DNA of 64,000 bases from a candidate division WOR-3 bacterium (lineage in GTDB: Bacteria; Hydrothermota; Tepidihabitantia; Tepidihabitantales; Tepidihabitantaceae). Location: the NCBI GenBank assembly GCA_024653355.1, contig JANLFQ010000001.1, positions 248,001 through 312,000 on the forward strand, written 5' to 3'. Shown piece after piece: positions 1-64,000 of the stretch (position 1 is its first letter; each line of letters starts with the position of its first letter). A program made the position numbers and the translations under genes. The notes under the pieces were generated by a model. That model made no database searches. It had not been told where the DNA came from and saw only the letters and a list, made by a program, of their open reading frames with translations.

Positions 1-1
1 T

Positions 2-682
2 GAAGTAGAAACCTTTCGTTTTCGGGCAGATGTTGAACAGAAGCTGGTGCAGGAAACGATTGAGCGGTGTAACGAAGACCGGCGTACTCATGGTATTATA
101 CTGCAATTACCGCTGCCCGCGCATTTAGACAAGGATAAACTGTTTGACCTTGTTGACCCAAACAAGGATGTTGACGGTTTAACACTGGTAAATTCAGGGA
201 GACTGGCAGCAGGAAAACCGAAGTTCATTCCCGCAACACCAAGAGGAATTGTAGAACTGCTTATGCGCTATACTATTTCACCCCGCGGTCGGCGGGTGGT
301 AATTGTCGGCAGAGGCGAACTGGTGGGCAAACCGCTGGCGAATCTTTTGCTTATGAAGGGTGAACGAGGCGATGCGACTGTAACGGTGTGCCATAGCCAG
401 ACCCCTGATCTAAAATCGGTTTGCCTTGACGCCGAGATTTTGATCGTGGCGGCGGGAAAGCCGGGGTTGATTAAGGGTGATATGGTGGCACCAGGTGCGG
501 TGGTGATTGACGCCGGTATTCACCGAACCGAACAGGGTATTGTGGGCGATGTTGATTTTAACAGTGTGGCAAAGGTTGCGGGCGCAATTACCCCGGTGCC
601 GGGTGGTGTGGGACCAATGACGGTGGCGATGCTGTTGTGCAATACCGTAGAGGCGGCTGATGGCGCGGGTGCTGGAAACTGA
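2..682 (+). CDS. folD: FolD bifunctional methylene-THF dehydrogenase/cyclohydrolase, 5' partial
   Basis: Cytoplasmic enzyme of one-carbon metabolism that converts 5,10-methylene-THF to 10-formyl-THF using NAD(P). The frame is open to the left edge of the window (codons from base 2 read EVETFRFRADVEQKLV before a GTG at 47 that is not the true start), so the N-terminus lies outside; about 226 residues are visible and roughly 60 are missing compared with the usual 280-290. Family motifs seen are GIILQLPLPAHLD, DVDGLT, the nucleotide-binding VVIVGRGELVGKPLANLL and the C-terminal PVPGGVGPMTVAML. The stop TGA overlaps the start of the next gene (ispA) by 23 bp, which suggests translational coupling. 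Identification is secure. Confidence 0.95.
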   Translation, partial: EVETFRFRADVEQKLVQETIERCNEDRRTHGIILQLPLPAHLDKDKLFDLVDPNKDVDGLTLVNSGRLAAGKPKFIPATPRGIVELLMRYTISPRGRRVVIVGRGELVGKPLANLLLMKGERGDATVTVCHSQTPDLKSVCLDAEILIVAAGKPGLIKGDMVAPGAVVIDAGIHRTEQGIVGDVDFNSVAKVAGAITPVPGGVGPMTVAMLLCNTVEAADGAGAGN

Positions 683-1487
683 AGCGGTTTTGACAAAAGA
701 CCAGATACTGATTAATAGAGAACTGCACAGGATTTTTGATAGTTTTGCGGGCGTGCCATCACGGTTGCGGTCCGCAATGCGCTATGCGGTTTTTTCCGGG
801 GGAAAGCGGTTGCGTCCCATTCTGGCGTTGGAGAGTTATCGCGCCTGCGGGGGAAAGAAAGTGAACTGGATTATACCTTTTTGTTCCGGGATTGAATTGA
901 TTCACACTTTTTCTCTTATTCACGACGACCTGCCGGCAATGGACAACGACGACTTTCGACGCGGCAAACCGACACTCCATCGTCAGTTTGATGAAGGAAC
1001 AGCGATTCTGGCGGGTGATGCGCTTTTTGCTCTGGCGTTTGAGTTGTTCACACTGAGTGCGGCACCGGCGCCGTATCGGGTAAAAGCGGTCCGTTTGATC
1101 GCTCAGGCGGTAGGACCAAGAGGGATGGCAGGGGGGCAGATGTTTGATATTGAGGGTTCAACGAAAACCGAGCAGGTGGCACGGTTGAAGACCGCCGAGT
1201 TTATTGCGGCTTCAATTGATGTCGGCGCCGTGGTTGCAGGTGCACCGGTAAAACTCCAGAGAAAGTTGCACCGGCTGGGTTTAATTACCGGGGTGCTTTT
1301 CCAGCTTACTGACGACCTCCTTGATATCGAACAGGATGCGGTCTCAAATAGTAGCCGAAAACGGTCTTATCTTACTCGAAGGGCAAATTTGCTCTCTGAG
1401 CGAGCCGCAAAGGGGTTCGCCACGCTGGGAAGCAGTTTTTCCTTTTTTGCTGAGCTGCCCAAGTTTATTATTAGTCGGAAGGCTTAA
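660..1487 (+). CDS. ispA: Polyprenyl diphosphate synthase (IspA/GGPP synthase type)
   Basis: Trans-isoprenyl diphosphate synthase of 275 residues that condenses IPP with allylic diphosphates to give farnesyl or geranylgeranyl diphosphate for quinones and lipid carriers. Visible are GGKRLRP (IPP binding), the first aspartate-rich motif DDLPAMDNDD, the GDAL segment, GGQMFDIEG, a KT pair followed by an FIAA helix, and a second aspartate-rich motif as FQLTDDLLDIEQD. The C-terminus after the second motif is shorter than in many family members. Product chain length cannot be read from the sequence. It overlaps folD by 23 bp and ends exactly before the ATG of dxs, an isoprenoid pair that makes sense in one operon. 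Confidence 0.9.
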   Translation: MARVLETEAVLTKDQILINRELHRIFDSFAGVPSRLRSAMRYAVFSGGKRLRPILALESYRACGGKKVNWIIPFCSGIELIHTFSLIHDDLPAMDNDDFRRGKPTLHRQFDEGTAILAGDALFALAFELFTLSAAPAPYRVKAVRLIAQAVGPRGMAGGQMFDIEGSTKTEQVARLKTAEFIAASIDVGAVVAGAPVKLQRKLHRLGLITGVLFQLTDDLLDIEQDAVSNSSRKRSYLTRRANLLSERAAKGFATLGSSFSFFAELPKFIISRKA

Positions 1488-3359
1488 ATGGCGATATTAG
1501 ATGCCATCAATTCACCGGAGGACATCCGGAAACTTTCCCTTAATGAACTGAGGCAACTTGCCCGCGAGATTAGAGATTTGATAATAACAACGACAGCGCA
1601 TACCGGCGGTCATCTGGCGCCGAACCTGGGTGTGGTGGAGTTGACCTTAGCGCTTCATTATGTCTTTAATACACCGGAAGACCGCATTGTCTGGGATGTA
1701 GGTCATCAGTGTTACACTCATAAGATTATTACCGGTCGCAAGGAGCGGTTTGGTAGTTTACGCCAGTACGGCGGTATCGCCGGTTTTCCCAAAAGGGCAG
1801 AAAGTGTTTACGATGTCTTTGATACCGGGCATTCCGGCAACTCCATCTCGGTCTCTCTGGGAATGGTAACCGCCGACTATTTGCTGGGCAGTGATAAAAG
1901 GCACACTGTGGCGGTGATTGGCGACGGGTCAATCGTCACCGGTATGGCGCTGGAGGCGCTGAATCATGCCGGAATGTTGAAGCGCGATATCATAGTGGTC
2001 TTGAACGATAATGAGATGTCAATTGCCCGTTCAACGGGCGCAATTGCCGCCTATCTTAATCGGATGATTACCGGCAAGGTTTACAATCGGATAAGGGAGG
2101 ATGCCTGGCTTTTGCTCGGTCATCTGCCGAAAGATTTGAGCGACCGCGCCCGGCTCGCTGCCCGCAAACTGGAAGAGGGGTTGAAGAGTCTTGTTGTGCC
2201 CAGTCTTCTTTTTGAGGAACTGGGATTCCGCTATATTGGACCGATAGATGGGCACAGTATTCCGGAGTTGATCGAGACATTTCGCCGGGTAAAAGGGCTG
2301 AAAGGTCCAGTACTGGTACACGCGGTCACCAAAAAGGGACAGGGTTATCCGATAGCGATGGCACAGCCCGAGCAATTTCACGGGATTGGTCCGTTTGATG
2401 TCACAACCGGTGAAAGTAAAGCGGCTGCCGTGCCAACATTTACCGACAGTTTTGGCAAGAAGATTGTTGAACTGGCAGAGCAGAATCCCAAAGTGGTTAC
2501 GATAACCGCGGGTATGTGTCTGGGGACCGGATTGAAACTGTTACGCGATAGGTTTCCGGATAGGTTTTTTGATGTTGGCATCTGTGAACAGCATGCGGTC
2601 AGTTTTGCTGCGGGGTTGGCGCTCAATGGATTGAAGCCGGTGGTGGCGATTTACTCAACATTCTTGATGCGGGCAATTGACCAGTTGCTGCAGGATGTGT
2701 GCCTGCAAAATTTGCCGGTGGTATTTGCGGTTGACCGGGCAGGGCTGGTTGGTGAGGATGGGCCAACTCATCATGGGGTTTACGACCTTTCGTATTTGAC
2801 GATGCTGCCAAACATTACGATTTTTGCCCCAAGAGATGAACTGGATATGGAGCGGATGCTGGAGTATGCGGTGCAGTGTTTTGAAGGACCGATAGCACTG
2901 CGCTACCCGCGTGGTGGTTCAGGGTTTGCGGTTCCTTCTACCCAGAGAAGTGCAATTGTGCCGGGAAAAGGTGAATTATTACGGCCGGGAAAAGATGGCG
3001 CGGTTCTGGCGGTTGGTTCAATGGTTAAATATGCCCTGGAAGCAGCCGATGTCCTTGTCCGGCAGGGGCTGGATCTGGCGGTTGCTGATGCCCGGTCAGT
3101 TAAGCCACTGGATGAGGAACTTGTGGCGGCGCTGGCGCAGATAAAGGGCAAATTGGTTACAATTGAGGAAAATACGCTTTTGGGTGGATTTGGTAATGTC
3201 GTCAGTTTGGCGCTGGAAAAAATGGGTTTGGACTGCCAGTTACGTCGGATAGGAGTTGAGGACCGATTTATTGAGCATGGTCCGCGCTCAAAGTTACTAA
3301 AAGTGTGCGGATTGGATGTTGATAGCATAGCGGTCAAACTGAAGCAGTTCTTTGGATGA
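1488..3359 (+). CDS. dxs: 1-deoxy-D-xylulose-5-phosphate synthase
   Basis: Thiamine-diphosphate enzyme (623 aa) that condenses pyruvate and glyceraldehyde-3-phosphate in the first step of the MEP isoprenoid pathway. Motifs in order are WDVGHQCYTHKIITGR, the TPP/Mg site GDGSIVTGMALEALNHAG with NDNEMSI, PIDGHS, VTKKGQGYPIA, DVGICEQHAVSFAAGLA (catalytic Glu of the transketolase fold), DRAGLVGEDGPTHHG and the transketolase C-terminal domain. Its length is normal for the family. The gene follows ispA with no spacer, and its TGA overlaps the ATG of the SprA-like gene (ATGA), so it appears to be translated as part of the folD-ispA-dxs-sprA run. Confidence 0.97.
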   Translation: MAILDAINSPEDIRKLSLNELRQLAREIRDLIITTTAHTGGHLAPNLGVVELTLALHYVFNTPEDRIVWDVGHQCYTHKIITGRKERFGSLRQYGGIAGFPKRAESVYDVFDTGHSGNSISVSLGMVTADYLLGSDKRHTVAVIGDGSIVTGMALEALNHAGMLKRDIIVVLNDNEMSIARSTGAIAAYLNRMITGKVYNRIREDAWLLLGHLPKDLSDRARLAARKLEEGLKSLVVPSLLFEELGFRYIGPIDGHSIPELIETFRRVKGLKGPVLVHAVTKKGQGYPIAMAQPEQFHGIGPFDVTTGESKAAAVPTFTDSFGKKIVELAEQNPKVVTITAGMCLGTGLKLLRDRFPDRFFDVGICEQHAVSFAAGLALNGLKPVVAIYSTFLMRAIDQLLQDVCLQNLPVVFAVDRAGLVGEDGPTHHGVYDLSYLTMLPNITIFAPRDELDMERMLEYAVQCFEGPIALRYPRGGSGFAVPSTQRSAIVPGKGELLRPGKDGAVLAVGSMVKYALEAADVLVRQGLDLAVADARSVKPLDEELVAALAQIKGKLVTIEENTLLGGFGNVVSLALEKMGLDCQLRRIGVEDRFIEHGPRSKLLKVCGLDVDSIAVKLKQFFG

Positions 3360-6300
3360 GTAAAGTTAAGCTCAAGGTTTTTCTGGGAATATTGATTTTT
3401 TTTGTGCCCCATCTTTGGGCATACTCGTTGCTGGAAGAGGCGAGGGTTGTTGCCCGGCCTGATTATGTCCTGGGGGTAGTTTTTCTTGAAAGGTGGCGGG
3501 GTGACATCTATCTGGGCGTTGAAAGGGTAATTCCGCTTGATGAGTATCTTGATTATTCAATTAAAGAGGCGGTGATTGGCACCTGGCAGAGTGAGGCGCG
3601 TCAGACAATGGCACGGCGCGAGATGGCGGCGGAGCCAAGCGGTTTGATTCCCGATATTGAACTACCCAAATTACCTTTCCTGGGCGAAGGTTCAAAGATA
3701 GATATCACCGGCAGTGACCGGATAACTCTTGGTGGCAGTCAGACGGTAGTTACAGGCGTGACTCAGACGGTTAATCAACCGTCGCTTTTCCCGGAGTTGA
3801 AGATGGAGCAGCAACTGGCGGTCAGCGTTAACGGCACAATTGGTGAGCGGACCAAGATTACCATTGACCACAATTCAGAGCGAGAGGAGCAGCAGAATAA
3901 AATTAGACTGCAGTACACCGGTACCGAAGATGATGTTGTTCGTTCTATTGAACTTGGGGATACGAAACTGGATATTCCCGGCACGAGTTACACCGGAGAT
4001 TTGCCGGCGCGGCAAGGACTTTTTGGTATTTCGGCAAAGGGTAAAATGGGACCGGTTGACCTGTATGCGGTCGCTTCCCGGGAAGGGTCGCAAAGCCAGA
4101 GCCAGAGTTTTACCGGAAAACGGCGCGTCAAGACCGATACAATCTGGGATGTTGAGTATGTTGCCCGGCGGTTTTATAAACTGCCCGGCGTGGATACCAA
4201 TGAGCGCTTGGTGGGTTTGAGAATTTATATCGACGACCGGAATTCGGGCAACAATCAGGCGGCGGTGAAGGCGATAGCCACCGTATTTCCCCACAATCCC
4301 GATTCAGTGGTGGAGGATAGTAGTTCCTGGTGGAGTTATGACCGGACCGGTGGTGATTTTGACCTCAAGTCACCGGGTATTGATTATGTAGTGCAACCGG
4401 GAAATATCATTGAGTTTCTGAACCCGATTGAACGCAACTATATCATCGGCGCCGTTATCTATAAGGCGACGGACACAATTGGCGGGCAACTGGTGCGCGA
4501 TTCTCTCGTGCTATGTCTGCTTAAACCCGAGGTTACGGATTCTCTTTCCCGTGCCTGGGATTTGGAGCTGCGCAACAGTTATCAATTACCCGAAACCGAT
4601 GTCAAACTGGATGCGATTCAGATATTCCGTTACGACCCCCAAGGGCAACATTCGGACTATGAAACTGACCCTGCGAACCCTTACTTCGGGACGAAGTTTC
4701 TCCAGATTTTGCGGCTGGACCCGGATGGTGACGGTCGGCTACAATATCCTGAGTTTGACAGTAAAACTGGTATTATCCGGTTTCCCGGTTTAAAACCGTT
4801 TGCCGCCGCAGAACTTTCGGTAAAAGATTCAATTATCTACCGGGTCAATGCCGATATTTTGCCCCCGGGTACAGGGCGAAAATATTTTCTGGTCGTTTCC
4901 TACTATTCGGTGACCGAAACCTATTATCTCGGTCAGACCGATATTATGGAAAACTCCGAAAAGATTTATGTCAATGGACAGTTGAAGACGCGCAATGTTG
5001 ATTACTCGATAGATTACAAAACGGGCATTCTGACATTTTTGACGCCATTGCCGCCTGATGCGGACATTAAGGTTACCTTTGAATATCAACCGTGGTTCAC
5101 CCTTACCCAGAGTTCGCTTGTCGGTACACGGGCGGAGTGGATGTTTGCTCCCCAGGGTAAAATCGGTTCCAGTTTTTTCTTTCGTGATGAAGGCATCAGG
5201 GAAGATAAACCGATTCTTGGTTCGGAGCCGTTTCAACGCACCATTGCCGAAACCGATATTGGTTACAGCGTAACTTCGGATGCGGTTACGGCATTTCTTG
5301 ACCGATTGCCGGTTATCTGGGCGCAAGCACCAACGCGGTTTGATTTTCGGACCGAAGGGGCGGTGTCGCTGCCCAATCCCAACACGCGGGGGGTGGCATA
5401 TCTGGACGATTTCGAAGGGACAACAATAATTCGCGATGTTCCGAACACCGCGCTGCTCTGGTCGTTTGCCTCGGTGCCGGTGGGCAAGGATACGGCGCAG
5501 TTCGCTCGTTCGCCGTTAAAATGGTTTAATCCGGCAAAAAAGGTCCGTAAGGACAGTGTATTTGGCTCTAATATCGGTGATGAGGCGAGCGAGACGCAGG
5601 ATATTCTGCGAGTTGTTTTTAGTCCAGACAACTCCGCTTCCTGGGCAGGGATAATGCAAGCGCCCCCCGGCGCCCAAATCGGAATGAATTTTACCGATAT
5701 TGAAAACCTAGAGGTGATTTTGCGCTCGCAGCGGGGAAGAGGTAATTTGCATATTTCAGTTGGCATGGCAATTGATGAAGATGCACCGCGTCGGGCAAAG
5801 GATGGTTCGATTAAAGGGCTCAATGGCAGGCTGGACACTGAAGACCGAAACGGCAACGGGATTCTTGACCAGGACGAAGATACCGGTCTTGATGGTGTGT
5901 TTGGTGCCGATTCTCTCTGGGGCCCAGGTTCATTAGATGATGGTAACGATGATTACGACCCTTATAACAACCAACAGGGCACAGAAAACAATCGTCGGCT
6001 CGATGCGGAAGATTTAGACCGCAACGGTTTTTCTCGTTACAATCACTATTTTGAATATACGATCGCACTGCAGGACGAAAAGTTTCTGACCCCGCTTTAC
6101 AACAACTGGCGACTTTATCGATTGCCTTTACGGGACAGCACCCTATTCAGCAAAATCGGGACACCGAAGTGGGAAGATATAAGAGTGGTTCGGGTATGGT
6201 TCGATGGTTTCGAAACCCCTGATACATTGGAATTATACTCAATTCAATTTGTGGGAAGTAAATGGCGCGACCCCAGAATAACCGATAAGATGGACAAGAG

Positions 6301-9004
6301 AATTGTTTTAACTGACACTACGGAAAAGGTTTGGGTGGGTCAGGTTTCTAAGAAAACCGATACCAGTTACAACTCACCGTTTGAACTTAAACGGGACATA
6401 ACCGGACGGTTAGAGACGGAAGCCGCGCTTCTGTTCGGTTACAGTAACTTAGATACCAATCATCAGGCGTTTGTGAGTAAAACGATTACCACGGGCGAAG
6501 ATTATCGGGATTACGAAGATTTGCGCTGGTTTGTTCACGACGACGGTAACGGGTTGAACACTTTTATTCGCCTCGGTTCGGACTCGGCAAACTATTACGA
6601 ATTCCGCGCGCCGATTTCCTCGGGCCGGAGGGTTTTGTACGGCGATGGCAGGTGGTTTGAATTTTCGCTAAAACTGGAATCTTTACCCTTGCTTAAACTG
6701 AAGCGCGATTCGTTACAAATAACACCGGAGTCAATCTGGGGTTGGAAAACCGGTGAATATTATTACCGCATTAAAGGCACGCCGGTTTTAGCCAACATCC
6801 GCTGGACGGCATTGGGACTCGAGAATACCGGTCGTAATAAGGTTAGTGGTAATGTCTGGTTCAACGACCTGCGTCTGACAACGCCGCGCAAAGAACCGGG
6901 CTACGGATTTACCGCGCAAACGAATTTCCAATTGGCAGATTTCGCCGGGATCGACTTGAGGTACTCTTATTCCGACCCCAACTTTCGCCGCTTTTCTGAT
7001 GGCAGGGGGGTAAAAACCGGCGGTTTTGAACAAAATTTCGGCACTAATATCAGGATGAATTTCGACCGCCTTCTACCCCGGAGCTGGAAGTTGTCAATCC
7101 CGTTTGGTTATTCAATCGCGCGCCAGGTTTCAGTTCCGAAATTTTCGCCCACATACCCGGACCTGAGGTTGGAACTCCGAGAAGGTTCACAAGTAACCGG
7201 CAGGGGACTGGCGCAGGAAATCAATTTGACAAATATTTCGAAGGGTAAGTCGAGCAATAAGTTGCTTAATTATACAATTGAGGCGATGACCTTTTCCTGG
7301 TACGAACGCTGGGCAGCAAACCGGCGCTATCCATTTTACGATTCGAGTAGTTCTACCGGCTGGCAATGGCGCTACGATATCAATCCGGATGTGAAAATAT
7401 CTTTGGGTAAAGACCGAGAACTTTATCCTTTGCCCCGTGATATTCGGCTGGCAATCAACCGGGGAAAACAGATTGTTATTAGAGGTGACACAATCCGTTC
7501 TTACCCCGATACCCTTAGAGGAAACGGGCTAACGGGCGATTTCAATATCGGATTTTCGCCGATAGAAGACCTTAATATCGAATACGGCTGGGAGTCAGAG
7601 CGCGATTTAATCGTCTCTAATCCGGATACGATTTTCGGACGTATGCTAGGGGCAGAAGGTAGCCGGCAGGAAGACTTTAATGTGTCATATGAATTGGAGA
7701 TTGGAGAGTTTTTTAATCCTTCAATTGAGTTCAATGGCGAGTATAGCCACGAGCGGCCCAAAATGGGTACTACCTATGCCAGTTATCGGAATATCAACAA
7801 CTCTGGTGAAATCTCGCTGAGTGCAACACTTGAACTGCCCGATATTCTCGATAAGTTTGCAACTGCGGAAAGAACCCGAAGAGCGACGGCGCAAAGAGTC
7901 CCAAGAAAAGCCGGAAAGCCGGCAAGCAAGCCTGAGCCTGATGAGGACGAAGAGTTACGAGACACAACTAAGGCGGAATTGGAAGGTGATACCGCTACCA
8001 CCGGTTCAGCGGCGAAGAAAACAACACGGCATTTCGACCTGAAACCGATTGCGGGTGAACTGGCAAAGAGTATTGAACCCCTCGAGGTAAGTTACACCAT
8101 CTCACGCAGTAGTGACTATCAAGTTTTTTCCGGCGCCGCACCCTGGTATTATCGATTCGGATTTACTGACACCTTTCCCATTGACACCAGCATTATGGGC
8201 CGACTGCGGCGTACAAAAGATTTGGATAACAACTTCCGGCTTTCAACCGGGGGTGGTTATCGGGATTTTTCGCTGCGACTGGATTACAACCTCAGCTGGG
8301 GAAAAAACGCGGCACTGGTGGGTGCAACCGCCGACCGTAGTATCGTCTGGCCTAACATTCAAATGAGTATAAATCGGGTTCACAATTTATTCAGCGCCTT
8401 CGCTACCGACTCGCGAATATCTTCCAATTATCGAAAGAGCCGGGATGTAAGAGGAGAACTGCTACCCCTTTCTCAGGGTGGCGAAACACTGGCAATTTTT
8501 GGTCGAACCGAAACAAGAACTAATGATTTTAACCCGCTTTTCTCCTGGCAAACCTCCTGGAAAAAAAGAATTTCGACCACCTTTAACATAAACTACAACA
8601 CGGTAAGTAACATCTCCTATCTTAGCGAAACCGGGCTTAACCGCAGTCAGACCGATTCACGAACGCAGGGCGCAAACTTCTCGATTTCTTACGCCTTTTC
8701 AGCCCCTCAGGGATTAAAGGTGCCCTTTTTAAAACGGGTTCGTTTCACTTCCGATTTGAACCTTACCGGTCAGTTACGGTTTTCCCAGACAGTGCGGGAC
8801 CAGAAGGTGTGGAGTTCGGGCGCGGAACCAACAGTTGTTCCACAACAGAGAGACAATGCGTTCGGGACAACGATTGGTGCATCTTACCGGTTTTCGCGGG
8901 CGATTGAAGCCGGTTTGAACAGCGGCTACAGTTACAACCGCGGGCTGAGTGGTATAACCACGAAGCGAACCGATTTAAACTGCTGGGTACTGTTTCGTTT
9001 CTGA
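3356..9004 (+). CDS. SprA-like giant outer-membrane protein (T9SS translocon family)
   Basis: 1882-residue protein with an N-terminal hydrophobic signal (FLGILIFFVPHLWA) and a C-terminal residue Phe, as in outer-membrane barrels. In Bacteroidota, SprA (Sov in Porphyromonas) is the 36-stranded barrel through which T9SS cargo crosses the outer membrane; this copy is shorter than the roughly 2400-residue Bacteroidota form. SprA-like signatures are the Y-[VLI]-N-G-x-L / DYSIDYKTGILTF segment near residues 530-575, the VAYLDDFEGT motif near residue 680 followed by LLWSFASVPVG, and an acidic Asp/Asn-rich, calcium-loop-like stretch near 820-900. The last 600 residues are dominated by alternating polar/aromatic beta strands, interrupted by a Lys/Glu-rich linker near residues 1500-1560. 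It starts inside the dxs stop (ATGA). Several proteins with T9SS-type sorting domains elsewhere in the window support this reading. Confidence 0.8.
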   Translation: MSKVKLKVFLGILIFFVPHLWAYSLLEEARVVARPDYVLGVVFLERWRGDIYLGVERVIPLDEYLDYSIKEAVIGTWQSEARQTMARREMAAEPSGLIPDIELPKLPFLGEGSKIDITGSDRITLGGSQTVVTGVTQTVNQPSLFPELKMEQQLAVSVNGTIGERTKITIDHNSEREEQQNKIRLQYTGTEDDVVRSIELGDTKLDIPGTSYTGDLPARQGLFGISAKGKMGPVDLYAVASREGSQSQSQSFTGKRRVKTDTIWDVEYVARRFYKLPGVDTNERLVGLRIYIDDRNSGNNQAAVKAIATVFPHNPDSVVEDSSSWWSYDRTGGDFDLKSPGIDYVVQPGNIIEFLNPIERNYIIGAVIYKATDTIGGQLVRDSLVLCLLKPEVTDSLSRAWDLELRNSYQLPETDVKLDAIQIFRYDPQGQHSDYETDPANPYFGTKFLQILRLDPDGDGRLQYPEFDSKTGIIRFPGLKPFAAAELSVKDSIIYRVNADILPPGTGRKYFLVVSYYSVTETYYLGQTDIMENSEKIYVNGQLKTRNVDYSIDYKTGILTFLTPLPPDADIKVTFEYQPWFTLTQSSLVGTRAEWMFAPQGKIGSSFFFRDEGIREDKPILGSEPFQRTIAETDIGYSVTSDAVTAFLDRLPVIWAQAPTRFDFRTEGAVSLPNPNTRGVAYLDDFEGTTIIRDVPNTALLWSFASVPVGKDTAQFARSPLKWFNPAKKVRKDSVFGSNIGDEASETQDILRVVFSPDNSASWAGIMQAPPGAQIGMNFTDIENLEVILRSQRGRGNLHISVGMAIDEDAPRRAKDGSIKGLNGRLDTEDRNGNGILDQDEDTGLDGVFGADSLWGPGSLDDGNDDYDPYNNQQGTENNRRLDAEDLDRNGFSRYNHYFEYTIALQDEKFLTPLYNNWRLYRLPLRDSTLFSKIGTPKWEDIRVVRVWFDGFETPDTLELYSIQFVGSKWRDPRITDKMDKRIVLTDTTEKVWVGQVSKKTDTSYNSPFELKRDITGRLETEAALLFGYSNLDTNHQAFVSKTITTGEDYRDYEDLRWFVHDDGNGLNTFIRLGSDSANYYEFRAPISSGRRVLYGDGRWFEFSLKLESLPLLKLKRDSLQITPESIWGWKTGEYYYRIKGTPVLANIRWTALGLENTGRNKVSGNVWFNDLRLTTPRKEPGYGFTAQTNFQLADFAGIDLRYSYSDPNFRRFSDGRGVKTGGFEQNFGTNIRMNFDRLLPRSWKLSIPFGYSIARQVSVPKFSPTYPDLRLELREGSQVTGRGLAQEINLTNISKGKSSNKLLNYTIEAMTFSWYERWAANRRYPFYDSSSSTGWQWRYDINPDVKISLGKDRELYPLPRDIRLAINRGKQIVIRGDTIRSYPDTLRGNGLTGDFNIGFSPIEDLNIEYGWESERDLIVSNPDTIFGRMLGAEGSRQEDFNVSYELEIGEFFNPSIEFNGEYSHERPKMGTTYASYRNINNSGEISLSATLELPDILDKFATAERTRRATAQRVPRKAGKPASKPEPDEDEELRDTTKAELEGDTATTGSAAKKTTRHFDLKPIAGELAKSIEPLEVSYTISRSSDYQVFSGAAPWYYRFGFTDTFPIDTSIMGRLRRTKDLDNNFRLSTGGGYRDFSLRLDYNLSWGKNAALVGATADRSIVWPNIQMSINRVHNLFSAFATDSRISSNYRKSRDVRGELLPLSQGGETLAIFGRTETRTNDFNPLFSWQTSWKKRISTTFNINYNTVSNISYLSETGLNRSQTDSRTQGANFSISYAFSAPQGLKVPFLKRVRFTSDLNLTGQLRFSQTVRDQKVWSSGAEPTVVPQQRDNAFGTTIGASYRFSRAIEAGLNSGYSYNRGLSGITTKRTDLNCWVLFRF

Positions 9005-9345
9005 TGAACGAGCGGGAAAAAGTTGTTGTGATTTTTTTGACGAGTGTGTTTGTTGTTGGGGCAGGGTTGAGTGTCTTTAAGACATTAAAACAATCTCGTA
9101 CCGAATTGAAGGTGCAGTATGCCGCTAAAGAGAAGTTGACCGAGCAGGTATTGGATGTCAATCAAGCGACGGCGGAACAGTTAGAGGCTTTACCCGGAAT
9201 CGGACCGGTGATTGCCCGCAGAATTGTTGACTATCGTGAGAAACACGGCTTATTTAAATCGGTGGACGAACTATTGAATGTCAATGGTATCGGACCCAAA
9301 CGGCTCGCGGCAATTAAAGATTTTGTCGTCTGCAATCAACCCTGA
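9004..9345 (+). CDS. ComEA-like membrane-anchored helix-hairpin-helix protein
   Basis: 113-residue protein with one N-terminal membrane segment (VVVIFLTSVFVVGAGLSVF), a short linker, and a C-terminal pair of helix-hairpin-helix motifs (VNQATAEQLEALPGIGPVIA and VDELLNVNGIGPKRLAAI). This is the ComEA architecture; in naturally competent bacteria ComEA binds incoming double-stranded DNA at the membrane or in the periplasm. The start ATG overlaps the stop of the SprA-like gene by one base (TGATG). No other competence gene is nearby, so the DNA-uptake role is inferred from the fold only. Its stop lies 6 bp from the stop of the convergent holB. Confidence 0.8.
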   Translation: MNEREKVVVIFLTSVFVVGAGLSVFKTLKQSRTELKVQYAAKEKLTEQVLDVNQATAEQLEALPGIGPVIARRIVDYREKHGLFKSVDELLNVNGIGPKRLAAIKDFVVCNQP

Positions 9346-9351
9346 TTCTGG

Positions 9352-10428
9352 TTATTTATCTTTTGCCATAAGGTGGTAAAGCAAAGAGAATATTGTCAGC
9401 GTGGCGTTGGTGTTGAGGTGCGTTTCCTTTAATCTTGCGCTAAGAAACTGAAGTTTGGCGAGAATTTCTTGGGGACGGAGTTGCATGAGGCTGGGAGGGA
9501 TTTCAGGGCCGATATGGGAATAGCCCAATTGGGCACGGAGGGCATTACGCAAGAGAAATATTGCAGTGTTTATCGCCGTGTTGAGGGGCACCTTTTCTGC
9601 GATGAGACTGTCTGCGGTATTGAGGAGAATGGTATCTTGGGTGGCGGTGTGCGCGGCACCGGTAGGGATACGACTGAGAAACTGAACAATCGCCGGAGTA
9701 AAGTAATCATCCGGGCTGGTGGCGATAGCGTAAGCCTTGCCCAGCGAACCCTGGGCAAGAGAAGCGATAAGAGATAAGGGAAATTGAGACGGTTTGAGCC
9801 GGTTTTCTAACCACCTTTTTATTTCGTTTTCCGAGATATCAGCAAAACGGATAAGATGACATCGGGAGCGGACTGTGGCAAAAAGGTTCTCGGGAACATC
9901 GGTAGTCAATAAGAAAATGGTATTTAATTGCGGCTCTTCAAGGATTTTTAATAATGCATTCTGTGCCTCAGGGGTCATCTGGTGAGCGTTAAGGATGATA
10001 AAGGTGCGTAATTTTGCGGTCATGGGGGGCTTTGCCATTTCTTTTCTCAACCAGCGGATTGCTTCGATACTTATCTGATAGTTGGGAGGGATCGGTGGTT
10101 GTGGCTTGTCGAGTGTATAAGATTCAGCGAGGTTTGCCATTGCTTCAATCACACCTTCCGGCGTCGCATCTTTTGGCTTACGAATGGGGAAGATGAGTCT
10201 TACATCAGGATGGGTAAGGCGGGCAATTTTTCGACAGGTAGGACAGGCGCCGCATGCGGCACCCGGGGAATTTTCACAGTTAATCTCCTGGGCGAATTTG
10301 ATCGCGACAGTTCTTTTTCCCACCCCGGCTTGACCAACGAACAAAAGAGAAGAGTAATGTCCAGTAGCAATCACCTGATCAAGGATGTGACAGACCCGTT
10401 TTTGTCCGATTATTCCAGCAAAAGACAT
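9352..10428 (-). CDS. holB: DNA polymerase III delta' subunit (clamp-loader ATPase-like)
   Basis: 358-residue AAA+ clamp-loader subunit. Residues 1-60 hold IIGQKRV, the P-loop GQAGVGKRT and a Cys cluster (CENSPGAACGACPTC) that matches the zinc-binding module of DnaX/delta' proteins. NALLKILEEP and the SRC motif (ATVRSRC) follow near residues 155-185, then the helical C-terminal collar domain. DnaX (gamma/tau) subunits share these motifs but are usually longer with a different C-terminus, so delta' is preferred. It is the last gene of the minus-strand operon, 15 bp after the EnvC-like gene, and converges with the ComEA-like gene. Confidence 0.85.
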   Translation of the reverse strand: MSFAGIIGQKRVCHILDQVIATGHYSSLLFVGQAGVGKRTVAIKFAQEINCENSPGAACGACPTCRKIARLTHPDVRLIFPIRKPKDATPEGVIEAMANLAESYTLDKPQPPIPPNYQISIEAIRWLRKEMAKPPMTAKLRTFIILNAHQMTPEAQNALLKILEEPQLNTIFLLTTDVPENLFATVRSRCHLIRFADISENEIKRWLENRLKPSQFPLSLIASLAQGSLGKAYAIATSPDDYFTPAIVQFLSRIPTGAAHTATQDTILLNTADSLIAEKVPLNTAINTAIFLLRNALRAQLGYSHIGPEIPPSLMQLRPQEILAKLQFLSARLKETHLNTNATLTIFSLLYHLMAKDK

Positions 10429-10443
10429 TTCTTACCTGCGGCT

Positions 10444-11577
10444 TTATTCTGGTGCAAGGTACTCCAAGGGATTAACAGGTTGCCCCTCTTTTCGGATTTC
10501 GAAGTGCAGATAGTCGTCCACGGTACCAATTGAGGTGCCGGTACTCAGTTCGGCATTTACTATGGTACTGATTGTGGTTAAGTTTCCGTACAAAGTGTAA
10601 TATCCGACCCCATGGTCAACAATAATCAGGTTGCCGTAACCAATAAACCGGTCAGCGTAAACTACCTTCCCAGGTGCGACAACTTGTACCGAAGCACCCG
10701 GGCGGACCTTGATATCGATGCCGGGGTTGTTGGTCTTCGTTCGATACCGGGGATGGGTTTGGGAGCCGAATCGGGCAATTACCGTTCCGGAAACGGGCCA
10801 GATAAGTTTGCCTTTGTTTTGTTCGATATAATTTTCATTGCCGCTAATTCGGGCGCGACGCGATAGCAGGTCAGTTATCAACTGTTGTAATTTGTCGCGG
10901 GATGTTTTCAACTCCTGTTCAATGCGTTTATTGGTCTCTTTTTCCTGGCGAATCCTTTTCAAAATCACGGTTTCTTCGTTACGAGCCGACTCTAATGCTA
11001 CCTGTTTTTCTTGTGTTTCTCTTTGGAGTCGCTCGATGTCGCTACGGGCGACGAGAAGTGACTGACGTTTTTGTTCTGCCTGTTTGATGAGGGTTGCCAT
11101 CTCAAAAATTAGTTTTTTGTCTTGTCGGCTGATCAAACGAAGATTGAGGGCACGACGGTATAGTTCCGGGATATTTTTACTGGTTAACAAAGCTTGCAGG
11201 GGAAAGACGCGGGAGTATTTATAAATGGCAAAAACTCTCTTTTTAAGTAGTTCCTGCCGTTGCTGGATTTGTTTGTTTATCTCTAAAAGTTGTGTAGTTA
11301 TCTCACTTATTTCCCGGTTGCGAAGTTCGATCTGGGCAGTTAGCCGTTTAAGCAATTCCTGGGTGACGGCAATTTTCTTCTGGAGGGCATCAAGCTGGGT
11401 AAGGGTGACGGTTTCTCTTTGGGCGAGTTCCCCGAGGTGCGCAGAAATTTTATCCAGTTTGTTCTGAATTGAGTCCAGTTGACGCTGAAAGAGTTGAATT
11501 GAATCTTCCAGTGGCGATTGGGCACCTAATCCGATGCCAACGCTTAAAAGTATTGCGGTCAACAGTTTAATCTTCAT
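10444..11577 (-). CDS. envC: EnvC-like murein hydrolase activator (degenerate LytM/M23)
   Basis: 377-residue periplasmic protein with a signal peptide (LLTAILLSVGIGLGAQS), a long coiled coil over about residues 20-245, and a C-terminal LytM/M23 domain from about 255. Active LytM enzymes carry HxxxD and HxH zinc ligands. Here the first site reads NNPGIDI (His replaced by Asn), the region corresponding to an active-site YxHL reads YTLYGNL, and only LHFEIR retains a His. This degeneration resembles E. coli EnvC, which activates amidases rather than cutting peptidoglycan. The ATG overlaps the ftsX stop by 4 bp and ftsE lies just upstream, giving the complete FtsE-FtsX-EnvC set expected for regulated cell-wall hydrolysis at division. 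Confidence 0.85.
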   Translation of the reverse strand: MKIKLLTAILLSVGIGLGAQSPLEDSIQLFQRQLDSIQNKLDKISAHLGELAQRETVTLTQLDALQKKIAVTQELLKRLTAQIELRNREISEITTQLLEINKQIQQRQELLKKRVFAIYKYSRVFPLQALLTSKNIPELYRRALNLRLISRQDKKLIFEMATLIKQAEQKRQSLLVARSDIERLQRETQEKQVALESARNEETVILKRIRQEKETNKRIEQELKTSRDKLQQLITDLLSRRARISGNENYIEQNKGKLIWPVSGTVIARFGSQTHPRYRTKTNNPGIDIKVRPGASVQVVAPGKVVYADRFIGYGNLIIVDHGVGYYTLYGNLTTISTIVNAELSTGTSIGTVDDYLHFEIRKEGQPVNPLEYLAPE

Positions 11578-12488
11578 CCGATCTGCGCGGTGCGTCCGAT
11601 TCGTCGCGTTGAACCAGATGGAGTCGCGGTCAGTGTTGAAGGAATCCGGGTGAGGGCAAGATAGGACCCACCTAACCCGAATAATAAGCCGAGAAAGATG
11701 TTGCCGGATAGTATCAGCCAGATAGGAAACAACGGCGCCGGTATGAACGAGGAAACGATACGGTAAAGAAGAAATGTCAATCCGAAAGACAAAATGCCAC
11801 CCAGTAGGCCGTGCAGCGCCCCTTGAATTAAAAAAGGAACCCAGACGGCAGTTCGACTGGCACCGACCAGTTCCATTATTTCTATTTCCTGCGTACGACT
11901 GAAGATTGAGTTTTCAACGGTCTGGAACACGATGAATAGCAGCGAGACGGTTACGATTGTGAATAAGATAATATCCAAGAGGAAAGCGGTATTCAGGGCA
12001 CGGTTAAGCTGGGCAAGAAGCTCTTTACCAGACCAGACCTCAGTTACACCGGGTAAGAGAAGCAGTTTCTGTTCAGTAGCATTGACATTTTCCACGGTGG
12101 CGTAGTTGGGATGAAGCCGGATTCGAATTGAAGCCGGTAAAGGGTTCTCGCCGATCGCGGCAAGCAAGGAAGTGTCGGAGCCTAAATCCCGGCGCAAATC
12201 GTCTAAGGCATCTTCCCTGGAAACGAAATGAATCTCGGCTACCCCGGCGATACGCGCGATACGCTGTTCAAGAGGCGTTGGATTTTCCGCCACTTCATCG
12301 GAGACAAAGGCATATATTTCGGCGCGTCTGCTTGCCGCTTGGATGACAGCCATTACATTAAAGGTGAGCAGGGTAAATAATGAAAGGAGAAGCAAACATA
12401 TCGCCTGGACCGCACCGGACAAAAAGAATTGTTGCCGGTTCCGGTTAATGGTGCGAAATGCTTCTTTTAACAAATAGAGGGCATTCAT
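11574..12488 (-). CDS. ftsX: Cell division protein FtsX
   Basis: 304-residue inner-membrane subunit of the FtsEX complex. One membrane helix lies near residues 25-50, followed by a periplasmic domain (about 50-170) containing the family segments EIHFVSREDAL and NPLPASIRI, then three membrane helices with the conserved EIEIMELVGAS loop before the third one. FtsEX transmits ATP hydrolysis in the cytoplasm to the periplasmic EnvC coiled coil. The gene is 8 bp downstream of ftsE and overlaps the EnvC-like gene by 4 bp. The C-terminal tail after the last helix is basic and Ser/Thr-rich. Confidence 0.93.
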   Translation of the reverse strand: MNALYLLKEAFRTINRNRQQFFLSGAVQAICLLLLSLFTLLTFNVMAVIQAASRRAEIYAFVSDEVAENPTPLEQRIARIAGVAEIHFVSREDALDDLRRDLGSDTSLLAAIGENPLPASIRIRLHPNYATVENVNATEQKLLLLPGVTEVWSGKELLAQLNRALNTAFLLDIILFTIVTVSLLFIVFQTVENSIFSRTQEIEIMELVGASRTAVWVPFLIQGALHGLLGGILSFGLTFLLYRIVSSFIPAPLFPIWLILSGNIFLGLLFGLGGSYLALTRIPSTLTATPSGSTRRIGRTAQIG

Positions 12489-12496
12489 AATTATTG

Positions 12497-13195
12497 TTAA
12501 ACTTCGTCCCGCACAATTCTGCCGGCATCGAGCGTAATACGTCGGCGCTTGGTGCGTTCGGCAAGCAAAGCGTCGTGAGTTGCCATCAACACGGTTGTAC
12601 CCTGGTAGTTGATATCTTTGAGGATGTTAAGGATATCGTCCGCAGCCTTTGGGTCGATATTACCGGTGGGCTCGTCCGCGAGGATGATATCGGGCGACTT
12701 CACCAATGCCCGCGCGATGGCAACTTTCTGTTGTTCGCCGCCGGAAAGTTCATAGGGATAAGAGTTTTTCTTATGAATAAGGCCCAGCTGGTTTAATGTT
12801 TCCTGAATTCGTGCCGGAATGGTGTCGGGTTGGACATTGATTGAGCGCAAAACGAACTCTAAATTTTCATAGACCGTTCGTTCCGGCAATAGTCTGAAAT
12901 CCTGAAAGATTATACCTAATCGCCGCCGGAGTAAGGGAATTTCTTTTGTTTTCATTGTTGCGATATCGTAACCCAAAACTTTTATCTCTCCCTCGTCGGG
13001 AAGTTCCTGACGATAGAGAAGTCTCAGTAAAGTGGTCTTTCCGGCACCGGTTGCACCAAGTAAAAACAGGAAATCACCCTGATAAACTGTAAGATTGATG
13101 TCGGTAAGTGCGGGCCAGTCGCCCTGGTAATATTTAAAGACATTGGTAACTTCAATCACCGGTGTTGTTCTAATGGTGATATTTTCAAGAGACAT
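12497..13195 (-). CDS. ftsE: Cell division ATP-binding protein FtsE
   Basis: 232-residue ABC ATPase. Visible are Walker A (GATGAGKTT), the Q-loop segment [18 protein letters not shown] typical of FtsE, the signature [15 protein letters not shown], Walker B ([12 protein letters not shown]) and the switch His (ATHD). The protein begins about 12 residues before the usual start of the family ([11 protein letters not shown]), so a slightly later start is possible; the chosen ATG overlaps the upstream glycosyltransferase gene by 11 bp. It is directly followed by ftsX. Confidence 0.93.
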
Positions 13196-13844
13196 ACCAC
13201 TTTATGAGGGTTTTTAGGGCAGCGAACCCATCGCGCCAGCCGATTTTTTTGCCGCGGGTTCTTGCCGTGTAATGGATTGGCACTTCCGCAATGCGAACCC
13301 GCCGGCGCAACAGTTTTGCGGTAATTTCCGGTTCAATATCGAATTTATTTGCTTTCAGTGCCAGTTGCCCAAACAAGGGGCGTCGGATTGCTTTGTAGCA
13401 GGTTTCCATATCGGTTATTTTACCACCAAACAGGGCACTTGTAAAAAAAGTCAGAAGGATGTTTGCCCACCGGCTGCGGCGCAGGAATTTTCCCTGTCCC
13501 CGGAAACGGGAACCGAAAACTGCCCCGATATTTTCGTCGGCAAAGGGCTGCAGAAGTCGCTGATAGTCAGTGGGGTCGTATTCAAGGTCAGCATCTTGAA
13601 TGATAACGACATCACCTTTGGCATATTTTAATCCCGTGCGGATTGCTGCGCCTTTGCCCTGGTTGCGGGAATGAGTAAACACCTGGATGTTAGCAATAGT
13701 GCGCAACAGTTCGGGGGTGCGGTCTTGCGAACAGTCGTCAACGACGATAATTTCCTTGTCAATGGGCACATTCTTAACCTTTTCTATTAAACTGGTTATC
13801 GATTCTTCTTCGTTGAACACGGGAATTATTACTGAAAGTTTCAT
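13185..13844 (-). CDS. Family 2 glycosyltransferase (dolichol-phosphate-mannose-synthase-like)
   Basis: 219-residue cytoplasmic GT-A glycosyltransferase with no membrane helices. Seen are SVIIPVFNEEESI at the N-terminus, EIIVVDDCSQD, the RNQGKGAAIRTGL segment, and the metal/nucleotide motif DADLEYDP. This pattern matches short GT2 enzymes that transfer a sugar from a nucleotide donor to a polyprenyl phosphate. It sits between nucleotide-sugar genes (ugd, decarboxylase, oxidoreductase) and ftsE; the donor may be a sugar made by those genes, but this is inference. Only 1 bp separates it from the oxidoreductase. Confidence 0.85.
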   Translation of the reverse strand: MKLSVIIPVFNEEESITSLIEKVKNVPIDKEIIVVDDCSQDRTPELLRTIANIQVFTHSRNQGKGAAIRTGLKYAKGDVVIIQDADLEYDPTDYQRLLQPFADENIGAVFGSRFRGQGKFLRRSRWANILLTFFTSALFGGKITDMETCYKAIRRPLFGQLALKANKFDIEPEITAKLLRRRVRIAEVPIHYTARTRGKKIGWRDGFAALKTLIKWYVS

Positions 13845-13845
13845 C

Positions 13846-14703
13846 TTAAATATCCAGCGGTTTCACTTGTGTTTTTAACCGCGAAATTGTCCGGGTAACC
13901 ATTACACCCAGCGCGCCATCACTCAACGGCGGGCGACGGGTGCGGCAACAGGAGATAAAGTCCTGGCACTCACGGGTGAGTGGCAGTTCATTGAAACTTA
14001 GGCTGTTTCCTGTTAACTCGTTACAGACTGCTGTTTCCTGCGACCCCAAAACGGTAAAACGGCGGATAAAAGGCGGTTGCTGCCAGCGCGCTGTGCCGGT
14101 AAGCGGTGCGTCGCCGGCAAAATTCAAGTGATAGACAACATGGGTCGTGGTCGCTTCTATCGTGGTAGCGGCAACCGGTTGACCCCAAAGTCTTATTGCC
14201 ATTGCCAAACAATGGGGTAGTAAGTCATTGAAAATGTCAACATCTGCCCGGCCTTTTGCGGTCCGGACTGTTTCGGCGCGGATAATTTTGCCCAGGCGGC
14301 CGCAAGCAACCCGCTCTCTTAGTTTCTCAAATTCTAAAGTATAAAGGGCGGTGTGTCCCACCATTAAAATCAACTCTCGTTCTTGACTCAGTTTCAACAT
14401 CAAATCAGCCTCGTCCGGCGTCAATGCCATCGGTTTTTCGACCAGGACATCTTTTCCCTGCTGTAGCGCTTGAAGAGCGAGTTGATAATGGGTGTTATCC
14501 GGGGTGGCGATTATCACCGCTTTTATCTTTGAATCGGCAAGCATATCATCCCACCTGATGATTTTGACATCAGGATGATTGCCAAGATCAGCCCGAACCT
14601 CGGGATTGGCATCGGTGATGAAAAGATGAGAGTTGTTTAATGTTGTGAGGGTCCGGATGTAATTTTTACCCCACTTGCCGACGCCGACAAGCCCGATATT
14701 CAT
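13846..14703 (-). CDS. Gfo/Idh/MocA-family sugar oxidoreductase
   Basis: 285-residue NAD(P)-dependent dehydrogenase. The Rossmann start NIGLVGVGKWGKNYI, the ATPDNTHYQLALQAL segment and the catalytic-lysine motif VEKPMALTPDEADLM are typical; the C-terminal half is the alpha/beta domain of the family, somewhat shorter than the common 330-350 residues. In this family the substrate is often a UDP-sugar or inositol derivative. Overlap with the upstream decarboxylase gene (4 bp) argues that it works on the same UDP-sugar route, for example oxidising or epimerising a keto intermediate, but the exact substrate cannot be read. Confidence 0.85.
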   Translation of the reverse strand: MNIGLVGVGKWGKNYIRTLTTLNNSHLFITDANPEVRADLGNHPDVKIIRWDDMLADSKIKAVIIATPDNTHYQLALQALQQGKDVLVEKPMALTPDEADLMLKLSQERELILMVGHTALYTLEFEKLRERVACGRLGKIIRAETVRTAKGRADVDIFNDLLPHCLAMAIRLWGQPVAATTIEATTTHVVYHLNFAGDAPLTGTARWQQPPFIRRFTVLGSQETAVCNELTGNSLSFNELPLTRECQDFISCCRTRRPPLSDGALGVMVTRTISRLKTQVKPLDI

Positions 14704-15689
14704 TTCCGAATCGTACCTTCTCGGTAATCCTTGCCCGTTGATAAAGGGGGAAATCTCTTTAACTGTTGCTGGAACCAGTTGATGGTCATTGTTAGACCTG
14801 CAACAAGGCTAACTTTTGGGTTCCATTTAAGTAGTTTACGGGCGCGGGTTATATCAGGGCAACGGCGTTTCGGATCATCGCCGGGAATGGGCAGAAAAGT
14901 CAGCGGGCTTTTTGAACCGGTGAGTTTTTTAACCAGTCGGGCAAATTCGATAATCGTAAACTCTTCGGGATTTCCCAGATTTATCGGTTCAGACACCGGG
15001 CAACGAATCATTTTGTAAAGGCCGGCGATCAGGTCGGTAATATAGCAAAAACTGCGGGTTTGTTTACCGGTGCCGTAAATTGTAAGGGGTTGTCCGGTAA
15101 GTGCCTGATAAATCAGATTGGGAACAACACGACCATCGTTTAGTTTCATTCGTGGTCCATAGGTGTTGAAAATTCGGGCAATACGTACCGGCAGGTGAAA
15201 AATGCGGTAATAGGTCATTATCAATGCCTCGGCATACCTTTTGGATTCGTCGTAAACCGCCCGGGGTCCAACTGGATTCACATTTCCCCGGTAGGATTCA
15301 GACTGAGGGTGTTCTTCGGGGTCGCCATAAACTTCTGAGGTGGAGGCATGAATAAAAATTGCCTTTTTACTGCGGGCAAGTTCCAGTAAATTGTGCGTGC
15401 CATAAGCACCGGCAACCATTGTTTCGATCGGATAGGCATAATAGTCTTTTGGTGAAGCGGGTGAAGCAAGGTTGAAAATCACATCCACATTACCGGGAAT
15501 CGTAAAACTGCGGCTGATGTCTTTTTTCAAAAACTGGAAGCGCGGGTTGCTTACAAGATGGGCGATGTTTTCTTTTCTTCCGGTTACAAGGTTGTCAACA
15601 CATAGTACCCGCCAGCCCCTTTTTAAAAGAAATTCACAAAGATTTGAGCCGATAAAGCCTGCGCCGCCCGCAACCAAAACTGTTTTCAA
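14700..15689 (-). CDS. NAD-dependent UDP-glucuronate decarboxylase-like epimerase/dehydratase
   Basis: 329-residue short-chain dehydrogenase of the extended type. Residues 1-40 hold GGAGFIGSNLCEFLL; FNLASPASPKDYYAYPIET and the YDESK catalytic Tyr-Lys pair with GPRAVYDESKRYAEAL match UDP-xylose synthase (UXS), which converts UDP-glucuronate to UDP-xylose. ARIFNTYGPRM and TRSFCYITDL follow as in UXS. Direct coupling to ugd (4-bp overlap), whose product is UDP-glucuronate, supports this role. A related 4-epimerase function cannot be excluded from sequence reading alone. Confidence 0.85.
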   Translation of the reverse strand: MKTVLVAGGAGFIGSNLCEFLLKRGWRVLCVDNLVTGRKENIAHLVSNPRFQFLKKDISRSFTIPGNVDVIFNLASPASPKDYYAYPIETMVAGAYGTHNLLELARSKKAIFIHASTSEVYGDPEEHPQSESYRGNVNPVGPRAVYDESKRYAEALIMTYYRIFHLPVRIARIFNTYGPRMKLNDGRVVPNLIYQALTGQPLTIYGTGKQTRSFCYITDLIAGLYKMIRCPVSEPINLGNPEEFTIIEFARLVKKLTGSKSPLTFLPIPGDDPKRRCPDITRARKLLKWNPKVSLVAGLTMTINWFQQQLKRFPPLSTGKDYREGTIRK

Positions 15690-16984
15690 TCCTGTCCTCT
15701 TCCTATTCCGATATAGGTTAAGCCCTGTTTGCGCACCGTTTCCGGGTCAAAGATATTTCTGCCGTCACAGATTATTGGTAGGCGCATTCGTGATTTAATC
15801 TCCCTGAGGTCAATTTTTTTAAACTCTTCCCACTCGGTTAATACCGCGAGGAGGTCAGCATCAACCGCGACATCAAGGGCGTTGTCGCAGTATTCGATAT
15901 CGGGTAAAAATTTGCGGGCGTTTTTCATTGCCTGAGGGTCGTAGGCGCGGACCAGGGCGCCTTCGGCAAGCAGGGCTTTAATAATATCGATTGAAGGGGC
16001 ATAGCGCATATCATCGGTATTGGGTTTGAAAGCCAACCCCCAAATTCCGATGTTTTTACCTTTCAGGTTCCAGAGCGCCTTGCGGATTTTACGGACAAAC
16101 CGCTGTTTCGCCTCTTCGTTGATTTTCTCAACTTCTTTTAACAACTGGAAGTCATAACCCAGCTCTTCGGCGATACGGATGAAAGCCTTTAAATCTTTGG
16201 GAAAACAAAAACCACCATAACCAACCCCAGCATCAAGAAATGCCCGGCCAATTCTTTTGTCCATACCCATGCCTTCGACAACTAAACGAACATCCGCACC
16301 GGCGGCTTCACAGATAACGGCTAAGGCGTTAGCGAAAGAGATTTTCATCGCTAAAAACGCATTTGAAGCATGTTTAATTAATTCGGCTGATTCAATGTCG
16401 GTAACAATTACGGGCGAATCGATGGGGCGGTAAATTTCTATCATTATGTCCCGGGCGCGGGCTGTTTCGACGCCGATGACAATTCGGTCCGGATGTAAGA
16501 AGTCGTTGACCGCAGAGCCTTCCCGCAAAAATTCTGGATTACTTGCGACATCGAAAGGTATGTTTGCCTGGTTGTAGCGTTCAACCGTCTTTTTAATCCA
16601 TTTTCCGGTTTGAACCGGCACGGTGGACTTTTCAACAATCAAACGGTAGCCATCCATACTGGTGGCGATTTCGCGCACCACTTTTTCGACATTTGTTAGG
16701 TCGGGTTCGCCCGTATCTAAGGGCGGTGTGCCCACGGCGATAAAGCAAACCTCGCTTGCGCGGACGGCGCTTTTAATATCAGTCACAAAACTTAACCGGT
16801 TTTCCCGAACATTTTCATCGACAATTTCCTTTAAACCGGGTTCGTAAATTGGTAATTCGCCCCGTTTTAGCATTTCGATTTTGCGGGCATCACTGTCGAC
16901 ACAGATTACGCTATGTCCTATTTTCGCCAGACAGGCACCGGAAGTAAGTCCAACATAACCCGTTCCAATCATCGCAATTTTCAT
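15686..16984 (-). CDS. ugd: UDP-glucose 6-dehydrogenase
   Basis: 432-residue enzyme oxidising UDP-glucose to UDP-glucuronate with NAD. Motifs seen are KIAMIGTGYVGLTSGACLA, EKSTVPVQTG, SNPEFLREGSAV, ELIKHASNAFLAMKISFANA, the catalytic cysteine in GYGGFCFPKD, and GLAFKPNTDDMR. An upstream TTG at 17020 would add 12 residues, but the ATG at 16984 places the Rossmann motif at the normal distance from the start. It also lies 8 nt after a good -10 box (TATATT), so the mRNA would have a leader of only about 2 nt and no Shine-Dalgarno sequence. It heads the minus-strand operon to holB. Confidence 0.93.
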   Translation of the reverse strand: MKIAMIGTGYVGLTSGACLAKIGHSVICVDSDARKIEMLKRGELPIYEPGLKEIVDENVRENRLSFVTDIKSAVRASEVCFIAVGTPPLDTGEPDLTNVEKVVREIATSMDGYRLIVEKSTVPVQTGKWIKKTVERYNQANIPFDVASNPEFLREGSAVNDFLHPDRIVIGVETARARDIMIEIYRPIDSPVIVTDIESAELIKHASNAFLAMKISFANALAVICEAAGADVRLVVEGMGMDKRIGRAFLDAGVGYGGFCFPKDLKAFIRIAEELGYDFQLLKEVEKINEEAKQRFVRKIRKALWNLKGKNIGIWGLAFKPNTDDMRYAPSIDIIKALLAEGALVRAYDPQAMKNARKFLPDIEYCDNALDVAVDADLLAVLTEWEEFKKIDLREIKSRMRLPIICDGRNIFDPETVRKQGLTYIGIGRGQD

Positions 16985-16992
16985 ATCGTTAA

Positions 16993-17020
16993 AATATATT
17001 AGCACCGAGGTTAAAGTCAA
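16993..17020 (-). promoter_or_regulatory. Promoter of the ugd-holB operon
   Basis: On the minus strand TTGACT (17015-17020), a 16-bp spacer and TATATT (16993-16998). Transcription would begin about 7 nt later, 2 nt before the ugd ATG at 16984, implying a nearly leaderless mRNA. Confidence 0.65.
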
Positions 17021-17172
17021 ATGTCGATGATTGGCGGTGCGCAGGCAGGGTGGTCGTTGAACCGTTTCAGCGTCCGCTGCTTGGGCGATAAGATTAGAGA
17101 CAAGGTAGCGACGGTCTGGAGACTATTTTCTTGCCGTTGAGTTTGTGCGGGCGGGTGTGCTTTATGTAGTTC

Positions 17173-17200
17173 TTGACTTTGCGTTAACTTTTTTTAATTA
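17173..17200 (+). promoter_or_regulatory. Promoter of the liv operon
   Basis: TTGACT (17173-17178), 16-bp spacer, TAATTA (17195-17200). The predicted start at about 17207 is one base before the livH TTG codon (17208), and no ribosome-binding site is visible, so the transcript appears leaderless. The 152 bp between here and the ugd promoter show no other clear element. Confidence 0.55.
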
Positions 17201-17207
17201 TTGAACA

Positions 17208-18092
17208 TTGACTTATTTCCTGCAGCAGTTAATTAACGGCTTACAACTCGGTTTTGTGTATGCCCTCATCGCCCTGGGCTACACTATGGTTTATGGGATT
17301 GTTCGTTTGATTAACTTTGCCCATGGCGATGTCTTTATGGTTGGCGCCTATTTAGGGTTTTTTGCATTAGCCAGCTGGCGGCTACCTTTGCCCGTTGCCA
17401 TAATAATTGCGATGGTGGGTTGTGCGGCTTTAGGGGTCTTTATTGAGCGAGTGGCGTATAAACCCCTGCGGCGGGCACCAAGGATTTCTTCGCTGATTAC
17501 GGCAATTGGTGTTTCGCTTTTCCTTGAGTATTTTACCAGTTTAAAGTTTGTTTTTGGACCTTATTTCCGGGCTTATCCTCGGCCGTTTGCGATCCGAACA
17601 TATAATCTGAGCGGGATAACGGTTTCGAACATACAAATTATTGTTTTCGGGGTGGCAATTTTACTGATGGTGGCTTTAACCCTGTTTGTTAACCGGACGA
17701 AAACCGGAATGGCAATGCGGGCGGTTTCATTCGACCGGGATGCGGCGGCGCTGATGGGAATAAATGTGGACAATATAATTTCGGTAACCTTCGGAATCGG
17801 GGCGGCACTTGCCGGCGCCGGTGGTGTACTTTATGGCATCGCCTACCCTCAGATTAATCCATTTATGGGGATTATGCCGGGGTTAAAGGCATTTGTCGCT
17901 GCCGTGTTAGGTGGCATTGGCATAATTCCCGGAGCGATGTTAGGCGCCGTGATTATGGGAATTGTTGAGAAGTTAACAGAGGTTTACATCTCATCCACTT
18001 TAAGGGATGCGGCGGCGTTCGCGATATTGATTGTTGTTCTCCTGGTACGGCCTACGGGTATATTGGGAAAACGGGAGCAGGAAAAGGTTTAG
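17208..18092 (+). CDS. livH: Branched-chain amino acid ABC permease LivH
   Basis: 294-residue integral-membrane permease with about eight helices. The start FLQQLINGLQLGFVYALIAL followed by GYTMVYGIVRLINFAHGD is the family hallmark, and the C-terminal IRPTGILG-like end is present as VRPTGILGKRE. The start is TTG at 17208: an in-frame TGA at 17202 excludes anything earlier, and the next Met would delete the conserved N-terminus. No Shine-Dalgarno sequence precedes it. It begins a livH-livM-livG-livF set; substrates of such systems are branched-chain amino acids, but related transporters import urea or amides. Confidence 0.92.
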   Translation: MTYFLQQLINGLQLGFVYALIALGYTMVYGIVRLINFAHGDVFMVGAYLGFFALASWRLPLPVAIIIAMVGCAALGVFIERVAYKPLRRAPRISSLITAIGVSLFLEYFTSLKFVFGPYFRAYPRPFAIRTYNLSGITVSNIQIIVFGVAILLMVALTLFVNRTKTGMAMRAVSFDRDAAALMGINVDNIISVTFGIGAALAGAGGVLYGIAYPQINPFMGIMPGLKAFVAAVLGGIGIIPGAMLGAVIMGIVEKLTEVYISSTLRDAAAFAILIVVLLVRPTGILGKREQEKV

Positions 18093-18097
18093 TTAAA

Positions 18098-19084
18098 ATG
18101 GCAGCGGGTAATAAATTGAGAATCGACATCGGCATTGTTATGTTGCTTATTGTTCTTGGGTTGTTTGCGGTCCTGGAGTTTTTGATTGTTTCCGGGGTGA
18201 TTAACCCTTATGTCCACACCATTCTATGTTATGCCGGCATCGTGGTTATTTCCGCATTAGGGCTTAATTTAATTTATGGATATACAGGCCAGTTCTCGTT
18301 AGGTCATGCCGCATTTTATGGTATCGGTGGCTATACCGCAGCGCTGGTAACGCGGTCGATAGCGGCAAAGGGGTTGTGGGTGCTTCCTGTGGGTGTACTT
18401 GCCGGCGCATTAACGGCTGGGGTAATCGCCCTGCTGATTGGGCTGCCAATTTTACGGTTGAAGTCCGATTATCTCGGTATTGCGACGCTGGGTTTTGGGA
18501 TGATTGTCAATGTGCTGTTTAAAAATTCTGATAAATTGATAAAGGCAATGGGTGGGGCGGCAGGCATGCGGGGGATTGAGAGATTAACCACTTTTCCCTG
18601 GGTGTTTATCTTCTGTTTGGGGGCGGTAATTGTACTCCGTAACCTTGTTTTTTCGGGTGTAGGCCGGGCGTTGATTTCAATCCGCGAGGACGAACTGGCA
18701 GCAGAGGCGGTCGGGGTAAATGCCACTTCTTACAAGACCCTGGGGTTTGTCATTGGTTGTATGTTTGCCGGTGTGGCGGGAGGGCTTTATGCTCATCTTT
18801 ACACCTATCTCAATCCTGACAACTTCGACTTTCTTAAGTCAATTGATGTGTTGTTGATTGTTGTGATTGGCGGACTGGGAAGTATTTCTGGGACGATAAT
18901 TGCCGGTGCCGGCTGGGCATTTCTCCTCGAGGGTTTACGGGTTATCCTTCCTTCTGCGGTGCAGGAGTGGCGGATGGTTGTTTATCCCTTGGTTCTGATT
19001 GTAGTAATGCTGTTCCGCTCCGGTGGAATAATGGGGGGCAGTGAGTTCAATTTTCTAAAACCACAGGAGTATCGCCGGCGGTGA
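18098..19084 (+). CDS. livM: Branched-chain amino acid ABC permease LivM
   Basis: 328-residue second permease, about nine to ten membrane helices. The LivM signature is seen as LGLNLIYGYTGQFSLGHAAF with YGIGGYTAAL, then RLKSDYLGIATLGFG and the coupling-helix region SIREDELAAEAVGVN. It starts 5 bp after livH and its TGA overlaps the GTG start of livG. It forms the membrane channel as a heterodimer with LivH. Confidence 0.92.
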   Translation: MAAGNKLRIDIGIVMLLIVLGLFAVLEFLIVSGVINPYVHTILCYAGIVVISALGLNLIYGYTGQFSLGHAAFYGIGGYTAALVTRSIAAKGLWVLPVGVLAGALTAGVIALLIGLPILRLKSDYLGIATLGFGMIVNVLFKNSDKLIKAMGGAAGMRGIERLTTFPWVFIFCLGAVIVLRNLVFSGVGRALISIREDELAAEAVGVNATSYKTLGFVIGCMFAGVAGGLYAHLYTYLNPDNFDFLKSIDVLLIVVIGGLGSISGTIIAGAGWAFLLEGLRVILPSAVQEWRMVVYPLVLIVVMLFRSGGIMGGSEFNFLKPQEYRRR

Positions 19085-19851
19085 ATGTGCTACTTCAAGT
19101 TAAAGGGTTGACGAAAACATTTGGTGGGCTCGTCGCCGTAAAGGACTTTTCTCTGACGCTCGAAACCGGGGCGCTTACCGGATTGATTGGACCCAATGGT
19201 GCGGGTAAAACCACCGTTTTTAATCTTATAACCGGTATGATTACGCCCAGCAGCGGCTCAATCGTTTTTGCCGGTCGCCCGGTTGTTGGGCTAAAGCCTT
19301 ACCAAATATACCGGTTAGGGATTGGCAGGACATTTCAAAATATCAGGTTGTTTAACGAGCTCTCTGTTCTGGATAATGTGCGGGTGGCATATCACCATCG
19401 GGGTAATGCCGGGGTGTTTGATGCGATTATCCGCACACGCCGGTTTTATTCTGAAGAAAAAATGATAACAGAAAAAGCCCGTGAGTTGCTGTCGATTTTG
19501 GGGCTCGAGACAAGAGAAAAAGATATGGCAAAGAATCTTCCTTACGGCGAACAAAGGCGGCTGGAAATCGCCCGGGCATTGATTGCCGAACCGAAATTAC
19601 TGCTTTTAGACGAGCCGGCTGCAGGAATGAACCCGGCTGAGGTTGGGCGGTTGATGGATTTGATTCTTTTCATTCAGGACCGTTTTAAACTGACGATTTT
19701 ACTGATTGAGCATCAAATGAAGGTTGTAATGGGCATCTGTCGCTGGGTGTTGGTGATGGACTTTGGTGAATTAATCGCTCAGGGTGTTCCCGCTGAAGTT
19801 CAGAATAACCCCAAAGTCATCGAGGCTTATTTAGGCAAATCAGGAGGATAG
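19081..19851 (+). CDS. livG: Branched-chain amino acid ABC ATPase LivG
   Basis: 256-residue ATPase. Walker A is GPNGAGKTT, the LivG-specific segment GIGRTFQNIRLFNELSVLDN follows, the signature region reads LPYGEQRRLEIARAL (Tyr in the LSGGQ position, as is common for LivG) and Walker B is LLLLDEPAAGMNP. The GTG start at 19081 lies inside the livM stop (GTGA). The C-terminal IEAYLGK tail is typical. Confidence 0.92.
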   Translation: MNVLLQVKGLTKTFGGLVAVKDFSLTLETGALTGLIGPNGAGKTTVFNLITGMITPSSGSIVFAGRPVVGLKPYQIYRLGIGRTFQNIRLFNELSVLDNVRVAYHHRGNAGVFDAIIRTRRFYSEEKMITEKARELLSILGLETREKDMAKNLPYGEQRRLEIARALIAEPKLLLLDEPAAGMNPAEVGRLMDLILFIQDRFKLTILLIEHQMKVVMGICRWVLVMDFGELIAQGVPAEVQNNPKVIEAYLGKSGG

Positions 19852-19852
19852 G

Positions 19853-20554
19853 GTGCTTCAGGTGCACGATTTAGTTGTTGACTACGGCGCAATACGAGCA
19901 TTGCGGGGCATCTCTTTTACCGTGAAAGAGGGGGAGATTGTGACCCTGATTGGTGCTAACGGCGCGGGTAAGACAACAACCCTGAAGACCATCTCCGGTT
20001 TACAGAGGGCCTCAAGGGGCGAGATTTTATTTTCCGGCAAAAGGATTGACGGGTTAGGGGGGCACCAAATCACAAAACTGGGTATCGTTCATGTGCCGGA
20101 AGGGCGCCGGCCATTTGCCGATATGACTGTAAAGGAGAATTTACTGCTCGGCGCATACAATCGGCCCCGTGCCGAGGTTGAAAAGTCTTTCGAGCGGGTT
20201 TTTAAGTCATTTCCGAGATTAAGGGAGCGGCTGCATCAGCGCGCCGGCACACTTTCGGGCGGGGAGTTACAGATGCTGGCGATGGGCCGCGGGTTAATGG
20301 CAAGACCAAAACTGTTGATGCTGGACGAACCTTCAATGGGGCTCGCGCCGATTCTCGTTCAGGAGATTTTTTCTATCATTCAGGAGATAAATCAACAGGG
20401 CACGGCAATACTGCTTGTCGAGCAGAATGCGTTTATGGCGCTGCAGATTGCGCACCGGGCTTATGTGCTGGAAACGGGCCAGATTGTGCTCGAGGGAAAA
20501 GCGGATGAGTTGAGAGAGGCGCCTGAGGTCAAAGCCGCTTATCTCGGTGAATGA
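19853..20554 (+). CDS. livF: Branched-chain amino acid ABC ATPase LivF
   Basis: 233-residue ATPase of the LivF type: Walker A GANGAGKTT, the HVPEGRRPFADMTVKENLLLG segment (split here as GIVHVPEGRR then PFADMTVKENLLL), signature LSGGELQMLAMGRGL, and Walker B LLMLDEPSMGLAP. The GTG start is supported by an AGGAGG at 19842-19847, five nucleotides upstream. It ends in an ATGA overlap with the DUF2723 gene. No LivJ/LivK-type periplasmic binding protein gene is present in this cluster. Confidence 0.92.
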   Translation: MLQVHDLVVDYGAIRALRGISFTVKEGEIVTLIGANGAGKTTTLKTISGLQRASRGEILFSGKRIDGLGGHQITKLGIVHVPEGRRPFADMTVKENLLLGAYNRPRAEVEKSFERVFKSFPRLRERLHQRAGTLSGGELQMLAMGRGLMARPKLLMLDEPSMGLAPILVQEIFSIIQEINQQGTAILLVEQNAFMALQIAHRAYVLETGQIVLEGKADELREAPEVKAAYLGE

Positions 20555-22290
20555 CCCCGAAAAAACAAAACCGGGCTGAGTTCGTTTTCTTTTTGGCGGT
20601 ACCGGCGGTTTTTTGCGTTTACCTGCTCACCCGAGCACCAACGGTGGGCTTAATCGATTCCGGAGAACTGGCAGCGGGTTGTTACCTTCTTAACATCCTG
20701 CATCCAACCGGCTATCCAATGTGGACGCTACTGGGTCGAATAGCATCGCTTTTCCCGCTTGGGACGGTGGTCAACCGTGTTGCTTTGCTGAGTGCATTCT
20801 TTTCTGCGGTGGGCGTGGCATTTTTTATTGTGCTTTTGAAGCAACTCGGGTGTGGGAGTTCGGTTTCAGCGGCAATGGGTTCGATTCTCGGTTTTTCAAT
20901 TCCGGTCTGGTCAATAAGCACCGATGTCGAAGTTTATAGTTTCTCTTTAGCATTGATAATCGTTGTCTGGTGGGCGGTGGCAACATCGGATAGCAGAAAA
21001 AATTTTTTACTCTTTGCCTATCTTGCCGGGTTTACCCTGACAAATCATATGTTCGGACTGAGCGCGGTTCTGGGAGCCAGTTTTGTTTTGATTTTGCGGG
21101 AAAAACGGCGGCTGTTAAATCGGTTACCCTTGATGTTGTTACTGTTTTTACTGGGTTTGTCACCTTATCTATTTCTCATTCTTCGGGCGCGCTGTGAGCC
21201 GGTTTTAGCCTGGGGAAATCCGGTAGATTTAGAAAGGTTGTGGTGGCACATTACCGGGAAACAGTACCGCGTCTGGATGTTTTCTTCTTCTTTGAATGAG
21301 GTTTTGAGAAATGCGGGTAAAGGGATGTCCCTTTTAGCCGGTGGTTTGGGTTATGTGCTATTGCCCTTTTCGGTTTATGGTGGGCTACGGTTGTTCCGAG
21401 ATTTAAAGGCGGTTGCTTTAGGGTTAACAGTCAGCGCGGTAATCAGTTTTCTCTATGCGGTGAATTACAGTATTCCGGATATCGAGGCGTATTTTATCCC
21501 TTCGTTGGTCTGTTTGCTCATTTTTGCCGCAGTGGGAGTGGAGGGGATAAAAGGTAGCGGGCGTAAGTTTCGTCATCTGGTCTGGCTCGTTGCCCTGGGC
21601 GCGCTGGCATTAAATTTCCCGGCGCAGAACCGTGCCGACGATTGGGTCGCGTACGACCAGGCTTTGAACACGCTTGCAGCGGTGGACAGCAACGCAACGA
21701 TTATCACCGATTGGTGGGACCTTTATGCGCCGATTTTTTATCTGCAGCAGGTCGAAGGTGTGAGAACCGATGTGTGTATCATTGACAAAGAGCTGGTGCG
21801 GCGCTCCTGGTATTTTGAATACCTGAAGAGAAGTTATCCGTGGTTGATGGAACGGTCGCGGCTGGAAAAAGAGCGTTTTCTTGAGCACCTGCACCGCTTT
21901 GAGCACAACCAGCCTTACAGTCCGGTGGCGATTCAGGAGAGTTACATCTCGCTTTTAAGAAGTTTTTTCTTGAAATCTCCGGAGCGCCCCTGGTACACGA
22001 CTTTCCCGGAGACGGAAAACGAGGATGCCCGACAGCTGCTAAGCGGTTTTAAATTGGTACCGCTCGGCATCGTTTACCAGGTGCGGGAGGATACCTTAGT
22101 TCCAGCGTTTGATTACCATCGGTTACGAGTCCGTTTGCCGAAACGAAGGTTGGACGAACGAACGCAGGTTAATCTGAACCGTTACCGTTATTTTGTCAAG
22201 CAGCGGATAGATTTATTGATGAGTCAGGGAAGAAGGGAAGAGGCGGCAGCGGTTGCCGATTGGTATCAACAAAACTTTCTCCAGCGTTAA
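20551..22290 (+). CDS. DUF2723-family membrane protein (GT-C glycosyltransferase-like)
   Basis: 579-residue protein with roughly ten membrane helices in the first 380 residues and a soluble C-terminal part. The N-terminal pattern APTVGLIDSGELAAGCYLLN followed by LHPTGYPMWTLLGRIASLF matches the DUF2723 family, whose acidic DSGEL loop resembles the catalytic loop of GT-C protein O-mannosyltransferases. These proteins are common in FCB-group bacteria and probably glycosylate surface proteins from a lipid-linked sugar. Its start overlaps the livF stop by 4 bp, so it is co-transcribed with the transporter, although no functional link is obvious. Confidence 0.8.
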   Translation: MTPKKQNRAEFVFFLAVPAVFCVYLLTRAPTVGLIDSGELAAGCYLLNILHPTGYPMWTLLGRIASLFPLGTVVNRVALLSAFFSAVGVAFFIVLLKQLGCGSSVSAAMGSILGFSIPVWSISTDVEVYSFSLALIIVVWWAVATSDSRKNFLLFAYLAGFTLTNHMFGLSAVLGASFVLILREKRRLLNRLPLMLLLFLLGLSPYLFLILRARCEPVLAWGNPVDLERLWWHITGKQYRVWMFSSSLNEVLRNAGKGMSLLAGGLGYVLLPFSVYGGLRLFRDLKAVALGLTVSAVISFLYAVNYSIPDIEAYFIPSLVCLLIFAAVGVEGIKGSGRKFRHLVWLVALGALALNFPAQNRADDWVAYDQALNTLAAVDSNATIITDWWDLYAPIFYLQQVEGVRTDVCIIDKELVRRSWYFEYLKRSYPWLMERSRLEKERFLEHLHRFEHNQPYSPVAIQESYISLLRSFFLKSPERPWYTTFPETENEDARQLLSGFKLVPLGIVYQVREDTLVPAFDYHRLRVRLPKRRLDERTQVNLNRYRYFVKQRIDLLMSQGRREEAAAVADWYQQNFLQR

Positions 22291-22293
22291 TTG

Positions 22294-23352
22294 ATGGTTC
22301 CTTATTTCGTCCAGGTTTTTGCCAATGCCGGTTTAATGGCGGGGGTGGTTTACATTCCACTCCTGGCAAAGGAGCTGGGCGCCAGTGCCGCGGCAATCGG
22401 GTTGCTGGTGGGAGTTTACCAGGGAGCGCTGCTGTTTTCCAGTTTATTGTTTGGTAGATGGGCAGATTTCGGCAACCGAAAAAAGTTTGTTGTGCTGGGT
22501 TTAGCCCTTTCGGCACTGACTATCGCGCTGCACATACCGATAAAAAACCTATCCGGGCTGTTTCTGGTTCGATTTTTTACCGGGCTGTGTGCCGGGATAT
22601 TTCCGGCGGCACTGGTCGCCTATTTTTACGAGAGTAATAAGCGTCTGGGGCGATTCAGCGGGTTTGGTTCACTGGGCTGGGCGGCAGGGGCGTTGATTGT
22701 CGGGCTGGTCAGCACAAAGGCGATTTTTCTGGTTGCGGCAGTGGCGATTGCGTTAACCAGCGCAGGGGCATTTTTGGGGTTGCGCAGTCAGCGGGTTGCG
22801 CTGGGTCAAACCTTCTTCAATTTGCAGGTTTTGAAGAGAAACTGGCGAATTTATCTTTCTTTCCTTTTACGGCATCTCGGGGCGTTCAGCATCTGGACAA
22901 TTTTCCCGGTCTATCTGGTCAGCCTCGGGGCAAGTCGGTTCTGGGTTGGTTTGGTTTATGCGCTCAACCCTTTGGGGCAATTTGTGTTTATGAATGTGGT
23001 TGAGTCCTATGGTGAAGAAAAACTGATCAAGGCGGGACTGCTGCTTTCTATTTTAGTATTCATCGCCTTCGGGCTGGCAACCGATTTTCGGCAGGTGATT
23101 CCGATTCAACTCGTCCTTGCCCTTTCCTGGTCCTGCCTTTATCTCGGGACATTAAAGCAGTTGATGCGTACCAATCCAGAAAGGTCAACCGCTGCCGGTA
23201 TGCTGCAATCGGTATTGAGCCTTGCTGCGGTATGCGGCGCATTGCTGGAAGGTGTTACCGGTAACTTCGGTTATCGAACGGTGATGTTTGTTGCGGCGGG
23301 TTTGGCTTTAGCCGGCACACTGATTTACTTTCTGACCCCGGAAAAGACCTGA
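22294..23352 (+). CDS. Major facilitator superfamily transporter
   Basis: About 352 residues with eleven to twelve hydrophobic segments. The loop after the second helix reads FGRWADFGNRKKFV, which corresponds to the MFS signature (GxxxDxxGRR-like), and the N- and C-halves are similar in layout. The substrate is not readable; the closest general type is the drug/metabolite efflux carriers. A TTG at 22291 immediately precedes the ATG at 22294 and either could be used. It starts 3 bp after the DUF2723 gene and meets the EamA gene stop-to-stop with no spacer and no visible terminator. Confidence 0.8.
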   Translation: MVPYFVQVFANAGLMAGVVYIPLLAKELGASAAAIGLLVGVYQGALLFSSLLFGRWADFGNRKKFVVLGLALSALTIALHIPIKNLSGLFLVRFFTGLCAGIFPAALVAYFYESNKRLGRFSGFGSLGWAAGALIVGLVSTKAIFLVAAVAIALTSAGAFLGLRSQRVALGQTFFNLQVLKRNWRIYLSFLLRHLGAFSIWTIFPVYLVSLGASRFWVGLVYALNPLGQFVFMNVVESYGEEKLIKAGLLLSILVFIAFGLATDFRQVIPIQLVLALSWSCLYLGTLKQLMRTNPERSTAAGMLQSVLSLAAVCGALLEGVTGNFGYRTVMFVAAGLALAGTLIYFLTPEKT

Positions 23353-23751
23353 TTAAGATAGGAACAGAACCGCCAAGATGGCAAACCCCAAACCGATTAG
23401 GTGTTTTAGGTTTAACGGTTCTTTGAGAATGAGGTAGCCGAGAACCGCCGGCACGATGATGTACATCCCGGTTAAAGGGATGACAACCGAAGCGGGTCCC
23501 TTTTTCATTGCCAGGTAGAAGAACACCGTTGCTAAACCGGCCGCAGCCCCGGAGAGAAAGGCGATGGGTGCGGTTTTAACCCAGCGCATCGTTCCTACCG
23601 ATAAGGTGTAGATAAGTATTGGCAAAATGCTGGCGATTGTTGACCAGAGGGCGATAGTTTCTGCCGGGGTGTCGCGGGTGAGGATTTTTGTCAAAAATCC
23701 CCAGATACCCCAGAGGAGCAAGGTTAGAATCGACAGCAGCCGGTAGTCCAT
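23353..23751 (-). CDS. Half-size EamA/DMT-family membrane protein
   Basis: 132-residue protein with four predicted membrane helices and a single EamA domain. LLLWGIWGFLTKI at the start, FFYLAMKKGPASVVIPLTGM in the middle and GYLILKEPLNLKHLIGLG near the end are typical of the drug/metabolite transporter superfamily, where most members have two such domains in about 300 residues. Half-size members probably work as dimers. A promoter just upstream would make its mRNA leaderless. The substrate is unknown. Confidence 0.8.
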   Translation of the reverse strand: MDYRLLSILTLLLWGIWGFLTKILTRDTPAETIALWSTIASILPILIYTLSVGTMRWVKTAPIAFLSGAAAGLATVFFYLAMKKGPASVVIPLTGMYIIVPAVLGYLILKEPLNLKHLIGLGFAILAVLFLS

Positions 23752-23758
23752 CGGGCAA

Positions 23759-23787
23759 ATCCTAACAACCTTTCAATAAGGTGTCAA
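23759..23787 (-). promoter_or_regulatory. Promoter of the EamA gene
   Basis: On the minus strand TTGACA (23782-23787), 17-bp spacer, TAGGAT (23759-23764). The predicted start is one base before the ATG at 23751; no ribosome-binding site is visible. Confidence 0.5.
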
Positions 23788-23807
23788 CGGTTTAATGCGC
23801 TTTAATG

Positions 23808-24770
23808 TTACAGGTTGATATTGACCGGCACCCAGTTGTAGCCGCCGTCACGGGATTGTAACAGGGTAAGTTCGTCGCCACCGATGATGCCAACAATTCC
23901 ATCCGGGAAGAAGCGGATTGAATACAGGTCATTGGTTGTTCCAGAGTTGATTTTCTCCCAGGTTTCGCCGCCATCGACGGTGTGAATCACCGTTCCTTTT
24001 GCACCGACACAGAAACCAGCCATCGTGTCGTGTCTCATATCAAGCGAGTAAAGCGCCGGGAGTGCGATATCAAGGGGCAGGGGGCGCCAGATTTCACCGC
24101 CGTTCGGAGTAAAAAACACCTTGCCCGAAGTCGTGGTCATAAATCCGACAATGTCGTCTGCCGGGAAATGGACCGCAGTAAAGTGGGTGTGAGCAACAAG
24201 GCCCTGGACATTCTCCTTCTGGGAAAACCACAGTTCTCCGCTTGTGGATGTTTTTAAGACCGTGCCATTAAGACCGACCGCATATCCGGTCATATCGTCG
24301 GCCGGGAAGTGAATGTCCATAATTTTTTCATCCGTGGCGGTCATAAGTTTTTCCCAGGTTTTACCGCTATCTCCGGTACGGAGGATTGTGCCGTTATCGC
24401 CGGCAACAAAGCCAATTTCCGCTGAGACGGGAAATTTTATCGACCGCAAGTCCACCTTTGTGCCGGGGTTCAACAAGGACCAGGTTTTGCCCCCGTCTTC
24501 GGTTTTGATAACGGTCCCGGCATCGCCGCAAATGTAGCCGATATCCGAGTCCTGAGGAAAACAGACAGAGTAAAGATTAACCGTGACCGGTGCCTTGACT
24601 CTTTCCCAGTTTGCGCCGCCGTCGCGGGTTAAGATAATAAGCCCATTGTCGCCGACCGCATAGGCGACAAGGCTGTTTTCAAAAGCAAACACCGAGTTGA
24701 TACGATTCGGCATCGGTATATGATACCCGAAAAGACCGGTTTCTGTCAAGTTTCCAGTGGTCCCTGACAA
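23808..24770 (-). CDS. Ycf48-like seven-bladed beta-propeller protein without a signal peptide
   Basis: About 320 residues made of seven repeats, each ending in an [T/S]xDGGxxW-type BNR/Ycf48 motif (LTRDGGANW, KTEDGGKTW, RTGDSGKTW, KTSTSGELW, FTPNGGEIW, HTVDGGETW, QSRDGGYNW). Seven repeats fit one complete Ycf48-type propeller, a fold used for protein assembly or binding. The start is uncertain: TTG at 24770 or ATG at 24713; an in-frame stop at 24795-24797 excludes a longer protein and neither start gives a signal peptide. Relatives in this window are secreted (54071-55360), so this copy may be cytoplasmic or may have lost its export signal. Function unknown. Confidence 0.75.
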   Translation of the reverse strand: MSGTTGNLTETGLFGYHIPMPNRINSVFAFENSLVAYAVGDNGLIILTRDGGANWERVKAPVTVNLYSVCFPQDSDIGYICGDAGTVIKTEDGGKTWSLLNPGTKVDLRSIKFPVSAEIGFVAGDNGTILRTGDSGKTWEKLMTATDEKIMDIHFPADDMTGYAVGLNGTVLKTSTSGELWFSQKENVQGLVAHTHFTAVHFPADDIVGFMTTTSGKVFFTPNGGEIWRPLPLDIALPALYSLDMRHDTMAGFCVGAKGTVIHTVDGGETWEKINSGTTNDLYSIRFFPDGIVGIIGGDELTLLQSRDGGYNWVPVNINL

Positions 24771-25469
24771 TGGTTTACAGTGATAGTTTATTCCTCAAAT
24801 TCAAGGAGAGCGGCGGGCTTAAAACCTAATTGAGATAATAGCGGGGTGTGAGAGTTGATTCATAAGACCGGGTCAAAACACGCTCTAACTGCCGTTTATC
24901 AGGCTAACTTAGAACCAATCGGTAAGAGAGTACGACAAGGTAGTGTTAATACCCATCTGTCCGGTATCTCGGATAGGCTCTGGGAAAGCGTTCAGTAGTT
25001 GAATCATTAAGCGACTCAGGGAACGACTCCCTGAGCGGCTACCAGACCGATTTGGCGAACCCTTATCAGAACGGTGGTTGATGTAAATAAGTGACATATT
25101 TGTAATAATTTAACTCTACAAAAGGTCGAATCTTTTTGGGTTTTGTAACCGGTTTTGATGAATCGCAGATAGCCCAGGGTGCAAAGGTGTGAGACCTGAT
25201 GAAATCTTAAATGAACCGGAAAGCACAATGCACCAACTTTTCCCCTTACCCAATTTTACAACCCGCAGCCATTAGACTGTTATTTTAGAAATGGGGTAAC
25301 CTTGCCGGAATTAAATTAAGTCAGAAATGGGTGTTTGTAAGATTAGCCCATAGAAAGCAACAACGGTTTTGTGCCGGCTACGCTTGTATACCACCGGCAC
25401 GATACGACTTCTTTTCGCCTTCCGAGGAATTACTTTGAATTGGTCCGGGAAGATGTTCTAACGCAAATC
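24771..25469. other. Intergenic region without a recognisable gene
   Basis: About 700 bp between the propeller gene and the gapA promoter. Short frames in it have no family features or ribosome-binding sites. The only structure noticed is a perfect 8-bp inverted repeat (CTCAGGGA, 5-nt gap, TCCCTGAG) at 25015-25035. Confidence 0.6.
25015..25035. repeat. Short inverted repeat
   Basis: CTCAGGGA (25015-25022) and TCCCTGAG (25028-25035) are perfect complements around the 5-nt gap ACGAC. No T-run follows on either strand, so it is not a standard terminator. Function unknown. Confidence 0.6.
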
Positions 25470-25497
25470 TTGACGGAATGTTACTGGTTAATAATAT
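25470..25497 (+). promoter_or_regulatory. Promoter of gapA-pgk-tpiA
   Basis: TTGACG (25470-25475), 16-bp spacer, TAATAT (25492-25497). The predicted start near 25504 leaves a leader of about 29 nt that contains the AAAGGTGG ribosome-binding site at 25520-25527. Confidence 0.6.
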
Positions 25498-25532
25498 TTA
25501 CCTGTCAGCTGTTAAAAAGAAAGGTGGTTTTT

Positions 25533-26546
25533 ATGGCAAAGAAGGTTAGATTAGGAATAAATGGTTTTGGTCGTATTGGCCGATTGGTTGGTCGGCTTGT
25601 TTCCCGGCATCCGAGAATTGAACTTGCGGGCGTGAACGATGTTACCGATGCCGCGACCCTGGCTCATCTGTTAAAATACGATTCAGTGCACGGGTTTTTT
25701 AAGGAGGAAGTGGTATGTGAAGGGGATGAACTGATTATTGCAGGCCGACGGGCAAGGGTAACGGCGATTAAGTCTCCGGCGGATTTGCCCTGGCGTGAGC
25801 AAGAAGTGGATATCGTGCTGGAGTCAACCGGGCTTTTCCGAAGTTACGAAAAGGCGCGTGGCCACCTGCAAGCCGGGGCGCGCAAGGTTGTGATTTCTGC
25901 TCCGCCCAAGGGTGAAGGGGTCAAGTCAATCGTAATGGGGGTGAATGAGGATTCGTACAATCCGGTTGAAGACAATGTGGTCTCAAATGCATCGTGTACG
26001 ACCAACTGTGTTGTACCGGTTGCCAAGGTACTGCACGAGTGCTTTACGATAAAACAAGGTTATATGACGACGGTGCACGCTTACACTAATGACCAGCGCA
26101 TCCTTGATTTGCCGCATTCGGATTTGCGAAGGGCACGGGCCGCAGCCATGTCAATGATACCGACTTCAACCGGCGCCGCGAAGTTGATCGGGGTAATTTT
26201 CCCGGAACTCAAGGGAAAAATTGATGGCATGGCGATTCGCGTTCCGACACCGGATGTTTCGATTGTTGACCTCGCCTGCGTAGTAGAAAAGAAGACGACC
26301 GTTGAGGAGGTTAATCAGGCATTCCGGGAAGCGGCTGAAGGCAAATTGAAGGGGATTATTCAATATATTACCGAACCGCTGGTTTCGGTGGACCTGGTTG
26401 GTAATCCCCACTCGGCGATTTTTGACGCCGGTTTGACATCGGTGGTTGATGGTAGCCTGGTTAAAGTCTACGCCTGGTACGACAACGAATTTGGCTACGC
26501 CTGCCGATTGGTGGATTTGATTGATTACATTGCCGAGAGGATGTAA
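25533..26546 (+). CDS. gapA: Glyceraldehyde-3-phosphate dehydrogenase, type I
   Basis: 337-residue glycolytic enzyme that oxidises and phosphorylates glyceraldehyde-3-phosphate with NAD. RLGINGFGRIGRLVGRL binds NAD, SNASCTTNCVVPVAK carries the catalytic Cys, and WYDNEFGYACRLVDL is the C-terminal family motif. The frame is open upstream to 25371, but the ATG at 25533 is chosen because it gives the canonical MAKKVRLGINGFG start and is preceded by a good AAAGGTGG ribosome-binding site. Its stop overlaps the pgk ATG by one base, the start of the classical gapA-pgk-tpiA order. Confidence 0.96.
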   Translation: MAKKVRLGINGFGRIGRLVGRLVSRHPRIELAGVNDVTDAATLAHLLKYDSVHGFFKEEVVCEGDELIIAGRRARVTAIKSPADLPWREQEVDIVLESTGLFRSYEKARGHLQAGARKVVISAPPKGEGVKSIVMGVNEDSYNPVEDNVVSNASCTTNCVVPVAKVLHECFTIKQGYMTTVHAYTNDQRILDLPHSDLRRARAAAMSMIPTSTGAAKLIGVIFPELKGKIDGMAIRVPTPDVSIVDLACVVEKKTTVEEVNQAFREAAEGKLKGIIQYITEPLVSVDLVGNPHSAIFDAGLTSVVDGSLVKVYAWYDNEFGYACRLVDLIDYIAERM

Positions 26547-27727
26547 TGGGCAAAGTTTCGGTGCGTGACCTGCCAGTTACCGGCAGGCGGGTGTTTGTGC
26601 GGGTTGATTTTAATGTACCGCTGGACGCCACCGGCAAGATTGCCGATGATACCAGAATCCGTGCGGCGCTACCGACGATTCGCTGGTTGATTGCGGCGGG
26701 TGCAACCGTCGTACTTGGTTCTCATCTGGGAAAACCGAAAGGGAAACCCGACCCGAAGTTCAGTTTGCGGCCGGTGGCACGGCACCTTGAAACAGTCTTA
26801 GAACGACCGGTATATTTTGCCCCTGATTGTATTGGGCCGGAGGTTGTGAAGTTTTTAAAAACTGTTGCCCCGGGTTCGGTGGTCCTGCTCGAGAATCTGC
26901 GGTTTCACCCGGGCGAGGAAAAAAACGACCCGGTGTTTGCCAAGAGTTTAGCGGCGCTGGTTGACCATTATGTCAACGACGCTTTTGGTACGGCGCACCG
27001 TGCCCACGCATCAACCGCTGGTATGGCAACATTTTTCGCTCAGCCGGCAGCCGGTTTTTTGATGGAGAAAGAGCTGGAATACCTGGGCAGAGTTGTAAAC
27101 GCGCCCGAACGACCCTTCGTTGTTTTGATTGGCGGAGCAAAGATTGCCGATAAAGCAGGCGTAATAAAGAACCTACTTCCCCGGGTGGACAAGTTGTTAA
27201 TCGGTGGCGGGGTTGCTTTCAACTTCTTAAAAGCTAGGGGGTTGAATATCGGCAACTCTATATACGATGAACAACTTATGCCGGAAACCGAGAAATTGGT
27301 TAATGATTCAAGGATTGTTTTGCCGGTTGATGTTCGAGTGGAGTTGCCTTCTGACGGAAAAGATGGTTTGCTCGTAAAGGTAACTGAGATACCGCAGGAT
27401 GGGATTGGTCTGGATATCGGTGAAGAGACGATTGAGTTGTGGACGAAGATTATCAGGGAAGCGCGCACGGTTGTCTGGGCTGGTCCAATGGGAATGTTCG
27501 AAAGGGAGCTGTTCAGGCGCGGCACAGTAGCAATTGCCCGGGCGATTGCTGAGGCGACAAAACAAGGGGCGGTGACGGTTGTCGGTGGTGGCGATACAGT
27601 AGCCGGTGTTAAACTGGCGGGTGTTGAACAGATGGTCAGCCACATTTCAACCGGGGGGAGTGCGACTTTGGAGTTTCTCGAGGGGAAAAATTTACCCGGC
27701 GTAGCGGTGCTGAGCGATAAAAAATGA
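26546..27727 (+). CDS. pgk: Phosphoglycerate kinase
   Basis: 393-residue enzyme transferring phosphate from 1,3-bisphosphoglycerate to ADP. VFVRVDFNVPLD near the N-terminus, GSHLGKPKG, LLENLRFHPGEEKND, DAFGTAHRAHAST, the domain-2 nucleotide site VLIGGAKIADKAG, and GGGDTVAGV with HISTGGSATLEFLEG near the end are all present. Length is normal. It is coupled on both sides: one-base overlap with gapA and ATGA overlap with tpiA. Confidence 0.97.
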   Translation: MGKVSVRDLPVTGRRVFVRVDFNVPLDATGKIADDTRIRAALPTIRWLIAAGATVVLGSHLGKPKGKPDPKFSLRPVARHLETVLERPVYFAPDCIGPEVVKFLKTVAPGSVVLLENLRFHPGEEKNDPVFAKSLAALVDHYVNDAFGTAHRAHASTAGMATFFAQPAAGFLMEKELEYLGRVVNAPERPFVVLIGGAKIADKAGVIKNLLPRVDKLLIGGGVAFNFLKARGLNIGNSIYDEQLMPETEKLVNDSRIVLPVDVRVELPSDGKDGLLVKVTEIPQDGIGLDIGEETIELWTKIIREARTVVWAGPMGMFERELFRRGTVAIARAIAEATKQGAVTVVGGGDTVAGVKLAGVEQMVSHISTGGSATLEFLEGKNLPGVAVLSDKK

Positions 27728-28494
27728 GTGGTAAGGCACTTCCCCCCCTGGTGGCGGGCAATTGGAAAATGTACAAAGGTGCCCGCGAGGCAGGCGAATT
27801 TGTTCGATTGCTTGCCGAAAGAATCGGGGCGGAAAAGGATAGAGAGGTCGTGGTTTTCCCGCCTTTTACTTCAATTCCGGCTGTTGCCCAGGTGCTAAAG
27901 GAACTCAACAGTACGATAGTGTACGGGGCGCAGGATGTTTTCTGGGAAGCAGAAGGCGCATTTACCGGTGAGGTTTCGCCCGTATTCCTTGCCGAACTGG
28001 GATGTCGGTATGTGCTTGTTGGTCATTCTGAGCGGCGCCATCTTTTGGGAGAGAGTGATGAGATGTGTCGACTCAAAGTTGCGGCAGCGTTACAGCACGG
28101 GCTAAGACCGATTCTCTGCTGCGGGGAAACTTTACAGGAACGCGAGGCAGGCGAGACAACCGATGTGATTAAGAAACAGTTGACCGCCGGGCTCAGCGGG
28201 GTTTTAGCCGAAGCAAATTTTGACATCGCCTATGAACCGGTCTGGGCGATAGGAACCGGGAAAAACGCCACCGGCGAGCAAGTCGAGGAGGTGCACAATT
28301 TCATCCGGCACTGGCTCAGCGCAAGGTTCAATAAAGATGGGGAGAGGATTCGCATTATCTACGGTGGGAGCGTGAAGCCGGCAAATATTGACAGTTTGAT
28401 GGCACAACCATCGGTTGATGGGGTGCTGGTGGGCGGCGCGAGTCTTGACCTGGACAGTTTCGTGCGAATTGTCAACTATGGTAGGGTGAAGTAA
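27724..28494 (+). CDS. tpiA: Triosephosphate isomerase
   Basis: 256-residue TIM barrel interconverting dihydroxyacetone phosphate and glyceraldehyde-3-phosphate. VAGNWKMYKG carries the active-site Asn/Lys, VGHSERRHLLGE the catalytic His, YEPVWAIGTGKNA the catalytic Glu with the flexible loop, and IIYGGSVKPANI the phosphate site. It is the third gene of the glycolytic run; the next gene has its own promoter. Confidence 0.97.
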   Translation: MSGKALPPLVAGNWKMYKGAREAGEFVRLLAERIGAEKDREVVVFPPFTSIPAVAQVLKELNSTIVYGAQDVFWEAEGAFTGEVSPVFLAELGCRYVLVGHSERRHLLGESDEMCRLKVAAALQHGLRPILCCGETLQEREAGETTDVIKKQLTAGLSGVLAEANFDIAYEPVWAIGTGKNATGEQVEEVHNFIRHWLSARFNKDGERIRIIYGGSVKPANIDSLMAQPSVDGVLVGGASLDLDSFVRIVNYGRVK

Positions 28495-28510
28495 GATGTT
28501 GTGTTCACTC

Positions 28511-28538
28511 TTGACTTTATTATTGATTCTGTTAATCT
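28511..28538 (+). promoter_or_regulatory. Promoter of secG-rplU
   Basis: TTGACT (28511-28516), 16-bp spacer, TAATCT (28533-28538). An AAGGAG ribosome-binding site at 28545-28550 lies 9 nt before the secG ATG. Confidence 0.55.
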
Positions 28539-28559
28539 ACTAACAAGGAGCAAAAGAAT

Positions 28560-28904
28560 ATGTATGGTGTACTGATTTTTCTGCATCTGTTGGTTGCGAT
28601 TCTTTTGGTACTGGTGGTTTTAATCCAGCAGCCCCAGAAGGGTGGGCTGGGAACGATTTTAGGCGGCGGCGAGTCGATATTCGGCGGCGGTGGAGCGGCG
28701 CCCTTTATGGCAAAAATAACCTCGGCACTGGCGGTAGCGTTTATGTTAACTTCGCTCGGGCTGGTGCTGGTCGGTGCCCGAAGGGTCAAGACAGCACCAA
28801 ATCGAACTTCGCTGAAGTCAAGTGGTGCAGTAGTAAAAGTTAGTCAACTGGAGAAGGAATATGTACGCAGTGGTGAAAATTGCAGGTTTTCAATACCTTG
28901 TTAA
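28560..28904 (+). CDS. secG: Preprotein translocase subunit SecG
   Basis: 114-residue inner-membrane protein of the SecYEG channel. Two helices (VLIFLHLLVAILLVLVVLI and ITSALAVAFMLTSLGLVLV) flank the conserved cytoplasmic loop QQPQKGGLG followed by the Gly-rich GGGESIFGGGG. The position after tpiA is the common gapA-pgk-tpiA-secG arrangement. The C-terminal 15 residues overlap the start of rplU by 44 bp in another frame, an unusually long overlap, and this tail is longer than needed for the family. Confidence 0.92.
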   Translation: MYGVLIFLHLLVAILLVLVVLIQQPQKGGLGTILGGGESIFGGGGAAPFMAKITSALAVAFMLTSLGLVLVGARRVKTAPNRTSLKSSGAVVKVSQLEKEYVRSGENCRFSIPC

Positions 28905-29178
28905 GCCGGGTGAAATTGTAACGGTGCCCCGTCTTGAAGGAGAGCCAGGTAGCCCGGTGCGGTTTGATGATGTATTGATGGTCCGGACTGAAGACCAGGC
29001 GATAATCGGCAGGCCCACGGTTCCCGATGCTTATGTTGAGGGTAATATCGTGGAGCATCGGCGGGGTGAAAAGGTTACCATTTATAAATTCATACGACGG
29101 GAAAATTACCGGCGCAAGAAAGGGCATCGGCAACTTTTAACCCGGGTAAAGATTACCAAGATTGGTTATGGGCAATAA
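28861..29178 (+). CDS. rplU: 50S ribosomal protein L21
   Basis: 105-residue ribosomal protein. The start MYAVVKIAGFQYLVKPGEIV and the C-terminal YRRKKGHRQLLTRVKITKI are clear L21 features. An AGAAGGAA ribosome-binding site lies just upstream, inside secG. In most bacteria L21 is followed by rpmA (L27); here the next gene is a secreted protein, so L27 must be encoded elsewhere. Confidence 0.95.
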   Translation: MYAVVKIAGFQYLVKPGEIVTVPRLEGEPGSPVRFDDVLMVRTEDQAIIGRPTVPDAYVEGNIVEHRRGEKVTIYKFIRRENYRRKKGHRQLLTRVKITKIGYGQ

Positions 29179-29219
29179 AAACAAGTAATGAGCAAGTTAA
29201 AGAAGTAGAGGAGGATGTT

Positions 29220-30077
29220 ATGGTGAGACGGTTGCCGGGATTGATTCTGCTGGGGATTTTCTTCATTAGCAGCAGCGGCGTCCGGGCGAATCTGCTGGAG
29301 AACGGCGATTTTTCTTCCTGGGTCAGTCCCACCCAGCCTGCGGGCTGGATTGTTGAGGACAGTACCAAAGCAAGAATTGAGCGTTCCGACGATACGGTAC
29401 GTTCGGTGCCTCACGCCTGTCGAATAACACGGCTGGTGACCGGGACCGGGAATAATTACGGCTTGAAGCAATTTGTTCCTGTTACTCCGGGAGCAGTTTA
29501 TACCTTTAGTGCCTGGTATTTTGATGACGATGTCAACGCCCGGGGCGGAATTGTGATTACCTGGTGCCGTGCCGATTCCAGTGCCATTAAGAGTACGACG
29601 GTGGCTTATACCGATTCTGCGATCCACACCTGGCAGCGTCTGGTGAAAACTGACACCGCACCGGACAGCACCGTTTTAGCCAAATGTTTGCTTCGGGTGT
29701 ATGGATTTACTGGGGGTCCGGCGGGTGGTGTGGTATATGTTGATGATGCGGAATTTAACGCCGGTGCCGGTGCGGTATCAGAGACAGAAACAAATGGTCT
29801 GCGCGGTGCATCACTGAAAGTCTCTCCGACGGGGAGCGAAAATGTTCAAATTAAGTTGACAATCGATAGACCAGTTAATGGCCGGTTAGATGTTTACAAT
29901 CTAATAGGGCTCAAATGCCGCGAACTGTGGCGGGGTAGCCTGGCTTCCGGTGGTTATAACTTTTACTGGGATGGCCGGGACCGGGAAGGCAGACGGCTAT
30001 CACCGGGGGTTTATTTTGTTATGTTTGAAGGTGAATCCGGCGCCACCCGGACGCAGAAGTTTGTTTTCAGTTGGTGA
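29220..30077 (+). CDS. Secreted CBM-like protein with T9SS/FlgD-type C-terminal sorting domain
   Basis: 285 residues. A signal peptide (LPGLILLGIFFISSSGVRA) is followed by a beta-sandwich of about 160 residues starting NLLENGDFSSW and ending GGVVYVDDAEF, the layout of carbohydrate-binding modules of the CBM4/9 type. The last 85 residues (LDVYNLIGLKCRELWRG, then YNFYWDGRDREGRRLSPGVY and a KFVF end) match FlgD-Ig-like/T9SS type A sorting domains. An AGGAGG at 29211-29216 precedes the ATG. Probably a surface-anchored glycan-binding protein exported through the SprA-type system; the ligand is unknown. Confidence 0.75.
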   Translation: MVRRLPGLILLGIFFISSSGVRANLLENGDFSSWVSPTQPAGWIVEDSTKARIERSDDTVRSVPHACRITRLVTGTGNNYGLKQFVPVTPGAVYTFSAWYFDDDVNARGGIVITWCRADSSAIKSTTVAYTDSAIHTWQRLVKTDTAPDSTVLAKCLLRVYGFTGGPAGGVVYVDDAEFNAGAGAVSETETNGLRGASLKVSPTGSENVQIKLTIDRPVNGRLDVYNLIGLKCRELWRGSLASGGYNFYWDGRDREGRRLSPGVYFVMFEGESGATRTQKFVFSW

Positions 30078-30110
30078 GGGGTTAAGGAAGTTGAATTGGG
30101 AAATTTTAGA

Positions 30111-30152
30111 CCGAAGGGCGGAAGAGAGCCGAAATACTTTTCCGCCGGTTTT
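30111..30152 (+). terminator. Candidate Rho-independent terminator
   Basis: GGCGGAA (30117-30123) pairs with TTCCGCC (30140-30146), with a short extension of the stem by ACC/GGT, and TTTT follows. The loop is long (16 nt), so this is only a candidate. It lies between the secreted protein gene and the HTH gene. Confidence 0.4.
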
Positions 30153-30186
30153 AATGTTAAAAACCAGAAAGAGAAGGTGAGAAAAT

Positions 30187-30540
30187 ATGAAGGCTAAAAA
30201 GGAGAAAGGTATGGCACTCACTGCAATCCAAAAGATCGAAAAACTGGGCAAAAAGGTTGCGAGTATGACCCAGGCAGAACTTGCCCGGGCGGTCGGTGTT
30301 TCCCGGGAGCGAATTCGTCAACTTGTGCCACGGATGAAGATTAAACCCGGTCGGCGTGTTGTTGCCTGGCACCGCACGATTTCCAAGGCGCAGCGCGCGG
30401 CGATGATTAAAATGTACGAAGCCGGTACTTCCTTGAATGCGATTGCGAAAAAATACGGGGTAAGCGAGTACCATGTTCGTGAGGTAATCCGGATGGCGCG
30501 AAGTGAGTCCAAAGGCAAGGGGTCTTCGGGGCGAAAGTAA
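30187..30540 (+). CDS. Small basic protein with two helix-turn-helix motifs
   Basis: 117 residues, rich in Lys and Arg. Residues 27-46 (TQAELARAVGVSRERIRQLV) form one helix-turn-helix similar to region 4 of sigma factors. Residues 81-103 (SLNAIAKKYGVSEYHVREVI) form a second one, similar to resolvase/homeodomain-like motifs. The centre contains RRVVAWHRTISKAQRAAMI. This is not a known regulator to me; it is probably a DNA-binding protein or small nucleoid/transcription factor. Another in-frame Met at residue 9 is a possible later start. Targets are unknown. Confidence 0.65.
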   Translation: MKAKKEKGMALTAIQKIEKLGKKVASMTQAELARAVGVSRERIRQLVPRMKIKPGRRVVAWHRTISKAQRAAMIKMYEAGTSLNAIAKKYGVSEYHVREVIRMARSESKGKGSSGRK

Positions 30541-30561
30541 AAACTAACTTTTAACAAAAAA

Positions 30562-30635
30562 TGGGCGATACCCGAATCGAACGGGTGACCTCTGGTATGT
30601 GAGACCAGCGCTCTAACCAGCTGAGCTAATCGCCC
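30562..30635 (-). tRNA. tRNA-Val (anticodon CAC)
   Basis: Minus-strand cloverleaf of 74 nt: acceptor stem GGGCGAT/ATCGCCC with discriminator A, D-arm GCTC/GAGC, anticodon stem CTGGT/ACCAG around the loop CTCACAT (anticodon CAC, reads GUG), and T-arm ending in TTCGATTC. The CCA end is not encoded; the mature 3' end is followed directly by a run of T (complement of 30555-30561), which can act as terminator. Confidence 0.95.
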
Positions 30636-30641
30636 GACAGA

Positions 30642-30669
30642 AGTTTACCGGACCATTTATTAAAGTCAA
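30642..30669 (-). promoter_or_regulatory. Promoter of tRNA-Val
   Basis: On the minus strand TTGACT (30664-30669), 16-bp spacer, TAAACT (30642-30647). The usual start distance places +1 at 30635, the mature 5' G of the tRNA, so there may be no 5' leader. Confidence 0.6.
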
Positions 30670-30705
30670 GTTTTGATATTTGGGGAACCGGATAGAGAAG
30701 CGTAT

Positions 30706-32658
30706 TTAACTTATTGCATTGAACGAGGGCGAAATTTTATTGAGCATATCGACAGTGGTCTGGATGCCATCTTCCGCTTTTAATTTTTGATATATCCGCA
30801 GCGCCTGCTCGAGGTTGAAGCGTGCTTCATTAGGATGGGTGGGGACGAGAAATTTTGCCAGTTTAACCAGGCAGTCAGCTTCGCCCCGCTGGTCATTAAT
30901 GGCTCGAAACAGTTCCAGCGCTTCAATTAGATGCTGTTTTGCAAGGGGAAGGTTGTTAAGAGATTGCTCGCTGTCGGCTAAGGCAAGGAGGGTCTTTGCG
31001 GTGGACACGGGATTGCTGGACTGACGGCTCAGATTTAGCGCTTGTTCCAACCGTTCCTTTGCCAGGGCGGGTTGATTTAATTTCTGGAGGATTAAACCGA
31101 TGTTGTAAAGGTCTTCAACAATTGCCGAACTGTCACCGAGAATCTGGTGCTTGTTCAAGGCGTCGGTAAGGTAGCGCAACGCCCCCTGCCAGTTTCCTTC
31201 CAGATAATTAATTAACCCCTGTTCGGTAAGGACGTCAGCCTGAGTTGTCAGGTCTTCTGATGATGCCGTTAATTTGAGCAGTTGTTCGAGTGCGGTACGG
31301 GCTTTAACTCGGTCGCCGGTGGTGCGATAAGTGCGGGTTAGTTCTAAAAGCGCCTTTATTTCGTGTCTGATGTCCGAGTGGCGCCGGCTCAATTCGCGGG
31401 CTTGTTCAAGTTGACTAATTCCTTTTAACGGTTCATTTTGCAAAACCCAGAGACGGCCGGACAAAATCAGGTCACCAGCGAGTTCCTTTTCCCGGCCCGG
31501 TTCGCGGTCAAGCGTAATCGCTTCATCGATGAGCGTCCGGGCACGCTGGTAATTTTGATGGAGGATGGAGTTGACGGCAAGTCCGACAAGATTACGGCTG
31601 ATCAATCTTCGGTCGTTGGCTCTTCGGGCAAAAACGAGTCCCTGTTCGAAAAATTCCCGGGCGATGTCAATGGAATTGGTACGTTCATGAGTCAGACCCA
31701 GTTCGTAAAGCGCTCTTGCCTGACCACGCAGGTAATTGATGTCGCGGTAGATATGCAAGGCGCGGTCCAGGGTGTCAATAGACCGTTTGTAATCACGCTG
31801 GGCACGGTGGATAACGCCAATTGCGGTCAGCTGTTCGGCTTCGCCCAATCGATTACGAAATTGCCGGGAAAGGTGGAGGCCATCTTCGTAGGCGGCACGG
31901 GCGCGGTCCAGTTCACCCTGACTGAAAAGCAGGTCACCAATTGCCGTATACTGAGTTACCGCGGTACGATGGTCGCCAATACTTTCCAGTAAACGGAGGG
32001 CAGAACGGTGATGTTCCAGTGCTTCTTTTGGTTGCTTTTCACAGGTCAACAATTCGGCGAGGTTGATGTAGGCGCGCGCTTCAAGTTCAACATTCTTTAA
32101 AAGCCGGCTGAAGTGGAGGGTTTCTTTTAACAGACGCTTTGCCCTTCCGTACTCATTTTTTTCCTGCGCGATTCGGGCGGTGAGAAAACAGGAGGCAGCG
32201 GTTGCGCCAATTGATTTAATTTTCCGGGCGATGGCAAGTGCCTGGATAAACTCCTGTTCGGCAAATTCGAGATTACGGTTAAAGAAATGGCAACCACCAC
32301 AGAGTAGATGCAGGGCAACGAGTTCGGTACCTTCGGCTTTCTTTTTTGCTTCTTCCCAGCGCGTTAGGGCTTTATCCCATGCGCCGCGTTCCGCTGATTT
32401 CAGTCCGGCTTCAAAAAGTCGGGCAACATCCTCTTTCTTTGTGTAGGTTAAACCGTCAAGATAGACGATGCCAAATCGGCGCCAGAATTGACCCAGCCGG
32501 GTGTAATAATTACGAAAAGCGGTTTGCTCAATCCAAGACAAATTTTGTTCTAAGAGGATGAGTTTTTCGCGTTCGTTAGATTGCCTTTTTAGTAAGAACA
32601 GGATTACGCCGACGGCAAAAACGACCAGGACGGTTAAAACGAGTAAAGCAAATAACAT
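30706..32658 (-). CDS. Membrane-anchored TPR-repeat protein
   Basis: 650 residues. One N-terminal membrane helix (LFALLVLTVLVVFAVGVILF) is followed by many tetratricopeptide repeats from about residue 80 to the end, with recurring patterns such as ALEHHRSALRLLESIGDHR, ARAAYEDGLHLSRQFRNRL and AKERLEQALNLSRQSSNPV. The repeat type is that of TPR_12 regions found next to signalling or secretion domains, but no catalytic domain follows. It probably is a protein-protein scaffold on the membrane. A TATTAT box 9 nt before the ATG suggests a short leader. It is a single-gene unit, divergent from the lipoprotein gene. Confidence 0.8.
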   Translation of the reverse strand: MLFALLVLTVLVVFAVGVILFLLKRQSNEREKLILLEQNLSWIEQTAFRNYYTRLGQFWRRFGIVYLDGLTYTKKEDVARLFEAGLKSAERGAWDKALTRWEEAKKKAEGTELVALHLLCGGCHFFNRNLEFAEQEFIQALAIARKIKSIGATAASCFLTARIAQEKNEYGRAKRLLKETLHFSRLLKNVELEARAYINLAELLTCEKQPKEALEHHRSALRLLESIGDHRTAVTQYTAIGDLLFSQGELDRARAAYEDGLHLSRQFRNRLGEAEQLTAIGVIHRAQRDYKRSIDTLDRALHIYRDINYLRGQARALYELGLTHERTNSIDIAREFFEQGLVFARRANDRRLISRNLVGLAVNSILHQNYQRARTLIDEAITLDREPGREKELAGDLILSGRLWVLQNEPLKGISQLEQARELSRRHSDIRHEIKALLELTRTYRTTGDRVKARTALEQLLKLTASSEDLTTQADVLTEQGLINYLEGNWQGALRYLTDALNKHQILGDSSAIVEDLYNIGLILQKLNQPALAKERLEQALNLSRQSSNPVSTAKTLLALADSEQSLNNLPLAKQHLIEALELFRAINDQRGEADCLVKLAKFLVPTHPNEARFNLEQALRIYQKLKAEDGIQTTVDMLNKISPSFNAIS

Positions 32659-32811
32659 CGGTTAATGATAATAACCAAAAGTTAAATGGCAAATTATGCC
32701 GATAGATTACGGCAACCGCTGTTCGGGTGCGATTAACGGTTGATCGGCGAACGGAATCGAGCCCGATTCGGATGTTAGCGTCTCGATTAGGACGCAATTA
32801 ACGGGTGGAAT

Positions 32812-32840
32812 TTGACAGGAGGCGATTAACATTAGACAAT
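32812..32840 (+). promoter_or_regulatory. Weak candidate promoter of the lipoprotein gene at 32846
   Basis: TTGACA (32812-32817), 17-bp spacer, GACAAT (32835-32840). The start point would lie close to the GTG at 32846. The -10 box is only a partial match. Confidence 0.35.
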
Positions 32841-32845
32841 AAGGG

Positions 32846-33721
32846 GTGAAGAATTTGATTCTTGCGATAATGTCCGGTTGGATGGTTGTCAGCACAGGGT
32901 GTCGGGGAACCGGAAAGGTGGTGCCTTTTAACCCCAGTGCGGTTCTGGAGCCGAGCACGATTAAAGATTTAAGTGAAGGTGGCGTGGCAATCTGCGCGGA
33001 TGGGGCACGGTTGCTTGTGCTGACCGCTTCCGGTACGCGGCTTCTAACCGTTGACTCCAATTTCAACCAGATGGAGACGATACCGTTGAATAGACGGTTG
33101 GTAGCACCGCGCGGTATCGGTGCCGACCGGTATTACATTTACCTTTATGATGACAATGTGCTCTACCGGATGGCAAAGGATAAGTTGACGATGCAGGAGT
33201 TGTTGGGAAATGTGCGTGTCGCGGGGCTGGCAAATTATGCACCGGGTGAGGTTCTGGTAAGTGAAGGCGAGCGCCAGTTCGTCCTGTTAAAGACCCTTTT
33301 TGGGGAGAGTCGGGTTTTCCTTGATAAGGTTGATGTTCCTCAGCCCGGAGCAATGACAAATTTCCCCAACGGAGTTTGGGGAATCTTGAGTGCCGGCGAC
33401 CGGCTTGTTAAGGTAAACCGGGCGGGAATTGTGGTTGGAACTGCGAAACTGATGCCCGGTGTTGATATTCTTGCTGCCGACAAATGGGGTCGGGCAGTGG
33501 TTTTGAAGCGGGGCGAGCCGGTCGTATGGGTGGAAGAAAATGGTAAATTTAATGGTTATGGGTTAAGTGGGGCAAAAATGCCCACCGGATGCGCGGTGCT
33601 GGATGGGCAAATTGTGATTCTGGATAATGGCAACCGTCTAATCTCTTATCGTTTGCCAGCGATTACCCGCACGGGCGGGAACGAAGCGGAGCACGAGAAC
33701 GGGTTGTTTCCCGGCAGATAA
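32846..33721 (+). CDS. Lipoprotein, probably a beta-propeller
   Basis: 291 residues with a lipoprotein signal: hydrophobic LILAIMSGWMVV then the lipobox STGC, so Cys19 would be lipidated. The rest consists of short repeated beta segments (LLVLTASGTRLLTVDSNF, GADRYYIYLYDDNVLYRMA, GDRLVKVNRAGIVVGTAKL), consistent with an irregular propeller. No family is recognised. The start is GTG at 32846 or TTG at 32855. Its TAA touches the ATG of the next, outer-membrane gene, so the two are probably made together and may form an outer-membrane complex. Confidence 0.7.
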   Translation: MKNLILAIMSGWMVVSTGCRGTGKVVPFNPSAVLEPSTIKDLSEGGVAICADGARLLVLTASGTRLLTVDSNFNQMETIPLNRRLVAPRGIGADRYYIYLYDDNVLYRMAKDKLTMQELLGNVRVAGLANYAPGEVLVSEGERQFVLLKTLFGESRVFLDKVDVPQPGAMTNFPNGVWGILSAGDRLVKVNRAGIVVGTAKLMPGVDILAADKWGRAVVLKRGEPVVWVEENGKFNGYGLSGAKMPTGCAVLDGQIVILDNGNRLISYRLPAITRTGGNEAEHENGLFPGR

Positions 33722-36700
33722 ATGCTGGGAGTTAATTTCCTTTTTCTCCTGTTGACAACTTTGCCTAGTGGCGAACGTGTCGAACAAGTCTTTATTGCCG
33801 ATGGAATAAATGCGGTGTATCAAGTAGGAGAAGGTTTTGAAGTTGGAAAGGTGCGGGCGGTACTATTCCTGGGCAGCGATTCAGTTTTTATCAATGACCG
33901 GCTCGTAAACCGTTCAGCGTATCTCCTAAATGTTCAGGAAGGTAAGGTGATTTTCTTTGCTCCTCCTCCGGAACTGGCGACCGTTCGGGTAATCTATCGC
34001 TATCTTAGGTTTAGCGATAGCCGGAAGATGCCGCGCCCTGAGGTTCTAAGGGAGATTGACTCCGGAACCGGTGAAACATTGATAAGTTTGGCAAGGATTG
34101 ACACAACCGGTGAAGAGCCATCAGGCAACTGGACCGTCTCGGGAAGTAAGTCGCTCGGGTTTTCAGCCGGCACGGCGTCAGGTTTCGGTATCGACCAGGC
34201 AACAAATCTGGTGCTTTCGGGTCAGGTAGAGGATGTTGTTGTCGAAGCGGAGTTCTCGGACCAGAGTGCGCCAATACCGCCCGAGGGTACAACAAGAGAG
34301 TTAGAGGAGTTGGACCGGATTGCAATCCGCCTCCGAGGCCGAAATTGGCAGGGGAATTTTGGCGATGTTGAACTGGGGTTTGATGGCGGGTTGTTTGGTA
34401 AGGTGGAACGCCGGGCACTGGGGGCGTTGGTAAAAGGAGAAAAAGGGATTTTTAATGTTACCGGGGGTTATGCGAAACCACGGGGTCAATTTGGTTCAGT
34501 TTTGTTAAACGGCATTGACGGGGTACAGGGTCCATATCCGCTGGCACCGGATGGCAGGGCGGCAGAGATTGTACCCGGAAGTGAGAGGGTTTATCTTGAT
34601 GGCAAGTTGCTGGTGCGGGGCTGGGATGCCGATTACACAATTGACTATTCCACCGGGGAGCTAATTTTTACCAACCGGAACTTGATTGACCAGCGCTCCC
34701 GGATTGAAGCAGAGTTCCAGTTTGTCACCGATGATTACGAACGGAGTACTGTTATTGCCGGAGTTGGTTTACAGCCTGGCCCATTCCGTTTTGAACTGAC
34801 TTTCTTTCAGGAGGGTGATAATCCAGAGCAGATGCGTTCGCTGGAGTTGAGCGAGGATGAGAAAAATATGCTCGGGGCGCTGGGTAAGGATACCGGTCGG
34901 GCATGGTTGCCGGGGTGGGAGTATGTCGGCGCAAATCGGGGCGAATATGTCAAGGAGGAAAATCACTTTCGGTATGTTGGTTTGGGCAACGGTGATTATC
35001 ATGTGCGCTTTACCTTAAAGGGAGATTCGCTTGGTTCTTATGTCTACGATGATACGCTACTGGCGTTCCGATATGTGGGCGCAAAACAGGGGAATTATGT
35101 TGACAGTGTGCGGGTTGTATTACCGAAAAGGCAGGAGTTGGGTTACGGGAAAATGTTCTTTGATTTTGGCAGACTACAGGGTGCGGTGGAAGGGGCATTG
35201 GGACGGAGAAGTTTTAATTTGTTTGCAATTGATGGGGCGAGTGAACATGGCGGGGGGGTGAATTTTAACTTAGGCTGGCACGATACAGTCTGGGGAGTGG
35301 ATTATCGCCATCGGACAATAGGAGCCGGGTTTGGTTTTCCCGGTGGTGAGAAGGAGGTCGATTTTTCGTATCGTTGGGCGGGCAGCCGTCAGGAAGTGAG
35401 GAAGGAAAGCGATGAGTTTTTTGCCCGCATCGCCCCCCTAAACTGGCTGGAGTTTAAAGGTGAGATAGGAAGGCTGGAGCAGTTTTCCGGTAAAGAGTTG
35501 GTTCGGCTGGGGGGAAATGGCAGGATAGGATTTTTCACCGTTGATGGGTTTAAGGTCGGTGATTTTCTCCGGGCTGGTGCCACTGTTGCCCCGCGGGTTT
35601 TCTGGCTTTTTCCCCGGTCCGGACTTTTTTTTGAACAACAGGGCAAGGCACGCAATCGGGGTTGGGATGTCGGCTGTGTCCTAAAACCCAAAGACAATTT
35701 TTCCAGTGGAGTTGAATACCAATGGTCAGGTTATGAGGAGCAAGACACCGTAGTTACGCGCTGGCATGGCAGCGGAGAGAGCCGTCGGTTAAGCCTGAAC
35801 TGGGACTGGTCGTTAAGAGACCGACTGAGGCTGGAAGGGGTTGGTGGTTATCAGGTGCGTCTGTATTACGATTCGACGCCGTCGAACTGGAGACGGACTT
35901 TTGCCACGCTGAACACGGTCTGGAATCCGACCCTTGGGGTGAGGCTGGCAACAGATTTAAGTCAATCTTTCCGTCAGGTGCAGTTGCGCGATGAGCAGTT
36001 TCGTTATGTTGGACCGGGACAGGGACAGTATGTTCGCGACTCAGTTACCGGTGGTTATCTACCCTCAACCGAGGGAGATTATGAGCGAGTGGTTGTTTTC
36101 CTGGGGCGGTTTACCGCCGCCCAGGAGATGGTCTGGAATGGGGTTGTTGAGGTGAACCGCTATGAGCCTTTAAACTTTTCGCTTTCTTTCAGTCGCAACT
36201 GGACCAGGGCAGATACCGGTCTGTTGAGTGAACTTTTTCGGCTTGACCTCCGAGGCGAATTGATTTCTTTTGCACCGTTTTTTAGCCCGAGTGCGGGTTT
36301 CGTTTTCGACCGCAGTCAGGATAAAATCCTTGTTTATTCAGGGAAAGGCGTGACGAATTATCGGGCGTTTCTTGAAATGGCAAGCAGGGCGTTTAACGAA
36401 CTGGAGTTGCAGGGAAGGGCGGAACGCAGTGAGCGCACGCGACGGCTGGTTAGCGGACAGATAGACTACGAAGAGAAAGGGTGGCGTTTTTCCTTTTCGC
36501 CGATTGTTGGAAGGTTATTGCGTTTGGAACTTACGCTGGCTTACGAGCCCAAGGAGTTGAGTGAACCAATTTCTTACCCGGAACTGGGTAAGTTTCGACT
36601 TGAGGCTTTTGAAGGTTGGGTGGCAAGGAGCGGTTCCATTGGGGCGCAAACAAAGTTTCGGGTCCGAACAGGGGTAACCTATCGACGCGCCTCGGTTAAG

Positions 36701-36877
36701 GTTTTACCCTGGGATGTGGAGTTGAGTCAGCCTTTGGGACTGGTGCCCGAGGCCGGTTTAGAACTGGAGCAGTTGTTTAGCGAGATTTTCAGCGCAACTG
36801 GCAGATACACCTTTTCTGCCCGCCCGAACCGTCCGGCTGAACACCAGGCTTCTTTTGAGTTAAGGGCGTTTTTTTAA
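33722..36877 (+). CDS. SprA-related large outer-membrane beta-barrel protein
   Basis: 1051 residues with a short signal peptide (LGVNFLFLLLTTLPSG) and a C-terminal Phe-Phe. Residues 285-330 (SERVYLDGKLL, then DADYTIDYSTGELIFTNRN) match the same type of segment in the SprA-like protein of this window (near its residue 535). A motif of the form FRYVGxGxGxYV occurs four times (about residues 400, 417, 449 and 760). From about residue 480 onward the protein is almost entirely alternating strands with Trp/Tyr girdles, as in a large barrel. I do not recognise a named family; it could be an export channel or a surface receptor. It starts directly after the lipoprotein gene and is followed by no clear terminator. 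Confidence 0.65.
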   Translation: MLGVNFLFLLLTTLPSGERVEQVFIADGINAVYQVGEGFEVGKVRAVLFLGSDSVFINDRLVNRSAYLLNVQEGKVIFFAPPPELATVRVIYRYLRFSDSRKMPRPEVLREIDSGTGETLISLARIDTTGEEPSGNWTVSGSKSLGFSAGTASGFGIDQATNLVLSGQVEDVVVEAEFSDQSAPIPPEGTTRELEELDRIAIRLRGRNWQGNFGDVELGFDGGLFGKVERRALGALVKGEKGIFNVTGGYAKPRGQFGSVLLNGIDGVQGPYPLAPDGRAAEIVPGSERVYLDGKLLVRGWDADYTIDYSTGELIFTNRNLIDQRSRIEAEFQFVTDDYERSTVIAGVGLQPGPFRFELTFFQEGDNPEQMRSLELSEDEKNMLGALGKDTGRAWLPGWEYVGANRGEYVKEENHFRYVGLGNGDYHVRFTLKGDSLGSYVYDDTLLAFRYVGAKQGNYVDSVRVVLPKRQELGYGKMFFDFGRLQGAVEGALGRRSFNLFAIDGASEHGGGVNFNLGWHDTVWGVDYRHRTIGAGFGFPGGEKEVDFSYRWAGSRQEVRKESDEFFARIAPLNWLEFKGEIGRLEQFSGKELVRLGGNGRIGFFTVDGFKVGDFLRAGATVAPRVFWLFPRSGLFFEQQGKARNRGWDVGCVLKPKDNFSSGVEYQWSGYEEQDTVVTRWHGSGESRRLSLNWDWSLRDRLRLEGVGGYQVRLYYDSTPSNWRRTFATLNTVWNPTLGVRLATDLSQSFRQVQLRDEQFRYVGPGQGQYVRDSVTGGYLPSTEGDYERVVVFLGRFTAAQEMVWNGVVEVNRYEPLNFSLSFSRNWTRADTGLLSELFRLDLRGELISFAPFFSPSAGFVFDRSQDKILVYSGKGVTNYRAFLEMASRAFNELELQGRAERSERTRRLVSGQIDYEEKGWRFSFSPIVGRLLRLELTLAYEPKELSEPISYPELGKFRLEAFEGWVARSGSIGAQTKFRVRTGVTYRRASVKVLPWDVELSQPLGLVPEAGLELEQLFSEIFSATGRYTFSARPNRPAEHQASFELRAFF

Positions 36878-36900
36878 TCCATTCTTAAATAAATTTTTGC

Positions 36901-36930
36901 TTGACAGATGGCGGGGTTTTGGTGTATTGT
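36901..36930 (+). promoter_or_regulatory. Promoter upstream of the 37036 gene
   Basis: TTGACA (36901-36906) with either TGTATT at 36923-36928 (16-bp spacer) or TATTGT at 36925-36930 (18-bp spacer). The leader would be about 100 nt with a strong AAGGAGG at 37024-37030. Confidence 0.5.
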
Positions 36931-37035
36931 TTTGTGCGGAGTTATCAAATTGAGCGGCTATTTTTCTGGGAATAAGCGTCAAATAACAGTTAAATTGGAA
37001 GTTTATAGAACGCTCGGGCAATCAAGGAGGGTGCT

Positions 37036-37614
37036 ATGATGTCTTCAAGCAGGTCGGGTGCCCCAAGAATGGGGCCGCGGCGCGGTGGCCAAAAATCTGG
37101 TTCATTCCAGATGATGCTGTTCCTGGTCGTGGCGGTTCTGGCGGTGGTCGTCATCGCGGTTGTTGCGTTTGGCGGCAAAAAGGGCGGGACCGCGAGGGCG
37201 AGTCGGGAGAAAAAGTCCCGCACCACCACAGTTGCCCAGACGGGCGAGCGTGCAACAAGGCCGACGAAAGTTAAGAGTACCCGGGTGAGAGGGGAGCGAG
37301 AGAGTCGACGGCGATTGACGAAGGAAGAGCGAGCAGCCCTGCGTAAAGAGCGGGCAAGGAAAGAACGGGAAACGGGCCGGGTAACGGTCCGGAGTTCGCG
37401 TGGTGGTTACACCGCAAAACGAAGCACCAAGCCGGTATTAAGGGCAATAATTGCCGAACCAAGTGGCGGACGGGTCGCGGTGATTGGAGAGCGGAGAGTT
37501 AAGGCAGGGGACCAGATTGAGGGGCGCAGGATAACCGAAGTGGGACCGGACAAGGTGAAGGTTGAATATTTCACCAAAACCTACGAGGTAAAACTCAATC
37601 AACCACTTTACTAA
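37036..37614 (+). CDS. Basic single-pass membrane protein with a GspB/PilP-like C-terminal segment
   Basis: 192 residues. A Ser/Gly/Arg-rich cytoplasmic N-terminus is followed by one membrane helix (MMLFLVVAVLAVVVIAVVAF, residues 26-45), a highly charged Arg/Lys/Glu region (about 50-125), and a small beta-rich C-terminus with AEPSGGRVAVIGERRVKAGD and a V-x-Y-x-x-K-T-Y-E-V-K-L end. The C-terminal pattern resembles the short periplasmic domains of GspB/PilP-type secretion or pilus proteins, but the match is by eye only. The strong AAGGAGG supports the ATG at 37036 (or 37039). The following gene overlaps its end. Confidence 0.6.
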   Translation: MMSSSRSGAPRMGPRRGGQKSGSFQMMLFLVVAVLAVVVIAVVAFGGKKGGTARASREKKSRTTTVAQTGERATRPTKVKSTRVRGERESRRRLTKEERAALRKERARKERETGRVTVRSSRGGYTAKRSTKPVLRAIIAEPSGGRVAVIGERRVKAGDQIEGRRITEVGPDKVKVEYFTKTYEVKLNQPLY

Positions 37615-39583
37615 GTCGCGGACAAACTTCTGGTTTGTTTCGTTCGTTTTATTTCTCGGGCTTTTTTCAACCGCCGGTTATTGCCGAGAACTAATTTACA
37701 ACGGGAATTTTGAACTGCCATCAGATTCAGGATGGCAGGTTGTGCGCTGGGGTCTTTTCCCCGACACCGGCAATTGCCGTTTGCGCTGGCAGCACAGTTT
37801 CCATCCGGACCGGGATTTTGAGGTGATGATTCACAAGATGCTGCATCAGGGGATGAAGCTTTATCAGCGCGTGGAAATAAACGATATCGAAAGTTTGGCA
37901 TTTTCCGTTTCCTGTCGCCTCACTGCCAAGAGTGAAAGTGACAGCCTGTTTGCGGCGGCGGCGGTTTGCCTGGAGTTTCTTGATAACTCAGATTCGGTTC
38001 TGGGCGAGACGAGGATTTATGTTGCCACCCGGGGTTGCGATTGGCAGAACAGTCCGCGACTTCATCTCATCCCTGCTCCGGACTCGTTCCACTGGTACGA
38101 TTACCATTTTTTTCTCCGGGATGAACTGGAAAGTTTACCCGGGGTTCAGCCCGAACTGGTTAAGGCGGTTCAAGTCGGGCTGCTCGGGTTTGTCCTTGGT
38201 AACTGTTGAGGGGTTTATCCTGCGGCGAAGGTCTTCGCCGATGACATCTCCCTGCACACGGTAGAAGCGCCGGCGCTGGTTTACAAAACATTCCGGGTTC
38301 GGGACAGCAGCGGCGTCCCGAACGGAAAAATTGACCGGGGAGAAACGGTAGGGTTAGTCCTAATTTTGCGGAACGCCGGAGCGGGTGTTGGTGCTACCAG
38401 TGCCCGATTGGTCAGTCAATCACCTTTTCTTGAGGTAATGGACGGCACCGGGGTTTTTGGACCGGCAGGAACCGGGGAAACAACCGCTTCACTCGTTGAC
38501 CATTTTCAGGTTAGGGCGACGGTTGATGCACCGATTGAGGTGCCGCTTTACTGCCAGTTGTTTATCAGCGGTACCGGATACAGCGATACGATTCTAATAC
38601 CGCTCATTGTCGGGGATTCGCTAAATCTGCCGGTTGGTCCTGACCCTTATGGTTATCGGATTTATGACTGGACCGACTCCTGTTATCAGGAGTTGCCGGT
38701 TTACGACTGGTTTGAACTGCGCGGAGTCGGCGAGGTGTTGACAATCGGTGATGATGAGACGAGATGGCTGGAGTTGCCGGATGATTTCGGTTTCTGGCGT
38801 TATTACGGCATTGACTACCGGATGATTTCAATCTGCGCCAATGGCTGGATTGCGGCGGATACAACCAGGCGGTGCGATTTTAACAATGTGGAACTGCCCT
38901 ATTCTGGAGCGCCACCTAATATCGTTGCCTTTCTCTGGGACGATTTAGCGCCCAGCCGCTATGGCGCAATTCTCTACCATTACGACCGACCGCGGCACAG
39001 GTTTGTAATCCAGTTTGACTCGGTCTCTTATTTCGGCATACCCGACCGCTGGGAAAAGGTTCAAATTCAACTGTTTGACACCGCGGTTGCCGGTTCAGAA
39101 CAGGACAATCCGATTGCGATTCAATTCCATACGGTCAATGATTTTCGTTCGGTCACGGTCGGGCTGCAAAATCGGGATGGTAGTGCCGGTTTGACCTATC
39201 TCTGGAATGGCAACTATCCCCGCACCGCGGCGTCCTTGATACCGGCACGGGCGTTGTTCATTAAACGGTCAATTTTAACCGGGCAGGCAGAAAGTTTGCG
39301 GGAAATGTTCTTTGATGAGGCGCCGAAGGTGATGCCCAATCCGTTCCGGCAAGAGATGGTATTGCAACTCAATCCGGTACGCGCGATTTCCGGTGCGGCA
39401 AGGATTTATCAATCGGATGGCAGGTTGGTGAGGAGGATAAGTCCGGAAAGGTCAAGACCAGGGCGCTATCTCTGGGATGGTAAAGATGAACTGGGCAAGA
39501 AGGTTGCGCCGGGTTTGTATTTTATTGTTGTGCCGGATGGAACCGGTCAATTCCGCCCGACGAAGGTGATATTTTCACCGTAA
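37598..39583 (+). CDS. Secreted multidomain T9SS cargo-type gene interrupted by in-frame TGA at 38207 (Sec candidate or pseudogene)
   Basis: One continuous reading frame runs from 37592 to 39583 with a single in-frame TGA (38207-38209, codon 204 if counted from 37598). Before it: a signal peptide (FWFVSFVLFLGLFSTAGYC), then a CBM-like sandwich starting ELIYNGNFELPSDSGW. After it the same domain continues to VFADDISL, followed by a CARDB-like repeat (NGKIDRGETVGLVLILRNAG), the roughly 220-residue module shared with the C25 proteins (PYGYRIYDWTDS to IPARALFIK), and a T9SS-type sorting domain (VMPNPFRQEM, ARIYQSDGRLVRR, APGLYFIVV). No ATG, GTG or TTG precedes the signal peptide in frame; the best start is ATC at 37598, 8 nt after GAGGT. 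A GTG at 37742 would lack the signal, and a TTG at 38366 begins the second half only. Either recoding (see hairpin) or a two-lesion pseudogene. Confidence 0.6.
38223..38240 (+). promoter_or_regulatory. SECIS-like hairpin after the in-frame TGA
   Basis: CGGCGA (38223-38228) and TCGCCG (38235-38240) pair around the six-base loop AGGTCT (38229-38234). The bacterial SECIS of E. coli fdhF has the same apical loop AGGUCU, with its GGU 18 nt after UGA; here GGT begins after 20 nt. The stem can extend by one A-T pair into the loop. Protein-coding constraint could produce this by chance. Confidence 0.45.
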
Positions 39584-39591
39584 GATTATAT

Positions 39592-39619
39592 TTGACCTGA
39601 GCAGATGTTGCGTTAAAAT
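39592..39619 (+). promoter_or_regulatory. Promoter of the C25 peptidase gene
   Basis: TTGACC (39592-39597), 16-bp spacer, TAAAAT (39614-39619). The leader of about 60 nt ends with AGGAGGT at 39676-39682, 5 nt before the ATG. Confidence 0.6.
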
Positions 39620-39687
39620 TTCGTGGTGATGGTTTTTGTAAGAAACCAGAGAGTGCATAATTCTAAACAGCCAACAGGAGGTCCCTA

Positions 39688-42600
39688 ATGAACAGGCATG
39701 TGTTTTTAGTACTGATGGCGATTTTTGCCATCGGTATTGGACAGACGGAATGGCTGGCGGTCAACGGTGCGCCCGGTGTTCCGGCTGTCAAAATCCTGGA
39801 GCAGAGTTCAAGGAGCACAACTTTTGAAGTCACCGTGCCGGGACTGGAACTGGAACGGGTTGCGGTTGATGGTCAGGAGTTTGTGCGTCTGAACCTGCCG
39901 GGTGAGGTAATGGCGGTTTTAGATGAGGGTAAGCCCCAGGTGCCCAAAGTGTCGGTCCTTTTAGGAATACCGCTGGGGGCACGGATTAGTGCCCGGGTGC
40001 TCAGTAAGGAGACCGAGCGGTTTAAGGTTGACCGGATTTACCCGTTGCAGCCGCCCTTGCTGGACAATCAGGAACCAGGACCGCTGGTGATTGATCACGA
40101 TTTCTACGCCCAGGATGTTTCTTACCCGGGTAAGGATTGGGCACTAATCAATACCGGTGTGTGGCGCGATTTAGGGGTGGCGAATTTGCAGGTTTATCCG
40201 GTTCAGGTCAATCCGGCAAAAGGGGAAATTGAGGTGACCAAGCGGATTCTGGTTCGGGTTGACTATTCGGGCGGAAATTATCCGGAGTTTATTGCCGACT
40301 GGATGGTGCCCCTTTATAGCCGCTATGTGGACAACTTCAATTTCCTGCCGGTTAAGCCGTTAACCGATTATACGCCCGGAGTGCGCTATCTTGTATTTTG
40401 CAATGCAAAGTTTGACACCTGCGTTTATCTTAACGACTCGCTGCTATCCTGGGTTCATCAGCGCGGTTATCAGGTCCGGAAAATCACCAAGGCGAGTTTT
40501 ACCGCCCAGGAGATTAAAGACTCAATCCGGGCTGAGTACAATAGGAACAACCCGGCGCTCTTACGCTGGGTGCTCCTGGTCGGCGAGTATGGCGACATTC
40601 CGATGGGCTCTTATTCCGGTGTGGGCCGGTCTGACTTCTGGTATTCCGACATTTTGCCCTGGCCCAGCGGCGACAACTATCCGGAAATCGGCATCGCCCG
40701 GCTTTCGGTGAAAAACCCGGTTGACCTTTCCCAGCAGATTTCTAAGATTCTTAAGTACCAGAAAAATCCGCCTTCAACCAACAACTGGCTTGACAAACTT
40801 TCAATGCCGGCGCATTCCGAGCAGTATCCGGGCAAATATTCGGGCTGTGTGCGCGGTATTTACTTTATGCCCAAGCCTTACTGGAACCCATCGGTTGTTG
40901 AAACTATTATGGGTTATTACACCGGGAATACCACAGTGACCAATGCCATAAATGAGGGCCGGGGTATTGTTGCATATCGTGGACACGGTGACTATATGGA
41001 GTGGTGGGAGTGGGGCACCGAAGGTTCCTGGTACAACTCACATGTGAACGCATTGACCAATGGTGACCTGACGCCGGTGGTTTACAACATCGCATGCAAC
41101 TGTGGCGACATCTATCAGGACACCTGCCTTTCGGAAAAGTGGATGAACAAATATCCGGGCGGTGCGGTGGCAAGTTTGGCCGCAACTCAAGCGTCTTATA
41201 CCTTACCGAACCACGGCATCTGCTCAACCTTGGTGCGGGCAACCTGTGACACCTGGACAATCACCGTGCCCGGGGTGCGCGACTACGGTCCGACCGTTTT
41301 CAACCTTGCCGATATCAAGTGCTATGGTGTTGATGCCTATGTGGCAAAGTACTGGCCCGGTTCGCCTTATCCTTACAACATCTGGATGTATGTAATGCTG
41401 GGTGACCCGTCAATGCCGGTCTGGGCTGGTGGTATGCCGCAGTCACCGAGTGTGACTCTACCGGATTCAATTCCCCTGGGACCATACAACCTTAATGTCA
41501 CGGTGCGGGTTGGCAGCAGACCGGTTGTTGGCGCGCTGGTCTGTGCCTACAAAGAGCCGGACATCTATGTCTCGGAGCGGACCGATGCTGCTGGGGTTGC
41601 GGTTCTGGCGCTTAACGCCAGCACACCGGGTGATGTAAGGATTACGGTGAGCGAAGGTCATGCTGAGCATTTCGTTCCTGGTGCGCAACATACACCGATT
41701 TTACCGTATACAACAACCAGGCCGGTGGGTGGTGGTGGAACACCACAGCCATATGTGGTGTATGTATCCAATATGGTGATTGATTCACCACCCGGCGGTA
41801 ACAACAACGGTAGGTTTGACCCGGGTGAAACGGGCAAAATCATCGTGACCCTGCGCAATGCCGGCAACGCCACGGCACAGGGTGTCTCCGCACGCCTGAA
41901 ATCGAGTAACAACCTGTTTGTAATTACTGATTCTACTGCAAATTATGGCAATATCCCGCAGGATTCTTTAAGAAATAACCGCTCTGACCCGTTCATCGCC
42001 CAGGCAAACGGTTCAATACCGCCGGGAACGGTTGTGGTCTGCACACTCAAGGTCCACTCGGACAATTACCAGCACGACTGGACCTACACATTTGCATTGC
42101 AGGTGGGACAGCCACCAATGCCCGGGCAGTTTATGGTTGACCTTGATACCGGTTCGGTGCTCCTTTCGGTGTGTGCCATCGGTTCCATCGGTTATGACGA
42201 GCCGGCAACTGATTTGGGTCAGGGTTTCAAGGTACCGAAAACTGCGGCTTCCTGTCTCTACTTCGGCGCCTTGATGGCAGGTAACTCTCCCACCTATTTA
42301 GTGGACCACTTCTATGGACAACCGGCAAGTTCTGGGACAAACCACGACTGGCGGACTCCGGACAGTTTCCGGATGGTGACGCCACCGGCACCAGCGGATG
42401 AGCACTGGCTCAACACGCTGACCGATGGGGGCCATTCAACGCCCAAGGGTCTGCAGGCGAGTCAGCATCTTTATATGAATAGCGAAGGTGGTTATGACGA
42501 CTGGGCGGTTTTGACCTATGAGTTCACGAACAACGGTTCCCAGCCGATCAACGGATTTTATACCGGGATAATTGCGGACTTTGATATCGGTTCATCACCG

Positions 42601-43272
42601 ACCACCAACATCGTAGTCTCGGACACGGTACGCCGCGCGGTATTGATGCGCCAGCAGTCAAGTGAAAACCCGAGTGCGGGTCTGATTCTGCTTGAGCCCG
42701 AACGGTATGCCAACATCGGTGCGCTGGACCACGCCATCTATGTTTATCCGGACTCCTGTATGACCGATAACCAGAAGTTCCGGGTTCTTAATGGCACAAT
42801 TGTTCAGCGCAACTCCAATCGGGCTTACGACTGGTCGGTGTTTGTTTCTGCCGGACCAGTGGATTTACCGGTTGGCGGGACCTGGCGGGTGGCGTTTGGC
42901 GTTGTTGGTGCGACCACGGTCAACGGGTTCTGGGAGGCAGCGGACAGTTGTCAGCGCTGGTATGTGGCGAACCTGCTCGGTGTGAAAGAAGAGGCGGGTG
43001 AAGTTCAGGTCAGTGCGGCAAAACCGTTGATTATCAGTCCGAACCCGTTCCGTAACGGTGCCTACATCAACTACTTCACCCCGGAAAAGGGCAATCTGGA
43101 ACTGGTCGTGTTTGATGCGGCGGGTCGGGTTGCTGAGCAGCACAGTTTTGCTGTTGAACCCGGAGCCGGGCGGTTCTTCTATAAACCAGGAAGGCTTGCC
43201 AATGGCGTTTACTTCCTGAAGGTTCGGGCACCGAACTCAAGTGCGGTCGCCAAGTTCTTAGTGGTTGAGTAG
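39688..43272 (+). CDS. Gingipain-family (C25) cysteine peptidase with T9SS sorting domain
   Basis: 1194 residues. A signal peptide (VFLVLMAIFAIGIGQ) is followed by a C25-type propeptide (VPGLELERVAVDG, PQVPKVSVLLGIPLGA), the catalytic domain from about 230 to 580, an Ig-like region, a CARDB-like repeat (NNGRFDPGETGKIIVTLRNA, near 705) and a C-terminal sorting domain (ISPNPFRNGAYINY, VVFDAAGRVAEQ, NGVYFLKV). Catalytic residues match gingipains: His433 in AYRGHGDYMEW and Cys470 in NIACNCGD. Gingipains are secreted by T9SS and cleave proteins at the surface. Monocistronic, with its own promoter and a strong terminator. Of the three C25 genes in the window this is the only one with both catalytic residues. 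Confidence 0.88.
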   Translation: MNRHVFLVLMAIFAIGIGQTEWLAVNGAPGVPAVKILEQSSRSTTFEVTVPGLELERVAVDGQEFVRLNLPGEVMAVLDEGKPQVPKVSVLLGIPLGARISARVLSKETERFKVDRIYPLQPPLLDNQEPGPLVIDHDFYAQDVSYPGKDWALINTGVWRDLGVANLQVYPVQVNPAKGEIEVTKRILVRVDYSGGNYPEFIADWMVPLYSRYVDNFNFLPVKPLTDYTPGVRYLVFCNAKFDTCVYLNDSLLSWVHQRGYQVRKITKASFTAQEIKDSIRAEYNRNNPALLRWVLLVGEYGDIPMGSYSGVGRSDFWYSDILPWPSGDNYPEIGIARLSVKNPVDLSQQISKILKYQKNPPSTNNWLDKLSMPAHSEQYPGKYSGCVRGIYFMPKPYWNPSVVETIMGYYTGNTTVTNAINEGRGIVAYRGHGDYMEWWEWGTEGSWYNSHVNALTNGDLTPVVYNIACNCGDIYQDTCLSEKWMNKYPGGAVASLAATQASYTLPNHGICSTLVRATCDTWTITVPGVRDYGPTVFNLADIKCYGVDAYVAKYWPGSPYPYNIWMYVMLGDPSMPVWAGGMPQSPSVTLPDSIPLGPYNLNVTVRVGSRPVVGALVCAYKEPDIYVSERTDAAGVAVLALNASTPGDVRITVSEGHAEHFVPGAQHTPILPYTTTRPVGGGGTPQPYVVYVSNMVIDSPPGGNNNGRFDPGETGKIIVTLRNAGNATAQGVSARLKSSNNLFVITDSTANYGNIPQDSLRNNRSDPFIAQANGSIPPGTVVVCTLKVHSDNYQHDWTYTFALQVGQPPMPGQFMVDLDTGSVLLSVCAIGSIGYDEPATDLGQGFKVPKTAASCLYFGALMAGNSPTYLVDHFYGQPASSGTNHDWRTPDSFRMVTPPAPADEHWLNTLTDGGHSTPKGLQASQHLYMNSEGGYDDWAVLTYEFTNNGSQPINGFYTGIIADFDIGSSPTTNIVVSDTVRRAVLMRQQSSENPSAGLILLEPERYANIGALDHAIYVYPDSCMTDNQKFRVLNGTIVQRNSNRAYDWSVFVSAGPVDLPVGGTWRVAFGVVGATTVNGFWEAADSCQRWYVANLLGVKEEAGEVQVSAAKPLIISPNPFRNGAYINYFTPEKGNLELVVFDAAGRVAEQHSFAVEPGAGRFFYKPGRLANGVYFLKVRAPNSSAVAKFLVVE

Positions 43273-43293
43273 CGGTTTACGGTTGATGCGAAT

Positions 43294-43328
43294 GGGGCGC
43301 CCTTTGCAGGGCGCCCCTTAATTTTAAT
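43294..43328 (+). terminator. Rho-independent terminator of the C25 peptidase gene
   Basis: Perfect 10-bp stem GGGGCGCCCT (43294-43303) / AGGGCGCCCC (43308-43317) with a TTGC loop, followed by TTAATTTTAATT. Confidence 0.85.
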
Positions 43329-43630
43329 TATATTTTTTACTTTAGAATTGGGGGTGATATTGGCAGGTGTTCAGTAGTCTAAATTACTTTTGTTTTACAA
43401 ACTGATTTTGTTTTTGGGTGAAATGTGACAATTAAAACCGATTCCGGATTTGATTCGGCTTAAAGAAGAGAATTGAAAAGCAGGGGTAAAACCGTAATAA
43501 AATGGGTTGCCGGACCGGTTTTGCGCACAATTTCCCATACCATTCCCAAGACTATCCCGGGGTTGGGTAGGGAAAATCGGGCGCGATTGTTAACTTTAAA
43601 AATATCAAAGGGTTATTTGCCGGGCTGAAT
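43329..43630. other. Intergenic region with a nested inverted repeat
   Basis: No gene is visible in about 300 bp. Three nested complementary pairs occur at 43523-43584: GCGC/GCGC (43523-43526 and 43581-43584), TTTCCC/GGGAAA (43531-43536 and 43570-43575) and CCCAA/TTGGG (43545-43549 and 43563-43567). This could be an imperfect hairpin RNA or protein-binding site; no known RNA family is recognised. Confidence 0.45.
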
Positions 43631-43658
43631 TTGCCCGCTGGATACTTTAAAGTATACT
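43631..43658 (+). promoter_or_regulatory. Promoter of the XRE regulator gene
   Basis: TTGCCC (43631-43636), 16-bp spacer, TATACT (43653-43658). The -10 box lies only 5 nt before the first ATG (43663), so the second in-frame ATG (43669) may be the real start of a leaderless message. Confidence 0.45.
43642..43658. promoter_or_regulatory. Palindromic operator candidate upstream of the XRE gene
   Basis: ATACTTTAAAGTAT (43642-43655) is a perfect 14-bp palindrome and overlaps a second palindrome AGTATACT (43651-43658). Both overlap the -10 box, as expected for autoregulation by the helix-turn-helix protein encoded next. Confidence 0.5.
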
Positions 43659-43662
43659 AAAA

Positions 43663-44724
43663 ATGGTTATGGACAGGTTCGTCTGGAGAAAAGAGATGGG
43701 CGAGCGGCTCCGGTCGTTAAGGCAGCGGGCGAATTTGAGTCTCAGGCAGATGGCAAAACTTATGGCAAAGGATAAAGGGGGATGGATTGTGTTGAGCCGG
43801 CTGGAAAATGCAAAGGTCAAAAATCCGTCAATCGGGCTAATCGCCGATTATTTGAGGGTCTGCCGGGCAGGGTTCAAGGACATTGAAGACCTGTTAACTA
43901 ATTATACGGCGCAGCCCGTTTTGCAGGAAAGGGGAGAAAGAAGTTCAGTTAGCGCAAACCGTGTTGAGCCGGTGAAAAGACCGAAATTTGTCCGGACCGA
44001 AGAGCAGAAGGCGCGCCGCCGGCAAAGGGTTTACGAGTTGAAACTTTTGCGACCCGATGTTGAGGAGCGGCTTTATTCAGTTTTGAAGGAACTTGGTGAA
44101 CCGGTGGCACGCACCAGCGTTTGCGGTGCTCTTTGTCAAACCGGACGGCGCTGGTTTGAAATTGTCTGGCGCACCAGAAGCCGCCCCAGAAGCCGGGAAC
44201 GACAGTTGAAAAAGGAGATGAGTCGCGAGATACCGCATTTTTTAAAAAGGGAATGGGTTGAGCGGGTGCGGAAGGAGATGGAGTTACTTGCCGAGGAGAA
44301 GTTGCGGGCGAGGGTTACACTGCCGGTTGAGGAAGTAACAGTTAGTCCACCGGCAAGGGCTGATGACCGTTTTTTACAGGAGCGGATGGCGGCACGGATT
44401 CGGGTCCAAGAACTGAGGAAACGCCGGCTGGAGATGTTTGCCGATAAAATCGTCGCGGAGTTGAGAAGGGAGAATCTCCCAGAGCAGAAGATGGCGATGG
44501 TGAAGCTTTCGCTGTTACCAGAAATGATGCGCATCTGCGATGAGAGTCCGGACGACCGGATGGAGCGGAAACGGCGCATCGAGGAGTTTAGTGCGCGCTG
44601 GAGCACATTTCCGCAAATAAGTCGGGTGACGGAGATGTTTCTTGATTATTACGAACAGTTCCGGAATGGGGATGGTGTTTCAGACTCAAACCCGCGCCCG
44701 GATGAAAGAGATGGTACACGCTAA
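43663..44724 (+). CDS. XRE-type helix-turn-helix protein with long charged C-terminus
   Basis: 353 residues. The N-terminal domain (about 10-75) is a Cro/C1-type helix-turn-helix: MGERLRSLRQRANLSLRQMA, then LSRLENAKVKNPSIGLIADY. The remaining 275 residues are highly charged (Arg, Glu, Lys) and mostly helical, with no recognised domain; a segment near 145-170 (VARTSVCGALCQTGRRWFEI) contains two Cys. Start choice: ATG 43663, ATG 43669 or the ATG at residue 12; no ribosome-binding site is evident for the first two. It stands alone between the C25 peptidase terminator and the pgs promoter, so it could control the PGA/surface operon or itself; this is inference. Confidence 0.7.
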   Translation: MVMDRFVWRKEMGERLRSLRQRANLSLRQMAKLMAKDKGGWIVLSRLENAKVKNPSIGLIADYLRVCRAGFKDIEDLLTNYTAQPVLQERGERSSVSANRVEPVKRPKFVRTEEQKARRRQRVYELKLLRPDVEERLYSVLKELGEPVARTSVCGALCQTGRRWFEIVWRTRSRPRSRERQLKKEMSREIPHFLKREWVERVRKEMELLAEEKLRARVTLPVEEVTVSPPARADDRFLQERMAARIRVQELRKRRLEMFADKIVAELRRENLPEQKMAMVKLSLLPEMMRICDESPDDRMERKRRIEEFSARWSTFPQISRVTEMFLDYYEQFRNGDGVSDSNPRPDERDGTR

Positions 44725-44765
44725 CGAAAGGTGCGGCACGATGGTGCGGTGCGCTTTAACCTTGA

Positions 44766-44793
44766 TTGACTTTTGTAATTGCGGTAATAAAAT
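44766..44793 (+). promoter_or_regulatory. Promoter of the pgs (poly-gamma-glutamate) operon
   Basis: TTGACT (44766-44771), 16-bp spacer, TAAAAT (44788-44793). The predicted start near 44800 leaves an 18-nt leader without a clear ribosome-binding site before the pgsB ATG (44818). No other promoter is seen in the 14 kb that follow. Confidence 0.6.
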
Positions 44794-44817
44794 TTTGACT
44801 AAGAGCAGGCTCGGTCG

Positions 44818-45984
44818 ATGATTTTTATACTCCTTCTTGTTCTGGTGTTCATCGGGTTCGGGCTCGCTGAATACCATCTCCATCAGAGAAACCTTAAAAC
44901 TATTCCGGTGCGAATCCAGGTCAACGGCACACGCGGTAAGTCATCGGTTACCCGGCTAATTGCTGCGGGGCTGCGTGCTGGTGGAATGCGGGTGGTTGCC
45001 AAGGTTACCGGCACGAAACCGCGCTTTATTGTCGGCGATTACGAAGAGTACCCGGTGCGGCGTCTGGGAAAGGCAAACATCATTGAGGAGCTGCGGATTG
45101 TGCGCCGGGCAAGGGCAGCGGGTGCTCAGGCGCTGGTGATTGAGTGTATGGCGCTGGTGCCGGAGTATCAGCGGATTGAGGGACAGATGTTGATTCAGCC
45201 GACGCACGGGGTGATTACCAATGTCCGTGCCGACCATCTTGATGTGATGGGTCCGACGGTTTTTGATGTTGCTCGGGCTTTGAGCAATACCATTCCGCGG
45301 CAGGGCAAATTTTTTACTGCCGAACGGGGCGCGCCCCTTAAGGTGTTACAGAGACGAGTCCGGCAGGGAGTGGAGATGACCGTTACTGACCCGACAACGG
45401 TGAGCGACGAGGAGATGCGGGGTTTCAGTTACATCGAGCACAAGGAGAATGTTGCGCTGGCGCTGGCGGTGTGTGCCAGCCTTGGCGTCAGACGGGAGGA
45501 TGCACTGCGCGGGATGCAGCGCAGTCTGCCCGACTCCGGGGTGATGCGGATTTATAAAATTGTCGATGAAGGGAAGGTTTTTGAAGTTGTCAATACCCTT
45601 GCCGCCAATGACCCGGATTCAATCGGGATGCTCTGGCATTTGGTTAAAGACCGTTGCGAGCGCAGGATTGTGCTGGTGAACTGTCGCCGGGACCGGACCG
45701 ACCGTTCCCGACAACTTGCTGAACTGGTTAAAGACTGGGAAAAGGATTATATTGTGGTTACGGGCGGTTTGACGAAAGTTTTTATCAACCGGGCGCGGCA
45801 GTTGGGTGTGCCGGCGGAAAAGATGTTTGACCTGGGTGAGGAGTTAGAGCCGGCACTGGTCTATGAGAAGGTGTTGCGTTTAGTCAATGAGCGGGCGCTA
45901 ATTTTCGCCACCGGTAATACGGTCGGTTATGGAGAAAAGTTGATAAACTTTTTTGCCCAAAAAGGAGGCAGGGTTGATAATTGA
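44818..45984 (+). CDS. pgsB: Poly-gamma-glutamate synthase PgsB/CapB
   Basis: 388-residue membrane-anchored amide ligase of the Mur ligase superfamily that polymerises glutamate through gamma-carboxyl bonds with ATP. One N-terminal helix (IFILLLVLVFIGFGLAEY) is followed by the ATP site VNGTRGKSSVTRLIAAGL and the PgsB segments VIECMALVPEYQ and ITNVRADHLDVMGPT. VNTLAANDPDSI and VNCRRDRTDRS occur in the C-terminal half. Length and motif order are normal. Works with PgsC; it starts the operon. Confidence 0.93.
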   Translation: MIFILLLVLVFIGFGLAEYHLHQRNLKTIPVRIQVNGTRGKSSVTRLIAAGLRAGGMRVVAKVTGTKPRFIVGDYEEYPVRRLGKANIIEELRIVRRARAAGAQALVIECMALVPEYQRIEGQMLIQPTHGVITNVRADHLDVMGPTVFDVARALSNTIPRQGKFFTAERGAPLKVLQRRVRQGVEMTVTDPTTVSDEEMRGFSYIEHKENVALALAVCASLGVRREDALRGMQRSLPDSGVMRIYKIVDEGKVFEVVNTLAANDPDSIGMLWHLVKDRCERRIVLVNCRRDRTDRSRQLAELVKDWEKDYIVVTGGLTKVFINRARQLGVPAEKMFDLGEELEPALVYEKVLRLVNERALIFATGNTVGYGEKLINFFAQKGGRVDN

Positions 45985-46417
45985 AACCATCGGACTGGGG
46001 ATGCTACTTTCCTTTTTTCTCACCGAGACGGTTGGACTGGCAGCCGGTGGTATTGTTGTGCCGGGTTACATCGCATTGAGTTTAAATGAGCCAATGCGAC
46101 TGCTGGCAACCGTGGCGGTAGCGTTTGTTACCTATCTCCTGCTGAAGTTTTTAAGCCGGTTTATGTTGCTATTTGGCCGGCGCACGCTTCTTCTCGGGGT
46201 GCTCATCGGTTATCTTTTAGGATATGCGACTAAAATCGTTTCACCGTTGAGTTTGAATTCCGGGCACATAGATTTAAGCGTAATTGGCTATGTCATCCCC
46301 GGGCTCATTGCCTACTGGATGAGTCGGCAGGGGATTGTGGAAACGGTGTCAACGATGGTCGTGGCGGCGGTGCTCACCCGGCTAATCGTGACGGTTATTT
46401 CGGGCGGGGTGTACTGA
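45974..46417 (+). CDS. pgsC: Poly-gamma-glutamate biosynthesis membrane protein PgsC/CapC
   Basis: 147-residue integral membrane protein with four to five helices that forms the PGA synthase with PgsB. The start IIETIGLGMLLSFFLTETVG followed by AAGGIVVPGYIAL is the family hallmark. The start is taken as TTG at 45974 because AGGAGG at 45963-45968 is well spaced; another TTG at 45953 would add seven unlikely residues. It overlaps pgsB by 11 bp and pgsW by one base. Confidence 0.9.
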   Translation: MIIETIGLGMLLSFFLTETVGLAAGGIVVPGYIALSLNEPMRLLATVAVAFVTYLLLKFLSRFMLLFGRRTLLLGVLIGYLLGYATKIVSPLSLNSGHIDLSVIGYVIPGLIAYWMSRQGIVETVSTMVVAAVLTRLIVTVISGGVY

Positions 46418-47508
46418 TGCGGCGCCGGCGTGGTAAGATAAATCGCTGGGTGATTTTTGTCCTGGCACTTGTCGCCCTGCTTTTTTACTTTATTGAGAGC
46501 CGAACGAAACGCACTGTGCCCAGCCGGTGGTATGAGATAAAAGTTGCTGCTGCCCGGTTGTCAGCACAGGCGTTTGAGGTGATAAGGAGCTACCGGTTGA
46601 ATGAACTGCATCTGCCGATTGATTCGGTTAACGACCCGAACTTAACCGGTCTGGTCGGGGTGCAATTTTCTCAGATTACCTACGGCAGAAGCGATTTGAG
46701 TGACGCCCTGACGACTACCAACCCTAACTTCAGCGCCGCACTGGTTGAGATGTTTTACAAAGCCGGGGTTAAAGCCGGGGATACGGTGGCGATAAACTGG
46801 GATGGGACATATCCGGCGTTAAACATTCAGGTTCTGGCAGTGGTAAAGACCCTGGGGCTTACACCAGTGATTGTCACCGACCAGAGTGCCGGGATGTGGG
46901 GAGCAAACTATCCGGGCTGGACCTGGCTGGAGATTGAAAGGGTTCTGCGCCAGGCAGGAATCTGGGAGTTTGCAACCGTTCTGGCAACCCGGGGTGGCGA
47001 GACCGATGATGGCAGGGGTTTTTCGCCGGAAGGCAGGGCGATTCTTGACAGTGTGGCAAAGTCAACCGGGGTGCCGTTGTTTGTGCCGGAGTCGCTGTCC
47101 GAAGCGGTCGCAAAGCGGGCGGCAATTTTTGGGCGGTGCCGGCTTCTGGTCGCAGTGGGACAGGCAAGTTCCAATTCCGGAGAGTTACTTGTGCGGTTGC
47201 CGTCACGGGTAATTACCGAGCGCCTTCCCAAAGCCGGGACCGGGATTGTTGCCGAGTTTTTAAATCGGAGATTGCCGGTGATTCACATCGCCAGTCCCAG
47301 GCGGGTGGCAAATGAGTACCGGTTGCCAATTGCGCCGGTGCCGCTGGGCGAAATTGGCAGGGGCAGACTGTTCTACGAGGCGCGTTATTCGGTACCGGTG
47401 GCGCTTATCCTTGCGCTGGTTCTGGTTGGTCTTTTGTTTCTGATTGTTCGGTACGAGGTGGAGTACTATTTTGGGGTGCGTGCTGAAGACGAGGGTGAGG
47501 CGGTATGA
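46417..47508 (+). CDS. pgsW: Poly-gamma-glutamate system protein PgsW
   Basis: 363 residues. One N-terminal and one C-terminal membrane helix (WVIFVLALVALLFYFIE and VALILALVLVGLLFLIV) enclose a soluble domain of about 290 residues with LVGVQFSQITYGRSDLSDAL, VAINWDGTYPALNIQVLAVV and QSAGMWGANYPGWTW. This arrangement matches the PgsW-type protein found with pgsB and pgsC in bacteria that lack pgsA; its biochemical role is not established. Its TGA overlaps the ATG of the next gene. No pgsA-like or CapD-like gene is present in this operon. Confidence 0.8.
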   Translation: MRRRRGKINRWVIFVLALVALLFYFIESRTKRTVPSRWYEIKVAAARLSAQAFEVIRSYRLNELHLPIDSVNDPNLTGLVGVQFSQITYGRSDLSDALTTTNPNFSAALVEMFYKAGVKAGDTVAINWDGTYPALNIQVLAVVKTLGLTPVIVTDQSAGMWGANYPGWTWLEIERVLRQAGIWEFATVLATRGGETDDGRGFSPEGRAILDSVAKSTGVPLFVPESLSEAVAKRAAIFGRCRLLVAVGQASSNSGELLVRLPSRVITERLPKAGTGIVAEFLNRRLPVIHIASPRRVANEYRLPIAPVPLGEIGRGRLFYEARYSVPVALILALVLVGLLFLIVRYEVEYYFGVRAEDEGEAV

Positions 47509-48398
47509 GGAAAGGATTTATTTTACCTGTAATAGGGTTACTGGTCGTGATGATTAATGGGGCGCAGTTACTGCCGGTTGGTCAACCAACTAAAGTTCAT
47601 TTGAATGTTATCAAGCGGGTACCGCTGGACTACTACCTTTTAACCCGGGAACAACCCCTGACATTTAACATCAGCGCTGTTTCCGACACCGGAACCTGGT
47701 TAAGGGTTTACACCCGCTTGTGGTGGCAGAACCGGCAGGGTGATAAGGCGGCTTATTCAATTTTGTGCATTCAGGACGGTCAGCGCCAGCGGTTCCGTCT
47801 TGTGACCGAACGGTCGCATAAGACACTGGGACCGGCAGGTCAGTATCTTGGCAAATGGCGCTCCTTTTTTGTAAAACTGAAGTCCGATTCGGCAACTTTT
47901 AAATTGATGCTGGACAGCGGTCAATTGGATACGGTGGCTGTGAGATTGGCATTTGAAGCACCCGCGGTATGGAAGACGGTTGAAGTTCCGCACCGTAAAA
48001 GATTGACGATTGTTGTGCGGCAGGAAACCACAACGGTTCGGCGCCGCGGTTACTATCAGATTGCCCGGGATGAGCCTATTGAGGTTGATGTTTCGGGTTC
48101 AGTGCGCGTTCGAGTCCGGCTGAACTTTGACCCGACAATGCGGGGTGAACAGGTGTTTGGTATTGCCGTAGAAGAGAACGGCGCGCCGATTGCGGAAAGG
48201 AGCTTTCGGGTGAAGAAGGCACTGGGCGCACGCTATGAGGAGGTAAGCGATGTTGTCCCTTCTGTGGAGCGGGTTTTGAGGTTCGATTTGAACCCGGGGG
48301 TTCATCGGCTTAAAATTATTTTGCAGGGCACGACCGCAAAAGGCGGTGCGCTCATTGTTGAACGGCTTGTGAAGGGAGCAGATGATGAGTCCGAGTAG
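47505..48398 (+). CDS. Unknown secreted/periplasmic protein of the pgs operon
   Basis: 297 residues with a signal peptide (GFILPVIGLLVVMINGAQL). Two similar beta-rich halves are visible, each starting with a segment of the type YYLLTREQPLTFNISAVSDT / YYQIARDEPIEVDVSGSVRV, so it is probably two tandem sandwich domains. No family is recognised. It is locked into the operon by an ATGA overlap with pgsW and a 17-bp overlap with the next gene, an outer-membrane barrel candidate, so a periplasmic role in PGA handling is a reasonable guess. Confidence 0.7.
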   Translation: MRKGFILPVIGLLVVMINGAQLLPVGQPTKVHLNVIKRVPLDYYLLTREQPLTFNISAVSDTGTWLRVYTRLWWQNRQGDKAAYSILCIQDGQRQRFRLVTERSHKTLGPAGQYLGKWRSFFVKLKSDSATFKLMLDSGQLDTVAVRLAFEAPAVWKTVEVPHRKRLTIVVRQETTTVRRRGYYQIARDEPIEVDVSGSVRVRVRLNFDPTMRGEQVFGIAVEENGAPIAERSFRVKKALGARYEEVSDVVPSVERVLRFDLNPGVHRLKIILQGTTAKGGALIVERLVKGADDESE

Positions 48399-49416
48399 AT
48401 TGGTGCTGCTTTTTTTATTTCTGGTGACCGTTGTCCGGGGTGCGGATATCTGGCAGATTGTCTGGGATGCAAATGTCAAGTACAATAACAATGTCTTCCT
48501 TTTTTCTCCTTCGGATATCGCGGCGTTCCAGCGGCGGGAGAACCCGGTACGATTTCCCTACAACAGTCTTGATGATGTTGATGTAACTGTATCGGGTAAG
48601 TTGAGCTGGGAGGGAGCTGGCGGTTTTAACCCGCAACTCGGTTTGAAACTCCACCAGTTTGTGATGAATCCGGAAAAGAGTTACGGGTTGTTGACATCCC
48701 GAATAAAACAGCAGGTTGAAAAGGTTGGTGGTTTTAACTTTACGTTCGTGTGGATGCCCAACTATCTGATTCGCTATTATCGGGACCTAACGGCAAAGGA
48801 AACCGAGCGCTATGCCGCCTGCCGGTTTAGTGAATATCTGTTCGGGCTGGAGTTTGTCCGGCAGTTTGGTTCGCTTACTGTTCAACCGGCGTACTCTTTT
48901 GAAGTTGACGACTACATAGCGCCGTTTGACTATTACGACACAAAGGCACACCGGCCCGGACTTTCGCTTGACTGGCGTCCCTGGGCGAACTTTACATTAA
49001 GCGGGGAGTATCAGTTCAAATGGGCAAGGGCAAAAGGTCCGGCACCGGATATATCTTACGATGAACAGGTGCTTGGTTTTCAGGTGGTAAGTAAGCCGAG
49101 AAGGTTTAATCGGTTCGGGATTAAAGCCGGGTACAATTGGGCTTATCGGTGCTACACCGCAACCGAGGATAAAATGCACGCCGGCAGGGTTGACGAAACT
49201 CAGGAGATAACAGTGGGTGCGGAGTATCAGGTAAAACCGGTGACGCTTTCCTTTTCTTATCAGCTGGAGTGGCGCGAGGTAAGTTCCCCTTACCGGAACG
49301 AGATTGAAGATATAAAGAACTACCGGGCGAGTGGGTTCTCTTTTGGTGTCCGTCTCCCGCTAAAAGTCGGTGCGGCAACAAAGGCACAAAAAGCAAAGAA
49401 AGGGGGAAACAGGTGA
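48382..49416 (+). CDS. Outer-membrane beta-barrel protein candidate of the pgs operon
   Basis: 344 residues with a signal peptide (LVLLFLFLVTVVRGAD) and repeated amphipathic strands throughout (QLGLKLHQFVMN, FTLSGEYQFKWARA, VTLSFSYQLEWREV), typical of a porin of about 14 or more strands. The terminal strand is followed by a short basic tail. No named family is recognised. In a diderm, PGA made at the inner membrane has to cross the outer membrane, and this gene in the middle of the pgs operon is the best candidate for that channel; inference from context. ATG at 48382 or 48385. Confidence 0.65.
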   Translation: MMSPSRLVLLFLFLVTVVRGADIWQIVWDANVKYNNNVFLFSPSDIAAFQRRENPVRFPYNSLDDVDVTVSGKLSWEGAGGFNPQLGLKLHQFVMNPEKSYGLLTSRIKQQVEKVGGFNFTFVWMPNYLIRYYRDLTAKETERYAACRFSEYLFGLEFVRQFGSLTVQPAYSFEVDDYIAPFDYYDTKAHRPGLSLDWRPWANFTLSGEYQFKWARAKGPAPDISYDEQVLGFQVVSKPRRFNRFGIKAGYNWAYRCYTATEDKMHAGRVDETQEITVGAEYQVKPVTLSFSYQLEWREVSSPYRNEIEDIKNYRASGFSFGVRLPLKVGAATKAQKAKKGGNR

Positions 49417-50666
49417 AAGGGGCTATCAGGTTGATTTTACGGGCTACGCTTTTATTAACTTTGTTCAGTATCGGTGGGGGTGTTTACTGTATCCGCCCTT
49501 TGCCGGCACCGGGTAAGGTGGCGTTAAACCTGCCAGCGCCTGAGGCGATTTTGAACTCGGCGGAAGTCGTGTTTCAGTGGGATGATGTCGGTGCCGACCG
49601 TTATCTTTTCCAGGTTGGCAAGGATAGCAAGTTTAAGACAGTTGTGGTTGAAGATACGCTTACAACCCATTCAGTGAGTATCAAATTTAAGACCGATGGT
49701 ACCTATTTCTGGCGGGTGAAAGCACAGAGTGCTGAAGGGGTCTGGGGTGACTGGTCCGAAACCGGTTCGTTTAGGATTCAACGGTTTACTGTGGTTGGTG
49801 CGGTCAAGACTACCGGTTATCCGCACAGAATCTCTATCGCCGGAAACCGGGCTTATGTGGCGGACGGGCAAGCCGGTTTGGCGGTTTTTGATGTTTCCGA
49901 TCCCGAGGCGCCGAGGTTTGTTGGCGGCTATATGGACTCTTTGAATGTCGCCTGGGGCGTTACGGTGCAGGACAGTCTGGTGTTTCTTGCCTATGGTTAT
50001 AAGGAACTTTTGATTTTAAATGTCCGTCAACCCGAAAGTATTAAGGTTACCGGTGTTTTAGAGTATCCGCAACCCGGTTATGGTTACAATCTGGTATTGC
50101 AGGACACCTGGGTTTACATTGCGGCTGGTGCGCAGTTTATCGCCGCTTTGGTGACAGACCCGCGTTATCCAAACCTCCGATTCCAATACTACTATCCGCG
50201 TGACTGCCGGGATGTTGCCCTGGTTACACAGCGAGCTTTTGTCGCCTGCGAACAGTTAGGGATTGCCGTCTGGCGCCTGGACACTTTTCCATTTGTTCAG
50301 GTGGGGAGTTTTGATACACCGGGAAACGCCCGGGGTGTTGGGGTTCGGGGTAACCATATTTTTGTTGCTGATGGGCGTAATGGGCTGATGGTCCTCGATG
50401 GCACGGAACCGAACAATATGCGGTCTTTGAGCACATTGAGCCTTGATGGCTATGCCAATTCAATTCTCGTTGATGATAGTCTGGTGATAGTTGCCTGTGG
50501 TTCAGGGGGTGTGGCGATTGTGAACTGTGCTCAGCCCGAATCACCGGAACTAATATCACAGATAAAGACGCCGTATGCTTATGCCGCAGGAGTGACCGCA
50601 AATCGTGACTATTACCTTATTTGCGACCGGGATTGGGGAATTGTTACCGTGAGAAAGGGGCAGTGA
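49413..50666 (+). CDS. Secreted LVIVD-repeat propeller with a fibronectin-like N-domain
   Basis: 417 residues. A signal-type N-terminus (LILRATLLLTLFSIGGGVYC) precedes a fibronectin type III-like domain (about 45-130; ILNSAEVVFQWDDVGADRYL, GTYFWRVKAQSAEG) and then six to seven LVIVD-type repeats such as NRAYVADGQAGLAVFDVSDP and NHIFVADGRNGLMVLDGTEP. LVIVD repeats form propellers on bacterial surfaces. Start GTG at 49413 lies in the stop of the barrel gene (GTGA); the gene ends in TGATG with the next one. Confidence 0.75.
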   Translation: MKGAIRLILRATLLLTLFSIGGGVYCIRPLPAPGKVALNLPAPEAILNSAEVVFQWDDVGADRYLFQVGKDSKFKTVVVEDTLTTHSVSIKFKTDGTYFWRVKAQSAEGVWGDWSETGSFRIQRFTVVGAVKTTGYPHRISIAGNRAYVADGQAGLAVFDVSDPEAPRFVGGYMDSLNVAWGVTVQDSLVFLAYGYKELLILNVRQPESIKVTGVLEYPQPGYGYNLVLQDTWVYIAAGAQFIAALVTDPRYPNLRFQYYYPRDCRDVALVTQRAFVACEQLGIAVWRLDTFPFVQVGSFDTPGNARGVGVRGNHIFVADGRNGLMVLDGTEPNNMRSLSTLSLDGYANSILVDDSLVIVACGSGGVAIVNCAQPESPELISQIKTPYAYAAGVTANRDYYLICDRDWGIVTVRKGQ

Positions 50667-53600
50667 TGATGACCGGGTTGGGGATTTTGTTTCTTGTCTT
50701 TAACGCGTCCAGTTTAATGGACAGTCCGGTTGCGGTTTCGGTGCACGAGCGGACATTGAATATCACTGTAACACCTGAGGAGTCGATTAGCGCTAATGCG
50801 ATTCTTGTGCCCGCACCGGGCGCAATTTTGCCGGCAGTTTCTTCAGCGCAAAATTGTCAGTGGTTCTTTGGCAGGGTGATGAACGCCGGCGGAATTGAGG
50901 TTGTGCCGCTGATTGTTGTGCCGGAAGGGGATAAAAAAGCGGAGTTGAAACTGGATTTGACAACAGCGCTTGACAGGGGTTTGGTAAATAACCCGATGGT
51001 GCAGTTGTTATTTCCCTGGTTGAGCGGTTGGGAAGTGAGTAATGAACAGGGTTATCTGATTATTGTGCCGGACGACTTCTATGAGAAAGTTCTGCCTTTA
51101 GCCCGCTGGAAGGAACTTAAAGGTTTTAAGGTGTGGATAAAGAAGACATCAGAGACTGGAACGCAGCGCGATGAGATAAGGAATTTCATTCGCAATGCCT
51201 ATCTGAACTGGACACCGAAACCGACTTATGTGCTCCTGGTCGGCGCAATAAACAAAATTCCCGCTTTCCCGACTCCGGGTGCGACTTCGTGCGTAACCGA
51301 CCACACATACTCACTGGTAGACGGTGATGACCATCTTGCGGACCTGTTTGTCGGCAGGCTGCCTGCCGCCAATGGGTCAGAACTGGACTGCATTGTGGCG
51401 AAGATTGTCAATTACGAATCAAACCCTTATATGGCAGATACCAGTTGGTTTCATCAAGCGTTGATGGTCGGCACAAGTTATCAGGAAGGCGGCACACCCG
51501 CGGTTACAGCACTGGTCACAAAGCGACGCATCCGCGAGTATCTTTTTAATCGTGGTTTTAATAAAGTTGATACGGTATTCTATCCGCCCACGCTTTCTGG
51601 TCGGGGACCGGTTGACAGCGCGGTCAACTCCGGAGTTTCTTTTATCAATGGCAGAGGCTGGGGGCAGACAAGGATGTGGAACTACCCGCAGTTTGAGATC
51701 AACGATGTTTACAACCTGAACAATGGATGGAAGTTGCCGGTAATTACCAGTCTGTACTGCGGCACCGGAAATTACGGTGCGAACCCATGTTTTGGTGAGG
51801 CGTGGCTGAGGGCGGGAACACCAACCAGTCCCAAGGGAGGAGTTGCTTTCTGGGGGACATCTTATACCGGTACCTCAACCCGCTGGAACAACTGTATGGA
51901 CTACGGAATTTATCGGGCGATATTTGACCGTAAAGTCACCACCCTGGGACCGGCGATGTACTGCGGAAAGATTGAGCAGTTGATAAACTTCCCTCTGCCC
52001 GAAGACTCTTCGGACCTGATTCTATATTTTTACACTTACAACCTTCTGGGTGACCCATCAATGGAGATGTGGACCACGGTGCCCAGAGAGATTACCGTTT
52101 CCTACCCAACGGTCTATCCCACCGGCAACATCTCATTTCCGGTTTATGTGCAGGACAGTTATGGCAATCCGGTAACAGACGCTCTGGTGTGTCTTTACAA
52201 ATCGGGTGAGGTGCATTCGGTGCTGCGTACCAACAGTTCGGGCTGGGCACGGTTTAATATTACCACAACCACGTCGGATACGCTCTTTGTGACCGTTACC
52301 GGGGAAAATCTTAAACCCCATCTGGGTTTCAGTCGCGGTGAACAGAGGGGAGTTCTGGTGGGCGTTGCTAATTGCGCGCCGGAGACTGTCCAACCTGCCG
52401 AGTTAGCCACTGTTTCGGTAACCTTGAAAAATTTTGGTGTTGCGCAGCCGGCGCAGAATGTCCAGGCAACCCTTTTTTCCCTTGACTCTTTTTCCACGGT
52501 TGCGGATTCAATGCGCTCATACGGTTCAATCAATCCTGGGGAAGAAAGAACCGCTGCGCCGTTTGTGGTTCAGATTGCACCATCATGTACCAGTAAGCAA
52601 CGAGTAAATTTTGGGTTGAGGATAACAAGTGGTGACAGTGTCTGGACAACGGGTTTCTCATTGGATGTTGTCGGTCCGACGGTGGCGGTAACCGGTTTAA
52701 CGGTCTACGATGTTAATGGATTTCTTGACCCGGGCGAGACAAGAGAGTTGTCAATACGGGTGCTGAATCGCGGTGATAGGGAAGCGCAAAATGCGACGGG
52801 AATTCTACGTTCTTCTAACAACCGGGCGATAACGGTTGTTGACTCCACAGGGTATTACGGCACGGTTGGTGTTGGTGCGACCGGAGAAAACAGCGCCGAC
52901 CGGTTTGTAGTAAGTGCGGCACCAGACATCGGTGTTGGGCGAAAGTTTCTCTTATGGCTGGTTTTCAGGGGTTCGGATGGTTTTGAGCAGAAAGTAGGAT
53001 TTCCGATTACGGTTGGTCAGCCGGGTCCGAGCGCGCCAACAGGTCCAGACTATCACGGATATTACGGCTACGACGATACCGATATCGGTTATCAGGAGCG
53101 ACCGGTTTACGACTGGGTGGAAATTGACCCGGGGCAGGGTGGTTCTGGCACCCGTGTTGAACTGGGCAATGACCAGGCGGTGCCGGTTGATTTACCTTTT
53201 ACCTTCAAGTTCTATGGAACTGAGTATCGGATTATCTCAATTGCTGACAACGGTTACATCGCGATGGGCAGCACAAATTTCAGCGACCAGTACAATTGGC
53301 ACATCCCTTCGGCTCAAGGACCGGACGGCTTGATAGCGGTGTTCTGGGACGATTTTCGGACTGACACATTGGGAGCACCCGGGGTTTTCTACTATTACGA
53401 CGAGCCGAATCATCGTTTTATTGTTGAGTGGAGCCGGGTGTATCATATTCACGGTTTTCGAAGGCCCTATGTCGGTGAGCAGCAAACATTCCAGGCGATT
53501 CTTTTTGACCCGGCTTATCATCCAACGAAGACCGGCGATGGTGCAGTGGTTTTTCAGTATCTCTTTGTTCAGAACGACGACAGTCTGTGGGAGAATAGTC

Positions 53601-54052
53601 ACAACTATGCTACGGTTGGTATTCAGAGCCCGAGCCACAACGATGGCTTGGAATGGACATTTGCCGGAAGTTATCCCGTAACCGCGGCTGAAGTTGTGCC
53701 GGGGCGGGCGATTAAGTTCACAACCAATCCGCCCGATACATTCACCTTTATCAGTGAAAACAAGGGCAGACATTTCCCCGTCTGTTTTGAAGCGAAACCA
53801 AATGTTGCCCGGACGAGTGTTGCGTTTTTTGTCCGTGGTATAGAGGAAGCCGCGTTGCAGATTTTTGATGTTACAGGAAGGCAGGTGCGAGAGTTTGAAG
53901 TGCCCAACGCTCAACCGCAAAGTTTTTTCTGCTGGGATTTAAAAGACAACAAAGGTAAGAATGTTTCCGGTGGCGTTTATCTGGTGCGGTTGACGGGAAC
54001 AAGCCGCGCTGGTAAAATTTTATTGAACAGGGTGGTTGTCGTTGTTCGTTAA
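50666..54052 (+). CDS. C25-family protein lacking the catalytic His, with T9SS-type C-terminus
   Basis: 1128 residues from the ATG at 50666 (another frame extension to 50621 lies inside the previous gene and would destroy the signal peptide). Signal LGILFLVFNASSLM; gingipain-like domain with GTSYQEGGTPAV; at the position of the catalytic His (YxGHG in gingipains) it has INGRGWGQ, so Arg330, while the Cys is kept (Cys365 in SLYCGTGN). Then Ig-like and CARDB-like repeats (NGFLDPGETRELSIRVLNRG), the 220-residue shared module (HGYYGYDDTDIG to VVPGRAIKFT) and a FlgD/T9SS-type end (LQIFDVTGRQVREF, WDLKDNKGKNVSGGVYLVRL). Probably a non-catalytic surface protein. Confidence 0.75.
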   Translation: MMTGLGILFLVFNASSLMDSPVAVSVHERTLNITVTPEESISANAILVPAPGAILPAVSSAQNCQWFFGRVMNAGGIEVVPLIVVPEGDKKAELKLDLTTALDRGLVNNPMVQLLFPWLSGWEVSNEQGYLIIVPDDFYEKVLPLARWKELKGFKVWIKKTSETGTQRDEIRNFIRNAYLNWTPKPTYVLLVGAINKIPAFPTPGATSCVTDHTYSLVDGDDHLADLFVGRLPAANGSELDCIVAKIVNYESNPYMADTSWFHQALMVGTSYQEGGTPAVTALVTKRRIREYLFNRGFNKVDTVFYPPTLSGRGPVDSAVNSGVSFINGRGWGQTRMWNYPQFEINDVYNLNNGWKLPVITSLYCGTGNYGANPCFGEAWLRAGTPTSPKGGVAFWGTSYTGTSTRWNNCMDYGIYRAIFDRKVTTLGPAMYCGKIEQLINFPLPEDSSDLILYFYTYNLLGDPSMEMWTTVPREITVSYPTVYPTGNISFPVYVQDSYGNPVTDALVCLYKSGEVHSVLRTNSSGWARFNITTTTSDTLFVTVTGENLKPHLGFSRGEQRGVLVGVANCAPETVQPAELATVSVTLKNFGVAQPAQNVQATLFSLDSFSTVADSMRSYGSINPGEERTAAPFVVQIAPSCTSKQRVNFGLRITSGDSVWTTGFSLDVVGPTVAVTGLTVYDVNGFLDPGETRELSIRVLNRGDREAQNATGILRSSNNRAITVVDSTGYYGTVGVGATGENSADRFVVSAAPDIGVGRKFLLWLVFRGSDGFEQKVGFPITVGQPGPSAPTGPDYHGYYGYDDTDIGYQERPVYDWVEIDPGQGGSGTRVELGNDQAVPVDLPFTFKFYGTEYRIISIADNGYIAMGSTNFSDQYNWHIPSAQGPDGLIAVFWDDFRTDTLGAPGVFYYYDEPNHRFIVEWSRVYHIHGFRRPYVGEQQTFQAILFDPAYHPTKTGDGAVVFQYLFVQNDDSLWENSHNYATVGIQSPSHNDGLEWTFAGSYPVTAAEVVPGRAIKFTTNPPDTFTFISENKGRHFPVCFEAKPNVARTSVAFFVRGIEEAALQIFDVTGRQVREFEVPNAQPQSFFCWDLKDNKGKNVSGGVYLVRLTGTSRAGKILLNRVVVVVR

Positions 54053-54070
54053 CAAGAAAGGAGTGTTATT

Positions 54071-55360
54071 ATGAAGAGGTTTGCCTTAATCCTAAGTTTT
54101 TTAGCAATTTTCGCGTCTTCCTGGGCGCTCATCTTTCACGGTGTGGCAACGCCGCCCGGTGGCGAGCACGCCTGGGTGGTGACGATTGAAACTACCGGCG
54201 TGTTTCACTCCACCGATTTTGGTCTATCCTGGGAACCGGTCGACATTCCGACAATACGGGACTTTTTCGATGTTTTCTTTTTAACACCGGATTCGGGCTG
54301 GACCTGTGGCAGGTCTGGTGACATCTGGCGAACAACCAATGGCGGCGATAGCTGGTCAAGGGTAAATCTTGGCGGTCCAAAGCATGCGGCACGCATCAGG
54401 TTTTTTGACCCCGAGTTCGGCTGGGCAGCAGGCGGTGACATTGTTCAGTTAAAAAGTACCACCGCCGGTGCCGAGTGGGAACAGGTTTTTTTGCGCGTGC
54501 CACCGTTTCCTGCCGGCGACTCCGCTGAGTTCCAGGGGGTCTGGTTTATTAACCGTGATTATGGCTGGCTGGTTGCCGGACACTGGCCCAGTGGAGATAC
54601 ATTTTTAGGTGGTCAGGGAATTATTGCTCGAACAAGGGATGGAGGTATTGCGGAAAACTGGGAGGTGGTGCGGCGCGATAACAACTACGACTTTTACGAT
54701 GTTTATTTTGCAGACAGTTTGCGAGGCTGGGTTGTAGGCGGTGATGACCGCAATTTCCGGGCAGTGGTTTTACATACGACCGATGGCGGAAACACCTGGG
54801 TTGAGCAGACAGTTCCGGCTGAGGCTCGGTTTCTGCGGGCGTTGAAGTTTGTCAGTCCAACAAAGGGTTGGGCTTGTGGCAGGAACGGTACAATAATCTA
54901 CACTTCAGACGGCGGAAACACCTGGGTTAGCCAGTTTTCAGGTGCTGAGAGCACACTTTTTGACATCGACTTTGCCGATTCACTGCGCGGGATGGCGGCG
55001 GGTAACGGTGTTGTGGTTAAAACGATTGATGGTGGTGCAAACTGGCAGGTCTGTCTTAGTGGATTGCAGGAACAGAGTAATGGGCGGTTGTTTAACGGGC
55101 AGGCTATTCGGTGTCTCGCGACAATGGGGCGCAGGATAACTTTCATAATCGATGAGCAAAATCGTAATGGCGCGATTGAGATTTATGACATGTTCGGACG
55201 CCAGGTGGCAACGGTTAAGACCGGTGCCAACAGAAAGTTTGTTGTCTGGAATGGCAGTGGTTTTGATGGTCAGCCGGTTAAAACCGGTGTGTATTTCTGC
55301 CGATTGCCGGGTGTTTCGTCGGGTGTCAAATTTGTTCTAATCGGAAGCGAAGGTAAATGA
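54071..55360 (+). CDS. Secreted Ycf48/BNR-type propeller with T9SS-type sorting domain
   Basis: 429 residues: signal peptide (FALILSFLAIFASSWA), six to seven BNR-type repeats (RTTNGGDSW, HTTDGGNTW, YTSDGGNTW, KTIDGGANW among them) to about residue 335, and an 85-residue C-terminal domain with IEIYDMFGRQVATV, FVVWNGSGFDGQPVKTGVYF and a KFVLIG end, the T9SS/FlgD-Ig type. AAAGGAG at 54056-54062 supports the ATG. It lies between two C25-family genes and overlaps the second by 4 bp. Probably a surface adhesin or scaffold. Confidence 0.75.
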   Translation: MKRFALILSFLAIFASSWALIFHGVATPPGGEHAWVVTIETTGVFHSTDFGLSWEPVDIPTIRDFFDVFFLTPDSGWTCGRSGDIWRTTNGGDSWSRVNLGGPKHAARIRFFDPEFGWAAGGDIVQLKSTTAGAEWEQVFLRVPPFPAGDSAEFQGVWFINRDYGWLVAGHWPSGDTFLGGQGIIARTRDGGIAENWEVVRRDNNYDFYDVYFADSLRGWVVGGDDRNFRAVVLHTTDGGNTWVEQTVPAEARFLRALKFVSPTKGWACGRNGTIIYTSDGGNTWVSQFSGAESTLFDIDFADSLRGMAAGNGVVVKTIDGGANWQVCLSGLQEQSNGRLFNGQAIRCLATMGRRITFIIDEQNRNGAIEIYDMFGRQVATVKTGANRKFVVWNGSGFDGQPVKTGVYFCRLPGVSSGVKFVLIGSEGK

Positions 55361-58300
55361 AAAACCGGTTGGTAAGTTTCTTTTTAATTCTGGGGTTAGG
55401 TTTTGCCGAACAAGGTGCAAGGTATCTTATAATCTCCCATCCTGCCTATATCCCGATAGTTCAACCGCTCGCCGAATGGAAGACAAAGAAAGGGGTGAAG
55501 GCAAAGGTCGTTTCTGTATCTGAAATTGGTTCAACCCCTGCGCAAATCCAGGCTTATATTCGGAATGCTTATAACAACTGGCCCATAAAACCGGAGTTTG
55601 TGCTTTTAGTTGGTTCACCCAGTCAGATTCCAAGTTACGGTAATTCTACCGACTGTTATTACGGCGATATGGGCGGAGATTATAAAATGGAGATTTCGGT
55701 CGGCAGGTTTTTTGCGATGAACGCCCGGGAGTGCAGTACAATGGTTGCCAAGGTCATTACCTATGAGAAACCGGACCTGCAAGCCATTGACACTCTTTAC
55801 TTTCTTAAAGGGACAACGGTGGTAAACGAGGATCAACCACCCGACCCTTATTATCAGCCGGATTCCAGACTGGTGCGAAGTTACTGGCAGAATGCGGGCT
55901 ATGTTTTAACCGAAAGTCTGTTGAACATTGCCGGGCACAACACCAGTAATGTAAACGCTGCCGGCATTGATGGCAGAATGTTTATCACTTACCGGGGACA
56001 GGGGGTTTATGACTGGTGGTCGCCTTTTAATGGTGTGGACCCTTCAACCTGGAATAACGGGGCAAAGTTACCAATTGTGGTTTCGGGCACCTGTGCAATG
56101 ATTGACCTTTCTCCTTATGGCGGAGGACAACACGGCGACCGATTTGTTCGGGCAGGCACACCGACAGCGCTCGGTGGTGTAATTGCCTATTTTGGAACAA
56201 CAAATAGCGGGTCACACATTTCGGACCGGCGCGGTGCCTGTTATCGGGGTTTTTTTACCGCCCTGTTTCAGGAAGGTGAGTACCGTCTTGGTCCGGCAAC
56301 GCTGCGGGGCAGGTTCTGGGTTGATTCAATTTTCCACGAGCAGGCGCGTTATCTGGAGTGGAATCTCCTTGGTGACCCGGAGTTGTGCGTCTGGACCGGT
56401 GTTCCAAGAATGGTTACAGTGGTGTTTGATTCGGTAATTGAGATGGCACCGCAGGAGATGGTTGTGACCGTTTTACAAAACGGGGTTCCGGTTGCCGGTG
56501 CGGTGGTGTGTCTCTCGATGGATAGCACAATCTATGCGGTCGATACAACCGATTTTCAAGGAGAGGCTCGCATCTTGGTGAATCCGTACCACATCGGGAC
56601 GATGGATTTGGTTGTTACCGGGAGAAATATCCTGCCTTACGAGGGACAGGTACGGGTTATTGCCAGCGGCATGCCGTTTATCGTTACCGTGGGCAGTTCG
56701 ATTTACGATTTTGGGGGAAATCATGATGGCAGGATTAATCCCGGGGAGCGGTTTGGGTTGACAGTCAGATTGAAAAATGTTGGTGATGTTAGCGCTACCG
56801 GTGTCACCGGTCTGTTAAGGGTGTCGTCATCCGCGGTGCAGGTATTTGATAGCGTATCAAGCTACGGGACAATAGCACCAGACTCAACGGGAGATGGTGA
56901 TCAGTATGAATTGTGGGTTGACAGTTTGGTGCCCGATGGGTTTGTTATCCCGGCAACGATTCTGGTGCGGGATGATGTTGGAGACTCCTGGAACTGTTCA
57001 ATTAATATGTTTGTGCGGGCGGGTTTAATCAGAGTTAACACCGCGTTCTTTCTTGATTCGCTCCCCGGAGGAAACGGAAATGGCAGAGTGGGACGAATGG
57101 AAGCAGGTCGGGTTCAGGTGGCACTGATAAATCAAGGTGGTGGAGCGCTTGACAGAGTGCAGGGGATTATTACCTGCCTAGATACGAATGTGGCGGTTGT
57201 AGATTCTTCCGGTTATTATGGCAGGATTGACTCGGGTGCGATAAACCTTGGTTCGCGGGACCGGTTTGCGATTTCTGCGGGACCGGGGCTTATGCGAAAC
57301 CAACCGGTACGTTTTTTTGTGAGGGTTCAGGGAGATGGTGGTACATACCATTATTCCGATACATTTAGTTTTGAACTATCAGGCGAAGAGGGGGTCCCAA
57401 GCGAACCAACCGGTCCTGATGGTTATGGGTACTGGTGTTATGACGACACCGATACCGCTTCAGGGCAGGCACCGATTTACCAGTGGCTGGAACTGGCACC
57501 GCCCGGACCAGGGCTGGTGATTCCCGGCGTTTCCGATTCGGATGCGGTGACAATAACATTAGCCATGCCGTTTACATTTCAGTATTATGGCACAAGAGAC
57601 AATTTTGTTTCAATTTGTTCCAACGGCTTTCTGACACTGGGATATACCACTTATCGTTTTGGCTCCAATCGGCCGATTCCAGATACCGCTGGACCGCCTT
57701 TAATGATTGCGCCTTTCTGGGACGATTTGAATCCCGATGAAACCCGCAATGGATACGGAACCGCATACCAGTATTTTGACACCGCAAATCACCGCTGGAT
57801 TGTTGAGTTTAAAGATTTTGCACATTACAATCAGCCTAACATTCGAGAGAGTTTTCAGGTAATCTTTTATGACCCGGTTTACTTTCCGACGCCAACCGGA
57901 GATGGTGAGATAGTATTTCAATATCAACGTGTTTCGCTTGGGTCAAGTTGTACTGTTGGTATTGAAGACGGAACAGAAACGCGCGGCATCCAGTATCTTT
58001 ATAACAACAGTTATGCTCCTACCGCTGCCTATCTTCAGGCGAACCGGGCGATAAAATTCACTACCAACCCGCCCCGAAACATCGTAAGTCCCTGGCTGGT
58101 GCTTTCTGGTGTTCAGGTGAGCGATACCCTTGAGGGCAATGGCAATGGACTATGGGAAGCGGGCGAACGGTTGGAGGTTGCCGTTTTTCTGCAAAATCGG
58201 GGTAGTTATGACGCAGTCAACAGCGTGATTGCTCTGAATTCAGGGGATGGCGATGCGGTTATTTACGATTCAATCTCGGTTCTGGGGTTGATTCCTCCGG

Positions 58301-58749
58301 GCACGACCGTTAACAACATTACCAATCCGTTTCGTTTGGAGATTGTGCCTCAGCCGGCAGATTCTATTCTTGAGTTTAGCCTGAGAGTTCAGGCAGAAGG
58401 GTACATCACTTTAACCTACTTTTCACTCGGGATTTCGGGTTTAACCGGCGTAGAGGAAAAACCGACCGGGTTAAATAAATTCGGAATGGAAAAAATAAGG
58501 CCCAATCCACTCAGGGGTTCTACGGTAGTTTATTATGCTCTTGCTCAAGCCGCACAGGTGGATTTGGCTTTGTTTGATGCTCTGGGTCGAAGGGTCAAGA
58601 CAATTGAACGCGGTGTCAAGCCCGCTGGTGGGCATCAGGTTCGTCTTTCTTGCGATGGACTTTCCAATGGGGTCTACTTCTGCCGACTTCGGGCAAAAGA
58701 TGATAAGGGAGAGAGGAAGTTTATTCAGAAGGTGCAGTTTGTTCGTTGA
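55357..58749 (+). CDS. C25-family protein with His-to-Gln change, CARDB repeats and T9SS sorting domain
   Basis: 1130 residues with a short signal peptide (LVSFFLILGLGFAEQGA) and no propeptide: the C25 domain starts almost at once (ARYLIISHPAYIPIVQPLAE). Catalytic His is replaced (Gln215 in TYRGQGVYDWW) while Cys246 is kept (VSGTCAMID). Three CARDB-like repeats follow (HDGRINPGERFGLTVRLKN, NGNGRVGRMEAGRVQVALIN, NGNGLWEAGERLEVAVFLQN); the shared 220-residue module (YGYWCYDDTDT to LQANRAIKFT) lies between the second and third. The end is a T9SS sorting domain (IRPNPLRGSTVVYY, LALFDALGRRVKTI, NGVYFCRL). Likely a pseudo-peptidase used for binding or assembly. Confidence 0.78.
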   Translation: MKNRLVSFFLILGLGFAEQGARYLIISHPAYIPIVQPLAEWKTKKGVKAKVVSVSEIGSTPAQIQAYIRNAYNNWPIKPEFVLLVGSPSQIPSYGNSTDCYYGDMGGDYKMEISVGRFFAMNARECSTMVAKVITYEKPDLQAIDTLYFLKGTTVVNEDQPPDPYYQPDSRLVRSYWQNAGYVLTESLLNIAGHNTSNVNAAGIDGRMFITYRGQGVYDWWSPFNGVDPSTWNNGAKLPIVVSGTCAMIDLSPYGGGQHGDRFVRAGTPTALGGVIAYFGTTNSGSHISDRRGACYRGFFTALFQEGEYRLGPATLRGRFWVDSIFHEQARYLEWNLLGDPELCVWTGVPRMVTVVFDSVIEMAPQEMVVTVLQNGVPVAGAVVCLSMDSTIYAVDTTDFQGEARILVNPYHIGTMDLVVTGRNILPYEGQVRVIASGMPFIVTVGSSIYDFGGNHDGRINPGERFGLTVRLKNVGDVSATGVTGLLRVSSSAVQVFDSVSSYGTIAPDSTGDGDQYELWVDSLVPDGFVIPATILVRDDVGDSWNCSINMFVRAGLIRVNTAFFLDSLPGGNGNGRVGRMEAGRVQVALINQGGGALDRVQGIITCLDTNVAVVDSSGYYGRIDSGAINLGSRDRFAISAGPGLMRNQPVRFFVRVQGDGGTYHYSDTFSFELSGEEGVPSEPTGPDGYGYWCYDDTDTASGQAPIYQWLELAPPGPGLVIPGVSDSDAVTITLAMPFTFQYYGTRDNFVSICSNGFLTLGYTTYRFGSNRPIPDTAGPPLMIAPFWDDLNPDETRNGYGTAYQYFDTANHRWIVEFKDFAHYNQPNIRESFQVIFYDPVYFPTPTGDGEIVFQYQRVSLGSSCTVGIEDGTETRGIQYLYNNSYAPTAAYLQANRAIKFTTNPPRNIVSPWLVLSGVQVSDTLEGNGNGLWEAGERLEVAVFLQNRGSYDAVNSVIALNSGDGDAVIYDSISVLGLIPPGTTVNNITNPFRLEIVPQPADSILEFSLRVQAEGYITLTYFSLGISGLTGVEEKPTGLNKFGMEKIRPNPLRGSTVVYYALAQAAQVDLALFDALGRRVKTIERGVKPAGGHQVRLSCDGLSNGVYFCRLRAKDDKGERKFIQKVQFVR

Positions 58750-58773
58750 TAGATGGTGAGAAATGAGGTCAAA

Positions 58774-59157
58774 ATGAGAAGGGCGTTGGTTTTCGTGGTT
58801 CTTGGGCTCGTGGGGGTAGGCGTTCATTTTGGGTGCAGTTCCGGACTTCCACCCCGACAGCCTCAAATATTTGCCCGTCGGGATAGCGGTGCAATCGGGG
58901 ACACAATTAGAATACGCATTTACACAGTTGACCCCGAAGACCAGATGATAACTTACTGGATTGAATGGGGCGATACCTCAGTACCGCAATGGTCTTACTT
59001 TTTCCTGAGCGGTGATACAATTGAGCGCACCCATATCTATCATATTCCTGGCACCTATTTTATCCGGGTCAAGGCACGGGATATCGACCGAAATGAGTCG
59101 CCCTGGTCGGAAAGTTTTAAGATGAGAATAACCGATACTATCACGCCCGGCAATTGA
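58774..59157 (+). CDS. Small lipoprotein with a PKD-like domain
   Basis: 127 residues from the ATG at 58774, which gives a standard lipoprotein signal (ALVFVVLGLVGVGVHFGC, lipidated Cys); an ATG at 58753 would add seven residues. The rest is one domain with IYTVDPEDQMITYWIEWGD and HIYHIPGTYFIRVKARD, the PKD pattern found in surface proteins. It is the last gene of the pgs operon, 24 bp after the C25 gene. Role unknown, possibly an outer-membrane partner of the proteins encoded before it. Confidence 0.75.
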   Translation: MRRALVFVVLGLVGVGVHFGCSSGLPPRQPQIFARRDSGAIGDTIRIRIYTVDPEDQMITYWIEWGDTSVPQWSYFFLSGDTIERTHIYHIPGTYFIRVKARDIDRNESPWSESFKMRITDTITPGN

Positions 59158-59211
59158 CACTGCTCGATTAGGTTTTATTTGGCACCAGCGAAAAATTTTA
59201 CGGCGTTGCCA

Positions 59212-59239
59212 TTGACTTGCCTTGCAGAACAAATTTAAT
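59212..59239 (+). promoter_or_regulatory. Promoter of mazG
   Basis: TTGACT (59212-59217), 16-bp spacer, TTTAAT (59234-59239). The predicted start is about 5 nt before the ATG at 59251; no ribosome-binding site is present. Confidence 0.6.
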
Positions 59240-59250
59240 AGACTCAACAT

Positions 59251-60036
59251 ATGTTCAATGAACTACTAAAGGTGATAAAGACCTTACGAAAGAAGTGTCC
59301 GTGGGACAGAAAGCAGAGTTTAAGTTCAACCCGCCCTCTTTTAATAAATGAAGTGTTTGAGCTCGATGAAGCGCTCCGCCGGAAGGATAAAGCAGCGATA
59401 CAGGAAGAGCTGGGCGACTATCTATTTATGGGTTTGTTTCTGGCGCATCTATTAGAAGAAAAAGAGGGTGTAAAACTTGATGATGTTCTTGCCGGCGTGG
59501 TAGAAAAGTTAAAGGTAAGGCATCCGCACATTTACGGAACTGTTAAGGTGAAAGGTGCGGATGATGTCCTGCGGAACTGGGAAGAAATTAAAGCAAGCAA
59601 AGGACGGCGTTCTATCCTTTCCGGGATTCCGATAGGGCTACCGGCGTTACAGCAGGCGCAATTGATTCAGGAGCGATGCCGTCGGGTAGGGTTCGACTGG
59701 GAGGAGTCGGGTGAAGTTCTATTGAAGGTTGAAGAGGAGATTGGGGAATTAAAGAGGGAGTTAAACCGGCGCCGGGTTTACAAAAAGCGAATTAAGGAAG
59801 AGCTGGGCGATTTGCTTTTTGCCCTGGTAAATCTCTGTCGTCACCTCGGGGTTGATGCCGAGGGCGCTTTAAAGGACGCAAACCGAAAGTTTCGGGAGCG
59901 GTTTGAGGTCGTAGAGCAGGGGGTCAAGGAACAAAAAAGAGATTTAAATTCAGTGTCGCTTGAGGAAATGGAGATTCTGTGGCAGCGGGCGAAAAGACGA
60001 AGACCGAAGAGAAAAGTGCAACACCCAGGAATTTAA
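59251..60036 (+). CDS. mazG: Nucleoside triphosphate pyrophosphohydrolase MazG
   Basis: 261-residue cytoplasmic house-cleaning enzyme that hydrolyses NTPs and dNTPs to NMP and PPi. Two MazG domains are visible: the first with KCPWDRKQSLSSTRPLLINE and EELGDYLFMGLFLAHLLEE, the second with KVEEEIGELKREL and IKEELGDLLFALVNLCRHLG, carrying the EExxE/ExxD metal ligands. Length is normal for the two-domain form. Its own promoter makes it a separate unit, with a nearly leaderless message. Confidence 0.95.
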   Translation: MFNELLKVIKTLRKKCPWDRKQSLSSTRPLLINEVFELDEALRRKDKAAIQEELGDYLFMGLFLAHLLEEKEGVKLDDVLAGVVEKLKVRHPHIYGTVKVKGADDVLRNWEEIKASKGRRSILSGIPIGLPALQQAQLIQERCRRVGFDWEESGEVLLKVEEEIGELKRELNRRRVYKKRIKEELGDLLFALVNLCRHLGVDAEGALKDANRKFRERFEVVEQGVKEQKRDLNSVSLEEMEILWQRAKRRRPKRKVQHPGI

Positions 60037-60715
60037 CATCTATCTGATATTTGATAATAAGGATAGGAGAGTTCAATGCCAAATCCGGGGTATGCAACGC
60101 TGGGGAAGGCAAAGATTTCACCAATTACCGGATGTGGCACGCAGCACGCCTTTTTTCAGCCCTTCAAAAATGGTGTGAGTAGTTCTTAGGTGCGGGGATG
60201 AACGAGGGTTCGAAGCCATTGAATAACCATTGCTGGTTCCATTATTACCTTAATCAGCCCTTTTGGAATTCTTTTATCTCTGGACAAAAGGAGTTCATCC
60301 GTATAGGGGGTGGTCACAGAGTCAAGAAAGCGTTTCTGATTAGAGCTTTGGGGTAACCTCTGAAAGAGAATCAAAGACAGTCTGATAAATGGTATCAAAT
60401 AGTTGGTGAGAAATAGCCGGGCTGATTCTATAGGATAGAGTATTACATTGAGTATTGGGTATAACCATATAAATTATCAATAACATAGTTCATAAAATGG
60501 TGTTTGAAACGATTTTCAAGATGTTAAGGAGTTTGGTCAAAGGGGTGTTAAATGAAAGGGTGCTGGTGGCTATCCCCATAACAGTCCCCGGACAGTGGCC
60601 GGGGGCAAATTTTGTCACTCTTTGTCGAACTTTCGTATATATATAATGGTAAAAGGCACAGTGGGCAAAAAGTAAGAAGACAACAGGAGGCAAATTCACA
60701 ACCGTGCTGAGATGG
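60037..60715. other. Intergenic region without a recognisable gene
   Basis: About 680 bp. A 70-codon minus-strand frame at 60186-60398 has no recognised family and no ribosome-binding site. A GC-rich hairpin lies at 60584-60606 and a short TA repeat near 60635-60645. Confidence 0.5.
60584..60606 (+). terminator. GC-rich hairpin, possible terminator
   Basis: GTCCCCGG (60584-60591) pairs with CCGGGGGC (60599-60606), one G-U pair, loop ACAGTGG, followed by AAATTTTGTC. The T-run is weak, so function as terminator is uncertain. Confidence 0.35.
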
Positions 60716-60743
60716 TTGACACAGTAGAAGCAGGTGGTATAAT
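60716..60743 (+). promoter_or_regulatory. Consensus promoter of the GyrI-like lipoprotein gene
   Basis: Perfect TTGACA (60716-60721), 16-bp spacer, perfect TATAAT (60738-60743). AAAGGAGAG at 60768-60775 is the ribosome-binding site of the ATG at 60780. Confidence 0.8.
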
Positions 60744-60748
60744 CACCT
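60732..60748. promoter_or_regulatory. Inverted repeat over the -10 box (operator candidate)
   Basis: AGGTG (60732-60736) and CACCT (60744-60748) flank GTATAAT, so the repeat is centred on the -10 box of a consensus promoter. A repressor bound here would block transcription; the protein is unknown. Confidence 0.4.
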
Positions 60749-60779
60749 AAAATTTATAATAAAGTACAAAGGAGAGCAG

Positions 60780-61406
60780 ATGATAGATAGGTTGAAAGCG
60801 ATTGCGTTGTTTTTCAGTGTTTTTGTTTTATTGAACTGTGGACCAAAGTCCGGAAAGCCCGAAAGTTCTAAACCCGTCCAGGATTTTGTGGCTCAGATAG
60901 AGACACTCGATTCAATGACGGTAGCGAGTTTAAACCGTACCGGACCTTACTCGAACATCGAGCCGGCACTAATTGAATTGATTGACTTGTTGAAGTCAAA
61001 TAATGTCAGTCCGGCGGGTGCGCCATTTGTTTTTTACTATGACAATCCGCAAACTGTTGCACCGGAAAGTTGTAACTGGGCGGTTTGCATCCCGGTACCG
61101 GCAGCGACAACATCCGGTCAGATGGGTGCAATCGTTGTGAATAAATTGCCAGTGATGGATATTGCCTGGACAATACATACCGGCGGTTATGAGAACGTAC
61201 AGTCAACTTATAATCGGTTGCTCGAATGGATTGATGAAGAGGGGTATGAAGTTGTCGGACCAGCAATTGAGTTTTTCCTTTCAGAGAAGGGAACTCCGGC
61301 TGAGTCGATGAAGACCAAAATTGGTTTTGTTGTTGAACCCCAGCCTGAACACGGGATTGAAGAGGTAGAGGAGGAAGATAGTATCCTGGAAGGGAACGGT
61401 GGTTGA
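60780..61406 (+). CDS. Lipoprotein with a GyrI-like small-molecule-binding domain
   Basis: 208 residues. Signal AIALFFSVFVLLNC with lipobox LLNC is followed by a 150-residue GyrI/AraC-effector-like (SOUL/GyrI) domain: VASLNRTGPYSNIEPALIEL, GAPFVFYYDNPQTVAPESCN, VMDIAWTIHTGGYENVQSTY and GPAIEFFLSEKGTP, with the conserved Glu of this fold in AIEFFL. A Glu-rich tail ends it. Such domains bind small hydrophobic compounds, usually in the cytoplasm; here it would be anchored in a membrane outside the cytoplasm. It precedes the ATPase operon by 60 bp, with no visible terminator between. Confidence 0.8.
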   Translation: MIDRLKAIALFFSVFVLLNCGPKSGKPESSKPVQDFVAQIETLDSMTVASLNRTGPYSNIEPALIELIDLLKSNNVSPAGAPFVFYYDNPQTVAPESCNWAVCIPVPAATTSGQMGAIVVNKLPVMDIAWTIHTGGYENVQSTYNRLLEWIDEEGYEVVGPAIEFFLSEKGTPAESMKTKIGFVVEPQPEHGIEEVEEEDSILEGNGG

Positions 61407-61466
61407 TTATAAACAATTTTACCCTGGGCGTGTAACAGGGTTGGGAAACTTAAACTTTACCCTTTG

Positions 61467-61796
61467 ATGATGAAACCAGAATCCGATGTCATTCAGATGC
61501 TAAAAGACGCCGAGACCGAGGCGCAAAAGATGGTTGCTCAAGCTGAAGATGATAGGCGGCGCGCGGTTACCGAGGCTGAGGCGGCTGCCGTTGAGGTCAT
61601 TGCCCAAGTCCGTAAACAGCTTCAGGATGATTTTGAACGGGCGCTGAAAAAAGCGGGTTTAGACGCTGAGGAGATGTTTCAACAGCAGTTGAAAAAGGCA
61701 CAGGAGGAAGCAGCAAGGGTTAAAGAAATCTCCCGGGAGCGTCTCCAGAAGGCAATAGAATTGGTTTTGCGGGTGGTTAAAGAGCGATGGCAATAG
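61467..61796 (+). CDS. V/A-type ATPase peripheral stalk subunit (G/H type)
   Basis: 109 residues, almost entirely one helical coiled coil (VIQMLKDAETEAQKMVAQAE, EEAARVKEISRERLQKAIEL), matching the short peripheral-stalk subunits G/H (AhaH/NtpF) of V/A-ATPases, which pair with subunit E. The ATG at 61467 or 61470 is used; a TTG at 61464 is also in frame. It overlaps the subunit I gene by 10 bp, which fixes its identity by context. Confidence 0.8.
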   Translation: MMKPESDVIQMLKDAETEAQKMVAQAEDDRRRAVTEAEAAAVEVIAQVRKQLQDDFERALKKAGLDAEEMFQQQLKKAQEEAARVKEISRERLQKAIELVLRVVKERWQ

Positions 61797-64000
61797 AGCG
61801 GGTTTCCAAAGTTGCGGTTATTATCCACCAATCAAATAAGGATGAGTTTCTTAATCGACTTCAGCGGTTAGGGGTTCTGCATATTGTACGGATTGCGGAT
61901 GCAGAAGGTGTTAGCGGCGAGGTCGATTCGAGACGCAGAGGCGAAGAAGGTAATCTTAATCAGATTCTGGGCGCGATTGAATTGCTGGATAGTTTGCAGG
62001 GCAAAAAAAGCAAAGGTAAAGTTTTTCTCGACCGAATGGAGTATGAACGGATTGCGTTGGAATATGATATTGAAACCAGGGTTAAGGAAATTCAGCGGCT
62101 GACCGCCAGACGCCAGGAGCTTGAAGGAAGATTGAATTCGTTGCAGGATGAAATAAACCGTTTAAAGCCTTGGGAGAGGTTGAACCATTCGGTTGCGGAA
62201 CTCGGTCGTTTTTCGAGTGTCAAAGTTTTATTGGGGAAATTTCCCGGTCGCCAGGAGTTCCTTGGTGCCCGTTCAGCGCTGAGCGATAAGTTAGCGGTTG
62301 TGGAAGAGGTGAGCGAAGACCGGGGCACACTGTTTGCTGTTGTTTTAGTTTATCGCGCTGCGTTAGAAGAGGTTACCGCGCTTCTCAACAGTTGGCGCTG
62401 GGAAGGGGTTGACCTCAAGGAAAACGGTGGTTTACCAGCTGAGATAATCAGCCAGCGGCGCCAGGAGCAGGAGCAAATTAAGGCGGAAATTGAAGCGGTT
62501 CAAAAGGAGATTGTCCGATATACCGAGGAGTTACCACGCTTAAAGGCACGGGCGGATGCAATTTTAAATCAAATAAAACGGGCGGAGGCGGAGGCGAGTG
62601 CTCTTCGGACTGATTCTCTTTTAATAATTTACGGCTGGGTTAGAGAGCGAGATTATCAAAAATTGGGACGATTGGTTGAAGAGATGAAGACGGCGGTTGT
62701 GACACGGATTCAACCTGACCCGGGTGAGGAGCCACCGGTGGCGCTTGTTAACCGCCGTCTCTGGAAGCCGTTTGAACTCGTTCTGGAACTGTACCAGTTG
62801 CCTTTACCCAACGAACTTGACCCGACCTGGTTGATTGCACCCTTTTTTGGGGTGTTTTTTGCTCTTTGTCTGACCGATGCCGGATACGGGATAATTGTGG
62901 CTCTGGCAGCACTTCTTCTAATGCGAAAAATGGGTAAGGATAACAAACTTTTGGGAATAATACTTATTGGCGGAATATTGACAATTCCCGCCGGAGCGTT
63001 GGTCGGAGGTTGGTTCGGTGATATACCCGATAGACTCGGAATTCCCTGGCTTCTAACCTTGAAGAATAAGTTTCTATGGTTTGACCCGATGAAAGAGCCG
63101 ATGAAGTTTTTTGTTCTTTCTCTGGCGCTGGGGTATCTCCAGTTGATTGCCGGTATCACTTTCGAGATTGTAGATTGTGCACGGGTAAAAAATTACGGCG
63201 ATGCGTTTTTGGGGCAATTGCCCTGGTTTTTGTTTCTCAACAGTTTGGTTTTTCGGTTAATTTTATTGCGCTCTTTACCCGGTTGGGCAAATGCACTGCT
63301 TTTAACTTTAACTCTTGTTTCTGTTGCCGGAATTGTGGTCTGGACCAGACGGGAGAAGGAGACCATGGTCTCACAGGCTCTGTGGTTTTTCCTTCTTGCT
63401 GGGCTATTAGTTTTCATCGCCAGTCGTCTGGGTTGGTTGCCTGAGAGATTCCTATTGACACGATGGGCGGTTTTAGGTTTGTTCTTAATTATGTTTGGAT
63501 ATGCTGTTTATTCCGTAATCCATCAAATATTGATGCAACAGCATGAGCAAAGAAGTCGAGCCTATTGGTTGCCATTACTGTTAGGTATTGGTACGATAGG
63601 GAGCATTGTGCTTTATTTCCTTAAACTCCTACCGGCAATAGTTCCAGGTTTGTTCGGAACCATATTCTACTTTTGGACGCCGGCGGGTAAAAAATTACTA
63701 AACAAATTTGTCTGGGGTGGGTACGCCCTTTATGGGGCAACAAGTTATATAGGGGTGTTACTTTCTTACATCCGCTTGATGGCTTTGGGGATGTGTACTG
63801 GGGGTGTGGCAATGGCGATAAATGTCATTGCCTGGATGGTTTTGCAGGTCCCGGTTGTCGGAATTTTAATGGCGTTAATTGTGTTGGTCATTGGGCATAC
63901 CTACAATATTGCGGTTAATGTTTTAGGGGCGTTTGTACATTCGCTCCGGTTGCAGTATGTAGAGTTCTTTCCCCGGTTTTATACCGGGGGTGGAGAACCT
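61787..64000 (+). CDS. V/A-type ATP synthase subunit I (a-subunit), 3' partial
   Basis: 738 codons without a stop to the right edge of the window. The N-terminal cytoplasmic half has two coiled-coil arms (AIERVSKVAVIIHQSNKDE at the start; RVKEIQRLTARRQELEGRL), followed from about residue 340 by LIAPFFGVFFALCLTDAGYG and seven to eight membrane helices. LLSYIRLMALGMCTGGVAMA carries the conserved Arg that faces the rotor ring, and the visible end VEFFPRFYTGGGEP is just short of the usual C-terminus. It forms the ion half-channels of the membrane domain. The rest of the ATPase operon (subunits K, E, C, A, B, D) should follow outside the window. Confidence 0.93.
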   Translation, partial: MAIERVSKVAVIIHQSNKDEFLNRLQRLGVLHIVRIADAEGVSGEVDSRRRGEEGNLNQILGAIELLDSLQGKKSKGKVFLDRMEYERIALEYDIETRVKEIQRLTARRQELEGRLNSLQDEINRLKPWERLNHSVAELGRFSSVKVLLGKFPGRQEFLGARSALSDKLAVVEEVSEDRGTLFAVVLVYRAALEEVTALLNSWRWEGVDLKENGGLPAEIISQRRQEQEQIKAEIEAVQKEIVRYTEELPRLKARADAILNQIKRAEAEASALRTDSLLIIYGWVRERDYQKLGRLVEEMKTAVVTRIQPDPGEEPPVALVNRRLWKPFELVLELYQLPLPNELDPTWLIAPFFGVFFALCLTDAGYGIIVALAALLLMRKMGKDNKLLGIILIGGILTIPAGALVGGWFGDIPDRLGIPWLLTLKNKFLWFDPMKEPMKFFVLSLALGYLQLIAGITFEIVDCARVKNYGDAFLGQLPWFLFLNSLVFRLILLRSLPGWANALLLTLTLVSVAGIVVWTRREKETMVSQALWFFLLAGLLVFIASRLGWLPERFLLTRWAVLGLFLIMFGYAVYSVIHQILMQQHEQRSRAYWLPLLLGIGTIGSIVLYFLKLLPAIVPGLFGTIFYFWTPAGKKLLNKFVWGGYALYGATSYIGVLLSYIRLMALGMCTGGVAMAINVIAWMVLQVPVVGILMALIVLVIGHTYNIAVNVLGAFVHSLRLQYVEFFPRFYTGGGEP

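Follow-up and report, generated by a model that had tools for sequence, protein, structure and literature searches.

The window, a stretch of 64,000 nucleotides from the genome of a candidate division WOR-3 bacterium (G000; 1.88 Mb, 98% complete), contains a long open reading frame that is interrupted by a single in-frame TGA and is described here as the probable gene of a selenocysteine (Sec) protein (Table 1). The TGA is preceded by TGT (Cys), and inspection of the frame shows that it is then open to the TAA at 39581-39583. The next gene (39688-43272) encodes a C25-peptidase-like protein with a type IX secretion system (T9SS) tail and resembles the part of the window protein that follows the Sec; two large genes further on (50621-54052 and 55357-58749) are also similar to this part.

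Table 1. Positions in the window of the Sec gene, its parts and associated features.
Feature	Position	Strand	Basis or remark
sprA, T9SS translocon gene	3500-7300	+	TIGR04189, 455 bits summed; equals G000:C1:251500-255300
Upstream gene, 192 aa	37036-37614	+	3' end overlaps the Sec gene; C-terminal end recognisable beside the Sec gene in G001, G002 and other family genomes
Candidate translation start	37585-37600	+	GAGGT (37585-37589), 8 nt, ATC (37598-37600); sequence inspection; overlaps the end of the upstream gene
Predicted selenoprotein gene, family A member, read through TGA	37598-39583	+	661 codons plus TAA if the start is 37598; open frame with one TGA
Probable signal peptide, INHFTKSRTNFWFVSFVLFLGLFSTAGYC	37598-37684	+	Hydrophobic N-terminus, by inspection
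Predicted Sec domain, CBM-like beta-sandwich, ~200 aa	37685-38284	+	AlphaFold2, Foldseek, weak Pfam CBM_4_9
TGA, very probably read as selenocysteine	38207-38209	+	Domain residue 175, in the loop between the last two strands (161-171, 180-192)
Candidate SECIS hairpin, CGGCGAAGGTCTTCGCCG	38223-38240	+	GGT begins 20 nt after TGA
Middle beta-rich region	38285-39295	+	Also in other exported proteins of the genome, including C25-peptidase proteins
C-terminal T9SS-like sorting domain	39296-39580	+	PorZ tail 5e-5, FlgD_ig 1e-4, below cut-offs

The fold of the Sec domain was modelled with AlphaFold2 from an alignment of 104 rows, which gave a beta-sandwich with a pLDDT of 94.3 and a pTM of 0.90 (the model of the full-length window protein has a pLDDT of 84). 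Foldseek matched this domain to CBM61, CBM16, CBM4 and CBM22, with TM-scores of 0.4-0.65 at 9-16% identity. Pfam gave no match for the window domain and a weak CBM_4_9 similarity in 17 of the 104 family members (E from 3e-4 to 0.1), none of them over the cut-off; similarly, no NCBIfam model covers the Sec domain, NTTRR-F1 at 0.01 being the only match. The domain is thus predicted, with high confidence, to be a CBM-like beta-sandwich, and carbohydrate binding is putative.

Most family members have both a signal peptide and a T9SS-like tail, and their N-terminus is in most cases comparable to that of the window protein, usually with an ATG or GTG start. Three layouts are found: proteins of ~590-760 aa that combine the Sec domain, the middle region and the T9SS-like tail; proteins of ~280 aa with the Sec domain and the tail; and proteins of ~190 aa that consist of the Sec domain alone, some of which have lipobox-like leaders. 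In the paralogue L017, the tail scores 30 bits with the Por_Secre_tail model TIGR04183, over its cut-off of 23. We infer that the window product would be exported by its signal peptide and would then probably reach the cell surface via the type IX secretion system.

The translation start of the window gene is unusual. Frame inspection revealed no ATG, GTG or TTG start in frame upstream of the Sec gene, and this is true of all three genomes that represent the genus; the missing start codon flagged in a previous, sequence-only reading of this DNA is therefore real. The arrangement GAGGT-8 nt-ATC is common to the window gene and to its counterpart in G001, one of two other genomes of the genus, and is absent in the second, G002; we infer it to be the best, still unproven, candidate for the start, at ATC 37598. 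The start codon is GTG in the relatives found in G109 and G110, and ATG in most other family members. The idea that translation begins in the upstream gene and enters the Sec gene by programmed frameshifting was rejected: in G002 the two genes share one frame with stops between them, so such a mechanism is not conserved.

To describe the family, a profile of the Sec domain was compared with 147 genomes of the phylum (candidate division WOR-3/Stahlbacteria), nearly all of which are metagenome assemblies. The domain occurs in 50 of them, with up to nine matches per genome, and 104 distinct full-span domains were retained from the fetched loci, a number which is a lower bound on the size of the family. 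TGA lies at the Sec site in 103 of these domains (102 with exactly one TGA, one with a second), and Trp (TGG), from which the TGA had been suspected to derive by mutation, is found at this site in none. On these counts, the window gene is no isolated oddity and belongs to a set of 104 or more distinct copies in the phylum. Orthologues in both same-genus genomes carry TGA at the identical codon, and all three genomes of the genus also contain a paralogue that reads YSG[TGA]GTPVAEVSADDISL, with the hairpin GGCGGAGGTCTCCGCC. Several genomes have tandem runs of two or three family Sec genes, observed at L092 (G086:C5:75000-83400), L100, L111, L116 and L120.

The sole full-span member without TGA, L145 (1104-1670, minus strand; G108:C1:2500103-2500669), reads SCPPPFDSVRVLAD; a Cys lies close to the Sec site, the hairpin has been lost as well, and the host genome, G108, contains eight Sec copies. 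Judged from its sequence, L145 is a natural case of Sec loss. The customary though not obligatory criterion for a selenoprotein, Cys homologues at the Sec position, thus yields one candidate in 104. A distant CBM-like protein without TGA, L203 (G157:C185:3169-3573; ~32-37 bits), has QCGMPYC near the equivalent loop and is a possible Cys outgroup of the family. The domain with two TGA codons, L101 (1675-2259, minus strand; G084), carries the second at the otherwise near-invariant Trp17, which points to a decaying copy or a sequencing error.

Outside the phylum, a search with a 19-sequence subset of the alignment as query recovered the domain at least from records that bear the labels Thermoanaerobaculales and Eisenbacteria. 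These copies share the TGA and the hairpin with those of the phylum, and SelA is present in both carrier genomes. In the group to which the Eisenbacteria record belongs, the domain was found in 3 of 47 genomes, as four domains that all have TGA. No relative was found in viral contigs.

The second element at the locus is the candidate SECIS. The hairpin, its AGGTCT loop and the distance of 20 nt between TGA and GGT, all reported in the sequence-only reading, are present. RNA 38207-38245 folds with a minimum free energy (MFE) of -13.9 kcal/mol into a 7-bp stem with a GGUC loop; the pair that closes this loop is A-U, and the loop is therefore the same as AGGTCT. The bacterial SECIS model comprises an apical loop of 3-9 nt on an upper stem of 4-16 bp, a G in the first two loop positions, a distance of 16-37 nt from the UGA to the apical loop, and an MFE of -7.5 kcal/mol or lower (PMC13188914). 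The window copy has 7 bp and 4 nt, with six pairs kept across the family, and its GGT starts 20 nt after the UGA, a distance whose range across the family is consistent with the model. The loop is GGTC or (A)GGTCT in 92 of 104 members, AGTT in 8, GGTT in 3 and AGTC in one, the TGA-less copy; the MFE is within the limit in 102 of 103 members. Fold energy alone was dropped as evidence for a SECIS, being unremarkable (z -1.2 to -1.8; -1.8 for the window sequence).

The case for the predicted hairpin is instead its conservation and covariation, with no weight placed on energy. Stem positions 1-5 are paired in 100% of the family members. Across 84 distinct 24-mers, 99.6% of the cells are paired, and two-sided changes occur in four of the six pairs; the compensatory two-sided cells number 55, against 11 expected in shuffles, and none of 500 shuffles matched this value. 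When the partners were slid along as a control, the covariation signal was destroyed. At the pair formed by the Ala wobble position and the wobble position of its partner codon, G-C is found 89 times, A-T 13 times and C-G twice; this covariation is not explained by the protein, because a third-position change is silent at Ala. The protein in turn tracks the stem, with the paired versions A-K-V-F-A, A-E-V-S-A, A-R-V-L-A, A-W-V-Y-A and A-Q-V-C-A and a few wobble versions, such as A-E-V-F-A; in the window gene, the hairpin would double as the codons for A-K-V-F-A. In the host genome, a covariance model of the element matches the window gene and its paralogue only.

These observations bear on the possibility that the TGA is a true stop, or that the gene is a pseudogene or contains a sequencing error. 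Such an explanation accords with the window copy's lack of a standard start codon and with the use of TGA at the end of 15 of 95 family genes, but it conflicts with the TGA at one codon in 103 of 104 domains from 50 genomes, with the covarying hairpin, and with the last strand of the Sec domain fold, which in the AlphaFold2 model is encoded 3' of the TGA. In addition, comparison of the window gene with that of G001 indicates purifying selection both before the TGA (dN 0.07, dS 0.58; dN/dS ~0.12) and after it (dN 0.11, dS 0.59; dN/dS ~0.18). This strong selection on both sides upholds the proposal that the frame across the TGA encodes one domain of one protein; two separate genes split at the TGA were considered and dropped, as the domain runs through the codon. 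The recurrence of the TGA in independent genomes, together with dN/dS on both sides, rules out the pseudogene and the sequencing error that had been held against Sec, and the probability left to this whole group of explanations is negligible.

The host genome has the machinery that decoding would need. All of the components for which the sequence-only reading proposed a search were found: selA, a full-length selB (387 bits), selC (tRNA-Sec, 74 bits) and two copies of selD. One selD directly follows selB and has an in-frame TGA itself (CAG[U]ASKLS). The two selD loci are C3:220021-222854, with the TGA copy beside selB, and C3:28006-28923, with the copy without TGA. The presence of selA, selB, selD and tRNA-Sec indicates that the organism decodes UGA as Sec. 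Across the phylum, SelA was detected in 45 of 50 carriers of the domain versus 15 of 97 non-carriers (Fisher p = 3e-19, a test in which shared ancestry is ignored), and the 82 genomes without SelA among the non-carriers yielded no copy of the domain in either Sec or Cys form. Among the five carriers that lack SelA, a tRNA-Sec exceeds the cut-off in four, in G068 at just 48 bits; in G078, a SelA fragment and no tRNA-Sec were found. The selA gene lies within ~10 kb of a family gene in six genomes, and at ~0.4 kb in G076.

A codon that is in frame and read through could also be translated independently of selenium, with a different tRNA or general readthrough supplying Trp or Cys. This is very improbable, since TGG never occurs at the site, the sole non-TGA copy has lost the hairpin, and the carriers have SelA. 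UGA is moreover an ordinary stop in these organisms, as had been claimed, because 15 of the 95 family genes terminate with it. The conserved UGA, the covarying RNA, the full Sec machinery, the linkage to SelA and the purifying selection across the UGA argue instead for Sec insertion, and on this genomic evidence there can be little doubt that the UGA of the window gene is read as selenocysteine. In the proposed mechanism, SelB with Sec-tRNA(Sec) would read UGA 38207-38209 as Sec, directed by the hairpin at 38223-38240, which would place the residue in a loop near the C-terminal edge of the CBM-like beta-sandwich.

The Cys that precedes this residue had been taken to form a Cys-Sec pair. Such a pair exists in the window gene, and as a general feature of the family it does not hold: the residue immediately preceding Sec is Cys in 57 of 103 members. 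Cys88 is commoner in members without the preceding Cys (33 of 46, versus 10 of 57 with it; Fisher p = 3e-8), which would be in favor of a selenenylsulfide between Sec and a neighbouring Cys as the working part of the domain. However, on the tree Cys174 changes 11 times, and no matching change of Cys88 is seen in independent pairs, so that the count is explained by relatedness; Cys174 and Cys88 as alternating partners of Sec were dropped after this tree test. Sec persists as the Cys is gained and lost, and indeed as nearly everything close by varies. A vicinal Cys-Sec bond is thus not required, and a selenenylsulfide as the working part is unlikely, although it keeps an appreciable share of the probability.

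The near absence of Cys forms suggests that the chemistry of the Sec residue is poorly replaced by sulfur, as in surface redox reactions or the binding of soft metals or metalloids. To a redox centre outside the cell we give an even chance, and a soft-metal- or metalloid-binding centre outside the cell is a less likely candidate; a structural or other role accounts for the rest. Alternatively, the UGA might serve as a selenium-dependent switch, with a short product if selenium is scarce and a full-length protein with its T9SS tail otherwise, the Sec residue itself being of minor importance. The T9SS tail does lie 3' of the UGA, and readthrough therefore also decides surface export. Nonetheless, this alternative is improbable: the Sec loop is conserved in the fold, a truncated domain would miss its last strand, and the tail-less members of ~190 aa retain the UGA with just a few residues after it. 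This position of the UGA in the domain-only members makes a structural role less likely as well. More generally, and on a tentative footing, Sec at this position may define a new class of extracellular selenoenzyme, a surface beta-sandwich with a catalytic or metal-binding Sec that Cys can hardly replace and that would help to keep the Sec trait in the phylum.

No CBM-like secreted domain is among the 119 prokaryotic selenoprotein families of a 2026 catalogue (PMC13188914). Literature searches combining selenoprotein with Stahlbacteria, WOR-3, type IX secretion and carbohydrate-binding module returned no report of the family, no Sec-containing CBM and no described T9SS-exported selenoprotein, although a passing mention elsewhere is possible. 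By its sequences, the Sec-domain family is apparently an undescribed, new and nearly Sec-exclusive selenoprotein family. The authors of deep-Sep stated that their method may miss selenoproteins without Cys homologues (PMC12013277), a limit which fits this family; a nearly Sec-exclusive class may escape predictors that filter by homology, and more such families may hide as truncated genes. With its 104 or more distinct members, the present family would extend Sec to a fold and a compartment for which none had been catalogued. In addition, the variants K-V-F, E-V-S and R-V-L point to an RNA element that dictates protein sequence, a clean system in which to part RNA constraint from protein constraint, and the role of selenium outside the cells of uncultured anaerobes becomes a testable question.

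The proposed system can be compared with known ones at several levels. With the CBM_4_9, CBM61, CBM16 and CBM22 domains, the Sec domain shares the beta-sandwich fold and a weak profile similarity; it differs from them in the Sec that it would carry in the loop between the last two strands, and no CBM family exceeds its cut-off. Like T9SS cargo with a Por_Secre_tail (TIGR04183), the protein has a probable signal peptide and a T9SS-like C-terminal domain, with sprA in the genome. As in the SECIS/SelB decoding of Escherichia coli fdhF, the UGA is followed by a short hairpin with an AGGTCT loop. The fdhF element contains GCAGGTCTGC, and a search for a 41-mer of it matched 5388 of 5426 E. coli genomes, within annotated fdhF in the matches listed; GGT lies 18 nt after TGA there and 20 nt here, which agrees with the loop identity and spacing given beforehand. 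In contrast to the fdhF fold, the upper stem is longer in the Sec-domain family and no conserved lower stem reaches back towards the UGA; the distance to the Val codon GTC also ranges from 18 to 27 nt among family members. The catalogued selenoprotein families have in common with this one a UGA, a SECIS and the Sec machinery, and the motifs CU and SGUG also occur in unrelated families among them, such as SaoL and selenobacteriocin (PMC13188914); what sets the Sec-domain family apart from these is that its Cys homologues are almost absent.
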